Shown here piece after piece: positions 1 through 64,000 of a stretch of DNA of 64,000 nucleotides. The stretch covers positions 496,001 to 560,000 of the forward strand of contig NZ_QICL01000001.1 of assembly GCF_003201355.1 (NCBI RefSeq), read 5' to 3'. This stretch comes from Indolivaga alginatilytica (GTDB lineage Bacteria > Bacteroidota > Bacteroidia > Bacteroidales > Dysgonomonadaceae). The notes below the pieces were generated by a model, which made no database searches, was not told the origin of the DNA, and was given only the letters and a program-made list of their open reading frames with translations. Position 1 is the first letter of the stretch; every line of letters begins with the position of its first letter. A program made the translations under genes and the position numbers.

Positions 1-570
1 CGATATTTTACTGTTGCCTTTTTCATCTACAATCAAATCATTCTTTCCGAGGCGATATTTAGCTGTTCTTTCACCCGGTTCTATTGTACCTGCGGGTGAG
101 AAGAATACCCAGTCTAATTGCTTTTCGGGTAATAAATAATCGGTCAACACCTTAGCCAACGATTCTACTCCCGGTTTAATAGCATCGGGAATAACGCCCG
201 ATTGCAATACCGTTTTGCCCGGTGCAAACAACAAACTGCCTGCTCCGCCTACAATTTGCAAACGCGATACTCCGGCATTCTTTACAGCATCTATTATCGA
301 TCGGTATCCTTTAAGCGTATCATCATAAATATTAGGATTGCTCCATCCCGGATTGTATGCACTTATAACTGCATCGGCTCCTTTGACAACCTCTGCCAGC
401 TTTTTCGCATCGGTTACATCTGCTTTAATTAGCTGAAGATATTTGTTTTCGACCTTTACTTTTTCGGGATGACGTACAATCGCTTTTACAGCATATCCCC
501 TATCCAAAGCTTCCTTAAGAAGGGCTGATCCGACAAAGCCACTGGCTCCTATCAATACAATATTTTTCAT
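1..570 (-). CDS. NAD(P)-binding atypical SDR / NmrA-like oxidoreductase (C-terminus cut by window edge)
   Basis: The frame opens at ATG 570 and stays open to base 1, giving 190 residues; the C-terminus lies outside the window. The N-terminus reads MKNIVLIGASGFVGSAL, a Rossmann dinucleotide-binding start with the G-A-S-G-F-V-G glycine pattern at residues 8-14. It is followed by an R-H-P segment typical of NADP-preferring extended SDRs, then A-D-V-T and 'GADAVISAYNP'. This matches the atypical SDR group that includes NmrA-like and YwnB-type NAD(P)H-binding proteins, usually about 210 residues, so little is missing. The substrate cannot be told from sequence. No operon partner is visible. Confidence 0.8.
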   Translation of the reverse strand, partial: MKNIVLIGASGFVGSALLKEALDRGYAVKAIVRHPEKVKVENKYLQLIKADVTDAKKLAEVVKGADAVISAYNPGWSNPNIYDDTLKGYRSIIDAVKNAGVSRLQIVGGAGSLLFAPGKTVLQSGVIPDAIKPGVESLAKVLTDYLLPEKQLDWVFFSPAGTIEPGERTAKYRLGKNDLIVDEKGNSKIS

Positions 571-789
571 AATCAATACTTTTAAATAATACGAAATATT
601 TAGAGTCTGTTTAAATTATAACTAACCAAAATTATTTTACTTATCAAATCAATAAAAAGGTCTGATACCTTAATAATTTTATACAATGTTTCAATAGAAC
701 AACTCATGCCAAGAAATGGATAAAGCCTAACTTACTTTTAAACAAACCTTAACATTACAAAAACACCCTAAAACGAATACCCGATATAC

Positions 790-827
790 AAAAAAGAGTT
801 GACTTCTTCCCTCGAAGAAACCAACTG
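790..827 (-). terminator. Intrinsic terminator, distal copy
   Basis: Read on the minus strand, AGTTGG and CAACT arms enclose a second perfect TTCTTC/GAAGAA stem, followed by CTTTTTT. It lies downstream of the Dps-like gene that ends at 955 and behind the stronger hairpin at 877-915. Confidence 0.5.
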
Positions 828-876
828 TACGTAACTTAATAATAAAGCCTATCTATAATACCTCATCAACAGGCAT

Positions 877-915
877 AAAAAAACAATTGACCACCTCCTA
901 AAAGGCAGCCAACTG
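877..915 (-). terminator. Intrinsic terminator of the Dps-like gene
   Basis: On the minus strand a ten-pair stem (TTGGCTGCCT with AGGTGGTCAA, several G-U pairs) is followed by a run of seven T. It sits about 40 nt after the stop codon of the gene at 955-1368. Confidence 0.6.
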
Positions 916-954
916 TTTATAACTAAATAATCGAAACTTATATAGAGTCTTTTC

Positions 955-1368
955 TTATTGTAATCTTTTCAATCTGTAAAGCATTTGTTGAAGCGCTTCA
1001 TGATAATCATCAATAATTGCTTGTGTAAATGCTTCTGAGAAATATTCGCGAGCTTCTTCAACTACATCATAAAATCCACATGCATGGTTTACAATATCAG
1101 TTGGAATTTTAGTTTCCGGAATAACGATATTAACATCGCCGGCCATAGCGTATGTTGTTTCAACTAAACGGTCAGTAGCTTCAGTAAGATCTTCTAATGC
1201 CTGATCTAATGCAATGTGTTTAGCATAACTGCCAGCACCTGTTACATGCCAGTGATATAATTTAAGACTATTGTTGAAAGAAACAATTTTACCTAAAAAT
1301 GCACCTACTTCGGCAACAGAACCTTTAAGTCCTTTTGCTGCTTTTTGTTTTGCTGTTGCATTACTCAT
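955..1368 (-). CDS. Dps-like ferritin-fold protein (DUF5856-like)
   Basis: This 137-residue protein carries a Dps-like signature. H39-W40-x-V-x-G is followed by H51, D55 and a run of acidic residues (E59, D60, E63, D66, E70), echoing the LHWNV...H...D...E metal-site helix pair of the Dps/ferritin fold. The rest is predicted all-helical. The likely role is iron binding or oxidation, or mini-ferritin-type protection, in the cytosol. I recall the DUF5856 family name for Bacteroidota proteins of this kind but cannot confirm it here. It is monocistronic, with two hairpin terminators downstream. It is somewhat shorter than classical Dps (about 160-170 aa), so ferroxidase activity is an inference. 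Confidence 0.65.
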   Translation of the reverse strand: MSNATAKQKAAKGLKGSVAEVGAFLGKIVSFNNSLKLYHWHVTGAGSYAKHIALDQALEDLTEATDRLVETTYAMAGDVNIVIPETKIPTDIVNHACGFYDVVEEAREYFSEAFTQAIIDDYHEALQQMLYRLKRLQ

Positions 1369-1820
1369 AATTCTACTATTTTAATTTGTTTATATTTATT
1401 ACCTATAAAACGTTCTGAGAGGAGATTTGTTCAGAAAAAAAGCATATCATTTGTTAAATTTTCAATATCATTGATAGTAGAAAATGGCTCAAAGACTATA
1501 CCTCATTCACTCACAAATATTTATCGACGAACCTTTGAAAACACCTGAATTGGTAATAAAATTATACGATCTGTAAATAATGATTCCTCTCTTCTCCGAT
1601 GTAAGCAAAGTAATAAAATTCTTTTGAATTATCAAAATAAAACAGATAAAAGAACACCTTGTTTTTAAGTAAATCAACCTATTCAATCCTCTTTTAAACA
1701 CACGCTTATGTGAATTGAAATATTCATACTCTTTTAGTAAAATATAAAAACTTTTCACTCTCGAATTTGTTTAAAATGAATAATAACACAATATAAAATT
1801 ACGACCTAAATTATATTATT
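1369..1820. other. Intergenic region with no recognised gene
   Basis: These 450 nt separate two divergent genes. Short open frames on both strands give low-complexity, Phe/Ile-rich products without homology that I recognise, and I do not believe they are genes. The sequence is about 70 percent A+T. Both promoters presumably lie here, but I found no clear TAnnTTTG box. Confidence 0.5.
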
Positions 1821-2357
1821 ATGAAAACAATCTTATTTATATTAACCTCTATTACATTGGTTTTGACCGGATGTTCTACAACAAAAGACCCGGTGGCTTC
1901 TGCTGTTAATGATGCAGAACAACAAATGCGTTACGATATGGCTATAGAAGCTTTAAATAATCGTGAATTTGTACTCGAAGCCGATCGTATTACATTCAAA
2001 TACGGACAGAATGCGTTTGTCTCCCCCAACACCAACTTTATCTCCATGAGCGGCGATAAGGCAACTATTCAATTGGCCTTCAACTCACCATATGCGGGAC
2101 CTAATGGAATGGGAGGTATTACCGTAGACGGATCTGTTACTAATGTAAAAATGAAAACGGATAAGAAAGGAAATGTTACTTACAGCATGAATGTAATGGG
2201 TGCGGGCGTATCTGCAATCGTCTTTTTTAATATAACCGCCGGAACAAACCAATGCTCGGCAAGAGTAACTCCCAACTTTAATAGTCAGGTAATAACATTC
2301 ACAGGTTACATATACAGTAAAGAAGAATCAAACGTATATAAAGGGAGAGCATTGTAA
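1821..2357 (+). CDS. DUF4251 domain lipoprotein
   Basis: The 178-residue precursor has a hydrophobic signal and a lipobox L-T-G-C with Cys18, so it is an outer-membrane or periplasmic lipoprotein. The body fits the DUF4251 family: a helix with 'AIEALNNREFVLEAD', then 'NFISMSGDKATIQLAF', 'GPNGMGGITVDGSV', 'KKGNVTYS' and 'GVSAIVFFNIT', and a final beta-rich segment. The function of DUF4251 is unknown; it is common in gut and environmental Bacteroidales. It stands alone, followed after about 90 nt by an acetyltransferase with its own promoter. Confidence 0.8.
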   Translation: MKTILFILTSITLVLTGCSTTKDPVASAVNDAEQQMRYDMAIEALNNREFVLEADRITFKYGQNAFVSPNTNFISMSGDKATIQLAFNSPYAGPNGMGGITVDGSVTNVKMKTDKKGNVTYSMNVMGAGVSAIVFFNITAGTNQCSARVTPNFNSQVITFTGYIYSKEESNVYKGRAL

Positions 2358-2411
2358 GAGTCTGAATAAATTTATCGAAATATTTTTAACTACTTCATAT
2401 CGGATTTTTGC

Positions 2412-2419
2412 TATTTTTG
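2412..2419 (+). promoter_or_regulatory. Bacteroidota -7 promoter box (TATTTTTG)
   Basis: This is a TAnnTTTG match 26 nt before the ATG of the GNAT gene at 2445. A T-rich stretch lies upstream, but the -33 element is weak. Confidence 0.5.
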
Positions 2420-2444
2420 TCTCACCAACGAAAGAAAAGCCTTT

Positions 2445-2873
2445 ATGCCAATCAGAAAAGCCGAACTGAAAGATAGTCAAGCCATCAGAGACATGCTCGA
2501 CCAATTAGGGTATCCATTGACAAACGAATTCATCAAAGGGAAGCTTATGCTTTTGCTGAATAGTTCCGCTGATGAGATATATGTATATGAAGACAACAAT
2601 AAAGTTGTTGGATTTCTTACCCTTCATTTTACAGTACAGCTTGCTTTTGAACACAACTTTTGCGAAATCGGATATTTTGTAGTCGACAAGAATGTACGTA
2701 GCAAAGGTGTAGGCAAACAGTTAGAAGAAATGGCTTGTAAAGTTGCATTAGATAAAGACTGCGATCGTATAGAAGTATTCAGCTTAGACCACCGTACCGA
2801 TGCTCATCGCTTTTACGAACGTCAGGGATATAGCCATATTCAGAAAAAATTCGAGAAAATATTAGATAAATAA
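2445..2873 (+). CDS. GNAT family N-acetyltransferase
   Basis: This 142-residue protein has the full GNAT layout: an N-terminal 'IRKAELKDSQAIRDML' helix start, a central beta strand 'NNKVVGFLTL', then 'EIGYFVVDKNVRSKGVG' with the acetyl-CoA pyrophosphate loop R85-S-K-G-V-G90. The C-terminal 'VFSLDHRTDAHRFYERQGY' is the canonical motif B end, including the Tyr general acid region. It transfers an acetyl group from acetyl-CoA to an amine of unknown identity. A small membrane protein follows 21 nt downstream and is probably co-transcribed. Confidence 0.9.
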   Translation: MPIRKAELKDSQAIRDMLDQLGYPLTNEFIKGKLMLLLNSSADEIYVYEDNNKVVGFLTLHFTVQLAFEHNFCEIGYFVVDKNVRSKGVGKQLEEMACKVALDKDCDRIEVFSLDHRTDAHRFYERQGYSHIQKKFEKILDK

Positions 2874-2894
2874 TAATAAACAACACATTCTATC

Positions 2895-3125
2895 ATGGAA
2901 AACAACTTAAATGCGATGTACTTGATTTTGATAGTTTATGCTATTGCGTTTGCTCTTATCACTTTTGCAGGGGTGGTTGTAATTGTCATCGGTTTTGGAA
3001 AAGAGAAAAAGAATCTCAAACTGGCAGGTATAGTTATAACAGGCATAGGTTTTAAACTGTTAGTTATATTGGGATGCTTTGCTTTGTATATGAAATATAT
3101 AGCGTCACTAACCAGCAATCTGTAA
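2895..3125 (+). CDS. Small two-helix membrane protein, function unknown
   Basis: The protein is 76 residues long, with two strongly hydrophobic segments (about 8-33 and 43-70) split by a basic 'GKEKKNLK' loop. This predicts a two-pass inner-membrane protein with the loop in the cytosol. I do not recognise a family. It lies 21 nt after the GNAT gene on the same strand and converges on the patatin gene, with only 2 nt between the stop codons. Confidence 0.6.
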   Translation: MENNLNAMYLILIVYAIAFALITFAGVVVIVIGFGKEKKNLKLAGIVITGIGFKLLVILGCFALYMKYIASLTSNL

Positions 3126-3127
3126 AT

Positions 3128-3997
3128 TTAAATCTGCCGCCCTAAGAGTGAGCCGGCACACTCATACCCATGATCGTAAAAGTAGCTCAAAACATTGGTA
3201 TCCTTTTCGATCCTGTTGATAGTCATAGGCTCAATGGGTCGTACTACAATAGCTTTTCCCTCTCTTTCCAATTGTTCTACACGTGCTAATTGGTTATTGT
3301 ATATTTCATTTCGACGATTAATGGCATGACGCATTTCGGGATATTTCTTATAAAAGAATGACGGTAGTTTCAAACCATCCGTCTTTTTGCGATAACCTGC
3401 ATTGCGAGTCAATATCACTAACATTTTATCATATCCTTTCACCAAACACCTGTCTACAGGTATAGAATCGCACACACCGCCATCCAACATAGGAGTGCCA
3501 TCTACATAACATACGGGAGAGAACAGTGGCATACTGCTCGACGCCCTTAGAATTTGCAGAAGCCGGTCATGATCAGAATATTCTTCGAGATACTCGGCCT
3601 CCCCCGTCAGGCAACTGCTGACAATCATTTCGAAACAAATTCCTGCAGAAGCATATGCATCGAAATCAAAAGGGAGTATCCGATTCGGAAAATCATCAAA
3701 CAAGAGATCAAAATCGATGAGATTGCCCTTTCTCAGATAATGTTTAAAACCAATGTATTGAAATTTATCCAACAGTTCAATATTACTATATCGGGCTCTG
3801 CCACGCTGACCCGAAACATACGATGCTCCGTTACATGCACCTGCCGACACACCTACCACATAAGGAAAACGAATGTTATTATCCATCATCCAATCGAGCA
3901 CACCACAGGTAAAAACACCCCTCAATGCACCGCCCTCCAGTACAAGCCCCATGTTGCTTGTATCCAGTTTTACTGATTCTAATTCTTTTGTTTCCAT
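3128..3997 (-). CDS. Patatin-like phospholipase
   Basis: With the start at ATG 3997 it has 289 residues. The N-terminus shows the patatin oxyanion loop 'LVLEGGALRGVFTCGVLD', then the nucleophile elbow G-V-S-A-G at residues 49-53 (Ser51), and later the catalytic 'MLDGGVCDSIP' carrying the dyad Asp in D-G-G. This is a bacterial RssA-like patatin, an acyl hydrolase acting on lipids through a Ser-Asp dyad. An upstream GTG at 4012 overlaps the promoter box at 4012-4019, which favours the ATG. The C-terminal third contains a basic 'YRKKTDGLK' patch that could aid membrane binding. Confidence 0.9.
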   Translation of the reverse strand: METKELESVKLDTSNMGLVLEGGALRGVFTCGVLDWMMDNNIRFPYVVGVSAGACNGASYVSGQRGRARYSNIELLDKFQYIGFKHYLRKGNLIDFDLLFDDFPNRILPFDFDAYASAGICFEMIVSSCLTGEAEYLEEYSDHDRLLQILRASSSMPLFSPVCYVDGTPMLDGGVCDSIPVDRCLVKGYDKMLVILTRNAGYRKKTDGLKLPSFFYKKYPEMRHAINRRNEIYNNQLARVEQLEREGKAIVVRPIEPMTINRIEKDTNVLSYFYDHGYECAGSLLGRQI

Positions 3998-4011
3998 AGA
4001 GAGAATAATCA

Positions 4012-4019
4012 CAAAAATA
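4012..4019 (-). promoter_or_regulatory. Bacteroidota -7 promoter box (TATTTTTG) of the patatin gene
   Basis: The minus-strand sequence is TATTTTTG, a TAnnTTTG match whose expected start point (about 4005) lies just before ATG 3997. This helps to fix the patatin start. Confidence 0.5.
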
Positions 4020-4246
4020 CTAAATCCGTAGCGAAGCCGGCTAGCATTAACAGTATAAAATACACAATATGGATTTTATTTCATTTAAAATAACACTATT
4101 TGAAGGCATACTAAGTAAGCTTCAAAAAACACAGATACGTATTATTTTATTCTGTATCTTTAGTAATTCGAACATCAGTTTTAAGTAATGCAAAATGTAG
4201 CAATAGAAAGGTTATAGACCTTTATGAACTTAATTTTAGACAAATT

Positions 4247-5038
4247 ATGAATATAGATTTGACAAACAAAAAGGCATTGGTTTGCGGAGGCTCCGAAGGT
4301 ATCGGTTTTGCATCCGCCATACTACTGGCAGAGTCGGGAGCTTCGGTTACGTTATTAGCCCGCAACAAACAATCTTTAGAGCAGGCTTATAATCGGTTAG
4401 CCAAGCTAAACGCATCTCAGAAGCATAGTTATGTTGTAGCCGATCTTTCAGATCCGACTGCTTCGGCACATACAATTGCAGAATATATAGAGAAAAACGG
4501 CAACTTCGATATCCTCATCAATAATTCGGGAGGCCCCTCACCTGCGCCACTTCTGGATGAAAAGCCCGAAAAGCTATTGGCAACCTTCAATCAGCATATA
4601 ATAACGGCACAGCTTTTTGCACAAATAATAGTACCTCACATGAAGGCTCGGAAATGGGGACGTATCATAAATATAATATCCACCTCCATCAAAACTCCCA
4701 TCCCCTCACTGGGAGTATCCAACACCATACGCGGAGCAATGGCATCGTGGAGCAAAACAATGGCAGGAGAACTCGCCCCCGATGGTATCACCGTCAACAA
4801 CATACTACCCGGAAGTACCGATACGGGACGTATTGCATCCATTATAAGTGCCGATGCCCAAAAAACGGGCAAAAGTGAAGCCGAAGTCAGAGCCATACGC
4901 GAAGCACAGATTCCGATGAAACGCATAGGTCGCCCCGAAGAAGTAGCAGCAGGAGTTCTCTTTCTGGCTTCCGTAGAAGCATCCTATATCACAGGTATCA
5001 ATCTGCCTGTAGACGGGGGAAGCACACCCTGTTTATAA
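4247..5038 (+). CDS. SDR family oxidoreductase with atypical active site (BKR-like)
   Basis: This 263-residue classical-length SDR has the cofactor loop C-G-G-S-E-G-I-G (13-20), A-D-L (65-67), N-N-S-G-G (92-96) and a C-terminal 'GVLFLASVEASYITGINLPVDGG'. Cofactor and fold are therefore clear. The catalytic Tyr-x3-Lys is not: after the Ser region at 145-147 the expected segment reads S-L-G-V-S-N-T-I-R (154-162), with Ser where Tyr should be and Arg where Lys should be. I know this variant from a 3-oxoacyl-ACP-reductase-like SDR subgroup lacking the full tetrad. It may catalyse by another residue or bind only. Confidence 0.85.
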   Translation: MNIDLTNKKALVCGGSEGIGFASAILLAESGASVTLLARNKQSLEQAYNRLAKLNASQKHSYVVADLSDPTASAHTIAEYIEKNGNFDILINNSGGPSPAPLLDEKPEKLLATFNQHIITAQLFAQIIVPHMKARKWGRIINIISTSIKTPIPSLGVSNTIRGAMASWSKTMAGELAPDGITVNNILPGSTDTGRIASIISADAQKTGKSEAEVRAIREAQIPMKRIGRPEEVAAGVLFLASVEASYITGINLPVDGGSTPCL

Positions 5039-5136
5039 TAATTTCAGAAAAAAATCGGAGGAAACAATTCAACACAAAGAATATATATTCCTTTTTTTGT
5101 ATCTTTACAACAATGATGTTTCAATAATTACAAATT

Positions 5137-5262
5137 ATGGATAAAAAAACAGCTCTATTACTCGTTTCGGTAGCAGTTGCGGCAAGTTCGGCTGCACTGG
5201 TAGTATATGCCTTGAAAAAGAAACAAGCAAATAAAAAGAAAATAGCCATTCATTTCATTTAA
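5137..5262 (+). CDS. Very small membrane protein (41 aa)
   Basis: ATG 5137 opens a 41-residue frame: a short Lys-rich start, one hydrophobic helix 'ALLLVSVAVAASSAALVVYAL', then a strongly basic tail (KKKQANKKKIA). This is a typical single-pass small membrane protein with the charged tail in the cytosol. A GTATCTTTAC promoter-like box lies about 35 nt upstream, and a strong terminator follows at 5382-5416. I cannot name a family. The clean start, helix and transcription signals make it more likely real than random. Confidence 0.5.
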   Translation: MDKKTALLLVSVAVAASSAALVVYALKKKQANKKKIAIHFI

Positions 5263-5381
5263 GTATAGTGAAACATGAAGCTTCAAACGATTAAATCGAC
5301 GGAGTTTTAACAACACACTTACCTAAACAGGAAAAGGGTACAATACCTGAAGTATTCCCTTTATAAAAATGTATAAAATAC

Positions 5382-5416
5382 AACCCTGTCTCTTTTCAGT
5401 TAAGAGACAGGGTTTT
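5382..5416. terminator. Strong bidirectional intrinsic terminator
   Basis: The arms AACCCTGTCTCTT and AAGAGACAGGGTT form a perfect 13-bp stem flanked by T-rich sequence. It separates the small-protein gene (+) from the convergent CPBP gene (-). Confidence 0.85.
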
Positions 5417-5449
5417 TCATTGCCTGAAAGTTATATCGGTTAGAGAAAG

Positions 5450-6199
5450 TTACAGCATAATATACATTACAACATGAGCCATCAGGTGAGCACACATGGC
5501 ACATTCAAGCCCCCATTTCATATACATATATCCAAAAACAATTCCGGCCACACTGTTAGCCAATAAGATATAAATATAAAGCCAAATAGTAGGATCGGGA
5601 ATAAATGTCAGCAAAGCCGGAAAATGACCAAGCCCGAAGAGCAAAGCTGAAACAATATTCGCGACCCAAAACATCCACCCATTCACACCCTTCATCGCTT
5701 TGGATAATAACCATACAAGGAGAGACATTAAACCGAACCGCATCATGATTTCTTCAACCAATCCCCCATACAACAGCTTCGTAATCATGCTAAATTCGCC
5801 ACTCTGAGGCAGGTTCAAATATTCAGAAGGTAGTAAAGGTGTAAAGATAGAGTTGACGACAACAATAAGTAACCCTGCAATAACACCTCCGGTTACTCCC
5901 CACACAAAAACAGACCGATAGCTATACACAACATCCTCCCGTATTTTCAACATCCTTTCGAACAGAGGAACTCTTAATCCTACTTTGTCATAAACCAAAC
6001 TGCCCAAGAAGGCGGCAGCAGTAACTATCATAAATGGGTTGACAAGCAACATGAATTTCAGAATCAGCGGATCAATATCCTTTAATTGTGCAACAGCCTC
6101 TTTATCAGGCAATGGTAAATCTGATAATAATAATGATACCACTCCCAACAAACCAATGAGGGAAAGACACAGCCAGAGCTTCAACTTATTTTTATTCAT
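5450..6199 (-). CDS. CPBP family intramembrane glutamic endopeptidase
   Basis: This 249-residue multi-pass membrane protein has the diagnostic CPBP (Abi/CAAX-like) motif E149-E150-x-x-x-R154 in 'GLVEEIMMRFGL'. A second motif 'FGLGHFPALL' follows (F-x3-H), and a third region 'ANSVAGIVFGYMYMKWGLECAMCAHLMAHV' supplies the further His. These residues form the glutamyl protease site of Rce1-type enzymes. Roles in this family include prenyl-protein processing, bacteriocin self-immunity and stress. It is the last gene of an operon with a YIP1-like protein (2 nt upstream) and a DUF2089 regulator. Confidence 0.88.
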   Translation of the reverse strand: MNKNKLKLWLCLSLIGLLGVVSLLLSDLPLPDKEAVAQLKDIDPLILKFMLLVNPFMIVTAAAFLGSLVYDKVGLRVPLFERMLKIREDVVYSYRSVFVWGVTGGVIAGLLIVVVNSIFTPLLPSEYLNLPQSGEFSMITKLLYGGLVEEIMMRFGLMSLLVWLLSKAMKGVNGWMFWVANIVSALLFGLGHFPALLTFIPDPTIWLYIYILLANSVAGIVFGYMYMKWGLECAMCAHLMAHVVMYIML

Positions 6200-6201
6200 A
6201 A

Positions 6202-6837
6202 CTATTCTAAAATTGGGAAACCTGAACCGAAAGAATGCTTCATTATCTGATAAACAACAATAGTTGTAATAGTTTCAGATAACAACAAAGCCACAATAAA
6301 ACCAAGGATACTTTTAGTCCCCTTTACATTGCAGGAGATTGAAAAAGCTTTATATGCCAACACTATAAACCAAATGGAAGCAACGATAGAAACAAAAAGA
6401 AAGAGAAAGAATAATGCCCACTCTACACCGTTTACTTCTCCAAAATTCTTTATAAATAGACCCTGTATAATTTTTGTAGATCCGGTATATACACCCGGAA
6501 TCAAGGCAATTAACGACATTAAAAGTAATGGCGCATGAGATAAGGTTATTGTACCTGCCACATCTATAAAACGGATAGATGATGTGGTGAGTACACGCCC
6601 TGCAATATATAACGCAACAATAAATATAGCCAAAGCAACAGAGGGTAGAAGGAAAGCTAAGTTCAAACTTATCTTAGTCGAAAAGGAAGAATGAACCAAG
6701 CCATCAAAAATCATATTGCCACAATAAGCCACCAATATAGAGATTACAAATACAACCAATCCTATAACCAGAGCCTTACTGCCTGCAATACGTACAAAGG
6801 GATTAATCAACAACGAAAGGGTTTCTTTATTTTTCAT
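6202..6837 (-). CDS. YIP1-like multi-pass membrane protein
   Basis: With the ATG at 6837 it has 211 residues and about five hydrophobic segments. A sequence typical of bacterial YIP1-domain proteins, 'AGRVLTTSSIRFIDVAGTITLSHAPLLL', lies near the middle and is followed by helices and a C-terminal 'GTKSILGFIVALLLSETI'. The alternative TTG at 6855 lies deeper inside the upstream gene and is less likely. The start overlaps the 3' end of the DUF2089 gene by 11 nt and the stop is 2 nt from the CPBP gene, so the three are translationally linked. Its role is unknown. Confidence 0.7.
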   Translation of the reverse strand: MKNKETLSLLINPFVRIAGSKALVIGLVVFVISILVAYCGNMIFDGLVHSSFSTKISLNLAFLLPSVALAIFIVALYIAGRVLTTSSIRFIDVAGTITLSHAPLLLMSLIALIPGVYTGSTKIIQGLFIKNFGEVNGVEWALFFLFLFVSIVASIWFIVLAYKAFSISCNVKGTKSILGFIVALLLSETITTIVVYQIMKHSFGSGFPILE

Positions 6838-7093
6838 ACTGTTTAATTTTTTCAATTACTTCATCCAATAAATTGCGTACAGTCGGATAACTCAGGTTCA
6901 AGTCTTTAGCCATGTCTTTCAAGCTTCCGCTATTCTTCATAAACTTCAAAATAAATTCTTGATCTTCGGCGGAAAGGCGAGCCAATAGGGGCAGATCATA
7001 CAACCCTATAACCTCAGTATCGCAATTCTCACATTTAAGGCTTTTTACTTTTAATTGTGCTTGACAACTCGGACAATGGCATGGCAATTTCAT
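6827..7093 (-). CDS. DUF2089 family zinc-ribbon/HTH regulator
   Basis: This 88-residue protein begins with a zinc ribbon, C-x2-C (CPSC) and a second C-x2-C (CENC). The C-terminal half reads 'LSAEDQEFILKFMKNSGSLKDMAKDLNLSYPTVRNLLDEVI', a sigma-like helix-turn-helix. This is the DUF2089 layout and suggests DNA binding. It is the first gene of the operon with the YIP1-like and CPBP proteins, so it may control them. It is preceded by about 90 nt of very AT-rich sequence. Confidence 0.88.
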   Translation of the reverse strand: MKLPCHCPSCQAQLKVKSLKCENCDTEVIGLYDLPLLARLSAEDQEFILKFMKNSGSLKDMAKDLNLSYPTVRNLLDEVIEKIKQYEK

Positions 7094-7285
7094 AATCTTT
7101 CATTTTTATTCCACAAACATAATAAATGTTTGAATATTATCAACATTAAAATAAATATAATTAAATAATTATTCAATTTTATTAAACAAAACTACAACTT
7201 ATATATACTGAATAATCATTAATTTTCACTAGAAATAGTTGGGGAGATAAACCTCGATTTGTTTTTTTGTATCTTTGAGCCGATT

Positions 7286-7408
7286 TAGGTCTAAGATATT
7301 TTATAGCTTTGGTATAGTGCAAACCTATATGTTCATCCATAGAGGACAGACACATAGGTCTTCCCTTATAAATTGAAACATGGCAATATAAATATCTCAC
7401 ATAACTTA
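7286..7408 (+). repeat. Degenerate copy of the modular intergenic element, core B
   Basis: The left end TTAGGTCTAAGA, the core with CCTATATG...ACACATAGGTCT and the right end ATAACTTA match the better copies at 25246-25362 and 59062-59182, but with many changes. It forms the leader of the DUF4230 gene, downstream of a TATCTTTG box at 7270-7277. Confidence 0.6.
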
Positions 7409-7409
7409 T

Positions 7410-8048
7410 ATGAACAAACGTTTTTTTATGAATAAAAAGCAGATTCCTTTAATACTACTTATTATATTATTAGGTCTTATTGCTCTCATCGTATATCTTC
7501 TCAAATCGGAGACGAAAACAGAAGAACGCACCATTGTATCTCATGCAATTGTAGTGCAGCAGATAGAGGAAATGGGCAAACTGGAAGTTGTGAAATACAA
7601 CATTCAGGATATGATGGAATATGAAAAGGTGAGGAAATGGCTTCCCAACTCCACAGCAACATTAAAAATTGTAGGCGAAGTGATAGGATGCGTGGACCTC
7701 ACTCTGATAGGCGAAAACGATATCGTAACGAAAGACGACTCGGTAAGCCTTATGTTACCTATGCCCGAAATATGCCATTACAAAATAGACCATTCCCGCT
7801 CGCGTATATATAATGTGGAGTACGGTTTGTGGGAGACAGCCGAAGTCATGGAGGACGCTTATAAAAAAGCAGAAGAACAAATCTATCAGCAAGCCCAAAG
7901 TATGGGTATCGAAAAAGAAAGCCGCGAGAATACAATAAAGGTACTGACGCCGATACTCAGAGGAATGGGTTTTACCAAAATATACATCGGATTTAAATCG
8001 TCCGACAGTCGTTCCAATTCCGAGCAATCGGGAATAAAACTAAACTAA
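7410..8048 (+). CDS. DUF4230 domain protein, single-pass membrane anchored
   Basis: The protein has 212 residues. An N-terminal helix (about 13-30, 'IPLILLIILLGLIALIVYLL') anchors it to the inner membrane, with the rest probably periplasmic. The body has the DUF4230 pattern: 'KLEVVKYNIQDMMEYE', 'TATLKIVGEVIGCVDLTLI', 'VSLMLPMPEICHYKIDHSRSRIYNVEYG' and a helical 'AYKKAEEQI' tail. The function of the family is not known. A second in-frame ATG at 7428 is an equally good start. It is followed after 33 nt by the PAP2 gene on the same strand. Confidence 0.8.
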   Translation: MNKRFFMNKKQIPLILLIILLGLIALIVYLLKSETKTEERTIVSHAIVVQQIEEMGKLEVVKYNIQDMMEYEKVRKWLPNSTATLKIVGEVIGCVDLTLIGENDIVTKDDSVSLMLPMPEICHYKIDHSRSRIYNVEYGLWETAEVMEDAYKKAEEQIYQQAQSMGIEKESRENTIKVLTPILRGMGFTKIYIGFKSSDSRSNSEQSGIKLN

Positions 8049-8081
8049 GGTTCCAGACCTCAAATAAGCTTAGTCCGATAC

Positions 8082-8654
8082 ATGTTACAAATAACATTCC
8101 CCACATGGGACAGAGATTTATTTCTCTACCTCAACAGCAAACATACACCGTGGCTCGATCCCATTATGTATCTGGTCAGCACATACACAGCATGGGCACT
8201 CGTATGTATAGCTATCATCGTATTTATGGTATATCGTGACCGTATAGCGGGACAGCGTGCAGCAGTGTTTATGCTTGTGGGAATAGCTATCAACAGCATC
8301 ACCAATAATGTAATAAAGATACTGATTATGCGTCCACGCCCCTCGCATGAACTAGATCTGCAAGATATCATTCACCAATTGGGCGATCCCGATAATCATT
8401 ACAGCTTTTTTTCAGCTCATTCATCCAATTCTATATGTCTGGCACTATTTTCGACTCTCTATTTTAGGAATAAATACTACGGAATCGTTATTTTTGCATG
8501 GGCGATGACAGTTGCATATAGCCGTATTTATGTAGGCAGGCATTATCCTATCGATATTGTATGCGGAATACTATTCGGACTGCTCAGCGGATGGTTCTCT
8601 GATTGGTTGTATCAGAAATACCGCCACAAAAGACTAAAGCGGACTAATACATAA
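8082..8654 (+). CDS. PAP2 superfamily phosphatase
   Basis: This 190-residue integral membrane phosphatase carries the three PAP2 motifs: K-x6-R-P ('KILIMRPRPSHE', about 80-91), S-x-H ('FFSAHSSN', about 106-113) and S-R-x5-H-x3-D ('SRIYVGRHYPIDI', about 147-159). The His in the third motif is the nucleophile. Members dephosphorylate undecaprenyl diphosphate or phosphatidylglycerophosphate on the periplasmic face. Without further context either substrate is possible. The stop codon overlaps the start of the WG-repeat gene (TAATG), so the two are translationally coupled. Confidence 0.9.
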   Translation: MLQITFPTWDRDLFLYLNSKHTPWLDPIMYLVSTYTAWALVCIAIIVFMVYRDRIAGQRAAVFMLVGIAINSITNNVIKILIMRPRPSHELDLQDIIHQLGDPDNHYSFFSAHSSNSICLALFSTLYFRNKYYGIVIFAWAMTVAYSRIYVGRHYPIDIVCGILFGLLSGWFSDWLYQKYRHKRLKRTNT

Positions 8655-10060
8655 TGAAGAAAATCTTAATTCTCTTTTATATACTTATTACAGTTGCTTG
8701 CGCAAATGCTCAAAGCAACTATAAATACGGTGTCGTAAATAAAAAAGGAGAAGTTATAGTCCCGATGATATACGATAAGATCGACGTTTTCAAAAATGGT
8801 TATGCCAAAGTAACCAAGAAAGAAAAAGTTGGTGTTATAGACGTTTCAGGCAAAGAGGTTATACCCTGCCTGTACGATGAGATCAAAGACTTTGAAGACG
8901 GACTGGCAATTGTCGTCAGAGGAAACCGGTTCGGAGTGATAAATACCGCTAATGATACCATTATACCTGTCAAACAAATATCCATTACCAATTATTATAA
9001 AGGTACTTTTCTGGTGTACGACAACTACCTCTTTGGTGTTATAGATTCTACAGGAAAAGCAACCGTACCTTTTACTAAATCTATCGGTCTGCCTTATTCG
9101 GGAGGCAAAGGTTATATAATAACCACTCGCATGGATAAAAGCGAGCAAAAGATTATCGACAGACACAACAATGAGATATTTTCCTTTCCCGGTCATGGAG
9201 TCCGCGATATGAACGACGGCTATCTGGGTATTTGGGAGAAGAAAGCATCCGATCAGGCATCCATATACCTCAATCTAAAATCAACAGCCCCAACATACGT
9301 CACCTACAAAATTATAGACATAGAAGGTGATGTAATAAACCCGTCGCTCACAATAGACCGGAATCAATTCTTCAACGGAGGATTTTCCAGAATATCGGAG
9401 AATGGTAAAGTAGGAGTTATCGACATACAAGGCCGGCTTAGAGTGCCCTGTTTATATAGCCGGGTTTATGACTTTAAAGACGGATATGCAAAAGTAAAGC
9501 AGGATACTGCTTTCTTATACGGATTAAATAAATACGGGATAGTTAACGATAAAGGAAAGACAATCGTACCATGCGTATATGATGGCTTAGGAGAGTTTAA
9601 AGAAGATAGAATGGTAGCCTTTTTAAATCAGAAATCCGGTTTTCTGAACAGGCAAGGTCAACAGGTTATTCCTTTTGATTTCGATTTTGCCCAAAACTTC
9701 AAAAATGGTTATGCCATTGTTTCCAAAGGCAACAGGTATGGAGTGATCGATAAAAACGGAAAAATAGTAATCCCTATCCTTTATCAACAAATCAGAAGCC
9801 TCGACAATACACTTTTCATGGCAAATAAAAACCTTCATTGGGGTATAATAGATACCAAAGGAGACACACACGTTCCCTTTATATATAATTCTATGATGAA
9901 ATTAGCGGATTCGGACTTTGTCGCTGTGCAAAAAGATAATTACTGGGGAGTAACAGATAAATCGGGTACGCAAATTCTTCCCAATACATACAACGAAATA
10001 GTATCATATTCGGATGGCATGTTTGTCGTAAATTTCCATCAATCTAATTTAAATAACTGA
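8654..10060 (+). CDS. Secreted WG-repeat protein
   Basis: The 468-residue protein has a signal peptide ending near 'ANAQ', followed by many WG/KWG repeats of about 25 residues. These follow the pattern 'YGVVNKKGEVIVPMIYD...FKNGYAKV', repeated with I-P-x-x-Y-D and F-x-x-G-x-A. The repeats build a beta-propeller-like scaffold. These proteins are periplasmic or surface proteins of uncertain role, probably in binding. It overlaps the PAP2 gene by one base. Its stop codon lies at the edge of a composite repeat (10057-10176). Confidence 0.88.
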   Translation: MKKILILFYILITVACANAQSNYKYGVVNKKGEVIVPMIYDKIDVFKNGYAKVTKKEKVGVIDVSGKEVIPCLYDEIKDFEDGLAIVVRGNRFGVINTANDTIIPVKQISITNYYKGTFLVYDNYLFGVIDSTGKATVPFTKSIGLPYSGGKGYIITTRMDKSEQKIIDRHNNEIFSFPGHGVRDMNDGYLGIWEKKASDQASIYLNLKSTAPTYVTYKIIDIEGDVINPSLTIDRNQFFNGGFSRISENGKVGVIDIQGRLRVPCLYSRVYDFKDGYAKVKQDTAFLYGLNKYGIVNDKGKTIVPCVYDGLGEFKEDRMVAFLNQKSGFLNRQGQQVIPFDFDFAQNFKNGYAIVSKGNRYGVIDKNGKIVIPILYQQIRSLDNTLFMANKNLHWGIIDTKGDTHVPFIYNSMMKLADSDFVAVQKDNYWGVTDKSGTQILPNTYNEIVSYSDGMFVVNFHQSNLNN

Positions 10061-10176
10061 AAGTATTTAATGAGATACTTTTACTTGTAGGGGCAGACCT
10101 ATGTGTCTGTCCTTTGTGTGTGAACACATAGGTTCACCCCTACACCAAAGCAATAAAAAAGGAATGAGACCTTATA
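10057..10176 (-). repeat. Modular intergenic element with nested-palindrome core (B type)
   Basis: Inverted relative to the copies at 25246-25362 and 59062-59182. It has the CATTAAATACTTTC-type end, the nested palindrome at 10087-10143 (GTAGGGG...CCCCTAC) and the AAAGCAATAAAAA...GACC end. The AGACC stem at this end is partly lost. Confidence 0.75.
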
Positions 10177-10350
10177 ACGGAAAATAATACGAAGAAAAAG
10201 TCGATTATTTCCTGCTTTCTTACCCTATTTATTCTTATTTTCAGCCCTTTCAGAAAAAATCAAACTTTTTTCTGAACTTTTATATTCGAGTTATGTTTTA
10301 TAACTAAAGAAAAAGTTATCACATATTTTATAATAAAAGAACTGAATAAG

Positions 10351-10743
10351 ATGAAAAAAATTTATGTATTAGCAATTGCCTTAGCAACAACATTATCGTT
10401 TGTTGCTTGTGACGGAGCTAAAAAAGACGGAGAAAAAGCTGGTGCTGATGTTGAAAACTCACTTGAATCAGCAGGAAATACTATCGGAGAAAAAGCTGAC
10501 AGCTTAAGAGACGCAACAGATGCATCGATTAGCAAAACCGGTGATAAAATAGAAGAAGGCGCTGATAAAGCTAAAGATAAAGCCGGAGATATCATAGATA
10601 AAACAAAAGAGGCAGTAAAAGACGGTGCTGACAAAACAAAAGAAGGCGCTAAAGATGCAGCAAATAAAACAAAAGAAGTAGTAAAAGATGCTAAGAAAGA
10701 CGCCAAGAAGGAAGCATCTAAACTAGAAGATAAATTGAAATAA
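10351..10743 (+). CDS. LEA-like repetitive lipoprotein
   Basis: The protein has 130 residues, with a signal peptide and lipobox S-F-V-A-C (Cys20). The mature part is almost pure Lys/Ala/Asp/Glu in 11-residue periods such as 'KDKAGDIIDKTKEAVKDGADK' split over the repeat. It resembles group-3 LEA proteins and apolipoprotein-like amphipathic helices. A stress-protective, membrane-lining helix in the periplasm is likely by analogy. The reverse strand shows a long mirrored open frame only because of codon bias. It is followed by a hairpin terminator and then a YtxH-type gene. Confidence 0.75.
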   Translation: MKKIYVLAIALATTLSFVACDGAKKDGEKAGADVENSLESAGNTIGEKADSLRDATDASISKTGDKIEEGADKAKDKAGDIIDKTKEAVKDGADKTKEGAKDAANKTKEVVKDAKKDAKKEASKLEDKLK

Positions 10744-10767
10744 AGTTCTCAAATACTTTAAGATAGA

Positions 10768-10810
10768 ATAAAAGCCTTCGAGGAATTATCCTTGTAAGGC
10801 TTTTATTTTT
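10768..10810 (+). terminator. Intrinsic terminator
   Basis: The arms AAAAGCCTT and AAGGCTTTT, followed by ATTTTT, lie about 30 nt after the LEA-like lipoprotein gene. Confidence 0.7.
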
Positions 10811-10929
10811 CCTGTCTTTTGTTAAAATTGTTTGTAAACAATTGCAGCAAATGCGTTGTTTATATAAGAAATGAGTATATTTGAATTTAATAAACCGATT
10901 AGTATTAACACGATAAAAGAATAAAAACT

Positions 10930-11232
10930 ATGAGGAATTTCTTATTAGGATTAGTTATAGGAGCAGGGGCTGTGTATGTAGCAGCTAAGCTGATAGACGA
11001 TGAAAAAAGAAAAGAATTGTACGATGAGTTTGAAAAAGCTACTGACGAAGCTAAAGAAAAAGTTAGACATGGTGTCAGATATGGCAGAGGAAAAGCTCTA
11101 CGCATGGGTGTACGTGCAAGACAAGAAGTGAGAAGTGGCAAAAAGAAATTGAGCCAGACTGCAGGTAATATTGCAGGTAAACTATCAGAAGAATTAAGTG
11201 AGTTTGAAGAAAAAGCAAGAGCTAATTCTTAA
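10930..11232 (+). CDS. YtxH-like membrane-anchored small protein
   Basis: The protein has 100 residues. The N-terminal glycine-rich hydrophobic helix 'NFLLGLVIGAGAVYVAAKLI' is followed by a charged coiled-coil helix rich in Lys and Glu, the layout of YtxH-domain proteins. These are general-stress proteins of unknown mechanism. It is preceded by the LEA-like lipoprotein, which has similar composition, and the two may belong to one envelope-stress response. It has its own terminator at 11258-11293. Confidence 0.75.
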   Translation: MRNFLLGLVIGAGAVYVAAKLIDDEKRKELYDEFEKATDEAKEKVRHGVRYGRGKALRMGVRARQEVRSGKKKLSQTAGNIAGKLSEELSEFEEKARANS

Positions 11233-11257
11233 AATTCAGAATACTACAGATACAAGA

Positions 11258-11293
11258 AAAATGCAAGACGGACAATCCGTCTTGCATTTTTTG
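11258..11293 (+). terminator. Strong intrinsic terminator
   Basis: The perfect stem ATGCAAGACGGA / TCCGTCTTGCAT with a 3-nt loop is followed by TTTTTT, 30 nt after the YtxH-like gene. Confidence 0.85.
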
Positions 11294-11340
11294 TAAACAC
11301 AATCTAATTACTTTAATACACTTACATTATATTTTTAGTG

Positions 11341-11871
11341 CTAGTTGAGTGACGATGTAGCAGCATTCTCTATTTGCGGCATAGAACCCTGATAAAACAA
11401 ATAATCGCGTAATGCAGGCAATGATGCCGAATCGCCAACACGCCCTGCTGTGCGAGAGTATTGTGCCTGATCACCAACGATACAGACTCCAAACATAGTA
11501 TTCTCATTTATAACAAGCTGTCTTTTTGTGGTTTGTCTCTTATTCAGAAACAATATTCTGCGACGCCCTTCACCTTGCATTTCCTGTTTAGTAAAAACAG
11601 GTACCTCAGTCATGGCATGAGCCTTATCCGCATGTAAATTAATCTGACTCTTATACTCATAAACCGGATATCTTGTATTTATCTCGATCATAGGATCCGA
11701 CGAGTGAGTTACCATAAATGATGAATTATCAACATAATACCCTTCAACAGCAATATAAGCATTACCTTTCATCGATGATAAAAGTTCAGTTAATGTTTGC
11801 TGTCGTTTTTCCTGACTAAAAGCACTCAATCCAAATAAACAAAATAGTGCTACAAATAATACTTTTTGCAT
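11341..11871 (-). CDS. Secreted protein of unknown function
   Basis: The 176-residue precursor has a clear signal peptide (MQKVLFVALFCLFGLSAFSQ, cleaved after Ala-Phe-Ser). The mature part has alternating hydrophobic stretches suggesting a small beta-rich periplasmic domain, then a basic 'GRRRILFLNKRQTTKR' segment and a low-complexity C-terminus. I do not recognise a family. It is monocistronic, convergent with the YtxH-like gene, and separated from the fucosidases by a terminator. Confidence 0.6.
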   Translation of the reverse strand: MQKVLFVALFCLFGLSAFSQEKRQQTLTELLSSMKGNAYIAVEGYYVDNSSFMVTHSSDPMIEINTRYPVYEYKSQINLHADKAHAMTEVPVFTKQEMQGEGRRRILFLNKRQTTKRQLVINENTMFGVCIVGDQAQYSRTAGRVGDSASLPALRDYLFYQGSMPQIENAATSSLN

Positions 11872-12054
11872 GATTTTCCTTAATTAAAAATTTAAAACGG
11901 TTAAATACGATTTAACAATAAATAAGTTAGCTGGTGTGTTTGCTTTTCGCTTAATTTTAATTAATAGAGTAAATATCTTTTTAAATTCCACAAAAAGTTC
12001 ACGAGAAAGAGAGTTTTTTATAAATTTTAACCTATTAATAGCTATTTATGATAT

Positions 12055-12092
12055 AAAAAAGAGTCTTCATTGAGAAAATGAAGACTCTTTTA
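12055..12092 (-). terminator. Terminator of the fucosidase pair
   Basis: A perfect stem AAAAGAGTCTTCATT / AATGAAGACTCTTTT lies 25 nt after the stop codon of the gene at 12118. U-tracts are present on both sides, so it may act in both directions. Confidence 0.85.
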
Positions 12093-12117
12093 ACTTATAA
12101 ACTTATTTTTCTAATCC

Positions 12118-13554
12118 TTACTTATTTGCCGGAGCAAAAGCAAATGCTAAAGCTGCCTGATCGGCAGGCAGGCCTTTAGGCACGGAAACCTCTATACCCT
12201 TAGCTGTTTTTTTCCAGCTCACCGGTTTCCCTGTTTCTAAAAAGATTATTTTTGAACCTTTTACAGGCTCATTAGCATTCCAGACTATTGTTTTAGGCAT
12301 AGGTTTTCCTTCTTCAAGACAAGCGATAGCATAAATTGTCTTGCCGTCTTTACTTTGAGTAAACCAAGCAGACTCGTCCCGATAATTTGGTGTTATACGT
12401 GTATTATATATAGCTTCACCATTTTTAGTAGTCCATGCACCTATTTTCACTAAACGTTGAGCAACCTCATCGGGCAGTGTTCCATCCGGTTTCGGTCCTA
12501 TACCCAATAATAAGTTTCCACCTTTTGCTACAATTTCCACTAACGTATGCACAATCTTTGCAGGAGTCTTATACTGATCGGTAGGAGTATATCCCCAATC
12601 CCAACCTAAAGTAATACAGCTTTCCCATGGATTGTTGAGTTGCATATCGGGAATACCGCGCTCGGGGGTCTGATAATTTTCGAATTCTCCGGGAACCGTA
12701 CGATCCACAACCAACAAACCGGGTTGATAGCTGCGAGCCATAGCCGCAATCTTAGGCATATCTATATCCTGCGATCCTTTGTATGCACGCCCCTGACGTT
12801 CTGCATCCGATGGACGGGCAGGACGAACCCAGCCTCCATCGAGCCAAAGAATATCAATATTACCATAATCACCATTCATCAATTCCTGAATCTGATTGTA
12901 TGAAAACTCTTTGAACTTATTCCAACGCCATTTATTATTCTCGATATTGTAATTAACATTGCGGGTTGGTGTAGCATATCTGTCCCACCAGTAATACTGA
13001 CAATGCCAGTCGGGCTTAGAATAATATGCACCGATCATATAGCCTTCGTTACGGAAAGCGTTGAATACTTCTTTTGCGACATTCCTGCGGGGATCGTTCT
13101 TGAAAGCACCGTTAGCTATCGAAAAATCAGTTTGTTTAGTATCAAACATATTAAAACCGTCGTGATGTTTAGTAGTGAACACCGCATACTTCATCCCCGC
13201 CTGTTTTCCGTATTTTGCCCACGAAGCAGGATCGAGTTTATCTGGCTTAAACTCATTTATAGTATTCCAGTACTTGCGTTTATAAGCATCATAAGTGATG
13301 GTACTGTCACGAGGAATCCAATCTTCTTCTTCAGCGCATATCGACCACGATTCTACAACTCCCATCTGGGAATAAAGACCGTAATGTATAAGCATACCAA
13401 ATTTTTGATCTTGCCATTTATCCAATTTTTCAAGGACTTTTTCGTCAGTAGGAGCCGTATACGTTTCCGATCTGCCATGAGCATAAGTCTGGGCAGATGC
13501 CGTTGATACCGTCAATGCCGACAGCAAAAAGAGCGATAGTGCTTTGTTTTTCAT
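12118..13554 (-). CDS. Alpha-L-fucosidase, GH29 (copy 2)
   Basis: The 478-residue secreted enzyme has a signal peptide ending 'ASAQ'. The GH29 barrel is evident: 'FGMLIHYGLYS' (52-62), 'MKYAVFTTKHHDGFNMFDT' (121-139) with the substrate-binding His-His, 'GAYYSKPDWH' (175-184), and the nucleophile loop 'ILWLDGGW' with Asp239. A C-terminal beta domain follows. It hydrolyses alpha-L-fucosyl linkages, probably in the periplasm. It is a close tandem paralog of the gene at 13738-15162, with 183 nt between them. No SusC/SusD genes adjoin, so it is not in a standard polysaccharide-utilisation locus within the window. Confidence 0.92.
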   Translation of the reverse strand: MKNKALSLFLLSALTVSTASAQTYAHGRSETYTAPTDEKVLEKLDKWQDQKFGMLIHYGLYSQMGVVESWSICAEEEDWIPRDSTITYDAYKRKYWNTINEFKPDKLDPASWAKYGKQAGMKYAVFTTKHHDGFNMFDTKQTDFSIANGAFKNDPRRNVAKEVFNAFRNEGYMIGAYYSKPDWHCQYYWWDRYATPTRNVNYNIENNKWRWNKFKEFSYNQIQELMNGDYGNIDILWLDGGWVRPARPSDAERQGRAYKGSQDIDMPKIAAMARSYQPGLLVVDRTVPGEFENYQTPERGIPDMQLNNPWESCITLGWDWGYTPTDQYKTPAKIVHTLVEIVAKGGNLLLGIGPKPDGTLPDEVAQRLVKIGAWTTKNGEAIYNTRITPNYRDESAWFTQSKDGKTIYAIACLEEGKPMPKTIVWNANEPVKGSKIIFLETGKPVSWKKTAKGIEVSVPKGLPADQAALAFAFAPANK

Positions 13555-13737
13555 GAATTGAGTATATTATAATTATAATAGTAATTAAATTAGTTTAAAG
13601 AGGATATACAACAAAAATAACGATATATATCTTTTAGTACAAGACCCAAGCCTTACGCAGATTGTTATCTGCAATATATTTAGAACATATACAGCTCTTT
13701 AAACAAAACAAATAAAGTAATTATTTTACAACACCTA

Positions 13738-15162
13738 TTATATAGGAGTAACGGCAAATGCCAACGCCGCCTGATCGGCAGGCAGACCGTTTGGTACTGA
13801 TACTTCAATGCCTTTAGCTGTTTTCTTCCAGTTGACAGGTTTTCCGGTTTCTACAAATATGATTTTGCTACCTTTAGCGGGTTCATTTCCCTTCCAAACA
13901 ATTGTTTTCGGTAAAACTTTACCCTCCTCTAAACAATGTATAGCATATACCGTTTTACCGTCTTTACTTTGTGTAAACCATGTTGCACCGTCATTATATA
14001 TAGGAGTAATTCGTGTATTATAAATCGCCTTTCCGTTTTTAGAAGTCCACTCCCCTATTTTACTTAAGCTTGCAGCAGCACCTTCGGGCAATGTCCCATC
14101 GGGAGCAGGCCCTACGCCTAACAGAAGATTACCTCCTTTAGCTACAATTTCACTCAGAATAGCTATCACCTTATAATGACTCTTATATCTGTCATTTTTC
14201 ACGAAGCCCCATGCACCGCCCAAAGTGATACAGCTTTCCCAAGGATTGCTCAATTGCTCTTTAGGAATTCCGTTCTCGGGAGTCTGATAATTTTCGTATT
14301 CGCCTGCCACAGTTCTGTCGACAACCAGCAATCCGGGTTGATAACTGCGAGCCATAGCCGCAATTTTAGGCATATCTATATCCTGCGATCCTTTGTAAAA
14401 ATCACCTTCGAGACCTTCATCTCCTTTTTTAGAGGGACGAACCCAGCCGCCATCCAGCCACAGGATATCTACACTGCCATAATCGCCGTTCATCAATTCC
14501 TGAATCTGATTGTAGGTATACTCTTTGAATTTGTTCCAGCGCCATTTATTTGCATCTAAGTCGTAACTCGGATTACGATCGGGTGTAGAATATCTGTCCC
14601 ACCAGTAATATTGAGAATGCCAGTCGGGTTTTGAATAATATGCACCGATCATAAAACCTTCGCTTCGAAATGCGTTGAAAACTTCTTTGGCAACATTCCT
14701 TCGGGCATCATTTTTAAAAGGCCCTTTAGCAATAGAAAAGTCGCTATACTTAGTATCAAACATATTGAAACCGTCGTGATGCTTGGTTGTAAACACTGCA
14801 TACTTCATTCCCGCTAATTTACCATACTTTGCCCATGAAGCCGGATCGAGCTTGGTTGGATTGAATTTATCGATAGTTGCCCAATAACGGCGTTTGTATT
14901 CGTCATAGGTAATAGTCGAATCGCGATTGATCCATTCTTCATTACACAATGTCCACGACTCCACAATACCCAATTCGGAATAAAGACCATAATGAATAAG
15001 CATACCGAACTTCTGATCCTGCCATTTATCAAGCTTCTCCAAAACTTGGGCATCCTTGGGATATGTATAAGTTTCGGACTTTCCATGTACAAAAGTTTGT
15101 GCTACTGCCGATGATAAGGCAGTTACTGACAAAAAAAAGGAGAATAAGATTCTGTTTTTCAT
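13738..15162 (-). CDS. Alpha-L-fucosidase, GH29 (copy 1)
   Basis: The 474-residue protein has a signal peptide ending 'AVAQ' and the same GH29 motifs as its neighbour: 'FGMLIHYGLYS', 'YAVFTTKHHDGFNMFDT', 'YYSKPDWH' and 'ILWLDGGW' with nucleophile Asp237. Most residues match the downstream copy. The main differences lie in the 71-80 region and around residues 320-335, near the likely acid/base region, so substrate preference may differ. It is the upstream member of a probable two-gene transcript. The last residues 'ADQAALAFA' are conserved in both copies, which argues for recent duplication. Confidence 0.92.
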   Translation of the reverse strand: MKNRILFSFFLSVTALSSAVAQTFVHGKSETYTYPKDAQVLEKLDKWQDQKFGMLIHYGLYSELGIVESWTLCNEEWINRDSTITYDEYKRRYWATIDKFNPTKLDPASWAKYGKLAGMKYAVFTTKHHDGFNMFDTKYSDFSIAKGPFKNDARRNVAKEVFNAFRSEGFMIGAYYSKPDWHSQYYWWDRYSTPDRNPSYDLDANKWRWNKFKEYTYNQIQELMNGDYGSVDILWLDGGWVRPSKKGDEGLEGDFYKGSQDIDMPKIAAMARSYQPGLLVVDRTVAGEYENYQTPENGIPKEQLSNPWESCITLGGAWGFVKNDRYKSHYKVIAILSEIVAKGGNLLLGVGPAPDGTLPEGAAASLSKIGEWTSKNGKAIYNTRITPIYNDGATWFTQSKDGKTVYAIHCLEEGKVLPKTIVWKGNEPAKGSKIIFVETGKPVNWKKTAKGIEVSVPNGLPADQAALAFAVTPI

Positions 15163-15370
15163 TTAATTAAAAAAATATTTAAAATATGGATATACAATTA
15201 AGCAAATATAGCCAAACAAATGTAATTATATATATTATTTATAGCAAATCGGGAACCACAAAATACAATTAAATATTTGATTATAAACATATTGACTAAC
15301 AATTAAGGGTCACAATCTTATTTGTTATATTTTTTTCACAAAATAGTTGATATTTCTTAGTTTTTTATAT

Positions 15371-15378
15371 TACATTTG
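15371..15378 (+). promoter_or_regulatory. Bacteroidota promoter of the 15432 lipoprotein gene
   Basis: The -7 box TACATTTG lies at 15371-15378, with a TTGA -33-like element at 15347-15350. The expected start point near 15384 leaves a 48-nt leader before ATG 15432. Confidence 0.65.
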
Positions 15379-15431
15379 CAGTCGAAAAGGTAATTATTCA
15401 CGGATTTTTGTCAAAAAACAAAAGAAAAAAA

Positions 15432-15806
15432 ATGAAAAAGATTGTTATGATCGCTTTTGTTGCTGCAGCTACATTGTCATTTGCTGCTTGTAACACTAAA
15501 ACTGAAGGTGCTCAAGGTACTGAAGTTGATTCAACTAAAGTAGAAGCTCCTGTTGTTGAAGAAGTTGTAGTTGCTGATACTACTGCTCTTGGAAAATACG
15601 AAGTATTAGTAAACCAAGCGCTTACTTTATCTGAAGCAAAAGGTGACGCTGCAGCTACTGCAGAATGCGCTAAAATCGCTCAAGAAATAGCTGACCTAGG
15701 AAAAGTACTTGAAAAAGAACTTGCAACTATGACTCCTGAGCAAGCTGCTAAATTTGCTGAACTAGGCAAAAAATACTCTGAAGCTGCTGCTAAAGCTAAA
15801 AAGTAA
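15432..15806 (+). CDS. Small Ala/Glu-rich lipoprotein
   Basis: With ATG 15432 it has 124 residues. A TTG at 15408 would lengthen it but is unlikely, because the ATG gives a textbook signal peptide. The lipobox is S-F-A-A-C (Cys19 from this ATG). The mature part is acidic, then helical ('EAKGDAAATAECAKIAQEIADLGKVLEKEL'). Codon use (GCT, GAA, AAA) and the strong promoter suggest high expression. The family is unknown to me; a periplasmic helical-bundle lipoprotein is the most that can be said. A strong terminator follows. Confidence 0.7.
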   Translation: MKKIVMIAFVAAATLSFAACNTKTEGAQGTEVDSTKVEAPVVEEVVVADTTALGKYEVLVNQALTLSEAKGDAAATAECAKIAQEIADLGKVLEKELATMTPEQAAKFAELGKKYSEAAAKAKK

Positions 15807-15850
15807 AAAAGCATCTGCTTAGTTACTAGAAACAAAAGCAAAAAAAAATA

Positions 15851-15881
15851 AACCCTTTAGTAATTCTAGAGGGTTTTTGTT
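15851..15881 (+). terminator. Intrinsic terminator
   Basis: The stem AACCCTTTAG / CTAGAGGGTT (one G-U pair) is followed by TTTTTGTTTT, 45 nt after the lipoprotein gene. Confidence 0.85.
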
Positions 15882-15923
15882 TTGTTTATTCCCTATAAAT
15901 TTTATTTATAGACAGGAGTAAAC

Positions 15924-15963
15924 AAAAAAATAGCCATTGCAAGTGCAACAGCTATTTTTTTTT
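15924..15963 (-). terminator. Terminator of the outer-membrane barrel gene
   Basis: AAATAGC and GCTATTT arms enclose an inner TTGCA/TGCAA stem, with T runs on both sides. It lies directly downstream of the minus-strand gene ending at 15975. Confidence 0.75.
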
Positions 15964-15974
15964 ATTTCTATACA

Positions 15975-16469
15975 TTAGAATTTAACTCCGTAACCAAGAG
16001 CAACAACCATACAATCGGCATCACCGAAAGTATACTTAAGTTCGAAATTCACAAAGCGATTGCTAGCCAGATCATAACCGGCTCCGGCTCCTAAGTTGAA
16101 ACCGAAATCGGTATAACCATTAGAACCAAATTTTTCGCCTCCAACAGTTCTTCCCGAAAAACGGTTGTTTTGCATGGCAATACCTGCCAATGGATAAACA
16201 GACAGATTTTGATCTACATTAAACACATAATGTACATTTACGTTAATATCAAGTCCTGTAACTTTGTTTTTAGGGAAAAAGAACATCACATCGGGAGCTA
16301 AACGAATGTTTTCGGCAATAACATATCTGCCTTGAACACCCAACATAAAACGCTCTGCATTACTCTGATAACCGATATTTCCGATAAGAGATTTTTCGCC
16401 TTTTTCACTTTGAGCAAATGCACCTAATGTACCGGCTACAAATGCTACTGCTAATAATAGTTTTTTCAT
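15975..16469 (-). CDS. Small outer-membrane beta-barrel protein
   Basis: The 164-residue protein has a signal peptide ending 'GAFAQ'. The rest alternates polar and hydrophobic residues in about eight strands ('FMLGVQGRYVIAENIRLAPDVMFFF', 'DINVNVHYVF', 'FNLGAGAGYDL', 'FVNFELKYTF') and ends in 'ALGYGVKF' with the terminal Phe needed by the BAM machinery. It resembles OmpA/OmpX-like eight-stranded barrels. The terminal aromatic and the length of about 145 mature residues fit well. Its specific function is unknown. Confidence 0.8.
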   Translation of the reverse strand: MKKLLLAVAFVAGTLGAFAQSEKGEKSLIGNIGYQSNAERFMLGVQGRYVIAENIRLAPDVMFFFPKNKVTGLDINVNVHYVFNVDQNLSVYPLAGIAMQNNRFSGRTVGGEKFGSNGYTDFGFNLGAGAGYDLASNRFVNFELKYTFGDADCMVVALGYGVKF

Positions 16470-17093
16470 AAAATTTTAAAATACGTGTGTAAAATATTCG
16501 CAAACAAAGCTATGCAAAATATATTAAAAAACGACATTAGAAAACAGAAAAGGCAATAAGTATAAGGCAAGCACCTCTCTAGGGGCGTATTGCAACAGTA
16601 GTGGTCGGAAGATTTTTAAATCACTAATTATAGTATACCGTAGGGGCGAAAAATCTTTCGCCCACAGTATAATTTCTTTTATCGAGGGTGTGTCAAAAGT
16701 CTGAACAGAACACAAATTACACTGAAACAACAGAAAATACAGGGTGCTAAACGCAAAGACACAAAGCCGCAAAGATTTTTTGCGATGTAGGGGCGAACCT
16801 ATGTGTTCGCCCAATATGGAGGCAGACACGTAGGTCTGCCCCTACAAACAGAATTGGGGTGAGGTCAGGGCTACCTTGGGGCAACCTGTTTTCCCGTTTT
16901 CTGAAATGCGACAACAAATAATTTGCAGTACTTAATAATCGAATAAGAAAGAAAAAAATCTTTGTGTCTTTGCAACTTTGCGTTAAAAATAAAACGGGCG
17001 TATGCAATACACCCCTACAACGCTCGCCTTTAAATTTTTTAATGTATCGAAAAAATCATTACTTTTGTATTGAAACAAAGTACACGAAACTAT
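16470..17093. repeat. Repeat-rich intergenic region with nested palindromes
   Basis: This 620-nt gap holds no credible gene. It contains a GTAGGGGCG-type half palindrome (16580-16595), a perfect hairpin GGGCGAAA/TTTCGCCC (16644-16663), an IS-end-like GAGGGTGTGTCAAAAGT near 16685, and a pair of inverted AACGCAAAGACACAAAG-type repeats at 16749-16780 and 16953-16985. Inside these arms lies the nested palindrome 16787-16845 (GTAGGGGCGAACC...GGTCTGCCCCTAC). A further half palindrome is at 16995-17018. Open frames here encode only the repeat-derived 'GRTHR(F/S)APT' string. Confidence 0.75.
17060..17067 (+). promoter_or_regulatory. Bacteroidota -7 box (TACTTTTG)
   Basis: A TAnnTTTG match 27 nt before ATG 17094. 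A start point near 17074 supports the choice of the internal ATG over the one at 17070. Confidence 0.55.
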
Positions 17094-17888
17094 ATGAAAA
17101 AGATTTTATACCTATTATTAACAGCTTTCACACTTACAGCATGCGGAGGTGGCGATGACCCAGACCCGACTGATCCAACCGATCCGACATCGAAATTCGA
17201 CAACTGGAACGATCCTGCAAGCTCTCACTATACCGATGGCAAATACAATACCTTAAAGGGCGAATGGCAACTGACACAACGCAATGGTGCTAACGCAAGC
17301 GACTTTCTGGTATATAAGTTCGACAGCAATTTTAAGCTGTGGGAAGCTACCACAGAACCTGCCGAGGAAAAAGACCCGACTTACGGTACTTCGAAAACCT
17401 ACATTACCAACGACAAGGAATACAAGATTGCAAATACCGTGTATCAATATGCCATAGCCGGAACGCTCGAAAGTGCCCGATTAACCATAAAGGATGGCAA
17501 CACTACGCTTACTTTTAAGCCTTACGAAAGCAAAGTATGGTCTTGGAAAGGCGATTGGAACAGTAAAACTGATCCACATTATGCCACATATAACGGTAAA
17601 TATAATCCGATAAAAGGAACATGGAAAATGACTTATGTCGGTGGAGTTCCTGCTGATACTGAATATTATCGTTTTAATGATGATTTTACTGTAGAACGAT
17701 CTCCAAATGGTGAAAATAGATTTGAAAGCAAAAGAAAATATTGGATTAACGACACAGGTGTAAAAGAAGATGCATTCAACATACACCTCTCTTATACATA
17801 CAGTTATAAAATAGAAGGTAATGTATTATATTATAGAACCATGCTACCTAAACCGAGCAGTGGAATGACATTTGTAAGATATAAATAA
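17094..17888 (+). CDS. Lipoprotein with two lipocalin-like repeats
   Basis: The protein has 264 residues from ATG 17094. The lipobox is L-T-A-C followed by GGGDD and a (DPT) repeat linker of the kind seen in surface lipoproteins of Bacteroidota. The mature part holds two copies of a domain of about 110 residues. Each starts with 'W-x-D...HY...GKYN-(T/P)-(L/I)-KG-(E/T)-W' and contains 'VYKFDSNF' or 'YYRFNDDF' strands, a pattern like lipocalin-like DUF domains. It probably lies on the outer membrane; ligand unknown. A terminator follows at once. Confidence 0.65.
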   Translation: MKKILYLLLTAFTLTACGGGDDPDPTDPTDPTSKFDNWNDPASSHYTDGKYNTLKGEWQLTQRNGANASDFLVYKFDSNFKLWEATTEPAEEKDPTYGTSKTYITNDKEYKIANTVYQYAIAGTLESARLTIKDGNTTLTFKPYESKVWSWKGDWNSKTDPHYATYNGKYNPIKGTWKMTYVGGVPADTEYYRFNDDFTVERSPNGENRFESKRKYWINDTGVKEDAFNIHLSYTYSYKIEGNVLYYRTMLPKPSSGMTFVRYK

Positions 17889-17889
17889 T

Positions 17890-17916
17890 AAAAACGTCTC
17901 AATTGAGACGTTTTTA
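17890..17916. terminator. Bidirectional intrinsic terminator
   Basis: The perfect stem AAAACGTCTCAA/TTGAGACGTTTT has T-runs on both sides, between convergent genes ending at 17888 (+) and 17918 (-). Confidence 0.85.
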
Positions 17917-17917
17917 T

Positions 17918-20788
17918 TTATACTTTCCGTATTAGTTTTAGTTTAGTTTTATTCCTTCCCATAGGATCATATCCCTCAACAGCAGCAACATAGTATAAAT
18001 CACCATTTAATTTCACTAATTTACTTCCATCCATTTGTTCATATTCGTCAGGAGTAAGGTAACACTCTATATATGTATAGTTGCTGTCATCAGTAGCAAT
18101 AATACTAAAGTAGATAGTTAAGATAGAACTAGGGTTATTATAATAATCTAAGGTTAGAGTATCCTGCTTATTCAAACTATTACTTAAATGAGGCAGTAAC
18201 AATTCAATGTGTTTATCGGTATTACTCCAAACTATACCTACGTTGTAGGGCTTCTCAGCTTTATACCAAAAACGTTGGGCATAGTCTGTATATAGCTTTT
18301 TCATCATTTCCCCATAATCTTTAGGCTCATTTAGCTCCCAAATTTGCTTATTTGTAATTACAGGTAATTCCAAAAGCATTGGGTTAGCTGCATTTTCTTC
18401 TCCCTTATATATTTTTTTAAACCAATTATATGAAAAATTAGAAGCCTGAGTAACTACCTGTCCGTCTATATTACCTGTTATAAAACTACCTCCACCATCT
18501 TCGGCTATTTCTCCATTAAGTTCTTTTGATCTAAAATACCCCTCTTCTTCCTGATTCACTTTAAAACCCAACTGAAATTCCGAAGGTAACCCCAATGACT
18601 GATTCGTTCTTTGATTAATACTTGCTTTACCATCGAGGTCAATCACCGAAGCAGCGGAAGCGGTGGGTCGTATCTGCTTTACATTCAACTCAAACTCATT
18701 CTCTTTGGGTTGCATCAAGTCGAGATTGAAAGCCTTGCAAAAATTTTCGAGCCAATCGTCTATCTTTTGTCCCGATGGGAGGAATTTAATGAGGTTTATT
18801 TTATCCATATTAAAGTCCGACTCCTCATTCCACGACATTTTCGTCGTTCCTGTTCCATCGGAGTTTACAGTTAGCCATTCCTTATTGAGCTTATAAGGCT
18901 CTATCTCAATTTCAAATTCGACCTCATGCTTTATATACGCCCCTTTGTATTTATGTCTGGATCCCTCCCTCCACACTCCAATGTCTGTTACATCGGAAAG
19001 AGCTATATGCTCGCCCTTTTCGAGCCAGATCACAGTATGTACTAAGCCATCGCCATCCAAGTTGTTTTTCTTCCCTATGTAATTCTCGGGAGAGTCAAAT
19101 TTTGTAATAAACTTATCGCTCATCTCATACCCATACTCTCTGGTTGCCTCATCTACCTCACTTTCCTCTCCATCTTCACCTTCCTCTGTTGGCTCTGTTG
19201 GCTCCTCGTCTTCCTGCAAAATGCCATACCGCCAATAAGGAAGTGAATTAACTGCACTATATGTAACCGTATCGACTGTTTTATCCCAGCTGAGACCGTT
19301 TTTTGCCGACAAGATATTACAATAAAAATCGTTTTTGTCCAAAGGATGTTGAGAAACCTCCTCATCGCCCTTTCCCCAACGGAAACCCGATATGATATTG
19401 GGATTCTGGCAAGGGTCTACAAACAAAATAGCTTGGGGATTGGCCTGAGGGAAATACTTGGGAGAAGTCGCAAAAAGCGGAAAATTATATTTCCGATCTG
19501 TCCCACCCGATTTATCCATCTCCTGATTGTGGTTGTTCTTATAATATATCCCGTCGATGACCGAGTTAGTCATATCAAAATCGCCATTGCCTCTGTCACG
19601 AATCAATTTGAGTTCGTATCTCGACGAATTGAACTCATTATTTGCATCATGCGAATTTGAATAGGAGAAACGAGTATCGTTGATAGTATAGTACTTTGCC
19701 TTATACTTGCTCTCAGCAGACGTCCCTACTTTCATCCTTGCTCCGAATTTCACCTTATACAATCCGCTTGTAGGAATCACGATATGGGTATTCTTGATGA
19801 TCCGATTCGCTCCTTTCTCGTGTTCCGATTGCGAGATATTGCTCCCTGTATCTTCCAAAACGGTTATATCCGAGTTTCGGGCATTAAACAGATTTACGGC
19901 AACATGCTCGCAATCGCCCTGTGTGACATAAAACTCTGTTTCGAGATGCGAAGCCTCAATATCCTTATTGTCGTTCTTTATATTTGTCCACGTACCTTTG
20001 AGCTTCATCCTGCCCAAGTACCCCCAGTTCCACTCCTGCTGATAGTTGGTCGGGTTTTGGTACGACATATAGAGGTTCTTCAAACGGGCATCTTCGAATG
20101 CACTGCCTCCTATGTGATACTCTTCTCCTTTTTCATCCTTACTGTTTTCAAATATCTTTTTGATTGTATTTAAGCAATTAATAGACGGGGGAAAATCCTC
20201 AATACCCAGACGTACGTATTTATCCCAGATCGCCTTTCCCGAAAAACTATTTTCCCCATCCTTTGACACCTTCGGCAGCAAACCGTACAAAACCAACGGG
20301 AAGATACAATCGGGTGTACCCGGCTCGGTGTTATACTTGTTCAACATCTCGGTTATAGTCAACGGTTCGTTCTCATTGTCGGGGTTGGTGAAGGACAAGT
20401 CCCATGAGCCTTCTATCTCGGTCATTTTCTTTTCGCCGAAGATTTCCTTTATGGTTTTCTTGGCAGGCACTACCAGATTTCCCTTATAACTTCCCTCGGC
20501 ATCTATTTCACTGAGTTTGAATCGTCCGTCGAATATCAAAATACTATTCACATAAAGCAGTGCCTTGTAATTGTGATTAAACTTATTTTTGACCTCCTCC
20601 ACATTGGCATACCCGAAGATGGCATCGTTGGTCGGAGTGGCAGGTATAGTAATGGAATAGCTGTATTGTGCATCCTTTGTACTCAGTTCGGCAGGATTGA
20701 TAAGTACCCTGTTGAGACGCACACCCAACTTCTCGGGGCTTTGTATATCGCAGAGTTTCTTATCGATGTAAAGTTCTATATTAGTCAT
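17918..20788 (-). CDS. Phage tail / baseplate-type structural protein (956 aa)
   Basis: This 956-residue protein has no signal peptide. The N-terminal block 'IELYIDKKLCDIQSPEKLGVRLNRV', then 'DAQYSYSITIPATPTNDAIFGYANVEEV', is one I recognise from large tail-module proteins of Bacteroidales prophages. The middle holds an acidic low-complexity linker (EPTEPTEEGEDGEE) and a segment 'LKFLPSGQKIDDWLENFCKAFNLDL' typical of baseplate hub-like domains. The C-terminus 'DLYYVAAVEGYDPMGRNKTKLKLIRKV' is also characteristic. It lies on the same strand as the other large phage protein at 21415-23574 but is split from it by 626 nt of repeats. Flanking host genes on both sides make this island unusual. Confidence 0.65.
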   Translation of the reverse strand: MTNIELYIDKKLCDIQSPEKLGVRLNRVLINPAELSTKDAQYSYSITIPATPTNDAIFGYANVEEVKNKFNHNYKALLYVNSILIFDGRFKLSEIDAEGSYKGNLVVPAKKTIKEIFGEKKMTEIEGSWDLSFTNPDNENEPLTITEMLNKYNTEPGTPDCIFPLVLYGLLPKVSKDGENSFSGKAIWDKYVRLGIEDFPPSINCLNTIKKIFENSKDEKGEEYHIGGSAFEDARLKNLYMSYQNPTNYQQEWNWGYLGRMKLKGTWTNIKNDNKDIEASHLETEFYVTQGDCEHVAVNLFNARNSDITVLEDTGSNISQSEHEKGANRIIKNTHIVIPTSGLYKVKFGARMKVGTSAESKYKAKYYTINDTRFSYSNSHDANNEFNSSRYELKLIRDRGNGDFDMTNSVIDGIYYKNNHNQEMDKSGGTDRKYNFPLFATSPKYFPQANPQAILFVDPCQNPNIISGFRWGKGDEEVSQHPLDKNDFYCNILSAKNGLSWDKTVDTVTYSAVNSLPYWRYGILQEDEEPTEPTEEGEDGEESEVDEATREYGYEMSDKFITKFDSPENYIGKKNNLDGDGLVHTVIWLEKGEHIALSDVTDIGVWREGSRHKYKGAYIKHEVEFEIEIEPYKLNKEWLTVNSDGTGTTKMSWNEESDFNMDKINLIKFLPSGQKIDDWLENFCKAFNLDLMQPKENEFELNVKQIRPTASAASVIDLDGKASINQRTNQSLGLPSEFQLGFKVNQEEEGYFRSKELNGEIAEDGGGSFITGNIDGQVVTQASNFSYNWFKKIYKGEENAANPMLLELPVITNKQIWELNEPKDYGEMMKKLYTDYAQRFWYKAEKPYNVGIVWSNTDKHIELLLPHLSNSLNKQDTLTLDYYNNPSSILTIYFSIIATDDSNYTYIECYLTPDEYEQMDGSKLVKLNGDLYYVAAVEGYDPMGRNKTKLKLIRKV

Positions 20789-21414
20789 ATTTTTTTATTA
20801 AAGTTTACAAGTTATTAAGGTCGCAGACCTTTTTATTGCTTTGGCAAGTGTAACAACTAGAGATAGTTATTTTGATAAAATATCGCATTAAATATTTAAG
20901 GCTACTTAATACGAATCAGTAGTTGGATTATATGAAACGCTCATTTAAGTTATTTATACTACGCGCAATCAAAGATTGCTTGTGTTCCTTTTGCCCAAAG
21001 CCGCAAAAGGAACCAAAAAGTCTTTGCCGACCACTTACGGGTGTGATCCGTTATCAACTTGCCGTTAAGAATAAAATAAGCCGTCCTGTCGGACTCTTTA
21101 CATTTTATTCTTATCGACTGCTTCGTTGAACGGATGCCTCACCCCCGAAGTAAATGTCAGCTTTGCTTACGCCCGTCAGGCTCTCCGACATTGGCGGTTG
21201 CACGGGGTACCCGATGTGGGAGGAAAGCGTAAAAAACAAAAAGGAATCAAAGTCGAAAGTAATTTTTTGTTTTCGCTTTCGGAGCACGTATCGGGTCGGG
21301 CAATGAGGCACAGTCTTGATCTTTTGTTTCGTTTTGCATCAAGGCAAAATGAAAGACAAACCCGAGAGGGTGCGTCAGTAAAAAAAAGAGCGTTTATTAC
21401 TAACAATTCAACTA
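20789..21414. repeat. Non-coding gap between two tail genes, filled with repeats
   Basis: A copy of the modular element with core A lies at 20817-20908. Next come hairpins GCAATC/GATTGC (20965-20979) and GTTCCTTTTG/CAAAAGGAAC (20984-21013). The remainder is a GC-richer stretch whose open frames read 'FRFASRQNE'-type strings, which I associate with intergenic repeats in Bacteroidota. I see no gene. Confidence 0.6.
20817..20908 (+). repeat. Modular intergenic element, core A
   Basis: It runs from AAGGTCGCAGACCTTTTT through GCTTTGGC and ATAGTTAT to the right end CGCATTAAATATTT...TACTTA. It matches 26215-26306 and 50839-50930 closely over about 92 nt. Confidence 0.85.
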
Positions 21415-23574
21415 CTATTTAAAGGTATCCGTATAGTGATATTTCATTTCCACCTGATACAGGTCGTCTGTCGAATTGTACTTGAGAGACATATCGTCTA
21501 CAATTATGTAGCGTTTGGTTTTCAGTTCGTATACGGCAGGCGAAGCACTCATTTCGCGTAACCACTCCACCACATCGGTAGTAACGGGCGACGTTTGCAC
21601 TATTTTTTGCTCCTGCACGCTTTTCATGGCAACCGATTCTATTTCAGACTGGAGAGTGAAACCGGACTGTAAGGTTTTATAGATAGTTGATCCTGCGGTT
21701 TTAAATTCCGAAGAAAAGCCTCCTCCGAAGTTCATCGTATCCCATCCTCCCAATCGGTTAAGAAATACAAAATCGTTGATCTCATTAATATCCTCGGGTA
21801 AAATACGGAACGAAAGCGGCGTCGAAATAATCACTTCGGGTTCATCTTTACCCGGATAAGTACTTTTGTGCCATCTGCATAAATAAACGTCTATACGCCC
21901 GACCGTCTTTCCATTGTGCATCGGTAAAAACTCATCGAGCCGTAGCAAGGCCGTATTCACTTTAGAGAACTCACTTTCTTCCTGCCCCTGACAGGTATAT
22001 TCACCTATAAATGCTCCCGACTGGGTATAAAGTTTATAATGCAGCCCGATAGAAGGCACGAGAGGATCGGCAGCACCGCCAATTCTTAAAGCAAGCCAGC
22101 GGAAATGATAAATAAAATTGAAATACTGCTTCTGCCCTTTGATATGTGTACGGTTGAATCGGGTGGTCAACGGCTTGACTTTAGTAAATGGAGGGGCATA
22201 AAAATCCTGAGAAAAATCGAGGATGTAGGAGTCACCTGCATCGTCCTTTTCCAATCCGGAAGGATTTAAGGTATAATCGTATCCATTAAGCACATACAAA
22301 GGCGAGGAGTAATAAAACGGTTGATTAATTTTCCCATCCGTGCGTTTTGCAATAAACCGATAGTCGGTTATCGTTTGGGCATCGCTCCAAAGGCGATACT
22401 TTTCATCTTGGGGGTCGAGTTCCGGCTCGGAAAGAAAAGCAGCCGAATAAGTTACTTTTTTACTCAGTAGTGTACTCAGGTCGAACCACAAGGGTTTTCC
22501 GAAATAAGATTTAGATAGTGTTGTCAGATAATTTCCCAAATAATTGAGTGAATCGTCATTGCCCGGAAAGATCTGATGGTCGGTATATACTTCCAATTCG
22601 ATCTGATAATTTCCCGTTCCATAATCTATAGTATCGGAAGAAGATGAAAGTATTTCTAAATTCTGAATCGAAAATTGCGGAGCTTCAATCTCTACGATAT
22701 ACCGATCGGAACTGAATTTATCCTTTATCGTACAGCTGTAATCATCTAAAACAACATCCACATAATTAAGCAGTTCGCTATCCAGATTCAATACTTTAGC
22801 AACATTTCGGATAGACTTTCTGAAACTTTCATCATTATTTCCCGCATTTGATTCAGGAACAAGTAAATAGGTATCCTGATTCTCTTTTGACGGATCGGTA
22901 GTACCATTCCATTTACGATTATAAACCACATTAGAACCTTCCGTTACTTTAATAGTCAACCAGTATGCCGAGGATACAATATCTTCCGAATTATGAATAT
23001 TGTCGACAAAACTCAAAACATGTTGGTTATAAAAGAGAAGGGCGGATTGAGTGACTTCCAGTGAAGTACCATTGCTCAGAAACTCAAAATCATATTGAAT
23101 CCCGGCCCCTTTTGATAGAATCTCAAGCCTTCCGTTTATGCTTATATCATCATCATCGTTTTTTTCAGCAGGTATAGAAATATCAAAATTATTTCGGAAA
23201 AATGAATTTTTCAACAAACATTCTTTAATATTCTGCAACGTAATCTGATTGGCTTCGCTTTGCGATAAAACAACATTGCCAAGCACTGTCGCCTGCAAGG
23301 GTACAAAAAAGGTATTACTACTAATTTTATTTTTATCATAGGTTCCCTTAAAATCATGCGTATCGCCACTTTGCTTCTCTTTAATTTCAAATTTAAAATG
23401 GTTCTGTGCAACAGATTCAGGATACACTTGTAAAATTTGGATAGTAGCCCTCATTTTCCGATCACTGTCTTTATTTCCTTTACTACTGAATACCACAAAA
23501 TTCGGATTATTAGCCAATGTTATCCCATCAGGCTCAACTACCGAGGCAATCTCTTTATTAGAATAATATCCCAT
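21415..23574 (-). CDS. Phage tail-type structural protein (719 aa)
   Basis: The 719-residue soluble protein has no signal peptide. It starts 'MGYYSNKEIASVVEPDGITLANNPNFVVF', followed by repeated beta-sandwich-like segments. The C-terminal quarter 'VFLNRLGGWDTMNFGG' and the later 'DVVEWLREMSASPAVYEL...YIIVDD' resemble a protein family found in tail modules of Bacteroidales prophages. A tail-tip or baseplate role is inferred. It starts 9 nt after the motif TTTATCTATTCAATAAAA (23583-23600, minus strand), identical to that ahead of the neck gene at 32582. The next phage gene downstream is the 956-residue protein. Confidence 0.65.
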   Translation of the reverse strand: MGYYSNKEIASVVEPDGITLANNPNFVVFSSKGNKDSDRKMRATIQILQVYPESVAQNHFKFEIKEKQSGDTHDFKGTYDKNKISSNTFFVPLQATVLGNVVLSQSEANQITLQNIKECLLKNSFFRNNFDISIPAEKNDDDDISINGRLEILSKGAGIQYDFEFLSNGTSLEVTQSALLFYNQHVLSFVDNIHNSEDIVSSAYWLTIKVTEGSNVVYNRKWNGTTDPSKENQDTYLLVPESNAGNNDESFRKSIRNVAKVLNLDSELLNYVDVVLDDYSCTIKDKFSSDRYIVEIEAPQFSIQNLEILSSSSDTIDYGTGNYQIELEVYTDHQIFPGNDDSLNYLGNYLTTLSKSYFGKPLWFDLSTLLSKKVTYSAAFLSEPELDPQDEKYRLWSDAQTITDYRFIAKRTDGKINQPFYYSSPLYVLNGYDYTLNPSGLEKDDAGDSYILDFSQDFYAPPFTKVKPLTTRFNRTHIKGQKQYFNFIYHFRWLALRIGGAADPLVPSIGLHYKLYTQSGAFIGEYTCQGQEESEFSKVNTALLRLDEFLPMHNGKTVGRIDVYLCRWHKSTYPGKDEPEVIISTPLSFRILPEDINEINDFVFLNRLGGWDTMNFGGGFSSEFKTAGSTIYKTLQSGFTLQSEIESVAMKSVQEQKIVQTSPVTTDVVEWLREMSASPAVYELKTKRYIIVDDMSLKYNSTDDLYQVEMKYHYTDTFK

Positions 23575-23582
23575 GCTCTATC

Positions 23583-23600
23583 TTTTATTGAATAGATAAA
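23583..23600 (-). promoter_or_regulatory. TTTATCTAT island motif (copy 1)
   Basis: TTTATCTATTCAATAAAA on the minus strand, ending 8 nt before the ATG of the 719-residue tail gene. It is identical in sequence and spacing to 32591-32608. Confidence 0.7.
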
Positions 23601-23700
23601 AAAGGGCAAGGGGGCAAACCTGTTTCGTATTTTAGTAAAATGAAAAGGAGCATCTCTAAAAAAGAGACACTCCTTGTAACAATAAAACAAAAACCACAAA

Positions 23701-24147
23701 TTAATCTTTATGCTGCTTCTCTTTCCTTTGTTCTACCAGATAAGCGATCAGCAATCCCAAACCGCCAAATAAAGAGACACTTGCCAGATAAATAATAGCT
23801 ACCGAACTTCGGATGTTATCCTTTACGGCATCATCATAGTGTGCAAACTCGGGACTCTGTGAATTTGTCAAACCCAACTCCAGAAAGAAAGCAGCCAGAA
23901 GCCCCAAACCGACCCCTACCAACAACAAACTGGCTCTAAGAGACCACGATGACGGCAGTTTCATTTGTGACTGTCCTCCGAGTATGGGTAAGCTAAACTT
24001 ATTGGCAAAGGCTGACAGATCTACATTATTCTGAAGTTTTTCAATAATAGCCATTCTCTCCTGACGGCGAACAAACAGTTCGAACAAACGGTATATGCCT
24101 AGTACAACAATACCTGTAACAAAAATAGGACCTAATACATTTTGCAT
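23701..24147 (-). CDS. DUF6249-type membrane protein
   Basis: The protein has 148 residues. The N-terminal helix (about 5-22) runs into 'LYRLFELFVRRQERMAIIEKL', the hallmark I associate with DUF6249 proteins of Bacteroidota. Two further helices (about 70-90 and 112-138) are linked by an acidic loop and followed by a basic tail. It is an inner-membrane protein of unknown role. It stands divergent from the ECF sigma factor gene, the usual neighbour of this family, so the two are probably functionally linked. Confidence 0.75.
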   Translation of the reverse strand: MQNVLGPIFVTGIVVLGIYRLFELFVRRQERMAIIEKLQNNVDLSAFANKFSLPILGGQSQMKLPSSWSLRASLLLVGVGLGLLAAFFLELGLTNSQSPEFAHYDDAVKDNIRSSVAIIYLASVSLFGGLGLLIAYLVEQRKEKQHKD

Positions 24148-24257
24148 ATCTTATACTTTTAAATTCGTTAAACATTCTCTCGTTTGCATATTTTGACGCA
24201 GTACACCATTAAAGGTTACAAAAATAGCAGAATTATTTTTTCTGAAAATTTTCTGAT

Positions 24258-24265
24258 TACATTTG
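24258..24265 (+). promoter_or_regulatory. Bacteroidota -7 box (TACATTTG) of the sigma factor operon
   Basis: A TAnnTTTG match with an expected start near 24272. This excludes the upstream start at 24184 and supports ATG 24298. Confidence 0.6.
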
Positions 24266-24297
24266 TAACTAATGTGACACTGATACGTCATACAGGC

Positions 24298-24852
24298 ATG
24301 ACAAGTTTTGATGACATACATTATGTCCGTTTAATCAAGGATGGTGATACAAATGCCTTTGTTCATATTGTACGCCGATATCAGAGAATGGTATATACCA
24401 TTGTCAGCAAAATTGTCACTAATACAGAGGATGCGGAAGACATTACTCAGGAGATCTTTATTAAGATATATCAGTCGCTCAGTAAATTCAGAGGAGATTC
24501 AGAGTTTTCGACGTGGATCTACCGTATAGCCTACAATACGGCTATTACGGAGGTGAGAAAGACCAAACGAGAGTTTATTTCTTTCGATGATATGGCAGAG
24601 AAACTCCCCGATGCCGAAATCTCCGATAGTCTGGATGAGCTGAATACAGAAGAGAGGCTCGAATATCTGGATATTGTTATAAAACGGCTCAACCCTGAGG
24701 ATGCTTTGCTGATTACACTTTTTTACCTCAACAACCACAGTGTGCAGGATATAAGTACAATCAGCAATCTCAGTCAAGCCAATGTAAAAGTAAAATTGTA
24801 CCGTATACGGAAATTTATGAATTCAGAAATAAATAAACTCATATCGACATGA
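24298..24852 (+). CDS. ECF RNA polymerase sigma-70 factor
   Basis: With ATG 24298 it has 184 residues, normal for an ECF sigma factor. Region 2 reads 'AFVHIVRRYQRMVYTIVSKIVTNTEDAEDITQEIFIKIYQSLSKFRGDSEFSTWIYRIAYNTAITEVRK', with the invariant D-A-E-D-x-x-Q-E and the aromatic-rich 2.3 segment. Region 4 reads 'LLITLFYLNNHSVQDISTISNLSQANVKVKLYRIRKFM', a helix-turn-helix for the -35 region. It directs RNA polymerase to a stress or envelope regulon. Its stop codon overlaps the start of the next gene (ATGA), a probable membrane-bound partner. Confidence 0.93.
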   Translation: MTSFDDIHYVRLIKDGDTNAFVHIVRRYQRMVYTIVSKIVTNTEDAEDITQEIFIKIYQSLSKFRGDSEFSTWIYRIAYNTAITEVRKTKREFISFDDMAEKLPDAEISDSLDELNTEERLEYLDIVIKRLNPEDALLITLFYLNNHSVQDISTISNLSQANVKVKLYRIRKFMNSEINKLIST

Positions 24853-25247
24853 AAAAGCAAGAAAAAGATCGCCTAAGGAGCTTGTTTCAAGATATGGAAT
24901 TAAGCAATCCACCTAAAGGTTTCGAAAGCCGTTTGATGCAACAAATACATCAGGCAGCTTCTGAAAGCAAGACAAAAGACACCCTTCGAAGCAAAATATA
25001 TACAGCAATTGCAATAGCCGGAGGAATAGCCGCCATAGTAGTTCTGCCTATCATCGCATTTTATTTTATGATGGGAGATACTGCTATACAAATACCTTCG
25101 ATGCAAGTCGATTTCAGCATGCCTCATTTTCCGAAAATGGATATCGATCCGTTAACTGTATTACTGCCATTTGTAGTTTTAGTACTCTTGATGGGCGATA
25201 CGCTTATCAGAAAACATATATCGGACAAAAGGCATCACAACACATAA
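24849..25247 (+). CDS. Two-helix membrane protein, probable regulator of the sigma factor
   Basis: The 132-residue protein begins with a cytosolic segment 'MKKQEKDRLRSLFQDMELSNPPKGFESRLMQQIHQ', followed by two membrane helices (about 50-75 and 100-118) with a Met/Pro-rich loop between. The layout, and the 4-nt ATGA overlap with the ECF sigma gene, suggest an anti-sigma-like partner, although I see no zinc-binding H-x3-C-x2-C motif. Function is inferred from context only. Its TAA stop codon is also the first bases of a modular repeat. Confidence 0.6.
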   Translation: MKKQEKDRLRSLFQDMELSNPPKGFESRLMQQIHQAASESKTKDTLRSKIYTAIAIAGGIAAIVVLPIIAFYFMMGDTAIQIPSMQVDFSMPHFPKMDIDPLTVLLPFVVLVLLMGDTLIRKHISDKRHHNT

Positions 25248-25362
25248 GGTCTCAGACCTTTTTATTGCTTTAGGGGTGAACCTATGTGTTCACCCACAAA
25301 GGACAGACACATAGGTCTGCCCCTACAAGTAAAAGTATCTTATTAAATACTTTCATTTACTT
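25246..25362 (+). repeat. Modular intergenic element with nested-palindrome core (B type)
   Basis: The left end AAGGTCTCAGACCTTTTT overlaps the TAA of the preceding gene. The nested palindrome is 25271-25326, and the right end is CTTATTAAATACTTTCATTTACTTA-like. It is nearly identical, inverted, to 10057-10176. Confidence 0.85.
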
Positions 25363-25459
25363 AACAGTTTATATTGTAATTAACAGCGAGGAATATTTAA
25401 CGTTTTAATGCAACGTTTTATATTCCTCTTCGTCTTATGAAAAATTAACAACACATATT

Positions 25460-26164
25460 ATGAAAAAATACGCAGCATTAGGAATGCTTATAGTCCTCCT
25501 TATTACTTGTTTAAATTTACAAGCACAATCTCAGATATCCTATGCAATAAAAGCAGGAGCCAATTTCTCAAACAGTACTCATCAGAATATGAATTCAGAT
25601 ATGAATTCGCGTATGGGTTATCATTTTGGCTTAATAGCTCATAAACAGTATTCTGATCACTTTTTTCTTCGATCGGGAATCGAGTTTACAGCTAAGGGAG
25701 CAAAAGGCGATGTACAATGGACTAATAATCCCGAAAGTAGTACATATCCCTCCGAAAGTATACAATCATGGACATACAGATTAAATTATCTTCAGATTCC
25801 AATATTAGCCGGCTATAAATATTCGTTGAGCAGTTCTACTAAATTACTCATTAATGCAGGACCTTATTTATCCTATGGTATTTATGCCAGAGAAAAATAC
25901 ATATACTCATATTATAAATTGCCTCAGTATCTACCATATACACTTACTCATACTACTATCCAAAAAAAAGGTTTCGGAGATGCCGGACTTGATAAATTCG
26001 ATTTCGGTATAATTGGAGGTATCGGAATAGAATATAATCAATATCTTTTGAATATAAACTACGAGGCCGGAGTATTAAATCTGATGAGCGGATATGATGG
26101 AGGTAATCCTTCCTGGAAAAACCAAAACATCACAATATCGGTAGGCTATTTTTTCAAAAAATAA
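25460..26164 (+). CDS. PorT-like outer-membrane beta-barrel protein
   Basis: The 234-residue protein has a signal peptide ending 'NLQAQ'. It follows the PorT/OMP_b-brl_2 pattern: 'ISYAIKAGANFSNS', 'GYHFGLIAHKQYSDHFFLRSGIEFTAKGAK', 'RLNYLQIPILAGYKY', 'LLINAGPYLSYGIYA', 'KFDFGIIGGIGIEYN' and 'YLLNINYEAG', ending 'ISVGYFFKK'. The 'YLQIPIL' stretch is particularly diagnostic. Such proteins are outer-membrane barrels, some tied to type IX secretion, but most paralogs have no known role. No co-transcribed gene is apparent. Confidence 0.85.
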   Translation: MKKYAALGMLIVLLITCLNLQAQSQISYAIKAGANFSNSTHQNMNSDMNSRMGYHFGLIAHKQYSDHFFLRSGIEFTAKGAKGDVQWTNNPESSTYPSESIQSWTYRLNYLQIPILAGYKYSLSSSTKLLINAGPYLSYGIYAREKYIYSYYKLPQYLPYTLTHTTIQKKGFGDAGLDKFDFGIIGGIGIEYNQYLLNINYEAGVLNLMSGYDGGNPSWKNQNITISVGYFFKK

Positions 26165-26214
26165 CCATACATATCTAATCTAAAAAGAGTACCAACACCT
26201 TAAAAAGTATAATT

Positions 26215-26306
26215 AAGGCCGCAGACCTTTTTATTGCTTTGGCAACTAGATTAACGATAGTTAGTTATAACTTTAAAATATAGCATTAAATATTTTGTAT
26301 TACTTA
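26215..26306 (+). repeat. Modular intergenic element, core A
   Basis: It runs from AAGGCCGCAGACCTTTTT to GCATTAAATATTTT...TACTTA, a close match to 20817-20908 and 50839-50930. It lies between the PorT-like gene and the convergent DarG gene, almost touching the DarG stop codon. Confidence 0.85.
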
Positions 26307-27350
26307 ATTCCGGGGTAATGCAAAGAAGCTATCCAGATGAGTATTTATTAGTGTAATATATTCAGGATTGTCGAAAACAGTACGCTTTTCGGTCTTGTTA
26401 GTGGCTAAGCAGGTAATTATTCCTTCCTCTGTATAAATCTGTTCAGTTTGCCTTATATAATCTATTGTTGATAAAAGCTCCAAGGCAAAGGACGAATAGA
26501 ATCCTGATAGGAATTCTTTCGTCTTCTTACTTATACCTTTATACGTTTTATTGTCTGCTAAATTCAGATATTCTGCTACATCCTTTTCGGTAGACATATC
26601 TAAATTTAACTCTTGAAACGGAGTGCCCGTTAACGCATAATACTCGCCAATATAACTGCCATTGAGGTACTTAAACACATGCTTTACTTTTCCTGAATGT
26701 GGTCCGTAATAATCGTTTCGAAACTCTAGTTGAAATTGATCAAAAGCTCCAAAGCGTTGTAAAAAGTAAACAATCTTCTCCGCAGCAAATTCGGAGATAA
26801 ACTCTCCTTCCTTTACCATATCAAAAAGTACATCGAGCATCATTGCCCTCGCAGGAGTCAATTTAGCCCGTTCCTTATTCAATACCTCTTTTACTTCTTC
26901 ATTGGGTTGATAAACAACAATTTCGCAATCGACATCCGATAGATGTTCTTCTATCAGATCTTTGACTTTACTCCATTGCAAACCGCCATTACCTGCTCCT
27001 AAAGGAGGAACACTCACCGATTGCAGGTTTCGTTCCTTTATTAGTTTAGTCAATTCAATAAGTCCCAATCGAATATAGCTATACTCGGAAGGATCTCGCC
27101 AATGGTCTTTAGTCGGAAAATTTATGATTATCTTTCGCCCTATTTGTAGATGTTCTTCTTCGCAGACCAGAAGTTTTCCAATTGTTAAAGTTTTGTTGTC
27201 ACAAGCATGTTTGTAAATTTTGAAATTGTTGGGAAAGTACTTTTTAAACTGTAAAGCAATTCCTTTCCCCATTACTCCTACAGTGTTGACAGTGTTAACT
27301 ATCGCTTGAGATTTACTCTCAAACATATTCCCGTATACATATTTAATCAT
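26304..27350 (-). CDS. darG: DarG-type macrodomain antitoxin (DNA ADP-ribosylglycohydrolase)
   Basis: The protein has 348 residues. An N-terminal macrodomain (about 1-155) shows the ADP-ribose loops 'IVNTVNTVGVMGKGIALQFK' (18-37) and 'SVPPLGAGNGGLQW'. A C-terminal helical domain of about 190 residues follows, as in DarG antitoxins, where it binds DarT. The macrodomain removes ADP-ribose from thymidine in DNA and reverses the toxin's damage. It lies 3 nt downstream of darT on the same strand, the standard DarTG order. DarTG modules limit phage replication through infection-triggered DNA modification. Confidence 0.9.
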   Translation of the reverse strand: MIKYVYGNMFESKSQAIVNTVNTVGVMGKGIALQFKKYFPNNFKIYKHACDNKTLTIGKLLVCEEEHLQIGRKIIINFPTKDHWRDPSEYSYIRLGLIELTKLIKERNLQSVSVPPLGAGNGGLQWSKVKDLIEEHLSDVDCEIVVYQPNEEVKEVLNKERAKLTPARAMMLDVLFDMVKEGEFISEFAAEKIVYFLQRFGAFDQFQLEFRNDYYGPHSGKVKHVFKYLNGSYIGEYYALTGTPFQELNLDMSTEKDVAEYLNLADNKTYKGISKKTKEFLSGFYSSFALELLSTIDYIRQTEQIYTEEGIITCLATNKTEKRTVFDNPEYITLINTHLDSFFALPRN

Positions 27351-27353
27351 ATA

Positions 27354-27980
27354 TCAAAAATAATATCCTGGCTCCACCCGTATCTTGTCGTCGTCAATAC
27401 CCGATACAAATAGTTTATCCTTAACGCTAGGACTATAAACTATATACTCGGTAATACAAGTAGCGGGAACGTCTGCACCAACCAAAAATTCGGCTTCTTT
27501 ACGCCTCCTCAAGTCTGTATTTTCGCTTCCTCCCCAGCCGTTGTCTGTTATGGCATCCCAATCCAATAATCCCCTAATCTTGCGAATCCTAGAGCTGTCA
27601 TAAAAATGACTCAATCTACTGAAAGCATGCCCATTGGTGAACCAAAATTCCAATTCGGCATCCATTATTTGCTGTACTGTCGATATACAGTAAACAAGAC
27701 GTCTCGGATCGACTACTTCCGTTCCGTATCCTTTTTGTATTGCATAGAGCATAGGCATTCTAGGCGCAAAATGAAAAGGAATATAATCAGTTAAAGGACG
27801 TCCGCTCGGAAGCAGACGTTCTTTTCGTTTATCAATAATAGCATTATTGCCAATAGGCACATAGTTCTCATTACTGTCCGGTGATGAAACATGCGTTATT
27901 CCCTTTTCGGCAATATACTTAATATTATCAAAATGCGTGACCCTAAACAATGGGGTCTTATCTAATCGTAAACGAGCCAA
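27354..27980 (-). CDS. darT: DarT-type ssDNA ADP-ribosyltransferase toxin
   Basis: The 208-residue protein fits the DUF4433 family. The NAD-binding start 'PLFRVTHFDNIKYIAEKGITH' (10-30) is followed by 'DYIPFHFAPRMPMLYA' (65-80, part of the ARTT/NAD pocket), 'DWDAI' (140-144), and the catalytic 'RRRKEAEFLV' with Glu164. DarT transfers ADP-ribose from NAD+ to a thymidine in single-stranded DNA. All key residues are present, so it should be active. A rare TTTTGATAA-rich AT upstream region suits low or autoregulated expression. Confidence 0.92.
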   Translation of the reverse strand: MARLRLDKTPLFRVTHFDNIKYIAEKGITHVSSPDSNENYVPIGNNAIIDKRKERLLPSGRPLTDYIPFHFAPRMPMLYAIQKGYGTEVVDPRRLVYCISTVQQIMDAELEFWFTNGHAFSRLSHFYDSSRIRKIRGLLDWDAITDNGWGGSENTDLRRRKEAEFLVGADVPATCITEYIVYSPSVKDKLFVSGIDDDKIRVEPGYYF

Positions 27981-28062
27981 CTTTCTTATTATTACTTTGA
28001 CAACAAAGATAAATCAATTTTAGATAATTATTATATCTTTAATTGTCAAAATTAAACTCGCA

Positions 28063-28713
28063 TTACTCAAAAATCAATTCTCCGAAAAATCGGGGCTGAT
28101 GAAAGCTCGGACTTGGTGTACCGATAGTTGTCCAGGAAACGAAATGAGGTACAGTAAGATTATCACCGCATTTGTAAAAATTTCCTTTTACCTGCAAACC
28201 GTCAAAACTTTGTATATCACTTTTCCAAAAAGCAGCGCAAGGAATAACTATTGTCAATGTCCAATCGAAATTACCTATTTCTTTATCCCTATTGGCAGTA
28301 CCTAAGCTTGGTAATCTTAAAATAGATTGCATCACCTCTTTACTTCCATGCTCTGCACTTCCTCCAAATTCCCTGTAACCGAGCAATGCTTTGCCGATGC
28401 AAGTAAACTCGGCATTATAATAATGCTTATTATCGAACGAAAGGAACATTTCCACACACGAATCTGTCCATACCTCTCCGTTATCGGTTGTTACGGCAGC
28501 CAATATTTCGTTTTCTTTGACTTTATATTGCAACAGAATATTTTCGCTGTTGTGGGCAATGGTAAACGTAACTTCGGGTTTCGACGGATAAGCATCCGGC
28601 CAGTTGATTGTATCGATCTTGTTTACCGGCAAACTTGCCATCTGTTGAGCTACCGCCTCTATATCGGATGCATCAATAGATATCTTTGGTATTTTTATCT
28701 TATTCATTATCAA
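28063..28713 (-). CDS. Carbohydrate-binding family 9-like (DOMON-type) protein
   Basis: The 216-residue protein (ATG 28713, or 28707 in frame) has no signal peptide. It shows the CBM9-like pattern 'INWPDAYPSKPEVTFTIAHNSENILLQYKVKEN', 'DNGEVWTDSCVEMFLSFDNKHYYNAEFTCIGKALLGYR' and 'FDWTLTIVIPCAAF', ending 'SWTTIGTPSPSFHQPRFFGELIF'. The W-x-D-S-C-V-E-x-F core is characteristic. Such domains bind sugar ends. In Bacteroidota, stand-alone copies are common and of unclear role. It stands alone between darT and the kinase-like gene. Confidence 0.8.
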   Translation of the reverse strand: MIMNKIKIPKISIDASDIEAVAQQMASLPVNKIDTINWPDAYPSKPEVTFTIAHNSENILLQYKVKENEILAAVTTDNGEVWTDSCVEMFLSFDNKHYYNAEFTCIGKALLGYREFGGSAEHGSKEVMQSILRLPSLGTANRDKEIGNFDWTLTIVIPCAAFWKSDIQSFDGLQVKGNFYKCGDNLTVPHFVSWTTIGTPSPSFHQPRFFGELIFE

Positions 28714-28821
28714 ATAGAATAGGGTCTAAGACCTGTTTTGTGATTTAGATGTACGAATAAACCTGTGGATACTAATCTTAAAAGTATTCTCCACAGGCTT
28801 TTACTTTAAATATATTTTTAT

Positions 28822-29925
28822 TTATTTTCCAAGAGCCGCTAGCTGAGAATTTACAATCTCACACATCTTCTCATAATTTTCGTCCAGCGATTGCAGTAAT
28901 TTATACTGACCACGTGCCCGAACCAAATTGTGAGTATCGTTTTTCACCTTATAATAATTATCGCCATCAATATAATCCATCAAGAAACGAAGTACTTGCT
29001 CGAAAGTAATGTATTTGGCTGAAAAGGCTACGTTCTCAGCCTCGGCAGGAGTCATAAAACCTGCAGTCTCCGCCAGATAACCTTTGGTGTAAGCTTCGAA
29101 TATATCCATATCAACATATACTTTGCTTAAATCTTCCTCATCTTCAAATCCCGCAGCATTGGTGTATGAGCGGATTGCATCGCCATAATCGTTCAGACAG
29201 ATACTGTTCAGTACTGTATCAAGGTCGATTACACACAGAACCTTTTCGTTTTTATCAAAGAGAATATTACTGATCTTGGTATCGTTATGAGTGACACGGG
29301 CAGGAAGTTCGCCCGATTCGGCTTTTGCCCAGAATGCAAGCATTTCGTCTCTGCGGCTTTCGATCCACTCCACCTCTTTCTCCACTTTAGCTTTACGTCC
29401 CACAGGATCTTTGGCTATCACCTCATCCCATTGTTTGAAACGGAATCGCATATTATGAAATCCGGGAAGAATATCAGTCAATGGTTCTTTCATATCCGCA
29501 AGCATTGCCTGAAACTGACCGATACCACGCCCTCCCTGTTCAGCCAATATGGTAGAATCGGCTTTCTGATAAGTGATTGTATCTTCAATAAACAGACATG
29601 CTGCCCAATATTCGTCCTGCTCATCGTGATAATACAGTTTACCGTCCTTCGTTAGAGTTACGGTAAGAGCTTCACGCATAGGATCGCCGCCCTGAGCCAC
29701 TATTTTTTTCTTCAGATGCGTCGTTACCTTATGGATATTCTCCATCATAGCAGGTATATTCTGAAAGATATTCTTGTTTTTACATTGTAAAATATAGTTC
29801 GGACTCGATCCCTCCGTTTCTACGAAAAAGGTGTCATTGATAAGGCCTTCTCCCAAAGAACGGATTTCTTTTACGGTTCCTTCAAAAGCGAATTTCTCTC
29901 CAATAACAGAAAGGTTTGTTTTCAT
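28822..29925 (-). CDS. APH-fold phosphotransferase, NahK-like sugar kinase
   Basis: The 367-residue protein has the aminoglycoside-phosphotransferase fold. The N-terminal lobe has 'SLGEGLINDTFFVET', a nucleotide loop, and 'YILQCKN' with the lysine of strand 3. The catalytic loop is 'THNDTKISNILFD' (H-N-D), followed by the Mg-binding 'VIDLDT'. The length and the 'GLINDTF' start fit the N-acetylhexosamine 1-kinase (NahK) group of the lacto-N-biose pathway more than choline or antibiotic kinases. An ATP-dependent sugar 1-kinase is therefore likely, though the substrate is inferred. No pathway partner adjoins. Confidence 0.8.
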   Translation of the reverse strand: MKTNLSVIGEKFAFEGTVKEIRSLGEGLINDTFFVETEGSSPNYILQCKNKNIFQNIPAMMENIHKVTTHLKKKIVAQGGDPMREALTVTLTKDGKLYYHDEQDEYWAACLFIEDTITYQKADSTILAEQGGRGIGQFQAMLADMKEPLTDILPGFHNMRFRFKQWDEVIAKDPVGRKAKVEKEVEWIESRRDEMLAFWAKAESGELPARVTHNDTKISNILFDKNEKVLCVIDLDTVLNSICLNDYGDAIRSYTNAAGFEDEEDLSKVYVDMDIFEAYTKGYLAETAGFMTPAEAENVAFSAKYITFEQVLRFLMDYIDGDNYYKVKNDTHNLVRARGQYKLLQSLDENYEKMCEIVNSQLAALGK

Positions 29926-30002
29926 ACAAATAAGATTTAAGTTTTAATTGATTGAATTATCAAAAATACGAAAATAGTTAACCACCTACAAACAAAAATA
30001 AA

Positions 30003-30010
30003 TAACTTTG
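30003..30010 (+). promoter_or_regulatory. Bacteroidota -7 box (TAACTTTG)
   Basis: A TAnnTTTG match 26 nt before ATG 30037 of the AAA ATPase gene. It is the likely promoter for the two-gene ATPase/TOPRIM-like operon. Confidence 0.55.
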
Positions 30011-30036
30011 TAACAGTTAAATCAGAAAAGAAAGAT

Positions 30037-31026
30037 ATGACAAATTTTGCATCCAATATAAAAATACAAAATTTCAAATCGATACGCAGTTTGGAATTGA
30101 ATGATTGTAAAAGAATTAATCTTTTTATCGGTCGCCCCAATGTGGGTAAAAGTAATATTTTGGAAGCTTTGTCGCTGTTTAGTTTGCCGTATTTACCTAT
30201 TCATAAAAAAGGAGACTTTAATAACTTAGTAAGAATAGAGCAAGTCTCTGAACTTTTTTTCGATGGTCATTCTGAGAATCTAGCACAAATCAATATTGAT
30301 CAAAACAACCTTTATGTAGACAATTCATTAGAAATTATAACAATATCTAATAATAACACTAATGAAAAAGTATTTATCTATAACACTTTTCTAGAAGTTA
30401 CACCTACAGAAAGCAACAACCCTATATTATTAAGGGAATACCCATATAAGAGTTATCTTTTTCCAAAAAAGGTATTATTCGAAAAATCAAGATTAGATTT
30501 CCTTCATCCTCCACATGGAGAAAACCTATTTGACATCATTCAATCTAATAAAAAACTAAAAGAGGAGTTTCTCAAAATATTCCAAACATACGGCTTAAAC
30601 CTTGTTTTTGATAAAAGTAGTCAAGAACTAAAAGTCATGAAAGGTATCGAAAAAGGAGAGATTTTCCTTATTCCTTTCAATTCTATTGCAGATAGTTTAC
30701 AACGATTGATCTTTTATAAAACCGCAATAAAAAGTAATAAAAATTCGGTAATCACTTTCGAAGAACCCGAGGCACACACCTATCCGCCGTATATTACCCA
30801 AATAGCACAGGATATTATAGAGGCTGACAGTAATCAGTTTTTTATAACCACTCACAGCCCCTATGTGGTAAATGAATTTTTAGAAAATGCACAAAAAGAA
30901 TTGTGTATTTTCCTTATTGATTTTAAAGAGGGTGAAACAGTAGCCAGACGTTTAACTGACGAAGAACTGGATGAGGTGTACAACGATGGCATCGATTTAT
31001 TTTTCAATAATGAATTTTTCTCATGA
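30037..31026 (+). CDS. OLD/RloA-like AAA ATPase (probable defence ATPase)
   Basis: This 329-residue SMC/ABC-type ATPase starts with 'IKIQNFKSIRSLEL', then Walker A 'GRPNVGKS' (32-39). The C-terminal part has the Walker B region 'SVITFEEPEAHTYPPY' and the H-loop 'FFITTHSPYVVNEFL'. This is the AAA_15/AAA_21 family of OLD, RloA and PARIS AriA-type ATPases. It lacks the long coiled coil of true SMC proteins. The next gene overlaps it by 4 nt (ATGA) and has a possible TOPRIM-like signature, a pattern typical of anti-phage modules where an ATPase holds or triggers a nuclease. Confidence 0.85.
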   Translation: MTNFASNIKIQNFKSIRSLELNDCKRINLFIGRPNVGKSNILEALSLFSLPYLPIHKKGDFNNLVRIEQVSELFFDGHSENLAQINIDQNNLYVDNSLEIITISNNNTNEKVFIYNTFLEVTPTESNNPILLREYPYKSYLFPKKVLFEKSRLDFLHPPHGENLFDIIQSNKKLKEEFLKIFQTYGLNLVFDKSSQELKVMKGIEKGEIFLIPFNSIADSLQRLIFYKTAIKSNKNSVITFEEPEAHTYPPYITQIAQDIIEADSNQFFITTHSPYVVNEFLENAQKELCIFLIDFKEGETVARRLTDEELDEVYNDGIDLFFNNEFFS

Positions 31027-31568
31027 GCAGTACTACAATTATTCCAGAATGCTATGTTGACACAAACTTGATAGAAACGCTTGTTCCTCCCAAAGACGGG
31101 AAAGGCTACAACCACAAGAAAGGATGTCCGGCAGTAGCAAAAGTGATGATAGAAAAGTTTGCTGATCGGTTTGCTCTAGGCATAATGGATAAAGACAAGA
31201 AAACGGTTAAATATCTGGAAGAATTTGATTTAATAGTCAACACCAATTCATTATACTTGCATAAACATAAAACAAGACATCATTATATTATACTTATAAA
31301 CCCTGCAACTGAACGTTTTGTACTAAATTCGGCTAAAGAACTAAGTATTTCACTGTCTCAATTCGGACTTCCTGATAATTTAGAGGAATTAAAACAAATA
31401 ACCAAACCCGAAACCAGCAAAAATAATGCAAACCTGAAATCTGCATTTAGAGCATTAAAGGATGCTCCCGACTTTATGATCTTAAAGAGTTGGGTAAAAT
31501 ATATGAGGGACAATACATTTTCTACTGACACTGAAGAGTTGAAAAAGATAGCGACCTCTAACAAATAA
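31023..31568 (+). CDS. TOPRIM-like partner of the AAA ATPase (tentative)
   Basis: The protein has 181 residues. A first strand 'IIPECYVDTNLIETL' has Glu9, followed by a helix 'AVAKVMIEKFADRFALGIMDKDKK' with D56-x-D58. A TOPRIM fold has just this order: Glu on the first strand and D-x-D on a later strand. The remaining sequence ('HHYIILINPATERFVLNSAKEL') is unfamiliar. It is much smaller than AriB or OLD nuclease domains. The tight coupling to the ATPase suggests a toxin-effector pair. The assignment is an inference from motif order only. Confidence 0.5.
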   Translation: MSSTTIIPECYVDTNLIETLVPPKDGKGYNHKKGCPAVAKVMIEKFADRFALGIMDKDKKTVKYLEEFDLIVNTNSLYLHKHKTRHHYIILINPATERFVLNSAKELSISLSQFGLPDNLEELKQITKPETSKNNANLKSAFRALKDAPDFMILKSWVKYMRDNTFSTDTEELKKIATSNK

Positions 31569-31599
31569 GGAAATCGGGATTATAAAAATCCCGAAAATC

Positions 31600-32037
31600 T
31601 CAATCGTTAAAAAACACTTCTATTTCCTTAATTATAGCATCAAATAATTGATCTGCCCACTCATTTTCAAACGATTTGTCTATTTCCTGCTCCAGCATAG
31701 CTAAGATCGGACGGGGTGCCATTCCTTGTTTCCTTATTGTTTCGGCAATGGCATACAACACATCATTGGTGGCGGGTATTCCCTTGCGTTGTGCCCAATC
31801 TCTCAACTCGGATATGGGAGGAGCAATTCCCGAATCGGACTTCCTTCCGCCTTCGATGTAATCAATATAATCATTGAACAGAATGGTAAAAACAGGATTG
31901 CCCGAAGCCTCAACCGTGCATCTGACATCTTCTTTCAAGGCACTGTTCTTCAAGCCGTTTTCGTCCAATATCAAATGAGCGAGCGACAGGATATCTTCTG
32001 CAATACTATTCAGCACCTTTTCCATTGATTCATTCAT
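31600..32037 (-). CDS. Phage head-tail connector / gp10-like structural protein
   Basis: The 145-residue protein is mostly helical. The central 'VFTILFNDYIDYIEGGRKSDSGIAPPISELRDWAQRKGI' and later 'YAIAETIRKQGMAPRPILAMLEQEI' follow the pattern of HK97 gp10-like tail-completion proteins: a loop Y-I-x-G-G-R-K, then a P-P-I-x-x-L-x-x-W-A helix, then G-x-x-x-R-P. It is the second gene of a two-gene operon, overlapping the preceding one by 4 nt (ATGA). It is followed by the host AAA/TOPRIM pair in convergent orientation, with no other phage gene adjacent. Confidence 0.65.
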   Translation of the reverse strand: MNESMEKVLNSIAEDILSLAHLILDENGLKNSALKEDVRCTVEASGNPVFTILFNDYIDYIEGGRKSDSGIAPPISELRDWAQRKGIPATNDVLYAIAETIRKQGMAPRPILAMLEQEIDKSFENEWADQLFDAIIKEIEVFFND

Positions 32038-32582
32038 CGTTTAGAAGTTTTAAGATCAAATACGGGCAGTTTATTTACAAAGGTTTCGCAGGCATTGGCA
32101 GCCTTCACCTCAAAGTTATTTAACGGCTTACTTATTTCGAAGTCTTTCAGCGTATCAAACTGTTCTTCGATCAGGCATAAATCCTGCATATTACGTTGCA
32201 CAAAATCAACGGTAAAACGGCATCCGCAAGCATTATTGTCATAATAGTTCCGAAGGGTAAGGTACGACCATGTGGGAAGTATAGAAACGGGAACCGCTTC
32301 ATCGTACTTGATACGTTCCAAAATATTCAGTCCAATGGAAAAAGCCAGATTTTGAAAATTGGCAACCTCGCTTTCGTCCTTCGGTACAAAAAGGATGGAA
32401 AAGTTTGCCGTATTCGAAAAAGTATTTGCATTATTGCGACCCGTTATCGGATCTTCGAGCCAGAAAAGCGGATGAGCTTCGTTACCCGACCCTATCTCGT
32501 AGTTGCGATTGTAATAAAAAGAGCGGATCGTTTTGTGTTCACGTGCCTGACGGCGAAACATTTCGATAATACTGTTAATCAT
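32034..32582 (-). CDS. Phage neck / tail-terminator-like protein
   Basis: The protein has 182 residues from ATG 32582; an upstream TTG at 32615 lies within or beyond the promoter motif and is rejected. The pattern 'HPLFWLEDPITGRNNANTFSNTANFSILFVP', 'QNLAFSIGLNILERI', 'WSYLTLRNYYDNNACGCRFTVDFVQRN' is one I recognise from neck or tail-terminator proteins of Bacteroidales prophages. The start is preceded by TTTATCTATTCAATAAAA with an 8-nt spacer. It is first in a two-gene operon with the gp10-like protein. Host hydrolase and acyltransferase genes lie divergently upstream. Confidence 0.65.
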   Translation of the reverse strand: MINSIIEMFRRQAREHKTIRSFYYNRNYEIGSGNEAHPLFWLEDPITGRNNANTFSNTANFSILFVPKDESEVANFQNLAFSIGLNILERIKYDEAVPVSILPTWSYLTLRNYYDNNACGCRFTVDFVQRNMQDLCLIEEQFDTLKDFEISKPLNNFEVKAANACETFVNKLPVFDLKTSKR

Positions 32583-32590
32583 ATAAGTGG

Positions 32591-32608
32591 TTTTATTGAA
32601 TAGATAAA
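32591..32608 (-). promoter_or_regulatory. TTTATCTAT island motif (copy 2)
   Basis: TTTATCTATTCAATAAAA on the minus strand, ending 8 nt before ATG 32582. It is identical to the copy at 23583-23600, which controls another phage island 9 kb away. Confidence 0.7.
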
Positions 32609-32656
32609 TCTGCAAGATTTCCTATCTTTAAAACCTGATTTATTTTTTATCTGATT

Positions 32657-33631
32657 ATGTCACAAAAGAAAACCGGCAAAAAAAGTCTGCTTAAGCTTCT
32701 GTACCTGATTATCGCACTGTTTGTGCTGCTCAATGTATTTGCGGCAATACAGGCATATAGCATGACTCACTTTGTGGAAAACTCGGACATGAAGAAAGCC
32801 GATGTCGAATTCTCCGCAGGCAATGCCGTTAAAGCCATTGTATTCGGTATAGATTTGCCGCGTCCCAAAAGTGATATAATACCCGATCGTCCTTACGAAA
32901 ATGTAACAATTCCGGCAGAAGACGGAAACACCCTCGAAGCATGGGTCATGCCCACCGATTCAGTCTCAAAAGGAATGGTTATACTTTTTCACGGTTATGG
33001 CGACGAGAAATCGTCGATGCTCAGCCATGCCTGTATACTTCTCGATATGGGATACGATGTACTTATGCCTAATTTCATGGGGTCGGGCAATTCGTATGGA
33101 AACGGAACTACCCTAGGCTATCTCGAAGCCAAGAATGTAAAACAAACATATGACTATGCTGTGAGCCAACTGAATCAAAAACATATCACATTACTGGGCT
33201 TTTCGATGGGTGCAGCGGCTATCACTAAAGCTCAACACGATTACAATATGGCTGTTGACGGTATCATACTCGAAGCACCTTATGGCAGTATGCTCGATGC
33301 GGTAAGCATCCGCATGGGTACAATTCCTGTTATCAGTAAATTCACAGCCGCATTAATGACTTTCTGGGGAGGTAAACTCAGCGGATTTAATGCTTTTGAG
33401 ATGAATCCCGAAGAATATGTGAAAACAGTGAATACCCCTACCCTGATGATGTACGGCGGACAAGACCTTCGCATTCCGGGAGAAGAATCGGTTCGTATTT
33501 TCGACAATATCAGCTCTAAAGATAAAACCCTGCATATGTTTCCCGAAGCAAAACACGAAGACTATACCTTGAAGTATCCCCAAGAATGGAAAAACATAGT
33601 CAGTAATTTCTTATCGACAACCTCAATATAA
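32657..33631 (+). CDS. Membrane-anchored alpha/beta hydrolase
   Basis: The 324-residue protein has an N-terminal helix (about 10-32) anchoring it to the membrane. The hydrolase part shows the oxyanion region 'MVILFHGYGDEKSSM', the nucleophile elbow 'LLGFSMGAAA' (G-x-S-x-G), 'LMMYGGQDLRIP' with the acid and 'EAKHEDY' with the catalytic His. It matches the S33/BD-FAE type of serine hydrolases of the alpha/beta fold, likely an esterase or peptidase on the periplasmic side. It is followed after 22 nt by an acyltransferase. Confidence 0.85.
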   Translation: MSQKKTGKKSLLKLLYLIIALFVLLNVFAAIQAYSMTHFVENSDMKKADVEFSAGNAVKAIVFGIDLPRPKSDIIPDRPYENVTIPAEDGNTLEAWVMPTDSVSKGMVILFHGYGDEKSSMLSHACILLDMGYDVLMPNFMGSGNSYGNGTTLGYLEAKNVKQTYDYAVSQLNQKHITLLGFSMGAAAITKAQHDYNMAVDGIILEAPYGSMLDAVSIRMGTIPVISKFTAALMTFWGGKLSGFNAFEMNPEEYVKTVNTPTLMMYGGQDLRIPGEESVRIFDNISSKDKTLHMFPEAKHEDYTLKYPQEWKNIVSNFLSTTSI

Positions 33632-33653
33632 ATATAACCTTAATGATAATTAT

Positions 33654-34745
33654 ATGCACACAACAGAACAGCGACTTTCTGCGAAACCTTATTATTTTGA
33701 TGTATTAGATGGGCTGAGAGGTACGGCAGCTATAGTAATTCTCGTTTTCCATTATCTGGAAATGATTTATTGGAACTATGCCGATAACCTTCTCGGACAT
33801 GGCTTTTTAGCTGTAGATTTTTTCTTTTGCCTCTCGGGGTTTATTATCGGATTTGCGTATGATAAACGGATGCCGCAAATCGGAATAAAAAACTTCTTCG
33901 CTAACCGCCTCATCCGCCTGCATCCGCTTGTTATTGCAGGTACAATAATCGGAGCGATCGGATATATTTTCAATCCTTTTATGGACGGAGCTTATACACT
34001 CGAATGGGGGCTTATAATTCCGGCATTTATCGCTTCACTCTTCATTCTGCCCACCCCTTTTCTCACAGGCAGAGCAGGAGCATTGTTTCCCTACAATTCG
34101 CCCGCATGGTCACTGTTCCTCGAATACCTCGCCAACATAGTATATGCACTTGTATTGATACGCCTCAAAAACAAATGGTTACTCGTTCTTGGCATTGCAA
34201 GCGCAATCTGGTTAACCTATAGTTCGTATTCTTCGGGATGGCTTATCAACGGATGGGACGGCAAAACATTTCTCGACGGATTTCCACGGGTTAGCTTCTC
34301 TTTTATTGCCGGACTATTGATATTCCGTTTCAACCTCATCTGGAAAAACAAATTCGGATTCATACTGCCCTTTGTTTTACTGATTGCCGTGTTCTTATAT
34401 CCACACTCCGAAAACGACTGGCTTACCGAGTCGTTACTGGTAATCGTGGTCTTTCCTCTTACAATCAGTATCGGTTCGGGAGCTTCGGTTAACGGGCTGA
34501 TGCAATCTTTCTGTAAATTTATCGGGCGTTTGTCTTATCCGCTTTACATGACACACATCACTACCGTCTGGACATTTGGTAATTACTATAACAAATACAG
34601 TCCATCGGGCATGAAGCTTGTAATGATCGTTACGGCATTAATTATTTTCAACCTTGTGTTTGCCTATATCATCATGCGGATTTTTGACGAACCTGTACGT
34701 GCATGGCTCACGACTAAACGAAAACAGATGAGAATGAAGCCTTAA
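33654..34745 (+). CDS. Acyltransferase-3 family (OafA/YrhL-like) membrane protein
   Basis: This 363-residue protein has about ten membrane helices. The diagnostic N-terminus 'DVLDGLRGTAAIVILVFHYLEMIYW' carries the catalytic His, followed by 'AVDFFFCLSGFIIGFAYDKR' and 'FFANRLIRLHPLV' (R-x10-R motif). These membrane acyltransferases O-acetylate cell-surface or extracellular glycans. It follows the hydrolase gene by 22 nt, so the two are probably co-transcribed and may act on the same surface polymer, one adding and one removing acyl groups. That coupling is an inference. Confidence 0.88.
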   Translation: MHTTEQRLSAKPYYFDVLDGLRGTAAIVILVFHYLEMIYWNYADNLLGHGFLAVDFFFCLSGFIIGFAYDKRMPQIGIKNFFANRLIRLHPLVIAGTIIGAIGYIFNPFMDGAYTLEWGLIIPAFIASLFILPTPFLTGRAGALFPYNSPAWSLFLEYLANIVYALVLIRLKNKWLLVLGIASAIWLTYSSYSSGWLINGWDGKTFLDGFPRVSFSFIAGLLIFRFNLIWKNKFGFILPFVLLIAVFLYPHSENDWLTESLLVIVVFPLTISIGSGASVNGLMQSFCKFIGRLSYPLYMTHITTVWTFGNYYNKYSPSGMKLVMIVTALIIFNLVFAYIIMRIFDEPVRAWLTTKRKQMRMKP

Positions 34746-34814
34746 ACCAAGACTTTTATTCTGACGTTTTTTTCGATAGCAGCATACAATTTACGGTTCA
34801 ATCCGAAAATTGTA

Positions 34815-34822
34815 TATCTTTG
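34815..34822 (+). promoter_or_regulatory. Bacteroidota -7 box (TATCTTTG)
   Basis: A TAnnTTTG match about 70 nt after the acyltransferase stop codon. It would start the leader RNA of the methyltransferase gene at about 34829. Confidence 0.5.
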
Positions 34823-34828
34823 TAAAAT

Positions 34829-35033
34829 TAAAATTAGTGTATGTTTACTATTTCAATACTAAAGAAGGAGTCCGTGTCGTAAACAATCTGTATCTTTTTA
34901 CAGGTTGTCCTTTCGTTTGTTCCCGAATAATCTTTTGGGAATAGTTCATTGTATTTAATTATCAGAATTAATATTTCATATCATGCAAGGCTGTTACCAG
35001 ATCCTTTTTGCATCATATGACTAAAAACGAAAC
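34829..35033 (+). promoter_or_regulatory. Structured 5' leader of the methyltransferase gene
   Basis: The 205-nt leader holds three strong hairpins: ACAATCTGTA/TACAGGTTGT (about 34882-34907), TCCCGAA/TTTTGGGA (34921-34940) and ATGCAAGG/CCTTTTTGCAT (34983-35013). The first is a perfect ten-pair stem. I recognise no riboswitch consensus. The third sits 20 nt before the start codon and could block translation. Confidence 0.4.
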
Positions 35034-35810
35034 ATGATGAGTAACGAACATAAATCAATTCACGAATTCGACTTCAACTTAATCTGCGAATACTTCACCC
35101 ATGTAGAACGACAAGGACCCGGAAGCCCCGAAATTACCATAAAAGCGTTGAGCTTTGTGGAAAATCTGACTTCGGAATCACGCATAGCCGACATAGGTTG
35201 CGGAACGGGCGGTCAAACCATGGTACTGGCACAGCATGCACCGGGAAATGTTACAGGTATCGACATCTTTCCTCAGTTTATAGAACAGTTTAACATCAAT
35301 ACCGCTCAACTGGGCTTGAACGACAGGGTGAAAGGCATAGTCGGCTCGATGGACAATCTTCACTTCAAGAATGAAGAGCTAGACCTGATCTGGTCTGAGG
35401 GAGCAATCTACAATGTCGGATTTGAACGAGGCATCAACGAATGGCATAAATTCTTGAAAACGGGAGGCTATTTAGCAGTTACGGAAGCATCGTGGTTTAC
35501 AGACGAACGTCCTGCCGAGATTAACGATTTTTGGAACGATGCCTATCCTGAGATAGATACAATTCCTAACAAAGTAGCTCAGATGCAGAAAGCAGGATAT
35601 ATTCCCGTAGCCACATTTATACTACCCGAAAGCTGTTGGACAGAACATTTCTATTCGCCGCAAGCCATTGCACAGGAAATCTTCCTGAAGAAGCATGCAG
35701 GAAATAAAATGGCGGAAGGTTTTATTGCCAACCAACGGCACGAGATGGAACTATATAATCAATACAAAGCCTATTACGGCTATGTATTTTACATAGGTAA
35801 AAAAATCTGA
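35034..35810 (+). CDS. Class I SAM-dependent methyltransferase
   Basis: The 258-residue protein has the class I Rossmann motif I '[17 protein letters not shown]', then motif '[14 protein letters not shown]' (acidic residue after strand 2) and '[40 protein letters not shown]'. The overall form fits the Methyltransf_11/25 group of small-molecule methylases. A second ATG lies one codon downstream. It probably methylates a small metabolite; the substrate is unknown. It is preceded by a 200-nt structured leader and followed by a MITE. Confidence 0.9.
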
Positions 35811-35827
35811 ATCATTTAAAAAGAAGG

Positions 35828-35991
35828 GAGGGTGTCCCAAAAGTAGAATGGGCACACAAAACACACTGAATATACAGATTTTATATTTTCAAATTTCACT
35901 TATAATGAGATGCTTATAAAAAATATAAATCTGTGACATATCTGTATTTTCCGTGTTCTCCGTGTTCTGATACTACTTTTTAGACAGCCTC
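35828..35991. mobile_element. MITE-like element with IS-type inverted ends
   Basis: The left end GAGGGTGTCCCAAAAGTAG is matched by the reverse complement of the right end, GAGGCTGTCTAAAAAGTAG, over about 20 nt. They bound a non-coding 164-bp body with ATAAATCTGT-type internal inverted repeats. The ends resemble terminal inverted repeats of IS4/IS1182-like elements. No transposase is inside. A similar single end occurs near 16685. Confidence 0.6.
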
Positions 35992-36028
35992 TTTCTTAAG
36001 TAAAACTATTTACCGAGACACCCTCAAT

Positions 36029-36604
36029 ATGAACTATCTGGCACATGCATATCTGTCGTTTAATAATCCCGACCTGCTTATCGGAAACCTCATTGCCGAT
36101 TGTGTAAAGGGTAAACAGATAAACGATTTTTCACAAGGCGTACAACAAGGCATACACCTGCACCGAAAAATAGATGAATATACCGATGCACACCCCGTTA
36201 TCCGGGAGATACAGAAATTGTATACCCTATCGGCAGGAAGATACAACGGAGTCTTTCTGGATGTGACATTCGATCATTTTCTGGCAACAGATTCGCTCAA
36301 CGAACCGCCCGAAGGCTGGCAGAAATTCAGTAAGTGGTGCTATCTGCAAATAGATAAAAATATAGACGAAACACCCCATATATTTCAACGTCTGTTTTCG
36401 TACATGAAAAAAGAAGACTGGCTCTACAACTACCGTTACAAATGGATGATGCAACGAAGCTTTGAACGTCTTGCTCAACGGGCAAAGTATCTGCCGGAAG
36501 ATGCCAACATTTATTCGGCTTTCGAGCAGAATTACAATGAACTTCAGGAGGGATACAAAATCTTTTTCCCCGAACTAAAGCAATTTGTTGAAAAAGAACT
36601 TTAA
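36029..36604 (+). CDS. Acyl carrier protein phosphodiesterase-like (AcpH family, DUF479)
   Basis: The 191-residue protein has the AcpH layout 'MNYLAHAYLSFNNPDLLIGNLIADCVKGKQ', 'GIHLHRKIDEYTDAHPVI' and 'GVFLDVTFDHFLATDS'. These give the His and Asp residues of the HD-like metal site (H6, D24, H43, D47, D80, H83 region). AcpH removes phosphopantetheine from holo-ACP. In many Bacteroidota the family acts as a housekeeping hydrolase. It is monocistronic, and the DNA downstream (36605-37204) contains phage-gene remnants. Confidence 0.88.
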   Translation: MNYLAHAYLSFNNPDLLIGNLIADCVKGKQINDFSQGVQQGIHLHRKIDEYTDAHPVIREIQKLYTLSAGRYNGVFLDVTFDHFLATDSLNEPPEGWQKFSKWCYLQIDKNIDETPHIFQRLFSYMKKEDWLYNYRYKWMMQRSFERLAQRAKYLPEDANIYSAFEQNYNELQEGYKIFFPELKQFVEKEL

Positions 36605-37204
36605 GTTGTTTTTTATCTATCAAGCGGACAAATCTTTTGAGGCACGGATACTTTCGGAGTGCGAAGCGTGGATCGGCTTAATATAGCCGGCACGATTTGG
36701 GGCAACCGGGCAAAATTGAGTATATCGTTGGTCCACTATTATTTATTCTATCTTTTGAGTCTTAAAGCCTTCCATAGCTTATGGCTTGTAGCTTAAGTAA
36801 GTCGCCATACAACTTACTTGCTATTGTTGTGTCCATATTAATCTGAAACCAAAATCGACTCAAACAATAAAAACCCAGCAAACGACTCAGCAAACGGCTC
36901 ACCTACTACAATGAAAATCAAAAACTTAAATACAAATCAGACTCAGTAATAGACTCAGCAAACAACTCAGTGGCAACTCAGCGGCGACCCAAACTTAAAG
37001 AAAGAAAAGAAAGAGGAAGAAAGAAATACTATTTCCCCCTATAATCCCCCAAAGGGAGATATTCCGATGATTTTATCTATCCTAAAAAATGTACATTCAT
37101 TCACAAAGAGTACTTATGCCCTCTGCATTCGAGGGAGACACAAAAAACAAACGCCTCAAATCTCTTCGGATCAAGGCGTTTAAGCATTCGATAATCAAAT
37201 GGAA
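36605..37204. other. Intergenic region with probable coding remnants
   Basis: No complete gene. TTTATCTAT occurs at 36612-36620 and again at 37072-37080. From about 36990 one frame reads 'KKEKKEEERNTISPYNPPKGDIPM', the kind of tail seen on phage-type replication proteins, and stays open to about 37183. Direct repeats of ACTCAGCAAAC lie at 36875-36990. A diverged second copy of the 36990-37090 block lies at 37870-38005. The ORF 37089-37376 enters the antisense of the PEGA gene and is not a convincing gene. Confidence 0.4.
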
Positions 37205-37702
37205 TTACTTATCCAAAATTTTCTTCTTTTCTTTTTCGAACTCCTCGGCGGTAATGATCTTGTCATCCAGAAGTTTTTTCAGATTTCTCAACTCTTCCGA
37301 TTTGCTTTGGCTCAAAGTACCTGAGTCTTTTTTAACCTCTTCTACTTTCGTTCCCGAAAGAGGAACCATTTCGTAAGTACGCTCGGGTTTATATTTCATA
37401 GTCCACAAAAACGGAACCAATACAAATATACCGCCGATAATAGCACCTACGTCAGCCTGTTCACTTCTCGAAAATCCTACATTAAGGGGTTCATAACCTT
37501 CTTTTTCCAGTTTAACAGAAGTGTACGATCCTACAATTTTAGTGTCGGTGTGCTTATATGGAGTTGTCCCCACAGCTTCCCCATTGAGAAAAACTCTCGC
37601 GCCCGCCGGTGATGAATTGATCACAGTCGAACTCGAACAGCTTGCTAACAATAAAGAACCTGCTAAAATAAAGGATATGACTCCAACTTTGTTTTTTTTC
37701 AT
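37205..37702 (-). CDS. PEGA-domain lipoprotein with C-terminal SHOCT-like helix pair
   Basis: The 165-residue precursor has a lipobox L-L-A-S-C (Cys22). The mature part begins with a PEGA domain 'VINSSPAGARVFLNGEAVGTTPYKHTD' (28-54), which is followed by a strand 'SVKLEKEGYEPLNVGF', a hydrophobic helix (about 88-104), and a C-terminal helical hairpin 'LRNLKKLLDDKIITAEEFEKEKKKIL', the SHOCT pattern. It probably sits in the outer membrane and binds a partner or the wall. It converges with the array of small genes to its right. Confidence 0.85.
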   Translation of the reverse strand: MKKNKVGVISFILAGSLLLASCSSSTVINSSPAGARVFLNGEAVGTTPYKHTDTKIVGSYTSVKLEKEGYEPLNVGFSRSEQADVGAIIGGIFVLVPFLWTMKYKPERTYEMVPLSGTKVEEVKKDSGTLSQSKSEELRNLKKLLDDKIITAEEFEKEKKKILDK

Positions 37703-38118
37703 ATTATGCGATTTAAGTGTGATTACAATCGCAAATATATCAAAATATTTAACTGTTTATCTCTTTTTTCCTTTTTCTGCATCATTAATCTCAACAATTT
37801 CTAATTTTAACATTAAAAATTCATAAAACGAGTTATCAGACAAACCACATACCAATCTAATAAACAACACATTACAGAATAAACAAGTTAGAAAGCAACT
37901 CACCAATCAACTCAAACTTTAAGAAAAAATAAGAAAGAAATACTTATTTCCCTCTATAATCCCCCGAGAGGATGTATATCAATAATTCTATCTATCCTAA
38001 AAATCTTAATCTCATGATGTACTAAAGACACTTTTATTTCTCTCCTGTTAAACCTTATTCCGTTCGGGCAGTCTATACTGATAACAAACAATAGAAACCT
38101 TTAACACATACACAGAAT
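37703..38118. other. Intergenic region ahead of the small-gene array
   Basis: A 37870-38005 block repeats the 36990-37090 coding remnant with frame-breaking changes, ending in CTATCTATCCTAAAAA at 37988-38003. The first, diverged leader of the MKTDLYTK array (TAAACCTTATTCCG... AACAATAGAAACC) precedes ATG 38119. No gene is seen. Confidence 0.4.
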
Positions 38119-38361
38119 ATGAAAACAGATTTGTATACCAAAATTATCCTTACTGTAATTGCGATACGCTCTACTGTAAACCTGCTAAAAGAACTGGGAA
38201 TAATGCTAAGTACCAAGGTAAAAAAAGCTGCAACCGTTGCTGCCCCTACACAAGCCACCCCTGTGGATGTGAACATTACACACATCAACGGTTGTGCTTT
38301 GGAGGACAATTACAACGGTTATGTAATTCCGGTCGAAATGATAAAGAACCGTGACAAATAA
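38119..38361 (+). CDS. MKTDLYTK-family small membrane protein, copy 1
   Basis: The protein has 80 residues. It starts M-K-T-D-L-Y-T-K and has one hydrophobic stretch (about 8-27), then an Ala/Thr/Pro linker and the conserved 'PVDVNITHING' and a final N-R-D-K. Six related genes stand in a row to 41563. I do not know the family's function; similar short proteins occur singly in many Bacteroidales. Copy 1 has the most diverged leader and an unusual 'TKVKKAATVAA' linker. Confidence 0.6.
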   Translation: MKTDLYTKIILTVIAIRSTVNLLKELGIMLSTKVKKAATVAAPTQATPVDVNITHINGCALEDNYNGYVIPVEMIKNRDK

Positions 38362-38442
38362 ACCGATTGCCGCTTCCTCTACCAACACACTACTAACACT
38401 TTTTATTTCCTGCTGATTAAACCTTCGATAAGTTGAATAGTC

Positions 38443-38450
38443 TATATTTG
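38443..38450 (+). promoter_or_regulatory. Array leader promoter (TATATTTG)
   Basis: The -7 box in the repeated leader of copy 2. The same leader recurs before copies 4, 5 and 6 and, diverged, copy 1. Confidence 0.6.
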
Positions 38451-38486
38451 TATACGAGCGATAGTAACCATTTAATACACATGATT

Positions 38487-38741
38487 ATGAAAACAGGTTT
38501 ATTTTCGATACTCACCTCTGCTATAAGATCTATACCCTTCATAGCCAATTATCTGAAAAATATGGAAGCCATATATTCCGCAAGATTCAATGCGGATGTT
38601 CCTCCCACATATCCTACTGTTACAACTACCGAAAGTGTATTGTGGGAAAAGAATACTTTACATATCGACAGTTTGGCTGACGGCGATATTTACAGCAATT
38701 CCACTACAGCTTTTGAAATTACAGAAAATCAAGATAAATAA
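38487..38741 (+). CDS. MKTDLYTK-family small protein, diverged copy 2
   Basis: From ATG 38487 it has 84 residues and starts M-K-T-G-L-F-S. An ATG six bases earlier is also possible. The N-terminus is less hydrophobic than in other copies and the PVDVNI motif is lost, but the ending E-N-Q-D-K and the leader are family-like. It looks like an eroding paralog that still has an open frame. Its promoter is the typical repeated leader. Confidence 0.45.
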   Translation: MKTGLFSILTSAIRSIPFIANYLKNMEAIYSARFNADVPPTYPTVTTTESVLWEKNTLHIDSLADGDIYSNSTTAFEITENQDK

Positions 38742-38766
38742 TAATAACCATTAATTTTCACTGATT

Positions 38767-39018
38767 ATGAAAACAGACTTGTATACCAAAATCGTTCTTA
38801 CGATTATCGCTATTGCACTAAGTGCTATCGCTTTCCAAAATGTAAATTTTGTTTCTACAGCTACAGCAAGCACCGCCTCAACTGCACCCAACCCTTTGCC
38901 TGCACCAACGCAAAACAATGTGATTGATGTTAGGTTGGTAGACGTTGGTGGTGAAATAGGTACGCGAAGTTATCGTACACAGGTTCCAGTAGTAATTGTG
39001 GAAAATAAAGACAAATAA
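38767..39018 (+). CDS. MKTDLYTK-family small membrane protein, copy 3
   Basis: The protein has 83 residues, with M-K-T-D-L-Y-T-K, a helix (about 9-30), a Ser/Thr/Ala/Pro linker, then 'VIDVRLVDVGGEIG' and the ending E-N-K-D-K. It follows copy 2 by 25 nt without its own leader, so copies 2 and 3 share one transcript. The terminator AGCACC/GGTGCT with T7 follows at 39043-39070. Function unknown. Confidence 0.6.
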   Translation: MKTDLYTKIVLTIIAIALSAIAFQNVNFVSTATASTASTAPNPLPAPTQNNVIDVRLVDVGGEIGTRSYRTQVPVVIVENKDK

Positions 39019-39042
39019 TCTTTATAATAAGATACATATACA

Positions 39043-39070
39043 GAGCACCAACCAAAACGGTGCTTTTTTT
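39043..39070 (+). terminator. Intrinsic terminator inside the small-gene array
   Basis: Stem AGCACC/GGTGCT followed by TTTTTTT. The same type of terminator recurs at 40548-40574 and 41139-41166. Confidence 0.75.
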
Positions 39071-39107
39071 ATTACCCCCCATTAAACCTTACATAATCTG
39101 AATAGTC

Positions 39108-39115
39108 TATATTTG
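39108..39115 (+). promoter_or_regulatory. Array leader promoter (TATATTTG)
   Basis: The -7 box within a leader of about 68 nt (39084-39151) that is identical, apart from the first bases, to the one before copy 5 at 40583-40654. Confidence 0.65.
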
Positions 39116-39151
39116 TATACAAACAATAGAAACCATTAACAAACTTAGATT

Positions 39152-39403
39152 ATGAAAACTGACTTGTATACAAAAACCGTTCTTACTGTGATTGCTGTAT
39201 TTTTAGGTGTATTGATATTTCAAAACACAAGTGTAATATCAACTGTACAGGCAAACACTGCTGCAACCTCACCTACTCCTATACCTACTGCGATACAAAA
39301 TACTCCTGTCGATGTGAATATTGTACAAGTGGATGGTAAACCTGTATTAGTTGAGGGTTTTAATGGAAAAAATGCACTAAGGGTTTCGCAAAATCAATAT
39401 TGA
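39152..39403 (+). CDS. MKTDLYTK-family small membrane protein, copy 4
   Basis: The protein has 83 residues, with the same M-K-T-D-L-Y-T-K start, a clean membrane helix (9-30, 'VLTVIAVFLGVLIFQ'), a Thr/Pro/Ala linker and 'PVDVNIVQVDGK'. Its first half is almost the same as copy 5, so the two are a recent duplication. It lies 37 nt before a truncated tape-measure paralog whose start is preceded by the TTTATCTAT motif, forming one repeat of a two-gene cassette. Confidence 0.65.
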   Translation: MKTDLYTKTVLTVIAVFLGVLIFQNTSVISTVQANTAATSPTPIPTAIQNTPVDVNIVQVDGKPVLVEGFNGKNALRVSQNQY

Positions 39404-39414
39404 ATTTTCACCAA

Positions 39415-39432
39415 TTTATCTATCCAATAAAA
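39415..39432 (+). promoter_or_regulatory. TTTATCTAT island motif (copy 3)
   Basis: TTTATCTATCCAATAAAA ends 8 nt before ATG 39441 of a tape-measure-like gene. The spacing equals that of copies 1 and 2. Confidence 0.7.
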
Positions 39433-39440
39433 GAATAGAT

Positions 39441-39896
39441 ATGAGTGATAATAAAAAAATATTTATAATAGAAATTAATGGAGTTAAGCAGGCATATAAT
39501 GAGGTATGCCTGCTAACAGATGCAATAAATGGTCTGGAAGTATCATTAACTAAATCTAAAATAACAAAATTGTTATCTAATATATTTAGCAGTATTAATA
39601 ATATTAGCTCTGCATTTAAAACTACCAATGCTGATATTGAGAAAATAATTGCAGATACTCCCAAGCTTGAAGCTCTTATAAAACAGCTTGATACTATAAA
39701 CACACAGGTTACAAAAGTTAAAAGTATAACAGACACAGCAAGCACTACGTCTGAATCAAAGCCTACCACAAGTGTAACTGAGAAGAAAAATGATTCCTCT
39801 ACAACAAATTCGGAAACAGAAAAGCAAATAAAAGCATTTAATGATAGTATAAAAAAGACTCCCGTCCCTTGGGATTTGCAATCCCAAGGATACTAA
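39441..39896 (+). CDS. Truncated tape-measure-like protein (N-terminal domain only)
   Basis: The protein has 151 residues. The start 'KKIFIIEINGVKQAYNEVCLLTDAINGLEVSLTKSKITKLLSNIF' matches, in pattern, the N-terminus of the 646-residue tape measure ('KTLSIDLKINGDKQLKETVNDLTALDKAI...FPTKLAESF'). It then continues through a Ser/Thr-rich helix and stops within a REP hairpin ('PVPWDLQSQGY'). It is a paralog cut off at the site where a RAYT element stands. It may still make an N-terminal adaptor fragment. Confidence 0.55.
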   Translation: MSDNKKIFIIEINGVKQAYNEVCLLTDAINGLEVSLTKSKITKLLSNIFSSINNISSAFKTTNADIEKIIADTPKLEALIKQLDTINTQVTKVKSITDTASTTSESKPTTSVTEKKNDSSTTNSETEKQIKAFNDSIKKTPVPWDLQSQGY

Positions 39897-39915
39897 TCAA
39901 AGGATTTGCAATCCT
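39867..39915 (+). repeat. REP-type palindromes upstream of the RAYT gene
   Basis: CCTTGGGATTTGCAATCCCAAGG-type hairpin (39867-39889) and AAGGATTTGCAATCCTT (39899-39915), both with a GGATT...AATCC core. The same core recurs after the transposase gene. Confidence 0.8.
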
Positions 39916-39930
39916 TATTTAATTTAAAAC

Positions 39931-40467
39931 ATGGATATAAAAAACAAATTAACATCAGATATCTATTTTGTGACAATGACTGTAACAAATTGGATTGATG
40001 TTTTTACTCGTCCGGATTATAAACATATTATAATAGATTCATTAAATTATTGTAGTGCTAAAAAAGGATTAAATATCCACGCATGGGTGTTAATGACTAA
40101 TCATCTTCATTTGCTTATTAGCAGTGAACAAAATATATCGGATATCTTAAGAGATTTTAAAAAGTATACCTCCAAACAGCTCACACAGAATATTAGTGAA
40201 AACATCTCTGAATCCAGAAAAGAATGGCTACTAAACTTATTTGGATATGCTGCGAGTATAGACAAAAAAGTGAAAAATTATAAATTCTGGCAAGAAGGCA
40301 ATAACATCCAATTAGTTTATAGTGAGTCGTATTGTAAACAAAAAATCGATTATATTCATCAAAATCCTGTAAAAGCCGAAATTGTTAATTGTCCTGAGGA
40401 TTATCGTTATAGTTCTGCTAATGATTATATGGGAAATAAAGGTTTGGTGGAAATTATTATTATTTAA
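39931..40467 (+). CDS. REP-associated tyrosine transposase (RAYT, IS200-like fold)
   Basis: The 178-residue Y1-transposase has the HUH motif in 'MTNHLHLLI' (H58-x-H60) and the catalytic tyrosine in 'QKIDYIHQNPVKAEIV' (Tyr141), followed by 'YRYSSANDY'. It is a RAYT: palindromes of the GGATT/AATCC type lie on both sides, and there are no terminal inverted repeats. RAYTs process single-stranded REP hairpins with a 5'-phosphotyrosine intermediate. It sits inside the second tape-measure cassette and has replaced the 3' part of that gene. Confidence 0.9.
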   Translation: MDIKNKLTSDIYFVTMTVTNWIDVFTRPDYKHIIIDSLNYCSAKKGLNIHAWVLMTNHLHLLISSEQNISDILRDFKKYTSKQLTQNISENISESRKEWLLNLFGYAASIDKKVKNYKFWQEGNNIQLVYSESYCKQKIDYIHQNPVKAEIVNCPEDYRYSSANDYMGNKGLVEIIII

Positions 40468-40478
40468 TGAATACAATA

Positions 40479-40524
40479 TGGATTTCAAATCCACAACTAA
40501 ACACTCGGGATTATAAATCCCGAG
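40479..40524 (+). repeat. REP-type palindromes downstream of the RAYT gene
   Basis: TGGATTTCAAATCCA (40479-40493) and the hairpin CTCGGGATT/AATCCCGAG (40504-40524), related to the upstream palindromes. Confidence 0.8.
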
Positions 40525-40547
40525 AAACGATTATAAGTAATTTTCAC

Positions 40548-40574
40548 AAGCACTGCTACAAACGGTGCTTTTTT
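40548..40574 (+). terminator. Intrinsic terminator after the RAYT element
   Basis: AAGCAC/GTGCTT stem followed by TTTTT, sharing the GTAATTTTCACAAGCAC lead-in with the terminator at 41139. Confidence 0.7.
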
Positions 40575-40610
40575 ATTTCCCCCATTAAACCTTACATAAT
40601 CTGAATAGTC

Positions 40611-40618
40611 TATATTTG
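40611..40618 (+). promoter_or_regulatory. Array leader promoter (TATATTTG)
   Basis: Leader copy before copy 5, nearly base-for-base the same as 39084-39151. Confidence 0.65.
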
Positions 40619-40654
40619 TATACAAACAATAGAAACCATTAACAAACTTAGATT

Positions 40655-40924
40655 ATGAAAACTGACTTGTATACAAAAACCGTTCTTACTGTGATTGCTA
40701 TATTTTTAGGTGTATTGATATTTCAAAACACAAGTGTAATATCAACCGTACAGGCAGGTACTGCTGCAACCTCACCTGCTCCATTACCTGCTGCTGCACA
40801 AGCTGCTCCTGTAGACGTGAATATTGTGCAAGTCGCTGGAGTAGATTTAAAACTTACTACAGATTACAATTTTAATAGCCTTAGTGGTATACCTGTTCAT
40901 ATAAGATACAATAGCGATAAATAA
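40655..40924 (+). CDS. MKTDLYTK-family small membrane protein, copy 5
   Basis: The protein has 89 residues. The first 34 residues are almost the same as copy 4, with the same membrane helix. The linker is Ala/Pro-rich and leads to 'PVDVNIVQVAGVDLK', ending N-S-D-K. It is followed 37 nt later by a tape-measure fragment with its own TTTATCTAT motif. This is the second repeat of the cassette. Confidence 0.65.
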   Translation: MKTDLYTKTVLTVIAIFLGVLIFQNTSVISTVQAGTAATSPAPLPAAAQAAPVDVNIVQVAGVDLKLTTDYNFNSLSGIPVHIRYNSDK

Positions 40925-40943
40925 AAATCTTCTTAATTGCCAT

Positions 40944-40961
40944 TTTATCTATAATAGAAAA
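40944..40961 (+). promoter_or_regulatory. TTTATCTAT island motif (copy 4)
   Basis: TTTATCTATAATAGAAAA runs directly into ATG 40962 of a short tape-measure-like gene. Confidence 0.65.
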
Positions 40962-41156
40962 ATGGCAAAGAAAAAATATGAAATTGATATAAATATAGGA
41001 GGGCGAAAAGAACTAAAAGAGACCATTAAAGATATTGAAACCCTTGATGAAAATATAATGGCATCGAAGTTCTCGTCTAAGCTGGCAAAAATGTTTGGGA
41101 GTGCATCCGATTCTATTAAAGGTTTCTGTAATTTTCACAAGCACTACTACCAATAG
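40962..41156 (+). pseudogene. Remnant of a tape-measure gene (N-terminal 55 residues)
   Basis: The frame encodes 64 residues: 'KKYEIDINIGGRKELKETIKDIETLDENIMASKFSSKLAKMF' matches the start of the tape measure ('KINGDKQLKETVNDLTALDKAIITAKFPTKLAESF'). After S-I-K-G-F the match ends abruptly and a shared 3' segment with a terminator follows. This is a deletion product of a third tape-measure copy. Translation of a short fragment is possible. Confidence 0.65.
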
Positions 41157-41166
41157 TGCTTTTTTA
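41139..41166 (+). terminator. Intrinsic terminator after the tape-measure remnant
   Basis: AAGCACTA/TAGTGCTT stem followed by TTTTT, sharing its lead-in with 40548-40574. Confidence 0.7.
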
Positions 41167-41203
41167 TTGCCCTACAATTAAACCTTGTATAATCTGAATA
41201 GTC

Positions 41204-41211
41204 TATATTTG
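41204..41211 (+). promoter_or_regulatory. Array leader promoter (TATATTTG)
   Basis: Leader copy (41172-41248) before copy 6, with a few changes from the other copies. Confidence 0.65.
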
Positions 41212-41248
41212 TATACAAACAATATTAAACAATTAACAAACATAGATT

Positions 41249-41563
41249 ATGAAAACTGACTTGTATACAAAAACCATTCTTACTGTAATTGCTGTATGTC
41301 TTACTGTAAACTTATTAAAAGAGTTTGAGATTATACCAGCCGTACAAGCAAATACGGCAGCAACTGCTCCTGCTCCGATACCTGCTGCAACGCAAACTGC
41401 ACCTATAGATGTGAATATTACGCATATAGGAGGGATCCTTATAACTACGAAGAAAGACCAGAAAGATGAATATGAAGTAACAGATTATAAATTATTTTAT
41501 AGAAAAGCAATCAATATCTACGATGGATTCCCTGTGAGATTTGATAATAACAACAACAAATAA
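41249..41563 (+). CDS. MKTDLYTK-family small membrane protein, copy 6
   Basis: The protein has 104 residues. M-K-T-D-L-Y-T-K is followed by a helix (9-25) and 'TVNLLKEFEIIPAVQANTAATAPAP', then 'PIDVNITHIGGI' and a longer, more polar C-terminus ending N-N-N-K. It precedes the full tape-measure gene by 45 nt. It is the intact form of the cassette that copies 4 and 5 repeat. Whether it is a phage gene or a host gene that travelled with it is open. Confidence 0.65.
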   Translation: MKTDLYTKTILTVIAVCLTVNLLKEFEIIPAVQANTAATAPAPIPAATQTAPIDVNITHIGGILITTKKDQKDEYEVTDYKLFYRKAINIYDGFPVRFDNNNNK

Positions 41564-41588
41564 AAACTAATATATACCATTTGTCATT

Positions 41589-41606
41589 TTTATCTATAAA
41601 AGAAAA
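41589..41606 (+). promoter_or_regulatory. TTTATCTAT island motif (copy 5)
   Basis: TTTATCTATAAAAGAAAA ends 2 nt before ATG 41609 of the full-length tape-measure gene. Confidence 0.7.
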
Positions 41607-41608
41607 AG

Positions 41609-43549
41609 ATGGCAAATAATAAGAAGACCTTAAGTATAGATTTAAAAATAAATGGTGATAAACAATTAAAGGAAACAGTCAACGACCTTACCGCTTTAGA
41701 TAAAGCGATAATAACTGCAAAATTTCCAACTAAACTAGCCGAATCGTTTCGGAGTTTTTCTGATTTATCGGTAATTTTCTCTAAAGACACCGATTATATG
41801 GTTGAAGCAATAACCAAAGTAGTACCTACTATGAATGTTGCGTCACAGAAAATAAACGACATAGCCACAACCTATCTCGGCATTTCGGGCAAAAGGCAAA
41901 TAGATGAGATAGAAAAGCTCTCGAAAATAAAATACAGCAGCGATATAAAGTATACAGAAGAGGCGAAAAAATTATACGAGAACTACTATAATAGCCAACA
42001 AAAGCTATATAGTAATGATCTAGAAAAACTAAAACAGATATCCAAAGAAAAGAAAGAGTATGAGGAAGCATATATTCAACGAAAGAAAGAAATACAGAGA
42101 GAAGTAGAGAAGTCTCTTAAATATGGACAAAGTGATACGCCTGATACTGTTGCAATCAAACTCATCACCGAACTCAAGAATCTAAGTGACCTAAAAAAAG
42201 ATGCCAACTTATCTAATATTGTTATTCAAAAACAATTTATCAAAGAAGAAGAAACCCTACAAACCGACCGAAATAAACGCATTGCGGATTTAGAAACATC
42301 GGCATTAGAACGCAATGCCGAAGCCGGGCAGACATTCAACTTTATAAAGCTAAATGAGACAAAAGAAAACTATAAGGAAATAGAAAAGCTTCGACTGGAG
42401 AATATTAAAGCAGCAAAAGAGGAAGCCAAACGCGTTGCTGACGCTTACGACGAAATGGCAAAAGCATTTGAGAAAGGGTCAACAGGAGAAGCCGTTATTC
42501 TGGAAGAAAAAAAAAACAAACTATCTGGCATCAACAAGCAGATAATCAAAGATCAGCAGGCTGTAAACGATTCTACCAAAACTATTACGGCAGCCACACA
42601 AATATACTACGATGAGCTGGCTAAAAAGATAACCGATTTTCACACCAAATGGACAGAGGTATATGGTGCTATGGGTGGTATGGTAAAAGGATTTCTCGAT
42701 TTACAAATAACGGGTTTAAAAGAAGACCAGGAAGAAACGGCCAAAGTGATTGCCGAAAAAACTAAAGCATATGAAGAACACACGGGAAAAGTAAAAAGCC
42801 TTGAAGAAGAAGCCAAAACAGCCTCCGGCGGACGGGCAATTGTAGTGCAGGAACAATTGGCTCGCGAAATGGAAGCTCAGGCAGAACTGCTTAAACAGAA
42901 AAAAGAAGCCGAAAAAGAAAAAGAAGAAATCGACAAACAGATTGCCCGAAAGAAAAAGCAGCAAGCTAAAATAGACAAGGTACAAGAGATCGCTAAAGCA
43001 ACCGCCAATCAGGCAGCGGCAATCATCAAGGCATGGGGCATGGGGCCTATCTTGGGACCTATTATGGCTGGTATTACTGCATTAGCCACAGGAATACAAA
43101 TTGTCAAGATGAAACAGGAATGGGACAAACTCGAAGACGGAGGCTTGCTTAAAGGCAAACGTCACTCACAGGGCGGAATGCGTATCGAGGGGAGCAATAT
43201 AGAAGTGGAGGGCGATGAATTTGTGGTTAACCGCATATCGACCCGAAAGAATCTGGGCTTGATCGATTATATCAACACACAACGCAGGGAATTGTCGCCT
43301 GCCGACCTTACGACCTTTTTTGCACGTAGCGGTCGGAATAACACCGTACAGCAGCACACCATCAAGCATATGTACGAACAGGGCGGACAGTTGACCAATC
43401 TCGCAGTGGTGGATTCGTCAACGGCTCCCGACAACAGTAAGATTCTGGAAGCTATTTCACGGATCAATTTTCAACCCGTAGTTTCAGTCGTTGATATTGC
43501 CAACGCACAAAGCAATATAACGCATGTAAAAGATATTGCAGGAGTGTAA
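41609..43549 (+). CDS. Phage tail tape measure-like protein
   Basis: The 646-residue protein has long charged coiled coils from about 90 to 470 (Lys/Glu/Ala-rich), then a hydrophobic glycine-rich region 'AWGMGPILGPIMAGITALATGIQIV' (about 473-497). The C-terminal domain 'LEDGGLLKGKRHSQGGMRIEGSNIEVEGDEFVVNRIST' is one I recognise from the end of tape measures in Bacteroidales prophages. The length implies a fairly short tail of roughly 100 nm, using about 0.15 nm per residue. It starts 2 nt after the TTTATCTAT motif. No other tail gene adjoins. Confidence 0.75.
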   Translation: MANNKKTLSIDLKINGDKQLKETVNDLTALDKAIITAKFPTKLAESFRSFSDLSVIFSKDTDYMVEAITKVVPTMNVASQKINDIATTYLGISGKRQIDEIEKLSKIKYSSDIKYTEEAKKLYENYYNSQQKLYSNDLEKLKQISKEKKEYEEAYIQRKKEIQREVEKSLKYGQSDTPDTVAIKLITELKNLSDLKKDANLSNIVIQKQFIKEEETLQTDRNKRIADLETSALERNAEAGQTFNFIKLNETKENYKEIEKLRLENIKAAKEEAKRVADAYDEMAKAFEKGSTGEAVILEEKKNKLSGINKQIIKDQQAVNDSTKTITAATQIYYDELAKKITDFHTKWTEVYGAMGGMVKGFLDLQITGLKEDQEETAKVIAEKTKAYEEHTGKVKSLEEEAKTASGGRAIVVQEQLAREMEAQAELLKQKKEAEKEKEEIDKQIARKKKQQAKIDKVQEIAKATANQAAAIIKAWGMGPILGPIMAGITALATGIQIVKMKQEWDKLEDGGLLKGKRHSQGGMRIEGSNIEVEGDEFVVNRISTRKNLGLIDYINTQRRELSPADLTTFFARSGRNNTVQQHTIKHMYEQGGQLTNLAVVDSSTAPDNSKILEAISRINFQPVVSVVDIANAQSNITHVKDIAGV

Positions 43550-43622
43550 AGCAGTTAGCAGTTAGCAGTTAGCAATGAACAATTAAAAGTACTTGTTGAC
43601 TGTTAACTGTTGACTGTTAACT
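43550..43622. repeat. GTTAACTG/CAGTTAGC-type inverted repeat
   Basis: AGCAGTTAGCAGTTAGCAGTT and a later GACTGTTAACTGTTGACTG form tandem and inverted 7-8-nt repeats between the convergent genes. They may act as a terminator for both. Confidence 0.6.
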
Positions 43623-43626
43623 GATT

Positions 43627-44442
43627 TTATGCTACGGGGCGGAGACGGATATACTGATCGAGCCCTGCATAATTACCCTCGGCAGCCCAGTAATCCCTGT
43701 TACTCAGAACAGCCATATAGAGATAACTATCGCTACTCCAATACATTTTGTCGCTGCCCAATGGTATCCAGTTCTTGATGTACATACCTATCATGGGGTC
43801 GATATAGCGCTTATTGCTAACCTCATACAAGTCTATGTATGCAGCTCCTTCAAAGGAATCGACGTCTACACTTACAATGTATTTTTCGTCAGCCGACAGA
43901 TAAGGAAAGTTCGCAAAAGTCTGCACGGTGCGTCCTCCGTTCTTATCTACAAAGAAATAATTCCAGTCTTCCCAATAAATACCCGATATAAGATATGCAT
44001 TGAGGGCTTTCACCTGTCCCACATAACTATATTCCTTGTGATTCTCGCCATCCGAAAGATTATCGGTGAGGGTGACATATGCACCATTGGTACAAGGCAG
44101 GCGCAACATGCCTTTATTCTTCTGAATAGCAGCAGTATCGAGTGTGAAGTATTGAACAGCCGAACCTTTGTTTTTCATGAAAGTATCTCTGTCGATCAGT
44201 TCTATCACAAAAAAATCAGCCAACTGATTACCTCCGTCATAGTCGGTATACAAGTCTTTTTCAGTCAGAATATGTTTTTTGATAAATTGGATGGTTTGTT
44301 CTTCCTCCACCGTCTGTATAGCAGTATCAATAACCGCAACGGTATCCACAGGTAGGCTTTGTGCCTGCTCAGCATTATTCGAAGGATTTTTACACCCCAC
44401 CATTACGAGCGTTACCGCAACAACTAAAACCTTAGTCCTCAT
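43627..44442 (-). CDS. Lipoprotein of unknown function
   Basis: From ATG 44442 it has 271 residues; a TTG at 44457 is less likely. The lipobox is M-V-G-C (Cys17). The mature part has a Gln/Val/Asp-rich linker, then a single mixed domain with 'DWNYFFVDKNGGRTVQTF' and 'YLSADEKYIVSVDVDSFEGAAYIDLYEV', suggesting a beta-rich (WD/propeller-like) structure. I recognise no family. It lies between the tape measure and other host genes. Confidence 0.6.
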   Translation of the reverse strand: MRTKVLVVAVTLVMVGCKNPSNNAEQAQSLPVDTVAVIDTAIQTVEEEQTIQFIKKHILTEKDLYTDYDGGNQLADFFVIELIDRDTFMKNKGSAVQYFTLDTAAIQKNKGMLRLPCTNGAYVTLTDNLSDGENHKEYSYVGQVKALNAYLISGIYWEDWNYFFVDKNGGRTVQTFANFPYLSADEKYIVSVDVDSFEGAAYIDLYEVSNKRYIDPMIGMYIKNWIPLGSDKMYWSSDSYLYMAVLSNRDYWAAEGNYAGLDQYIRLRPVA

Positions 44443-44875
44443 AACTTTATCTTGCAAGTTTATGCATTATTATATAACCTAAATATACTACCAATCTCAC
44501 AATAAAAACATGCTTTTTAAAAATCGCCACAAAGATAGTGAAGTTCACTTTATTTGTTAGACTTTAACATAAAGATTTTCAAAGAATAAAAACACTTTAA
44601 CGTTTCATCTCTTTTTAACTTTGTGTATCGGTTTGCTACTAAGTAACGTTTAATATTTAATGCGATGTTTTATCAGTATAACTATCTCCGGTTGTTATGC
44701 CTGCCAAAGCAACGTTTAAAGCAGTGAGAGCAGAGTCAAGTTTACTTGAACTATGCCGAATCGCGATAAACGACTAATCCAATTGAATAAAAAGGTCTGT
44801 GACCTTACAACTGAAAGCAGGTCTGTGGCTACTTTTTTTCAAAAGAGCATTCTGTAAAACAGAACCACAAAGCTA
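44443..44875. other. Intergenic region with an interrupted modular element
   Basis: No gene is seen in this 433-nt stretch. Its main content is a modular element in reverse orientation (44639-44808). The rest, next to the lipoprotein gene, is AT-rich and holds its promoter region. Confidence 0.5.
44639..44808 (-). repeat. Modular intergenic element, core A, reverse and interrupted
   Basis: 44639-44712 matches the reverse complement of the core-A element at 50839-50930 over 72 nt. The AAGGTC...GACC end appears only after about 74 nt of unrelated sequence (44786-44808). Confidence 0.75.
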
Positions 44876-45520
44876 TCAATCTATATAACCTTTTACCGTT
44901 AATGCGTTCACCACTACTCTATCTACTTGATTACTGATCAGGCTATCAAGAGTATACTTATCTATACTGCCATTAAACATAGAGGGCAATACTTTTTGAA
45001 GTACCAGAGCCGGATTATCGGGAGAAAAAAGCATTTTTCCGAAACTACCCGCTTTACTGAAATAAAGAAACGTCATCTCGTCACTTTCGGGAAAACTAAC
45101 CCCGAAAAAGAAATAAAATCCACTTAACGACCTTAACATTCCGGCACCTATCTTATCCAGAAAACTTTCATACCCGTACTTAGTCAGTATTTCGGGCAGT
45201 GTTTTTATTGGTTCAGCTTCTTTTTCACCATATATCTCGAATAAAGAGTCGCCAATTTTAAACCCTCCATGACTGCACAGAAAATCAACAAGAGCATCGG
45301 GTACTCCTACGGCATGCCTCTCTTCAAATCCTGACGGATAATGCTTCGAGACCTTTCCTGTAGGATGATACGAATATGCTTTATTCTCAGAAAAATGATA
45401 CGAATAATCTTTCTTCGAGAAATAATTTTTCATTTCTGCTTCACGAAACCGCAAAAACCGATCGAGAGCCTGTTGCCATGTTTCGTTTTTGGTTCCTAAA
45501 AAAATTCTGTAATCTTCCAT
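44876..45520 (-). CDS. Hypothetical cytosolic protein, possibly SUKH-like
   Basis: The 214-residue protein has no signal peptide or membrane helix. A segment 'VPDALVDFLCSHGGFKIGDSLFEIYG' resembles the SMI1/KNR4 (SUKH) immunity fold (short helix, G-G, then a strand), but the rest does not confirm it. The Tyr/Phe-rich part 'KDYSYHFSENKAYSYHPTGKVSKHYPSG' is unusual. I can offer no function. It lies alone between repeat elements. Confidence 0.5.
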   Translation of the reverse strand: MEDYRIFLGTKNETWQQALDRFLRFREAEMKNYFSKKDYSYHFSENKAYSYHPTGKVSKHYPSGFEERHAVGVPDALVDFLCSHGGFKIGDSLFEIYGEKEAEPIKTLPEILTKYGYESFLDKIGAGMLRSLSGFYFFFGVSFPESDEMTFLYFSKAGSFGKMLFSPDNPALVLQKVLPSMFNGSIDKYTLDSLISNQVDRVVVNALTVKGYID

Positions 45521-45575
45521 TTCCCAACAATTATTCTTAGTATAAAGACTATAACAAACTAAAGCTGTTTTTGTT

Positions 45576-45640
45576 AAGGTCTGAGACCTTTTTATTACTT
45601 TTGTAAATATAGCTGCAAGTTACAGGAAAATAGTTACAAG
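45576..45640 (+). repeat. Partial modular intergenic element
   Basis: The AAGGTCTGAGACCTTTTTATT left end is present, but the core has diverged (AGCTGCAAGTTACAGG). It lies between divergent genes. Confidence 0.6.
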
Positions 45641-45692
45641 CTACCAATGAACAAGCCTTGTAAACCGATAACTGATTTCTAAAATTAATTAC

Positions 45693-46493
45693 ATGGAACA
45701 AAAACGAAAAGGAGCCAGATCACTCAATGATTTATCACAAGAGATACTGGATCAACTCAACAACGGAACGATCGAAAGTGCAAACCTTACCGAATGGCTG
45801 GCTGTGGATCAAACCCTATTACTGCAACATCTCCTTCAAAATAACAACAGAATACATTACTTGGAACCGATACTTCTCGAAATAGCTAAACTGAAGAAGC
45901 AAACAACCAATACGCAAAATGAGACAATAGGGATAGGATTATTAAATGAAACCTCTAAAAAGAAGGATTCTCAATTTTTGATGGATATATCCTCGCATAC
46001 CTCCGATTCGGTACGTTGCTGGATTACCTACACCATTGGTCGGAATCCCGAATTATCACTGTCTGAGAAACTACAACGGATACAAGCTTTTGCAGCAGAT
46101 AGTCATTTCGGAGTGCGGGAGATTTCGTGGATGACCGTTCGCCCGTCGATCATTGAAAATCTGACGGAAAGCCTTCAAATATTAGCAAAGTGGACATCTT
46201 CGGAGCACGAAAACATCAGACGTTTTGCCTCAGAAGCTACCCGACCTCGGGGAGTATGGTGTGAGCATATCGAGATATTGAAACAGAATCCCGAACTGGC
46301 TCTTTCAATTCTCGAGCCCTTAAAATCCGATTCTTCTAAATATGTTTGCGATAGTGTAGGTAACTGGCTTAACGATGCAAGTAAAACCCAACCTCAGTTT
46401 GTTATAGATCTCTGCCGAAAATGGGAGAACGAAAGTACCACCAAATCAACAGCTTATATTGTGAAGAAAGCAATGAGAACGCTTAATAAATAA
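45693..46493 (+). CDS. DNA alkylation repair protein (AlkD-like HEAT repeats)
   Basis: The 266-residue, all-helical protein has AlkD-like signatures: 'DSVRCWITYTIGRNPELSLSEKLQRIQAFAADSHFGVREISWMTVRP', 'HENIRRFASEATRPRGVWCEHI' with the R-P-R-x-W motif, then 'SILEPLKSDSSKYVCDSVGNWLNDASKTQP'. HEAT-like repeats of this kind bind alkylated DNA and can release N3- or N7-alkyl purines. It is monocistronic, with a convergent lipoprotein gene 11 nt beyond the stop codon. Confidence 0.85.
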   Translation: MEQKRKGARSLNDLSQEILDQLNNGTIESANLTEWLAVDQTLLLQHLLQNNNRIHYLEPILLEIAKLKKQTTNTQNETIGIGLLNETSKKKDSQFLMDISSHTSDSVRCWITYTIGRNPELSLSEKLQRIQAFAADSHFGVREISWMTVRPSIIENLTESLQILAKWTSSEHENIRRFASEATRPRGVWCEHIEILKQNPELALSILEPLKSDSSKYVCDSVGNWLNDASKTQPQFVIDLCRKWENESTTKSTAYIVKKAMRTLNK

Positions 46494-46504
46494 AACAGCT
46501 CTGT

Positions 46505-47239
46505 CTATTCGATTTTCACCGTCCATCCCTTTCGGGTGGCAATCGTTTTATCACAAGTAGCATCCCCTGCATTATTGCTAAGAGTAATAGTCCGCGTATC
46601 AGACGCTGTTTGCGGTAGCTGCTGAAACAGGGCATTAAGGGCTGTTGCCGATAGGAGTCGATTGTCGGATAGAGAGATTGTATTTAAAGCAGGATTGTTC
46701 TTTAGCACAATACCGGACAAGCTGTCGCATTTCGATATTGTAAAATTCTCCATCAGAGATAAGCTGCCAAAATCTACAGCTTTCAGACCCGATGTTGTTA
46801 TACCAACTGATTTGAGCGACTGATTTTTAAGCACAAATGCTTTCAGATGGCGACAATTAGTTAAATTCAAACCGGTAATGGCTTGTCCCACACTGTCTAT
46901 CGAAATATCCAGTCTTGTGACTCTGATCGCTCTGAAATTGACTGTATAACTACCTGTCGACGGAAAAGCATACCTCAATGGGCGCAAATGGGGTGAACCC
47001 ACCGCCGTAGAATCAGGATTAACATATTCAACCAGTCTGCTTCCATCACCCCAATTTACAATCATCTGGCTGACATGTATGATAGGTGTGAAAACCAGAT
47101 TCTCCGAAAGAGCTATTTCTACGTTCATCTCTACAATCTGAGCATCACGATCGGTAATATATAAAAATGGCGAATCATTATTTTGTTCACAAGACGTTGC
47201 AACAAAAACAATCAGAAATAAATAAATTATCTTATACAT
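46505..47239 (-). CDS. Lipoprotein with leucine-rich-repeat-like segments
   Basis: With ATG 47239 it has 244 residues. The lipobox is V-A-T-S-C (Cys17 from this ATG). The mature protein has an N-terminal Ig/PKD-like 'MIVNWGDGSRLVEY' and later 'LNLTNCRHLKAFVLKNQSLKSVGITTSGLKAVDF...LSLMENFTISKCDSLSGIVLKNNPALNTISLSDN', an irregular leucine-rich repeat series. It is probably a surface lipoprotein. An upstream in-frame ATG at 47278 overlaps the DUF486 gene and is rejected. Confidence 0.65.
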   Translation of the reverse strand: MYKIIYLFLIVFVATSCEQNNDSPFLYITDRDAQIVEMNVEIALSENLVFTPIIHVSQMIVNWGDGSRLVEYVNPDSTAVGSPHLRPLRYAFPSTGSYTVNFRAIRVTRLDISIDSVGQAITGLNLTNCRHLKAFVLKNQSLKSVGITTSGLKAVDFGSLSLMENFTISKCDSLSGIVLKNNPALNTISLSDNRLLSATALNALFQQLPQTASDTRTITLSNNAGDATCDKTIATRKGWTVKIE

Positions 47240-47246
47240 AATACCA

Positions 47247-47615
47247 TCATTTTTTGAACACCAGATATACAGCAGCAATCAGAAATACAAAAGCAAGAAT
47301 ATGATTCCATTTAAAAGCTTCGTTCTTAAATACTATAGTCGTAAATACCATAAAGACAGTTAAACTGACAACTTCCTGAATGATTTTAAGTTGAATAAGA
47401 GAAAAGGGCCCTCCGTTTTCCTGATAACCAATCCGATTGGCAGGTACTTGAAAGCAATACTCGAAAAAGGCAATTCCCCAACTAATAAGAATTACTCCCA
47501 ACAAGGGCAATGCAGCAAACCACGAAAAATCTTTCATCTTTAGATGCCCATACCAGGCAATAGTCATAAAAATATTCGAAGCGATAAGCAACAAAATTGT
47601 ATAAACTGATGACAT
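47247..47615 (-). CDS. DUF486 family (DMT-like) small membrane protein
   Basis: The 122-residue protein has four membrane helices and the DUF486 pattern 'SNIFMTIAWYGHLK', 'FAALPLLGVILISWGIAFFEYCFQVPANRIGY', 'FSLIQLKIIQEVVSLTVFMVFTTIVFKNE' and 'NHILAFVFLIAAVYLVF'. The family resembles small multidrug/DMT proteins, with no proven substrate. It precedes the lipoprotein gene by 7 nt in the same direction. A short fragment of its 5' end recurs at about 49015-49052. Confidence 0.88.
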   Translation of the reverse strand: MSSVYTILLLIASNIFMTIAWYGHLKMKDFSWFAALPLLGVILISWGIAFFEYCFQVPANRIGYQENGGPFSLIQLKIIQEVVSLTVFMVFTTIVFKNEAFKWNHILAFVFLIAAVYLVFKK

Positions 47616-47752
47616 TCTTTTTATTATAATACTGACTGAATAAATTATCGGAGCAAAAGTAACTATTCGGAATTAGATGTAAGAGTTTTATGCATAAATT
47701 TATTTACAATAAAACGTATCTTTACAACAAGATCTAATGATTAAATGAAAAA

Positions 47753-48823
47753 ATGAAAAAGATAATATCGCTAATTATTATACTATGCTGCTTCAGCTAT
47801 AACCTTAAAGCAGATCCTGATACTAAAGCTTTTCAACTGACCACACCTCCCGACCTTGTGGTGGATAATAGTCTCTATAATAAATTTGAGTTTATCGACA
47901 GCAGATCTTTTAATGATTATCTTGGGTTTGTACAGACCTCCATATTTAATTTTGTGACTGCTGTTATTGAAGAACCATCATTAGAAAAACAACTAAATAG
48001 TGTTTTTCAACAGATTACAACTCAAAACGCACAAAAAGGGACGCTTGTATTTCAGCTAAGGCGGTTGTATTTCAGCGAAATAACAAAAAACACCAGCGAA
48101 ACCGGCTATTGCCACATACGCTACAATCTATACGAGAAAAAGGACAATCGATATTACTTTATCAGCATGCTCGATACATTGGTAACCGTAAAAGCAATGG
48201 ATGTAACCGGCAAGTTGCTAAGCAAAGCATCCAATACAATAGTCTCACATATAGCAAACAATCTTACTCAGCAAGCTGATCCTAAACGATCGTACTCTAT
48301 GGTTGATGTACTTAACATCAATTACTTCGAAAAAGGAGATCTCAAATTATATGGTATTACTCAGCTAAAGGATGGACTTTACAAAGATTTTAAAACCTTT
48401 GCAAATCAAACACCTAAAGAATATAAAATAGAACCTTATTTTGAAGATAGCCTTTTAGTATCGTTCAAAGCTACAGACATTAAGACTAACAAACAGATCA
48501 AATTTAAAGCAGACGATGTGTATGCACTTGTTATAAACGGGCAGGCATATGTTTCGAATTACAAGTGCTATGTACCTATTTTTAAGAAAGATGGCGAATA
48601 TCAATTTATAAATAAAGGAACTATAAGAAACAGCACTTTCTTTCATACTGTCGGAATACAGAATCCTGATAAGAAATTTAATCTCGGAAAATACTTAACA
48701 GCTCCTGTAACTCTGGACAAAAATCGCATAGTTGACCATCCTATCACCATGACAATAGATCACCTAAATGGCGAATATATACCAACTCCCGAAAATGCGA
48801 GTTTTTATTATTATTTCAAATAG
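47753..48823 (+). CDS. Secreted protein of unknown function (356 aa)
   Basis: The protein has a signal peptide (about 1-20, 'MKKIISLIIILCCFSYNLKA'), then a mainly beta mature domain. 'KGTLVFQLRRLYFSEITKNTSETGYCHIRYNLYEK' and 'FISMLDTLVTVKAMDVTGKLLSKASNTIVSHI' suggest a periplasmic lipid- or peptide-binding fold. Two short C-terminal regions 'ADDVYALVINGQAYVSNYKCYVPIFKKDGEYQFI' look like an all-beta ending. I do not recognise the family. A TATCTTTA promoter-like box lies about 35 nt upstream. Confidence 0.6.
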   Translation: MKKIISLIIILCCFSYNLKADPDTKAFQLTTPPDLVVDNSLYNKFEFIDSRSFNDYLGFVQTSIFNFVTAVIEEPSLEKQLNSVFQQITTQNAQKGTLVFQLRRLYFSEITKNTSETGYCHIRYNLYEKKDNRYYFISMLDTLVTVKAMDVTGKLLSKASNTIVSHIANNLTQQADPKRSYSMVDVLNINYFEKGDLKLYGITQLKDGLYKDFKTFANQTPKEYKIEPYFEDSLLVSFKATDIKTNKQIKFKADDVYALVINGQAYVSNYKCYVPIFKKDGEYQFINKGTIRNSTFFHTVGIQNPDKKFNLGKYLTAPVTLDKNRIVDHPITMTIDHLNGEYIPTPENASFYYYFK

Positions 48824-48896
48824 ACGAGGTCTCAAAAATCCTTCCGTGGCAAGACCAAGTCTGATTAAAATTTTCAAACCATTCATTATCAATGAA

Positions 48897-49052
48897 TTAA
48901 ATATAAATTTTCCTTGATTTAAACCTGTTCGTTAGGTCTCCTTCGTAATCGAATACTTCTATAGTTTGGTATTTAGACTTTACGGAATTATTGTCTATGC
49001 ATAAAAAAATACCCTAAGCGATAAGCAACAAAATTGTATAAGCTGACGACAT
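48897..49052 (-). pseudogene. Chimeric gene remnant (DUF486 start joined to a propeller-lipoprotein end)
   Basis: On the minus strand, ATG 49052 opens M-S-S-A-Y-T-I-L-L-L-I-A, matching the first residues of the DUF486 protein (MSSVYTILLLIA), then a stop codon. Past it one frame reads 'GIFLCIDNNSVKSKYQ' and 'TIEVFDYEGDLTNRFKSRK' to TAA at 48897. That is like the closing blade of TolB-like/BF3164-type six-bladed propeller lipoproteins. Two gene ends have been joined and neither is functional. Confidence 0.5.
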
Positions 49053-49094
49053 TCTTTTTATTGTAAATAAGGAATAAGTCCGCAGAACTTTTTA

Positions 49095-49550
49095 TTACCT
49101 TGATGTTTCAGGCGTTTTTTTGTCATTAGGTAATTTAAAAGAAAACGGGAGAGTATAATAAACATCAACAGGTTTACCTTTCTGTATCCCGGGTACCCAT
49201 TTGGGCATTATCGAAACCACCCTTACCGCCTCCGCATCACATGACGGAGAAAGACTTTTCATCACATTGATATCCTCTACACTGCCATCTCTAGAAACTC
49301 TAAACCGAACAACGACCTGACCTTCTATTCCTTGTTTAACTGCATCTTGAGGGTACAGCAAATTCTGTCTCAAAAAGTTCAACAAACCTTCATATCCTCC
49401 CATAAAAACAGGCATATCAACAACTTTCTCTCCTACTTTAAAGGATTCGTCCTTACTTTTCACATAAGAGCTATCTTGGGCTTGTAAATGATTTATATTG
49501 AAAAATATCGCCAAGAAAGAAAATAATAATAAATACTTCAATTTTTTCAT
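49095..49550 (-). CDS. TonB C-terminal domain protein (energy-transducer-like)
   Basis: From ATG 49550 it has 151 residues. The longer open frame upstream lacks a credible start. A signal peptide ends near 'HLQAQ'. The C-terminal half is a TonB_C domain: 'YPQDAVKQGIEGQVVVRFRVSRDGSVEDINVMKSLSPSCDAEAVRVVSIMPKWVPGIQKGKPVDVYYTLPFSFKL'. Here TonB-like domains sit on a signal peptide instead of a membrane anchor, so it is a periplasmic protein and not a full TonB. The role is unknown. Confidence 0.8.
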   Translation of the reverse strand: MKKLKYLLLFSFLAIFFNINHLQAQDSSYVKSKDESFKVGEKVVDMPVFMGGYEGLLNFLRQNLLYPQDAVKQGIEGQVVVRFRVSRDGSVEDINVMKSLSPSCDAEAVRVVSIMPKWVPGIQKGKPVDVYYTLPFSFKLPNDKKTPETSR

Positions 49551-49619
49551 GTCTGTTAGTTTAAAAGTCTGGCAAAGATAATAATTCTCCCCCATTCGCC
49601 CGAAAAAATAAATCTTGGT

Positions 49620-49636
49620 TTTATCTATCAGTAAAA
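49620..49636 (+). promoter_or_regulatory. TTTATCTAT island motif (copy 6)
   Basis: TTTATCTATCAGTAAAA ends 10 nt before ATG 49647, the first gene of the protease-capsid-tube island. Confidence 0.65.
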
Positions 49637-49646
49637 TCAAGCACTT

Positions 49647-50840
49647 ATGAACATACCCGTTTACAACTGTCTGATAGACGAAAACACAGAAGATCAAAGC
49701 GGTATCTATGCCATTTCGTTTGTAGATGTACCCGCCAATGAAATAGACTTTGTAGCATTAGCCAAACAACCTAAGCTCGAACGTTTAAATCGTGATTCAC
49801 AAAAGCAAATACTCACAGGAGCAGTACTTCGCCCCGATCAGTTAATATATCGCAACGATAACAGAGGCGAATATTACATTCAGTTTTCGGCAGAGCAAAT
49901 CGAAAAGATCGCACAAAAAATGATGCGCACAGGCATCGCTTTACACAATACTACACACCAACACCAAAACCCTCTGGAAGGGAATTTTCTGACCGAACTC
50001 TGGATTGTTGAAAATCCGGAACATGACAAATCCCAAGCTCTCGGCTTTACCGACTTACCGAAAGGCACACTGATGTGTAGCTACAAAATTGCGGACAAAA
50101 ATTATTGGGATACGCAAGTAATGACAGGAAACGTCAGGGGATTTTCTTTAGAGGGTTTCTTCTTTCAGGAAATAAAGAAAAACAAAATTAATAAATCAGT
50201 TACTAATCAAAATCGAAATGAAAAAATGAATCAAAGAAACAAGAAATCGGGAACATTACTATCTCGCATCTCACAGTTCTTTCTCGACATTCAGGCGGTA
50301 GAAAAAGCCGATGCTACCACAAGCGGAACGGCTTATGTAATCTTTACCCTTGCCGATGGGAAAGAAGTATATATTGATGCCGATGGGTTTGCAACCCTCA
50401 ACGAAGAACAGCTTCCGGCCGGTGAACATCCTTTGGCTGACGGAAATATTCTGATAGTTGACGAGCAAGGACAATTTATCGAGACCAAAGAAGCGGCTGC
50501 CGAAACTTCCGATCCGGCACAGGCAACAGCACCCGAAGCATTAAGAAAAAAATTCCGACAAAAATTCGAAGACAATGCCATCGCTAAACCACAAGGAACA
50601 GTATCCGAAAGCGGAGAATCTACTGATGTTTTGAAACAGAAAATTGCAGATCTGGAGGCAAAACTATCGGAACTTGCAGGACTGGCTAAAGAAGCAAACA
50701 CAGAGGTACAGAAACTTCGCAGTCAAACTCCCAGCAGTATGCCCGCTACGGCAATGGCTGCCTGTCGTAAATTATCGGAACTGAAACGCTACGAGCAAAT
50801 GGCACAAGCCCTTTCGTTGACAATCAGAAACCGCAAATAA
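49647..50840 (+). CDS. XkdF-like prohead protease fused to a scaffold-like tail
   Basis: The protein has 397 residues. The N-terminal half (about 55-175) has the XkdF/Peptidase_S78_2-like pattern: 'ILTGAVLRPDQLIYR', 'GEYYIQFSAEQIEKIAQKMM', 'HNTTHQHQNPLEGNFLTELWIVE' with His100, His104 and His106, and 'VMTGNVRGFSLEGFF' with Ser167, the likely Ser/His catalytic residues. The C-terminal half is Ala/Glu-rich with a coiled coil near 325-360, like a scaffold that is processed during capsid assembly. It is the first gene of the island. The next phage gene, the capsid, is 175 nt downstream past a modular repeat. Confidence 0.75.
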   Translation: MNIPVYNCLIDENTEDQSGIYAISFVDVPANEIDFVALAKQPKLERLNRDSQKQILTGAVLRPDQLIYRNDNRGEYYIQFSAEQIEKIAQKMMRTGIALHNTTHQHQNPLEGNFLTELWIVENPEHDKSQALGFTDLPKGTLMCSYKIADKNYWDTQVMTGNVRGFSLEGFFFQEIKKNKINKSVTNQNRNEKMNQRNKKSGTLLSRISQFFLDIQAVEKADATTSGTAYVIFTLADGKEVYIDADGFATLNEEQLPAGEHPLADGNILIVDEQGQFIETKEAAAETSDPAQATAPEALRKKFRQKFEDNAIAKPQGTVSESGESTDVLKQKIADLEAKLSELAGLAKEANTEVQKLRSQTPSSMPATAMAACRKLSELKRYEQMAQALSLTIRNRK

Positions 50841-50930
50841 GGTCTCAGACCTTTTTATTGCTTTGGCAGGCATAACAACCAGAGATAGTTATACTGATAA
50901 AACATCGCATTAAATATCTAATACTACTTA
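50839..50930 (+). repeat. Modular intergenic element, core A (best copy)
   Basis: It runs from AAGGTCTCAGACCTTTTT to ACTACTTA over 92 nt. Its first two A overlap the TAA stop codon of the protease gene. It sits between the protease and capsid genes. Confidence 0.9.
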
Positions 50931-51015
50931 AAGCCTCATTTACAGGCAGACACAAATTTTACAGACCCTTTACAAAACAAATTTAACAGTACACAAAACT
51001 TCAATTTTAAACAAT

Positions 51016-51948
51016 ATGGCAAATATGTATAATATTTCACCTCTCAGCTATCAACCAAGTACCAATATGGATTGGTTTACAAAAGCATTATTCGGAGGTC
51101 GTTTGATCGAAAACGGTAAAATCGATGTAATTACAGGTGTAAAAGAAAGCACTTTACTGAACTTACTAAACTTCGAACACACTCTATTACAACCCGATGG
51201 CAGAGACTGTGCATGGACTCCCGAACAAGTATTCAAACTGAGCGAAAAGGAAGTAAAAATCAAGACATACAAGATCAATCTGGAGCAATGTATTGACGAT
51301 CTGGAACGCAAACGCATCAATGTAATGCTGAAACCGGGTGCTAAAAATACAGAACTACCCGAAGCTCTCGAAGAAGCTACCATGCAAATGCTGGCTGCCG
51401 AACTTAGTTCTGAGATAGAGTCGAAAATATTCACAGGAAACAGCGCAGTAGACGCTAACGATTTTGACGGGGCAGTAACCGTTCTTTCGGCAAGCACAGA
51501 AGCAGTTAAAATTACAGGATCGGCTCTTACAAAAGCAAATATCATCGGAGAAGTAGAAAAAGTATACGATGCTATCCCCGAAAATGTATTGGTAAAGGGT
51601 TTGGAATTCGATACCGTAAAAATCTATGTTGCATACGAAACGCTTCAACGCCTTAAGATGGCTCTGGCCTCTGTGAGCAATCAAGTGATAGCAACTGCCT
51701 TTACGATAGAAGCCGAAACACTTCGTTATCTTGGAATAGAAATAGTTCCTGTTAAAGGACTGAATAACAAAACCATGATTGCCGCCGACATCACAAACTT
51801 CTTATTGGCAACCGATTTGTTGAGCGACACTGAAGAAATCCGCATCGGACAATTCCCTGCTCCTCACGACAGCAAAATCTTTATTGACGGACGCTTACGT
51901 CTTGGTTTTGTAATTCCATTCGAGGACGAGGTGGTATTCTATAATTAA
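51016..51948 (+). CDS. Phage major capsid protein (HK97-like)
   Basis: The 310-residue protein has no signal peptide. A helix-rich start is followed by 'WTPEQVFKLSEKEVKIKTYKINLEQCIDDLERKRI', 'LKPGAKNTELPEALEEATMQMLAAELSSEIESKIFTGNS', 'LRYLGIEIVPVKGLNNKTMIAADITNFLLATDLLSDTEEIRIGQ', and the end 'GRLRLGFVIPFEDEVVFYN'. This order is one I know from Bacteroidales tailed-phage capsids. The short E-loop-like segment and the C-terminal acidic ending fit the HK97 fold. It lies between the protease-scaffold and the probable tail tube, the usual gene order. Confidence 0.75.
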   Translation: MANMYNISPLSYQPSTNMDWFTKALFGGRLIENGKIDVITGVKESTLLNLLNFEHTLLQPDGRDCAWTPEQVFKLSEKEVKIKTYKINLEQCIDDLERKRINVMLKPGAKNTELPEALEEATMQMLAAELSSEIESKIFTGNSAVDANDFDGAVTVLSASTEAVKITGSALTKANIIGEVEKVYDAIPENVLVKGLEFDTVKIYVAYETLQRLKMALASVSNQVIATAFTIEAETLRYLGIEIVPVKGLNNKTMIAADITNFLLATDLLSDTEEIRIGQFPAPHDSKIFIDGRLRLGFVIPFEDEVVFYN

Positions 51949-51998
51949 GACCTCAGTCCAATAAAAAACTCATATACATAAACAAATACACATACAAT

Positions 51999-52559
51999 AT
52001 GTCTTGTAAATTAACAGCAAACATTACTAAAGAAAACTGCCAATATCAGGTGGCAGGTATCAAATCGGTATATTTAATCAACTTAGATTCGAATCCCACT
52101 TTCGAATTCAAGAAAAATCCTGACGGAACTACAGCCGATAACAAGATTATCAGTAAGATTACTCTTGATGCCTCCGAGTCTATCTATAAAGTGAACTTTG
52201 TTGAAGGCACAGCCTCATTCACCGACGACTTAGCGGTAAACGGAAACGGGGGAAAATACCGTACTCATACCGTTAATTTCACAGTAAGTGAATACGATTA
52301 TAACACGATAAACCAAGGTAATGCTCTAAGTTTAGGCAGATTTATCGCTATCATCGTAGACAAATCGGGTCGCTCTATCGTTTTGGGTCGTAACAACGGA
52401 TTGAGTGCTACTTCATTCAATTACGCTTCGGGAGCAGCTGACGCGGATGCTAACGGATGGACAACTGTACTTGCCGGTACTGAATTGGAAATTGCCAAAT
52501 TATTGGAGGACGAATCTGTTATCACTCCAATTGCAGCAACAGTAGTTGTTACTCCGTGA
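51999..52559 (+). CDS. Probable phage tail tube protein
   Basis: The 186-residue soluble protein lies 51 nt downstream of the capsid gene. It has 'CQYQVAGIKSVYLINLDSNPTFEF' at the start, 'EGTASFTDDLAVNGNGGKYRTHTVNFTVSEYDYNTI' in the middle, and 'RFIAIIVDKSGRSIVLGRNNGLSATSFNYASGAADADANGWTTVLAGTELEIAKLL' in the last half. The beta-rich body and position suggest a tail-tube or major tail protein. Its opening 'GIKSVYLINLD' is echoed by the 61479 protein. A strong terminator follows. Confidence 0.55.
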   Translation: MSCKLTANITKENCQYQVAGIKSVYLINLDSNPTFEFKKNPDGTTADNKIISKITLDASESIYKVNFVEGTASFTDDLAVNGNGGKYRTHTVNFTVSEYDYNTINQGNALSLGRFIAIIVDKSGRSIVLGRNNGLSATSFNYASGAADADANGWTTVLAGTELEIAKLLEDESVITPIAATVVVTP

Positions 52560-52592
52560 TAAACAAACTGAATTTGATTCCTGAACAAACAA

Positions 52593-52620
52593 AGGAGCTG
52601 CCCCAGTGGGCAGCTCCTTA
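52593..52620 (+). terminator. Strong intrinsic terminator of the capsid island
   Basis: AAGGAGCTGCCC/GGGCAGCTCCTT perfect stem with a 4-nt loop, 34 nt after the tube gene stop. The T-tract is weak. Confidence 0.8.
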
Positions 52621-52627
52621 CATTTTA

Positions 52628-52694
52628 AGGTCTCAGACCTTTTTATTGCTTTGGCTGGGCATAACGGTCAAAGACTGTTATCCTGATAAAACAT
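52628..52694 (+). repeat. Modular intergenic element, core A, right end lost
   Basis: It has the AAGGTCTCAGACCTTTTT left end, then GCTTTGGCTGGGCATAAC...GATAAAACAT, but the ATTAAATA right end is missing where it meets the stop of the 52696 gene. Confidence 0.75.
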
Positions 52695-52695
52695 T

Positions 52696-55600
52696 TTATT
52701 TCTTGATCATCTTATGGGTATATATCTTACCTTCGATTTGAAGTTTCAATACATAAGTTCCACTTGCTAAATGTCCAACATTGATAAATGAGCCTACATT
52801 AGCTTGCTTGAACACCATCTTACCGTTTGTACTGTAGATCTGAACTTCTGAGACGGCTTTGTCCGAGTTCAGATAAAGATTGTCTGATACAGGATTAGGA
52901 TAGATGCTTACAAAATTTTGTTCCGGAGTTTCTATCTTTAAACCACGTAATGCGGGTGTATCGCCAACAGGTATCTTCTCATAATAAAACGTTACCTCTT
53001 CATGTGTTGGATTCCACTGATTACCATATAAATTAAGCCAAGTATACGAATTATCAGTTGGCATATAACCTTCCGGAGCTCCTATTGCATGAATATTCCA
53101 ATCACCAGAAGAAATATCATCTAAAATCAGTGGATTTGGACTATCGCTTATTATCACCTGTCGTTTTGTAATGCATTCCATCTCCTCAGGATATTTAATA
53201 TAATAATCCCAATCAATGTTCCCATATGATTGTCCAGTTATCTCATACACACCTCCGGCTAATAACTCACCGGTAGACTTATCTTTACTGTATATAGTAA
53301 TCGAATTGCATGCTTCCAACACCATCTTATAAGTATCGGAATCTCCCGACACATAAAATCTGGATGGTGGTACTTCTTTACCTTGTTCTAAAAGAGCCTG
53401 AGTCGATAAATACCCGTGAGGAGCACTTATCATACCAATCGTATACCATCCTGTAGGTAGGTCGTGAATCAGATACGTACCGGGTCCATCAGGTTCCAGA
53501 TTACCCAATATTTCACCAGCCTCTTTCATGTAGTTACTGTTTCCATTGGATAATTTTTCACTAGCCAAAAGAAAACGATGAGGTGGCTCTAAAATGGGGC
53601 AACCCTGCTTATTTACAAATTGTACACGTAAGGTATTATTATCAGATATCTTTTTTAGTGAAAAATCAATGGTCGCATGATTATTCTGAAAAACAGTGAT
53701 ATTTTGAACTGCATCTGCTTCCCACTGGGGCAAAGGAGAGTACAATTTTATTTTAATATTCTCGCCGGCAGGCACATTTAATGTAATGCTACCATCAGCC
53801 TTAAATGACTCCCATCCATAGTATGCCGGAGCAAAGCTAAGTCCGAGCCCGAACTCAACACCATTTATAGGTTGTCCATCCTCATCTCTAAAATTGATTG
53901 TTAAAAAGGCTTCTTCGTCAAACTTCGCCAATATGGGATATTCGAGGCAATCGAGACTATTAGGAACTGTTATCTTTTTAGGAAGATCCAAAGTAGCAGT
54001 TCCTCTCAAAGTCATACGCCCAAAGAACCAAGCTTTATAAACTCCTGTAAGAAGCTTTATTTCATCTAAGTTGTTCGTTGTAGCAACAACAGGATAATAG
54101 CTATTATAGTCTACATAACTCCCTTCGCTGAGCTGTATCCTCGGCAGTAATCCAGCAATCGGATAGCCGAATTTATCATGATAGCTAAATTTTATAGTTC
54201 CTTTCTCGGGTCCATATCCCGAACCATAATCATCGTAATAAAATGTAACTTCCTTACACGACGAATCATCTACATTTACCACTTCATAGTCTTTAACTTC
54301 ATGCAAAACGTAATTAATAGATGATCGTCTTATTGTTCTGGGTATAGTTATTCGGTGTGTACCATAGTCTAGGTTTGTAAATTGAATATCATTACCAAGC
54401 CTTTCTCCAAATGTATGCTGAACATATAATCTACCTAGAAAAACAGAATATTCATCATTTACAGCCAGTTCATTCCCTAATAAGTCTTTGAAATGAACAA
54501 TTATACATCCATTATTAGTTACAGCCGATATTTTCTCATACTCAAATACGGCAGCATCGTAGAGATTATTCTCATTTAGGTTTACCGATTGAATTTTATG
54601 TTCGCTAGGCTTATAACCTGTCGGAGGATTTATTTCTGTAACTATATATTCTCCAAAGGATAGATTTTCGAGAGGTTCTCCAAAGTACGATTCACCTGTA
54701 ACAACAGTTTTTTCTGTTCCATCCGGAAAACGAATACTATATGTACCTCCATTAGTGTCCAGTAATTGACCTGCTCCTTTTTCAAGAAAAGCGATTTTGA
54801 AACTTCCTACTTTTGGACCTTCAGGTACATTCGCTTCAATCGAAAAGTCTTTCCACTGATTAGCTGCCTGATACAAAGCAACGCTTCCTTCGGGTACATA
54901 AAGTTTACATGTCGCAGTATTTACTCCTGTAAAAACAGTAGCACCTAATGTCGGTGGCGTGGTAGTGTGAGTCTCTATTTTATCTATTTGTGAATTTGCA
55001 AAAGCACTAATTCCAATGGATTTAAGAGAAGCAGGTAAAACAATACCCTTAGACAGGTTTGCTCCATTAAAAGCATTGTTGCCAATAACCTCTAAAGTAG
55101 AAGGCAAATCGACCGTTCCATTAAAGCCTGAAAAAGAGAAGACACTTAGATTGACCATATTAGCGGGCAATATAACGTGAGAGGCAGATGATTGAAAAAC
55201 ATAGGACCCAAAACCGGTTAAAGCAGTACATCTGCTTAAATCAAGTGGCTGAGTACTATTTAATCCATTAAAAGCCCAATTACCAACACTTTGTAAACTA
55301 CTACATAACGAAAAGTCGAGTTTCTCTACCGTTGCATTTTTAAAGGCATTGATTGCCAGAGATTTTAAGCTAGAAGGGAGTACTAAAGGCTGACTCAAAA
55401 CTGCATTTTCAAAAGCATTATTACCTATCGCCTCTAAAGTAGAAGGTAAAACAACCGTTCCACTAAATCCGGAAAAGGAAACGGCACTTAGGGTAACAAG
55501 ATTAGCCGGTAAAATAACACGGGAAGTAGACATTTGGAAAGCATAAGAACCAAAACCCGTTAGACTGGTACATTCACTTAAATCAAGTGATTGAGTACTG

Positions 55601-56085
55601 CTTAATCCTACAAAAGCCCAATTGGCAACACTTTGTAAATTATTGCATGACGAAAAGTCGAGCTTTTCTACCGTCGCATTTTTAAAGGCATTAGCTCCAA
55701 TGGATTTTAGACTCGAAGGAAACACTAAAGGCTGGCTGAAAACTGCTCCATCGAAGACATTATTACTAATGGTCTCGAGAGTGGAAGACAGTACAAGATT
55801 CGCAAAAGTTTTCCCGGCAAAAGTCGATCCCGGAATAGTCTTACTAGCAATAGATGTTCCTGACATATCTAAGGATTGAAGCAATGTCATTCCCTTCAAT
55901 GTTTGAAAATCTGCATCGTTAATCGTTCCCGATAGAACCAAATCAGTCACCTTGGTTTTATCTGTACCAAGCTGTTGGGACAGAGTACCTGCCTGAGTAA
56001 GTACAATCGTTTTCGACAATTGAGCATATGAATACGTTAAGCTCAGAAAAACACTGAGCAATGTTAAGAAAAGTTTGTTCTTCAT
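52696..56085 (-). CDS. Large T9SS-exported surface protein with BspA-like repeats and Cna-B-like domains
   Basis: The 1129-residue protein has a signal peptide (MKNKLFLTLLSVFLSLTYSYAQ). Residues about 75-390 are BspA-type leucine-rich repeats of about 24 residues ('VVLPSTLEAIGNNAFENAVLSQ'-like units). Then come several Cna-B/SpaA-like prealbumin folds, identified by repeated 'GTYLIHDLPTGWYTIGMISAPHGY', 'GGVYEITGQ' and 'SGDWNIHAIGAPEGY'. The last 75 residues are a type IX sorting domain ('SIYPNPVSDNLYLNS...ISTNGKMVF...GTYVLKLQIEGKIYTHKMIKK'). It is therefore exported through T9SS and held on the cell surface, probably as an adhesin. Confidence 0.88.
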   Translation of the reverse strand: MKNKLFLTLLSVFLSLTYSYAQLSKTIVLTQAGTLSQQLGTDKTKVTDLVLSGTINDADFQTLKGMTLLQSLDMSGTSIASKTIPGSTFAGKTFANLVLSSTLETISNNVFDGAVFSQPLVFPSSLKSIGANAFKNATVEKLDFSSCNNLQSVANWAFVGLSSTQSLDLSECTSLTGFGSYAFQMSTSRVILPANLVTLSAVSFSGFSGTVVLPSTLEAIGNNAFENAVLSQPLVLPSSLKSLAINAFKNATVEKLDFSLCSSLQSVGNWAFNGLNSTQPLDLSRCTALTGFGSYVFQSSASHVILPANMVNLSVFSFSGFNGTVDLPSTLEVIGNNAFNGANLSKGIVLPASLKSIGISAFANSQIDKIETHTTTPPTLGATVFTGVNTATCKLYVPEGSVALYQAANQWKDFSIEANVPEGPKVGSFKIAFLEKGAGQLLDTNGGTYSIRFPDGTEKTVVTGESYFGEPLENLSFGEYIVTEINPPTGYKPSEHKIQSVNLNENNLYDAAVFEYEKISAVTNNGCIIVHFKDLLGNELAVNDEYSVFLGRLYVQHTFGERLGNDIQFTNLDYGTHRITIPRTIRRSSINYVLHEVKDYEVVNVDDSSCKEVTFYYDDYGSGYGPEKGTIKFSYHDKFGYPIAGLLPRIQLSEGSYVDYNSYYPVVATTNNLDEIKLLTGVYKAWFFGRMTLRGTATLDLPKKITVPNSLDCLEYPILAKFDEEAFLTINFRDEDGQPINGVEFGLGLSFAPAYYGWESFKADGSITLNVPAGENIKIKLYSPLPQWEADAVQNITVFQNNHATIDFSLKKISDNNTLRVQFVNKQGCPILEPPHRFLLASEKLSNGNSNYMKEAGEILGNLEPDGPGTYLIHDLPTGWYTIGMISAPHGYLSTQALLEQGKEVPPSRFYVSGDSDTYKMVLEACNSITIYSKDKSTGELLAGGVYEITGQSYGNIDWDYYIKYPEEMECITKRQVIISDSPNPLILDDISSGDWNIHAIGAPEGYMPTDNSYTWLNLYGNQWNPTHEEVTFYYEKIPVGDTPALRGLKIETPEQNFVSIYPNPVSDNLYLNSDKAVSEVQIYSTNGKMVFKQANVGSFINVGHLASGTYVLKLQIEGKIYTHKMIKK

Positions 56086-56351
56086 CTTTTGTTGTTAGTT
56101 AATGAAAAAATGTATTAATACAACGCAACAGTGCATTATAAAAGATTTATAAATAACACATTAAGCAGGTTTAATATAGATTGAAATGTTTGTAGTATAC
56201 AGCCACGCTTGTGTTAATTTTATGCAAATATAACATTTAAACCAATAATTCTCTCTTTTTTCGCTCTAAATACTTGCAAAGGATAAATAGTTTGAAAGAA
56301 AAAATAGTTCTTAATAATATATCTTTACTTTTGCAGTATTGAACATTAAAT
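56086..56351. other. Intergenic region, shared upstream sequence
   Basis: These 266 AT-rich nt separate divergent genes. Apart from the TACTTTTG box for the acidic small protein I see nothing specific. Confidence 0.4.
56326..56333 (+). promoter_or_regulatory. Bacteroidota -7 box (TACTTTTG)
   Basis: A TAnnTTTG match ending 18 nt before ATG 56352. Confidence 0.55.
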
Positions 56352-56582
56352 ATGAATAAAATGGAATTACCTAGATTTTTAATCGCCGATAACGAAGAGT
56401 ATCCCGAAAATACATATGTACTGCATACCGAAAAGCCCCGCTTTATTCTGGATGTAGACAGTGAAGAATTTGAGATTCTTGACGGGTCGAAAGTGGAAGA
56501 AGAAGCTATGCAGGATCTCATCGAACAAGCGTTAGGCTTCTATGAGGATGAGCTAAACAAATATGATGAGGAAGAAGATTAA
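56352..56582 (+). CDS. Small acidic protein, conserved-looking
   Basis: The protein has 76 residues, about 35 percent Asp/Glu: 'ELPRFLIADNEEYPENTYVLHTEKPRFILDVDSEEFEILDGSKVEEEA...YDEEED'. The part 'PRFLIADNEEYPENTYVLHTEKPRFI' looks like a structured domain and not mere acidic padding. I know a similar short Bacteroidales protein of unknown role. It has its own promoter and terminator (56612-56648). An in-frame ATG at 56361 is an alternative start. Confidence 0.65.
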   Translation: MNKMELPRFLIADNEEYPENTYVLHTEKPRFILDVDSEEFEILDGSKVEEEAMQDLIEQALGFYEDELNKYDEEED

Positions 56583-56611
56583 GGCGGCAAACCTTTTTGT
56601 TTCAAAAAAAC

Positions 56612-56648
56612 AAAAGACCTTCTACATGAAAAGCAGAGGGTCTTTTTT
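56612..56648. terminator. Bidirectional intrinsic terminator
   Basis: AAAAGACCTTCT/AGAGGGTCTTTT stem with T-runs on both sides, between convergent genes at 56582 and 56647. Confidence 0.75.
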
Positions 56649-57366
56649 ATTTAGATTCTTTATGCCAGATGTAGATTGCTAAAATACAGTTCCACTCATA
56701 GAGAACCGATTGAATCATAAAAATATAGTTACCCGATACCATATTTAGTATAAACCAAATAACATTAGAGGTAAGCCACATATACCACGCCCAAGGCTTC
56801 CTCAAAATCATTATCATCTGAGACAGGATACCTACCACAAAAGCCAGAATATTAAGATAGAGAAGCAGCGGTTGATCTTGGCTGATTAGGCCCCATTGCG
56901 AACCATACAAATACAAACAAATACAGCCGACAATACCTGTTGCGATCGTAAAAATAATAAAACCCTGATTAGTACCCGTTGTTTTTACTTTGCCATCTTC
57001 GTCCTGATTTTCTTTTCGAGTCCACGTAATGAGCCCTACGACATGAAAAAGCAGATAATATCCGGCACTGAATACCAATCCTATATTACGGAACTGGAAT
57101 TGGGAATACATTTCGCCCAGATTGGCTGTTATGCCCAAAACATTTCCTGATATCGGCTTTCGAAATGCTAAAGATACTACCGACAGGTACCCGAAGAGAG
57201 CCGTTATAGAATATATTGCAACATTCGAAACTGTATCTTCGCCGCTCTCCAATATCCGATATGCCGTATATGAGGTAAGAATGACAGCGATTGCAAACCA
57301 AATTTGAGTATGCCTGACACTTCCTTTACCTGTTACGTAATCGAGAAATATAACGATTCGCCTCAT
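56647..57366 (-). CDS. PnuC-like membrane transporter
   Basis: The 239-residue protein has about seven membrane helices. The pattern 'ALFGYLSVVSLAFRKPISGNVLGITANLGEMYSQFQFRNIGLVFSAGYYLLFHVVGLITWTR' and the later 'LNILAFVVGILSQMIMILRKPWAWYMWLTSNVIWFILNMVSGNYIFMIQSVLYEWNCILAIYIW' fit the PnuC (nicotinamide riboside transporter) fold, with the W-x-x-W region. Substrate is inferred. It follows the winged-helix gene on the same strand by 15 nt. Confidence 0.75.
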   Translation of the reverse strand: MRRIVIFLDYVTGKGSVRHTQIWFAIAVILTSYTAYRILESGEDTVSNVAIYSITALFGYLSVVSLAFRKPISGNVLGITANLGEMYSQFQFRNIGLVFSAGYYLLFHVVGLITWTRKENQDEDGKVKTTGTNQGFIIFTIATGIVGCICLYLYGSQWGLISQDQPLLLYLNILAFVVGILSQMIMILRKPWAWYMWLTSNVIWFILNMVSGNYIFMIQSVLYEWNCILAIYIWHKESK

Positions 57367-57381
57367 CTCGATATTCAGAAT

Positions 57382-57669
57382 TTATTTTTTACCTATATAA
57401 TCCTGCAATACCTTTACATATAAGTTAAAGGCTGCAATACCATCTTCTGTTATCTTACATACGGTACGAGGTCTTTTTCCATCTATAAATTTACGGACTT
57501 CGATATATCCTGCTTCGCTTAATTTTTCGATCTGCACGCTCAAATTACCTGCCGTTGCCCCTGTCTTTTCCCTGATGAAGACAAAGTCGGCTTCCTCAAC
57601 CGACAACAGTAAGGATACTACCGCCAGCCTTAATTGGGAATGCAATAATGGATCGAGTTCTTTAAACAT
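57382..57669 (-). CDS. Winged-helix transcriptional regulator (ArsR/MarR-like)
   Basis: The 95-residue winged-helix protein reads 'LHSQLRLAVVSLLLSVEEADFVFIREKTGATAGNLSVQIEKLSEAGYIEVRKFIDGKRPRTVCKITEDGIAAFNLYVKVL'. The helix-turn-helix is 'FIREKTGATAGNLSVQIEKLSEAGYI' and the wing 'KFIDGKRPRTVCKIT'. It is the HTH_34-type regulator common in Bacteroidota. Its start overlaps the upstream membrane protein gene by 8 nt, and a transporter gene follows 15 nt downstream, so it probably regulates these two. Confidence 0.88.
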   Translation of the reverse strand: MFKELDPLLHSQLRLAVVSLLLSVEEADFVFIREKTGATAGNLSVQIEKLSEAGYIEVRKFIDGKRPRTVCKITEDGIAAFNLYVKVLQDYIGKK

Positions 57670-58285
57670 TAGATTCTGCTTTTCGGTTTAGAATATGTCC
57701 GGGAATAACAAAACCTAAAATCATGGATACTGACAATATAACAAGCCCTAAATCAACACTCTTAACCAAAGCATATTGCAGAATACACAGCACCGCCCCC
57801 AGCCAAAAGATATAAGCTCCATACAAATAAGGTTTGAAACGGCACGCTTTGGCGGTTACAAATAAGGCTAAACCCACCATAATCATTATAATGGGTGTAA
57901 TAAATAGGTATGGAACATATGTCTTTTGAGTAATAGCGATAAAAAATGTAGAACTCACAAAAAATGTATTCGAAATAAAGAAACCCAACCAAACAGTATC
58001 GACCACCCTGTCGAGATGCGTAATCACCTCTGCTTTTTTCGCCTTCCGATAACCATACCAATAATTACCGATAAATATGGGTATGGTCAGAATCCACACC
58101 CAGCTAGCATAATGCCGAAACTCTAAAATATAAGAAAAAATAAAATTAAACATTGCCAATATTGCAATTGTGTATCCCCATAGTATCGAACTATTGCCTG
58201 CTCCTTTTCGAAAATTATTTCGTGCCTGTGCAATCATTTCGTTAATTAACCTCAAGCTATCTTGTTCATTAAAGTTATTTTCCAT
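57662..58285 (-). CDS. Multi-pass membrane protein next to the winged-helix regulator
   Basis: The 207-residue protein has five to six membrane helices after a soluble N-terminal 'NFNEQDSLRLINEMIAQARNNFRKGAGNSSILWGYTI'. The loop 'YGYRKAKKAEVITHLDRVVDTVWLGFF' links the helix pairs. I recognise this layout from Bacteroidota genes that precede HTH_34 regulators, where it may work with the regulator as a sensor or partner. Function unknown. Confidence 0.7.
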   Translation of the reverse strand: MENNFNEQDSLRLINEMIAQARNNFRKGAGNSSILWGYTIAILAMFNFIFSYILEFRHYASWVWILTIPIFIGNYWYGYRKAKKAEVITHLDRVVDTVWLGFFISNTFFVSSTFFIAITQKTYVPYLFITPIIMIMVGLALFVTAKACRFKPYLYGAYIFWLGAVLCILQYALVKSVDLGLVILSVSMILGFVIPGHILNRKAESNV

Positions 58286-58365
58286 TGTTTGTATTTTTTA
58301 AAGTATAAAGATATATATTTTTAAGTAGGTAAGTAATATTAATATTTATTGCTTTAAGCAGGGGC

Positions 58366-58383
58366 GCATTATATACGCCCGAA
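58366..58383. repeat. Half palindrome of the GTAGGGG family
   Basis: CAGGGGCGCATTATATACGCCCG is a short copy of the palindromic half element also found near 16580 and 16995. Confidence 0.55.
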
Positions 58384-58391
58384 AGATAACT

Positions 58392-59039
58392 TTATTGGCA
58401 CTTTTCAAGTAGCGTTGCCAGAAGCCCCTTACCCCAACGAATTTCGCTCATCAGTTTTTTTTCTTTCAGATAAAGCAGTTCCGATTTCTTTAACTCTCCA
58501 CAAAAATCTTTCCCCGATTGAAGGAAAGGAGGTAAATTTTGCTCAAAAAAAGCCAGTAAAAAAACAGGACGGGGATTATCAGTATTTAATTCTATTGCCT
58601 GTTTGTAATTCGATAACACATCATTATAATACTTTGCTCCGTTTGTTGCCGGATCTGTCACAATCAAAGCACTATAATAATATCCCCACAATGTACTTAA
58701 TTCCGATTTGTTTACATCTTTCAGTTTTTCAAGCTGATTTAATTTCTCTTTAGCCTCAGCCAGCAAGTTAAGATTATCTTCTGATTGAGGATTAAGATAT
58801 ACCATCTCCAAATCATTATAAGCCACATAATAAACAGGAAGCCATTGGTCTGAATACTTTCGGGCAATACGGTCAAATTGATTGCGAACCTGTTTTATTG
58901 AACGAACTGTCCGTGCTGTGTCCATTTTAGCAATTGCATTTTCCATACCTCCGGTATATACTTCATCTGTTGACTGAGCAGATAGTGATATAGAAAACAA
59001 TGCAAAAAATAATAATAAACTGATTTTTAGATTTTTCAT
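58392..59039 (-). CDS. Secreted TPR-like helical protein
   Basis: The 215-residue protein has a signal peptide ending 'LSAQ'. The mature part is all helical: 'AIAKMDTARTVRSIKQVRNQFDRIARKYSDQWLPVYYVAYNDLEMVYLNPQSEDNLNLLAEAKEKLNQLEKL' and 'YYNDVLSNYKQAIELNTDNPRPVFLLAFFEQNLPPFL' resemble two or three TPR motifs. A similar protein often lies downstream of TonB-dependent receptors in Bacteroidota; here it follows one by 160 nt, across a modular repeat. It probably helps the receptor or its substrate. Confidence 0.65.
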   Translation of the reverse strand: MKNLKISLLLFFALFSISLSAQSTDEVYTGGMENAIAKMDTARTVRSIKQVRNQFDRIARKYSDQWLPVYYVAYNDLEMVYLNPQSEDNLNLLAEAKEKLNQLEKLKDVNKSELSTLWGYYYSALIVTDPATNGAKYYNDVLSNYKQAIELNTDNPRPVFLLAFFEQNLPPFLQSGKDFCGELKKSELLYLKEKKLMSEIRWGKGLLATLLEKCQ

Positions 59040-59061
59040 AATTGGGTTGTTTTGTTTGATT

Positions 59062-59182
59062 AAGGTCTCAGACCTTTTTGTTGATTTGGTGTAGGGGTGA
59101 ACCTATGTGTTCACCCACATAGGACGGACACATAGGTCTGCCCCTACAGATAAAAGTATATCATTAAATACGTTCATTTACT
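59062..59182 (+). repeat. Modular intergenic element with nested-palindrome core (B type)
   Basis: AAGGTCTCAGACCTTTTTG left end, nested palindrome at 59091-59147 and right end ATTAAATACGTTCATTTACTCA. It lies between the TonB-receptor gene and the TPR-like gene. Confidence 0.85.
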
Positions 59183-59199
59183 CAGAAGATATTAAAACC

Positions 59200-61356
59200 T
59201 TAGAAAGTAGATGGGTCATAAGCCGTTTTCCCTCCAAGTGTTATAAAGAGACCAACGACAAAGAATTGATTGCGATCCGACTGTACTGCTACTCTATCAA
59301 ATTTCCCGGAGTCATTTTTTTGTGATGAATAGTTGTATCCGAATACATTTGAACGATTCAAGACATTAGAAGCCGAAGCATAAACAATCACCTTTTTGTG
59401 AGCCAGATAGGTTACACAAAAATCGAGGCTGTTATAAGGTGAAGTTTCAGAATTCATTACTCCCGGTTTATTCGGATTATGGTAAGGACGTCCGCTTGCA
59501 AAACGATTGGTAACAGCCCATATCGTTTTATATTTCAACAGATCATATTTCAACGTAATCGAAGCATTGTGCTGAGTCACATATTCGGGTGTAACTTTCT
59601 CCGAGTATTTCAGATAGCTGCGTTTCGAGTTATTATACGAATAAGCAAGTGTATATTGCCAGTTCTTCAAAAATTGAGTATCGCTGAAAAACAGATCCAC
59701 ACCGTTGCTAAAGCCTTCGCCCGAAGTACCATAATTGTAATTACTGCCTGTCACCAGGTTATCATATGTTTTGTGATAAAATTCGGCACGGTATACTTTA
59801 TTCTTCGACTGATGATGAACACCAAATAGAAGATGCTCACAAATTTCAGTGTTCAACTCATTATTATACAGAAGATAATCTCGATCAGCCAATTGCTGAT
59901 ACTTTCCATAAGTGGCCAAAACTGTATAATCATTGTAGTTGTAAGTAAGCGATATTCGTGGTAATACATTCCATGATTTATTGATAGAGGTATATTCTAA
60001 TCTGGATGATACATTCAGAAACAGGTTAGAAGTCAATATAAAATCATTCATTACATACACCCCGTTTATAGAATGATCGATATCCGAACCATAAGTTGCA
60101 GTATCAGCATAAGAAAACTCATATGATCTGATCATCGACTCGGCTCCGATGCCTAGCTTATACATATCACTAAAGCGTTTAGACATTTTTGCTTTCAAGT
60201 GTAATTCCGATTCCTTCATCCCTACTCTGTCATTGACAACCAATCCGTCGGCTATTTTTTTATCATTTACAGAAAGTGCAGCTCCCGAAAAGAAATTGAA
60301 TCCTGACTTCGATTTCGTGCGAAATGTTGTGTTCAGGTATGTATTATCTTCTTTGAAATTAAGATTGCGTTCACTGGTCGAAAAATCATTTCTTGTCACC
60401 CTTTCAAATCGGGTTTTATCATAAGCAAAATATGTTTTGAGAATTGAATTCTCTCCAATATTAAACCTCAGCTGATTTTGTGCCGACAATGTAGAGTAAG
60501 GCTTGATCCATCCACCACGACTAGTTGGATACAAAAGATTTTCATAAGGACCTAAATTAGTATAATCCATATTAAAAGAGGCAGAAGCTCGTGCCCACGA
60601 CTTAGTACCTCCTGCACCCGCACCTACATTTAAGAGACTGACGCCCAGCTTTGAAAATCGACTTTCATCTTTTGTCGACAAAGGTAAAACACTTGATAAT
60701 CCCTGAGAATATTCAGAAGAATAACCTCCCAGCTGAAAACTGATTCCATCAAATAAAAAGGGTGAATAACGGCTTCTGGCAGCTGTATTTTCGGGTGTCG
60801 AAGAATACGGATTCAGCACATGCATATCGTCAATATAGGTTTGTGATTCGCGGCTCTCGCCTCCCCTTACCAATAGCTTGCCGTCCGATCCGGCAGCTTG
60901 CACTCCGGGTAATACAGACATCGCTTTATACAAATCGCCATCCGATCCGGCAACAGTTACCAACTCTACTGCATTTTTCACATCAGCCTGCGAGCCTCCT
61001 TTTAATTGAAAGCTACTTGCCGAAACTACAACCTCGGACAATACTTTTGCATTGGGTTTCAATATTATTATAAGCTTATCTTGTTGTGGTATATTTAGTT
61101 CCCGGGTATAATCTTCACATCCTAAAGATGTAACTTTTAAAACAACCAAGCCCATTGCGGATGTTTCTAATACAAATGTTCCATCTTCTTCGGAACTGGT
61201 TCCATCAATTGTTCCTGCTATCGAAATATTTGCAAAGGCTAACGGAGCATTATTCTCCTCACAGATCAATCCTCTTATCACATTCTCTTGTCCTGATAAA
61301 TTCATATAAGAACCTATATAGAGCAATAGTATCAGGCTGGTGTAAATCGTTTTCAT
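59200..61356 (-). CDS. TonB-dependent receptor with carboxypeptidase-like regulatory domain
   Basis: The 718-residue protein has a signal peptide, then an N-terminal CarboxypepD_reg-like domain ('VIRGLICEENNAPLAFANISIAGTIDGTSSEEDGTFVL', about 25-110). The plug reads 'VLSEVVVSASSF...AVELVTVAGSDGDLYKAMSVLPGVQAAGSDGKLLVRGGESRESQTYIDDMHVLNPY'. A 22-stranded-type barrel follows, ending near 'QFFVVGLFITLGGKTAYDPSTF'. It imports a large substrate through the outer membrane with TonB energy. It is shorter than SusC proteins (about 1000 aa) and has no SusD partner, so it belongs to the classical ligand group and not a glycan pair. Confidence 0.9.
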   Translation of the reverse strand: MKTIYTSLILLLYIGSYMNLSGQENVIRGLICEENNAPLAFANISIAGTIDGTSSEEDGTFVLETSAMGLVVLKVTSLGCEDYTRELNIPQQDKLIIILKPNAKVLSEVVVSASSFQLKGGSQADVKNAVELVTVAGSDGDLYKAMSVLPGVQAAGSDGKLLVRGGESRESQTYIDDMHVLNPYSSTPENTAARSRYSPFLFDGISFQLGGYSSEYSQGLSSVLPLSTKDESRFSKLGVSLLNVGAGAGGTKSWARASASFNMDYTNLGPYENLLYPTSRGGWIKPYSTLSAQNQLRFNIGENSILKTYFAYDKTRFERVTRNDFSTSERNLNFKEDNTYLNTTFRTKSKSGFNFFSGAALSVNDKKIADGLVVNDRVGMKESELHLKAKMSKRFSDMYKLGIGAESMIRSYEFSYADTATYGSDIDHSINGVYVMNDFILTSNLFLNVSSRLEYTSINKSWNVLPRISLTYNYNDYTVLATYGKYQQLADRDYLLYNNELNTEICEHLLFGVHHQSKNKVYRAEFYHKTYDNLVTGSNYNYGTSGEGFSNGVDLFFSDTQFLKNWQYTLAYSYNNSKRSYLKYSEKVTPEYVTQHNASITLKYDLLKYKTIWAVTNRFASGRPYHNPNKPGVMNSETSPYNSLDFCVTYLAHKKVIVYASASNVLNRSNVFGYNYSSQKNDSGKFDRVAVQSDRNQFFVVGLFITLGGKTAYDPSTF

Positions 61357-61380
61357 CTTTTATTTTTTAATTTCACGCTG

Positions 61381-61388
61381 CAAACATA
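61381..61388 (-). promoter_or_regulatory. Bacteroidota -7 box (TATGTTTG) of the TonB-receptor gene
   Basis: Minus-strand TATGTTTG, with a start point expected near 61374, 18 nt before ATG 61356. A TTTG-containing element lies upstream. Confidence 0.6.
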
Positions 61389-61458
61389 AACAAGTTTATT
61401 TTGCAAACCTAATTATTTTATAAATATATTTACATGTGTAATTTCGGATATAAAAGAA

Positions 61459-61476
61459 TTTATCTATATAATAAAA
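61459..61476 (+). promoter_or_regulatory. TTTATCTAT island motif (copy 7)
   Basis: TTTATCTATATAATAAAA ends 2 nt before ATG 61479, the start of the fibre island. Confidence 0.7.
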
Positions 61477-61478
61477 AG

Positions 61479-62063
61479 ATGGCCTATAAACTGACAAGAG
61501 GGATTGATAACCTCACAGAATACAACTTGGGAGGTATCTCACATATCTGGCTACTAAATATTGACGATTTTATAGCATATCAATTTAGGGATGACAGCCT
61601 ATATAACTCCGGCTATGTAGATGCAGTATATAAAAGTGCCCCTTTCTTCGATCTGGGATGTGTAGACGAAACCAACTTAAAAGAAACATTCGGAAATGGA
61701 GTATACAAACAAGAACTAAGCACATTCGTACATACCCTGAACGAAGATACACTCAACTGGGTTCAGCATGCGATGCATGGAAAATATCTCATTATTTTTC
61801 GAACAATAAGTGACCGCTATTTCACATTCGGATCGGATGGCGGAGCAAAACTCTCCTATTCCGGGCAAACAGGGCAGACAGGCGAAATAAATGGAGTAAC
61901 AATCAAATTAGAGAAAAATTCTATTTATCCAATATTTGAAGTACACTCCAATGCCGTAAGCACCTCACTGCTAGTTAGTCAATTCCTTTCATGCATAACT
62001 ACCGAAGAAAGCGATATTACAAATATAAATTACATAATAGAATTAAATGAGCAAAAGTCTTAA
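61479..62063 (+). CDS. Second tail-tube-like phage structural protein
   Basis: From ATG 61479 it has 194 residues; the upstream frame from 61434 includes the promoter motif and is rejected. It opens 'YKLTRGIDNLTEYNLGGISHIWLLNIDDFIAYQF', like the 'YQVAGIKSVYLINLDSNPTFEF' of the probable tube protein at 51999. The middle reads 'RYFTFGSDGGAKLSYSGQTGQTGEINGVTIKLEKNSIYPIFEVHSN', a pattern seen in tail-tube-like proteins. It is the first gene of an operon with a fibre gene that overlaps it by 17 nt. A tube, cap or fibre-adaptor role is likely. Confidence 0.5.
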   Translation: MAYKLTRGIDNLTEYNLGGISHIWLLNIDDFIAYQFRDDSLYNSGYVDAVYKSAPFFDLGCVDETNLKETFGNGVYKQELSTFVHTLNEDTLNWVQHAMHGKYLIIFRTISDRYFTFGSDGGAKLSYSGQTGQTGEINGVTIKLEKNSIYPIFEVHSNAVSTSLLVSQFLSCITTEESDITNINYIIELNEQKS

Positions 62064-64000
62064 ACTTATAAAAGTCAGCGATCTGCCTAAGGCAGAATCC
62101 GTAGACAATTTACTAACACTGGGTGTTGATAGCAATAATAACAGTGTCAAAGTCCCTATCGAATTACTCAAAGGAAACAAAGGTGATAAAGGTGATACCC
62201 CCACTATCGGAATTAATGGCAACTGGTTTGTTGGTAATACCGACACAGGTAAACCCGCACGAGGCGAAGACGGTAATAATCTCGGTAGTAAATCAATTTA
62301 CAATTTATCACAGGCTACGGGAAACTATGCCTATGCAGACAAAACAACTGCTCGCAATGCCGTTACAACAACTTTAAGAGCGTTGGGGCAGGTGGTCGTT
62401 TATAAACTTGCTACAGGATGGATAACCGAACAGTTTATCGGAACGGCTGTAAGCGGATGGGCGACAGAAGCAAACTGGAAAGCTATCGGAGAACTCGAAG
62501 TAGAAGGCATAGGCTACCGTCAAACAACAGAAGTAAGTGAGATGATTAATCTAGTTGTCGACCCGGATTGGCAAATAGGATATCTCGACAGGGATGTTCT
62601 TTATGCATCTGAAGCCTATAGACACAATGCTAAATTTATACCGGTATTACCAAGTACAGATTATCTTACCAATTCAAGATCAAATATTGCAATACTATTT
62701 TATAATGCAAGCAAGGTATTTATATCACAGACAAATATAGCTTTACCGGGAGCATTTAAAACCCCTGCAACCGCCGCTTTTGTAAGACATAACGTAGAAA
62801 AAGCTTTTCTTAGCGATGACTTTTCGAACATTTTTATTTATAAAAAGCCTGCTGAAACTATTATTAAAGAAGATCACTTAAGTGTAAATATTGGCGTAGG
62901 TGACCTTCAGGGGGCTGTGGCTACCGGGCTGACTACCGGACAGGTCGATTTAATCCCGGATACTACAACAGGCTCAACAAACTATCTCACAGCAGATGGA
63001 AAAGACTACTTTGGCAACAATGACTATTTTAGCAGTGCCGAATTTCTGCCTATTAAGGGCGGACGTAATTATACTACGAATATACCTCAGTCGTCAATTC
63101 CGTTGATTTGGTTTTTTGACGCCGGTAAAAGACCGATCCGGGCAATAGGCTCGTCACACTCGGGCGTTGCGTATGGTGACTTTACAACGCCGATTAATGC
63201 AGCTTATTTTCGATTCAATGCCCGAACAAATCTTGTATCTGTTTTTTCGGTATTCGAGAAAACCGTTACCGAAAAAAAATATTACCTGCCTAATCTGGTT
63301 ATAGACAAGAATAGCGTAATTGACAACGATATTGAATTAGTCGAAACCGAAGCCATTCCTTTTAAAGCTGGAACTTCTGTAATCAGTAGTCAGTATTGGG
63401 GTTATCAAAATCAAAGTGCTATCCAAGGTCAACTTATTAAATCTTTAAAATTAAAGGCTTCAACAGCAGGTAATGTTACCGTTGTGTTTTCGGGCGATGT
63501 TAATGCAACAGCTATCGTATGGTCTCAGGTGTTCCCTGTAGTGGCAGGCGAAAATGAATTGACTATAGACAGGACACTGGGAAGTGCTCAGTATATCTTA
63601 TTGAAAGGATCATTCTATTATAGCACAGCAGGGGCTAATCCGATTGGTGGAGGTTTGATAGGTCCTACAGGAAAGTCCGACACATCGGACTTATGCGTAG
63701 GCGTAACTATACTTAAGTCGATGGCTGGTGGTGACAGGCAGGTTAATTATATCGCTTTGGGAGATAGTATAACTAACGGTCAAGGGGCTGCTATCCCTTA
63801 CCCGAGGTTATTATCTCTTTCACTTCGCGGTACATTTACCAATCTGGGTCAAAACGGCTTGTCAGCCTCGGGAACAGGGGGTAATTCGCTCGACAGCAAA
63901 GTGGCGTTAGTGCCTGCCGGGTTCAAGGGTTTAATAACACTGATGATCGGTACAAATGATGCGGGTAATAATATTACGTTGGGTGATGCTGCGTTGACAC
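62047..64000 (+). CDS. Phage tail fibre with collagen-like segment and SGNH/GDSL hydrolase domain (continues past window)
   Basis: The frame starts at ATG 62047 and stays open to 64000 (651 residues). It has 'GNKGDKGDTPTIGINGNWFVGNTDTGKPARGEDG', a collagen-like stretch near residues 37-75, then repeated 'ATGNYAYADKTTARNAV' and several beta-rich fibre modules ('YRHNAKFIPVLPSTDYLTNSRSNIAI', 'DYFSSAEFLPIKGGRNYTTN'). From about residue 565 an SGNH hydrolase begins: 'YIALGDSITNGQG' (GDS block I) and later 'LITLMIGTNDAG' (block III, G-x-N-D). The enzyme could deacetylate surface glycan for host recognition. It overlaps the preceding gene by 17 nt. Confidence 0.75.
   Translation, partial: MSKSLKLIKVSDLPKAESVDNLLTLGVDSNNNSVKVPIELLKGNKGDKGDTPTIGINGNWFVGNTDTGKPARGEDGNNLGSKSIYNLSQATGNYAYADKTTARNAVTTTLRALGQVVVYKLATGWITEQFIGTAVSGWATEANWKAIGELEVEGIGYRQTTEVSEMINLVVDPDWQIGYLDRDVLYASEAYRHNAKFIPVLPSTDYLTNSRSNIAILFYNASKVFISQTNIALPGAFKTPATAAFVRHNVEKAFLSDDFSNIFIYKKPAETIIKEDHLSVNIGVGDLQGAVATGLTTGQVDLIPDTTTGSTNYLTADGKDYFGNNDYFSSAEFLPIKGGRNYTTNIPQSSIPLIWFFDAGKRPIRAIGSSHSGVAYGDFTTPINAAYFRFNARTNLVSVFSVFEKTVTEKKYYLPNLVIDKNSVIDNDIELVETEAIPFKAGTSVISSQYWGYQNQSAIQGQLIKSLKLKASTAGNVTVVFSGDVNATAIVWSQVFPVVAGENELTIDRTLGSAQYILLKGSFYYSTAGANPIGGGLIGPTGKSDTSDLCVGVTILKSMAGGDRQVNYIALGDSITNGQGAAIPYPRLLSLSLRGTFTNLGQNGLSASGTGGNSLDSKVALVPAGFKGLITLMIGTNDAGNNITLGDAALT

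Follow-up and report, generated by a model that had tools for sequence, protein, structure and literature searches.

The locus described here lies in a 64,000-nucleotide window of the Indolivaga alginatilytica genome (G000), the window being the whole stretch of DNA analysed. Within positions 39152-43549 it carries three units, each pairing a small gene with a tape-measure (TMP) frame; only the last TMP is of full length, and both earlier frames are orphan N-termini (A at 39441, B at 40962). The first-pass annotation had put small genes at 39152, 40655 and 41249, with TMP frames at 39441, 40962 and 41609, and had read the first two TMPs as keeping the N-terminus only. Both the positions and the reading are right, with TMP-like sequence extending over about 106-138 residues in A and about 54 in B. 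Three extra array members (38119, 38481, 38767) lie upstream of these units, and a Y1 (RAYT-like) transposase with palindromes (39871-40521), absent from that annotation, separates orphan A from copy 5, with four palindromes in total flanking it on both sides. The features of the cassette (38119-43549) are:

38119..38361, + strand: array copy 1, small exported-protein gene (ORF; family profile A2)
38481..38741, + strand: array copy 2, divergent, without the YTK motif (ORF; 82/86 aa to genome G001, dS 0.12)
38767..39018, + strand: array copy 3 (ORF; family profile)
39045..39070, + strand: terminator-like hairpin and T-run 5' of copy 4 (read in the sequence)
39108..39115, + strand: TATATTTG, the -7 box of copy 4 (repeat family D4)
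39152..39403, + strand: array copy 4 (ORF; family profile)
39415..39432, + strand: TTTATCTATCCAATAAAA element 5' of orphan A (one of five exact pattern matches genome-wide)
39441..39896, + strand: orphan TMP N-terminus A (best match the active TMP of D. macrotermitis, E 7e-17)
39871..39915, strand not given: two REP-like palindromes, left of the transposase (palindrome search)
39931..40467, + strand: Y1/IS200-like transposase, RAYT-like (PF01797, E 3e-7, 31 bits against a cut-off of 23)
40479..40521, strand not given: two REP-like palindromes, right of the transposase (palindrome search)
40550..40575, + strand: hairpin and T-run 5' of copy 5 (read in the sequence; repeat family D5)
40655..40924, + strand: array copy 5 (ORF)
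40944..40953, + strand: TTTATCTATA element 5' of orphan B
40962..41156, + strand: orphan TMP N-terminus B (24/48 identities to the active TMP)
41141..41165, + strand: hairpin and T-run 5' of copy 6; orphan B ends inside it (read in the sequence)
41249..41563, + strand: array copy 6, adjoining the active TMP (ORF)
41589..41606, + strand: TTTATCTATAAAAGAAAA element 5' of the TMP (one mismatch to the pattern)
41609..43549, + strand: full-length TMP, 646 aa (conserved C-terminal motif in a 10-sequence alignment; synteny with phage genes)

Units 4-6 all carry a -7 box and an upstream hairpin with T-run of their own, neither of which is present at copy 3; the TATATTTG box, presumably a -7 promoter element of the Bacteroidota type, has equivalents at 38443, 40611 and 41204. 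Copy 2 (38481) was unmatched by the small-gene family profile. Beyond its TMP-like part, orphan A runs into codons derived from the palindrome, and an HLH motif is visible in the transposase ORF. The 646-aa protein at 41609 had no matches in Pfam or PHROG, and we call it a tape measure for its length, its context and its general likeness to such proteins. The structure models of the small protein and of the TMP N-terminus (mean pLDDT 64 and 57) are too weak for a fold search. An assembly artefact can be set aside, as genomes assembled separately, the single-contig G001 among them, share the arrangement.

Related loci were compared in a set of 28, comprising the window, six loci of one set and 21 loci out of the 33 in a second, drawn from 25 genomes; the counts are not independent because of kinship by descent and because 28 loci come from 25 genomes. 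The loci left out were the same places as others (L044, L045, L046 and L073, equal to L031, L027, L030 and L032), had their match near a contig end (L053, L062, L063, L066), or were other organisms or partial matches (L069, L074, L075, L076).

The small proteins are about 75-118 aa long, with a predicted N-terminal helix (3-25) and a nearly invariant A34 at an AxA-like site; the two scanned had no match in Pfam. Their leaders had been called nearly identical, which is true of copies 4 and 5 (promoter 96%, codons 1-34 98%) and only partly of copies 5 and 6 (89% and 77%), and between the 3' tails of copies 4, 5 and 6 the similarity does not rise above that of shuffled sequence. More widely, the leader is constant, the tails do not exceed the 95% level of shuffled sequence in 10/16 pairs and more alike than shuffled ones in 6/16, and dN/dS across 10 pairs is 0.17-0.81. 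Small genes stand upstream of the TMP in 10/28 loci, with one more inverted, and downstream in 0/28 (+ strand scanned); among these 11/28, the small gene of L051 is cut to 36 residues. Three genomes also have family members away from the TMP, four genomes of another family have one member as a solitary gene (context read for three of them), and there were no small-gene matches among 50 viral-contig loci. An exported gene lies directly 5' of the TMP in 21/25 loci vs 158/357 of the other non-phage ORFs (Fisher p 1e-4), exported here meaning a call by our own hydrophobicity rule on 25 loci. That rule counted a spurious antisense ORF in L031 and overlooked the small gene in L054; it likewise called 13/22 downstream neighbours exported.

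Such an array could arise from selection only on amplification and diversification of the small proteins, unrelated to the particle, with TMP starts carried along by position. The small genes do outnumber the orphans (6 vs 2 here), their constant leader is joined to a divergent tail and the family is also known as a solitary host gene. We nevertheless judge this account unlikely, since 13 of the 14 genomes of the family that have the small gene carry a copy at the TMP, and TMPs lacking one mostly have another exported gene in that place, by the rule-based call.

The three N-terminal domains had been expected to align with one another. Both orphans do align to the active TMP (A with 29/86 identities, B with 24/48; 0/2000 shuffles reached either score), and orphan A does not align significantly to orphan B (193/2000 shuffles reach the score). 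No remnants of a TMP body were found by a TMP search of the window's own genome, which returned the full gene and orphan B only; strongly diverged remnants could escape this search, as orphan A was also missed there. The PHROG matches of orphan A are weak (best a head scaffolding family, E 6e-4; lower, a tape-measure family, 0.055), and we read them as coiled-coil likeness.

Nine orphan TMP N-termini occur in 7/28 of the related loci (seven genomes, mostly Dysgonomonas), and control regions had none (0/267 downstream ORFs, 0/303 reverse-strand ORFs). A tenth upstream match (L061, E 0.007, without the element) was judged spurious and is outside the nine. All nine carry TTTATCTAT, the element of the particle genes described below, 18-26 nt 5' of the start codon. 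Orphan and active N-termini differ with dN/dS 0.22-0.24 in three pairs, which argues against simple decay of the orphans, changes in the active copies contributing too. Working short proteins made with the particle, whether assembly adaptors, competitors or tail-length modifiers, might be expected to have this dN/dS and, like 9/9 here, an open start with the element normally spaced before it. That the orphans are such proteins is nonetheless quite improbable, as their TMP-like parts range from about 28 to 137 residues with no common end, six of them pass straight into a terminator, palindrome or promoter, and 21/28 loci have no orphan.

The 3' junctions also bear on how the orphans came about, which the first-pass annotation had ascribed to 3' deletion of older TMPs. 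No such deletion is needed: in 6/9 orphans the terminator, palindrome or promoter of the next unit follows at once, orphan A meets palindromes and the transposase, and 2/9 run into an opposite-strand lipoprotein-like gene. Palindromes mark orphan A and the junctions of the two D. capnocytophagoides orphans, and similar ones lie one unit 5' of the orphan in UBA7710, a distribution that would suit cutting of the TMPs and building of the array by the Y1 transposase and its palindromes. This we consider highly improbable, because the other six orphans have no such palindrome in the 130 nt read 3' of each and a transposase ORF adjoins one orphan only.

The nearest active TMP of an orphan belongs to another species in 5/9 cases and to its own genome in 4/9. 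The UBA7710 orphan is identical to the start of its own active TMP over 31/31 aa, and the promoter and TMP-start stretches each recur there at 597-598 bp; orphan B of D. capnocytophagoides favours its own TMP by a slight margin (score 122 vs 107 for the window-genome TMP). Between G000 and G001 the adjoining genes (37205, 43627) have dS of 2.19 and 2.36, the array genes and TMP inside the locus 0.12-0.85, and the TMP has 96-99% DNA identity over residues 366-515 vs 47-53% over its first 90 residues. In HGC4, which is nearer to the window genome, flanking genes have dS 0.5-1.3 and the TMP is 47% identical in amino acids with dS 2.29. Low synonymous divergence is also seen in four host genes of the window (955, 10351, 10930, 15432; pS 0.21-0.44). 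The fall in dS inside the locus relative to its flanks, together with the very different TMP of HGC4, shows that the TMP locus has been exchanged horizontally between species and is not vertically inherited.

Tandem duplication of small gene and TMP followed by neutral 3' loss, with no swapping and with the orphans as junk, is strained by these results, namely by the five foreign-type orphans, the exchange between species and the lack of any TMP-body remnant seen in the own genome. The four orphans nearest to their own TMP, the near-identical recent tandem copy in UBA7710, the widely varying orphan lengths and a G001 remnant that seemingly has ATA for ATG (read at L024 10245-10310) would agree with it, and we regard it as doubtful.

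The TMP is one member of a phage-particle gene set whose parts lie dispersed between host genes along about 209 kb and on a second contig, and most units of the set have TTTATCTAT 5' of the start (the element was compared across 41 loci). Members in the window besides the TMP are:

17918..20788, - strand: p20788, scattered phage gene without the element (homologue in compact prophages; no Pfam match)
21415..23574, - strand: p23574, scattered phage gene with the element (pattern search; compact-locus comparison)
31600..32582, - strand: two scattered phage genes in one unit, element 5' of the first
49647..50840, + strand: prohead protease, XkdF family, element at 49620 (PF14550, E 9e-13)
51016..52559, + strand: major capsid protein and next gene (PHROG 11320, E 9e-66; 1623, virion structural protein, E 6e-11; 19091, E 3e-14)
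61434..62063, + strand: scattered phage gene, start at 61479 after the element

Elsewhere the particle proteins include TerL (PF17288, E 4e-15), DUF6712, a holin (PF05105), a GH19 endolysin and a portal match below its cut-off (PF04860, E 8e-8). With host genes between them, TerL lies at C1:377k, p441875 at C1:441k, the window genes at C1:514-558k, the lysis genes at C1:560-562k, the portal at C1:585k and a TerS-like gene on C27. The C1:377k terminase has the element before a GTG start, the start being inferred. We did not count the large terminase on C44 as belonging to the particle, because the two-gene terminase pair there has no element. Further terminase matches occur on C20, C4, C10 and C25.

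A plain prophage can be discarded for the window, where host genes stand between the phage genes and the order is largely kept across species apart from rearrangements. Compact loci of like gene order occur in G019 and in viral contigs; among the 23 compact loci listed, 15 have no TTTATCTAT anywhere and eight have one or two copies, the D. mossii compact locus (L089) being without it. An identical structure in a plain prophage, which would have spoken against the first-pass reading, was not found, and the compact prophage-type loci L033, L052 and L072 have neither orphan nor small gene. The capsid gene has the same topology as the host gene GuaA in six genomes, two capsid nodes being supported at only 0.66 and 0.26, and capsid and host distances are correlated (Mantel rho 0.665 in 23 genomes and 0.775 in 22, 0/999 each), weakly within the sister genus g6 (rho 0.233, 31/999); 23/25 genomes with a match were compared, leaving out G458 (partial match) and G466. 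The particle gene set may well be largely vertically inherited in Dysgonomonas, and the TMP locus is not. One particle is unlikely to package all genes of the set, which extend across about 209 kb and onto another contig. As judged from its genes, the scattered set resembles a gene transfer agent and is a candidate for one. The capsid protein and TMP had no match in 50,697 phage records.

The comparisons show, at the level of sequence, that the units repeat and that orphans recur with the same 5' element as the particle genes. Repeated duplication of a two-gene unit, as first proposed, is supported, most clearly in UBA7710, and is not sufficient by itself: with or without 3' deletion it does not account for the five orphans nearer to a foreign active TMP and the exchange between species. 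We think that the 5' end of the TMP locus has probably undergone recurrent unit duplication and N-terminal replacement, with orphans left behind. The unit would comprise a terminator-like hairpin, a host-type promoter, the small gene, TTTATCTAT and the first 30-140 TMP codons, and may be duplicated through recombination that is unequal or uses microhomology. Replacement of the active N-terminus would come from homologous recombination in the conserved body and the leader repeats; superseded units of small gene and N-terminus would remain upstream, where the N-terminus may shorten or decay and the small gene would usually be kept. Tentatively, the small exported proteins may be envelope partners of the TMP, exclusion or compatibility factors being the likeliest form, and if they are such factors keeping the old ones would pay. 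A more speculative and rather unlikely extension is that the particle is of gene-transfer-agent type, that TMP start and small protein form a polymorphic compatibility locus diversified through interspecies exchange, perhaps by way of the particle itself, and that old units are a memory of past entry-exclusion specificities.

Tape measures are usually seen as passive rulers. A replaced front end, with old ends and envelope-protein genes kept alongside, points to recognition at the tail-membrane step, for which the locus offers a ready natural series for testing. The scattered gene set with a common 5' element is a candidate gene transfer agent in Bacteroidota, and the TTTATCTAT element is a simple handle for finding further particle genes.

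Several known systems share parts of this arrangement. In RAYT/REP elements a Y1 transposase is flanked by palindromes, and this is borne out here by a Y1 domain above cut-off between palindromes; the difference is that it occupies a single junction, and the element is not the cause of the array. SNIPE is described in PMC13190303 as a membrane nuclease recognising incoming tape measures, with escape changes at TMP residues 100-150 in phage Bas14; unlike this nuclease, the proteins here are small, the two scanned being without Pfam match. Ltp of phage TP-J34, according to PMC3952083, is a superinfection exclusion lipoprotein acting at the C-terminal end of the TMP. Like the small proteins here, which are predicted to be exported, Ltp is a small, exported, phage-encoded envelope protein, with action on the tape measure as its own feature, but its target is C-terminal whereas the N-terminus varies here, and here there is an array with variable tails.

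Gene transfer agents, as described in PMC9662315, have proteins derived from tailed phages, fully endogenised, often across multiple loci, and mostly vertical, do not fully package their own genes, and package random host DNA that is delivered to other cells; for agents such as RcGTA the paper also holds a five-loci statement. In the open-access literature searched, we found no gene transfer agent described in Bacteroidota. The present set shares with RcGTA endogenised tailed-phage proteins at many loci, a capsid gene apparently inherited with the host in the genus, and terminase, portal, capsid, tail and lysis genes. It differs in having mostly short units with a common 5' element and a capsid protein and TMP unmatched among those phage records. 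Tailed-phage derivation and endogenisation over multiple loci are the features borne out.

The displacement model of CDI and Rhs loci holds that superseded end modules are left beside the active locus. Orphan toxin/immunity modules in such loci are described in PMC3967940 and other papers. Common to both are a constant region with a variable end and old end modules that lie, with a small neighbouring gene, beside the active locus. Here, in contrast, it is the N-terminus of a tail tape measure that varies, the orphans are upstream, and the proteins scanned had no toxin-domain match (Pfam, PHROG). What is borne out is a superseded variable end of another type beside the active gene, in 5/9 orphans.

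The tape-measure protein (TMP) gene stands at the end of an array of small exported-protein genes, within which a unit of one such gene and a TMP start is repeated:

38119-43549, + strand: small-gene/TMP array with six copies of the small gene, two orphan N-termini of the TMP and a full-length TMP (646 residues)

The orphans, A (39441-39896) and B (40962-41156), lack a TMP body, and the active TMP occupies 41609-43549. Common to the small proteins are MKTDLYTK, a hydrophobic stretch and an alanine that hardly varies, placed at an AxA-like site; a variable tail follows (alignment A2, 25 sequences). A 271-nt stretch covering terminator, promoter and leader is 91% identical between copies 4 and 5, whose tails no longer align past the conserved leader. 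Of 16 pairs compared, drawn from seven genomes, 6 exceeded the 95% level of shuffled tails in tail identity and 10 stayed at or below it. Leaders and tails may recombine independently, because one pair in strain 10(H) is reversed, with a leader at 88% and a tail at 98% identity. A Y1 transposase is located after orphan A, with two palindromes either side. Of 101 genomes from the bacterial family, 14 have the small family, and 13 of these carry a copy at the TMP; across the phylum it was detected in 7 of 395, the own genome counted.

Orphan TMP starts are recurrent. We compared 357 ORFs upstream of the TMP at 28 loci (25 genomes) with any TMP start and found nine clear orphan N-termini in seven loci; the same test gave 0/267 among downstream and 0/303 among reverse-strand ORFs. 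Two orphans each belong to the window genome and D. capnocytophagoides, and one each to the related genome G001, D. macrotermitis, UBA7710, 10(H) and strain 511. Small genes are present in six of these seven loci, strain 511 being the one without them. Own and foreign types are mixed, as four orphans are nearest to their own genome's active TMP and five to that of another genome. The active TMPs of 10(H) and strain 511 belong to another type, each accompanied on the opposite strand by a small lipoprotein-like gene. Because the UBA7710 orphan equals the active TMP start at 31/31 residues, and both promoter and TMP start repeat at a distance of 597-598 bp, its unit is a recent tandem copy. The G001 orphan has 44/57 identities to the active TMP start of the window versus 24/50 to the active TMP of G001 itself, and the TMP bodies of the two genomes are 83% identical. 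G001 also has an apparent further dead orphan start (L024 10245-10310), with ATA where ATG is expected and the upstream element retained.

The G001 orphan terminates at GGTAATTTTC, which occurs at the same place in the window TMP, and the end of this orphan recurs at the start of the unit that follows. The terminator stretch in which orphan B ends is the one that closes the G001 orphan. Palindromes mark the ends of orphan A and both D. capnocytophagoides orphans, and the junctions of the remaining orphans have neither GGTAATTTTC nor palindromes. Since the junctions differ, orphan-forming events were probably repeated rather than one inherited accident.

The TMP locus has also been exchanged between species. 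Its named relatives (33 loci) are mainly Dysgonomonas, including D. capnocytophagoides, D. macrotermitis, D. mossii, D. hofstadii and strains HGC4 and 216; some loci come from MAGs that carry the label Prevotella, and a few from other organisms. Between the window genome and G001, dS is 2.19 and 2.36 for genes flanking the array versus 0.12-0.85 for the array genes and TMP, with 96-99% DNA identity at TMP residues 366-515, although low pS (0.21-0.44) is also seen in four short host genes of the window. Slow TMP evolution as the cause is ruled out, because TMP pS reaches 0.70 to D. capnocytophagoides and 0.76 to D. macrotermitis. HGC4 is nearer to the window genome than G001 in capsid protein (96% versus 93%), and its TMP (L031 8353-11778) has 1141 residues versus 646; the two TMPs are 47% alike over 507 aligned codons with dS 2.29, versus 0.5-1.3 for the genes flanking the TMP. 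Tail length may differ about twofold between these close relatives.

The TMP is one of a set of phage genes placed singly or in short runs between host genes:

C1:377k: TerL
C1:441k: phage gene
Within the window: several scattered phage genes
C1:560-562k: holin, endolysin and one more small gene
C1:585k: portal and connector
Contig C27: TerS-like gene

The related genome G019 has two compact prophage-like copies (L033, L038) with the same gene order and, by eye, an integrase-like gene nearby.

A common 5' element, TTTATCTAT, precedes many of these genes and the orphans:

41589, 40944, 39415, 32591-32608 (- strand), 23583-23600 (- strand), 49620, 61459: TTTATCTAT sites before phage-particle genes or orphans in the window

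It lies 18-26 nt 5' of the start in 9/9 orphans. Over 41 loci, exact TTTATCTAT within 45 nt of the start was found for 53/141 phage-gene homologues versus 6/535 other ORFs, two of the six being orphan TMP starts and two of holin-gene length (one visibly a holin homologue). With four scrambled 9-mers or the reverse complement, the corresponding counts were 0-2 of 141 and 0-4 of 535. By gene, the element precedes TMP in 19/30, tail32582 in 8/10, portal in 7/12, protease in 5/12, p61479 in 4/8, p23574 in 4/9, connector in 4/13, TerS in 1/1 and p441875 in 1/10; near the starts of capsid (0/10), p51999 (0/9), tail32037 (0/10) and p20788 (0/7) it was not found. In the window, the capsid, p51999 and tail32037 genes come after another phage gene, but p20788 does not. 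The extended pattern, TTTATCTATNNANTAAAA, has five exact matches in the 5.12 Mb genome; four of these lie in the window, 5' of phage genes or of orphan A. Allowing up to one mismatch gives 18 matches versus 10 for the reversed control. TTTATCTAT resembles a late-type promoter or leader element dedicated to a regulon. Its origin or spread may have accompanied gene scattering, because 15 of the 23 listed loci, almost all of them compact and alike in gene order, have no copy. A gene for an ECF-type sigma factor (Sigma70_r2, E 1e-20) and the next gene lie among the phage genes (24298-25247); the pair is near p23574 in the window and D. capnocytophagoides, and G001 has the pair with p23574 elsewhere. 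This sigma factor is a possible regulator of the element.

Conserved leaders and a conserved TMP body would allow recombination with incoming or duplicated DNA, so that a new TMP start would be joined to the existing body, leaving the earlier unit upstream. We favour this reading of the unit's anatomy and origin with moderate confidence. An exported gene lies beside the TMP at 21/25 loci versus 158/357 among other ORFs, where the call is a hydrophobicity rule, the loci are related and 13/22 downstream neighbours also pass; this suggests an envelope partner beside most TMPs. Taken alone, an exclusion role for the small exported proteins is possible but less likely than not. In Dysgonomonas UBA10850 (L048 2747-4306), a tandem pair of 240-aa exported-protein-like genes outside the small-gene family lies immediately 5' of the TMP. 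Lipoprotein-like genes lie on the opposite strand upstream of other TMP types (L049, L057, L061, L064), three of the four containing short repeats such as YTIRPDGDNYE.

The TMP locus may be likened to displaced CDI/Rhs modules, mirrored to the N-terminus; we claim likeness and not membership, because toxicity and immunity are CDI/Rhs features beyond the sequence evidence here. With gene transfer agents, as described in PMC9662315, the phage gene set has in common phage-derived proteins and many loci, and it may be a candidate. Inheritance with the host has support limited to the capsid gene inside the genus: the capsid tree matches that of GuaA in shape when G017 and five genomes of the genus are compared, two nodes being weakly supported, and capsid/host agreement is weak in the sister genus. 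Ltp exclusion acts through the TMP, at its C-terminal end (PMC3952083), and SNIPE recognises tape measures at the membrane, where changes that allow escape fall at TMP residues 100-150 (PMC13190303).
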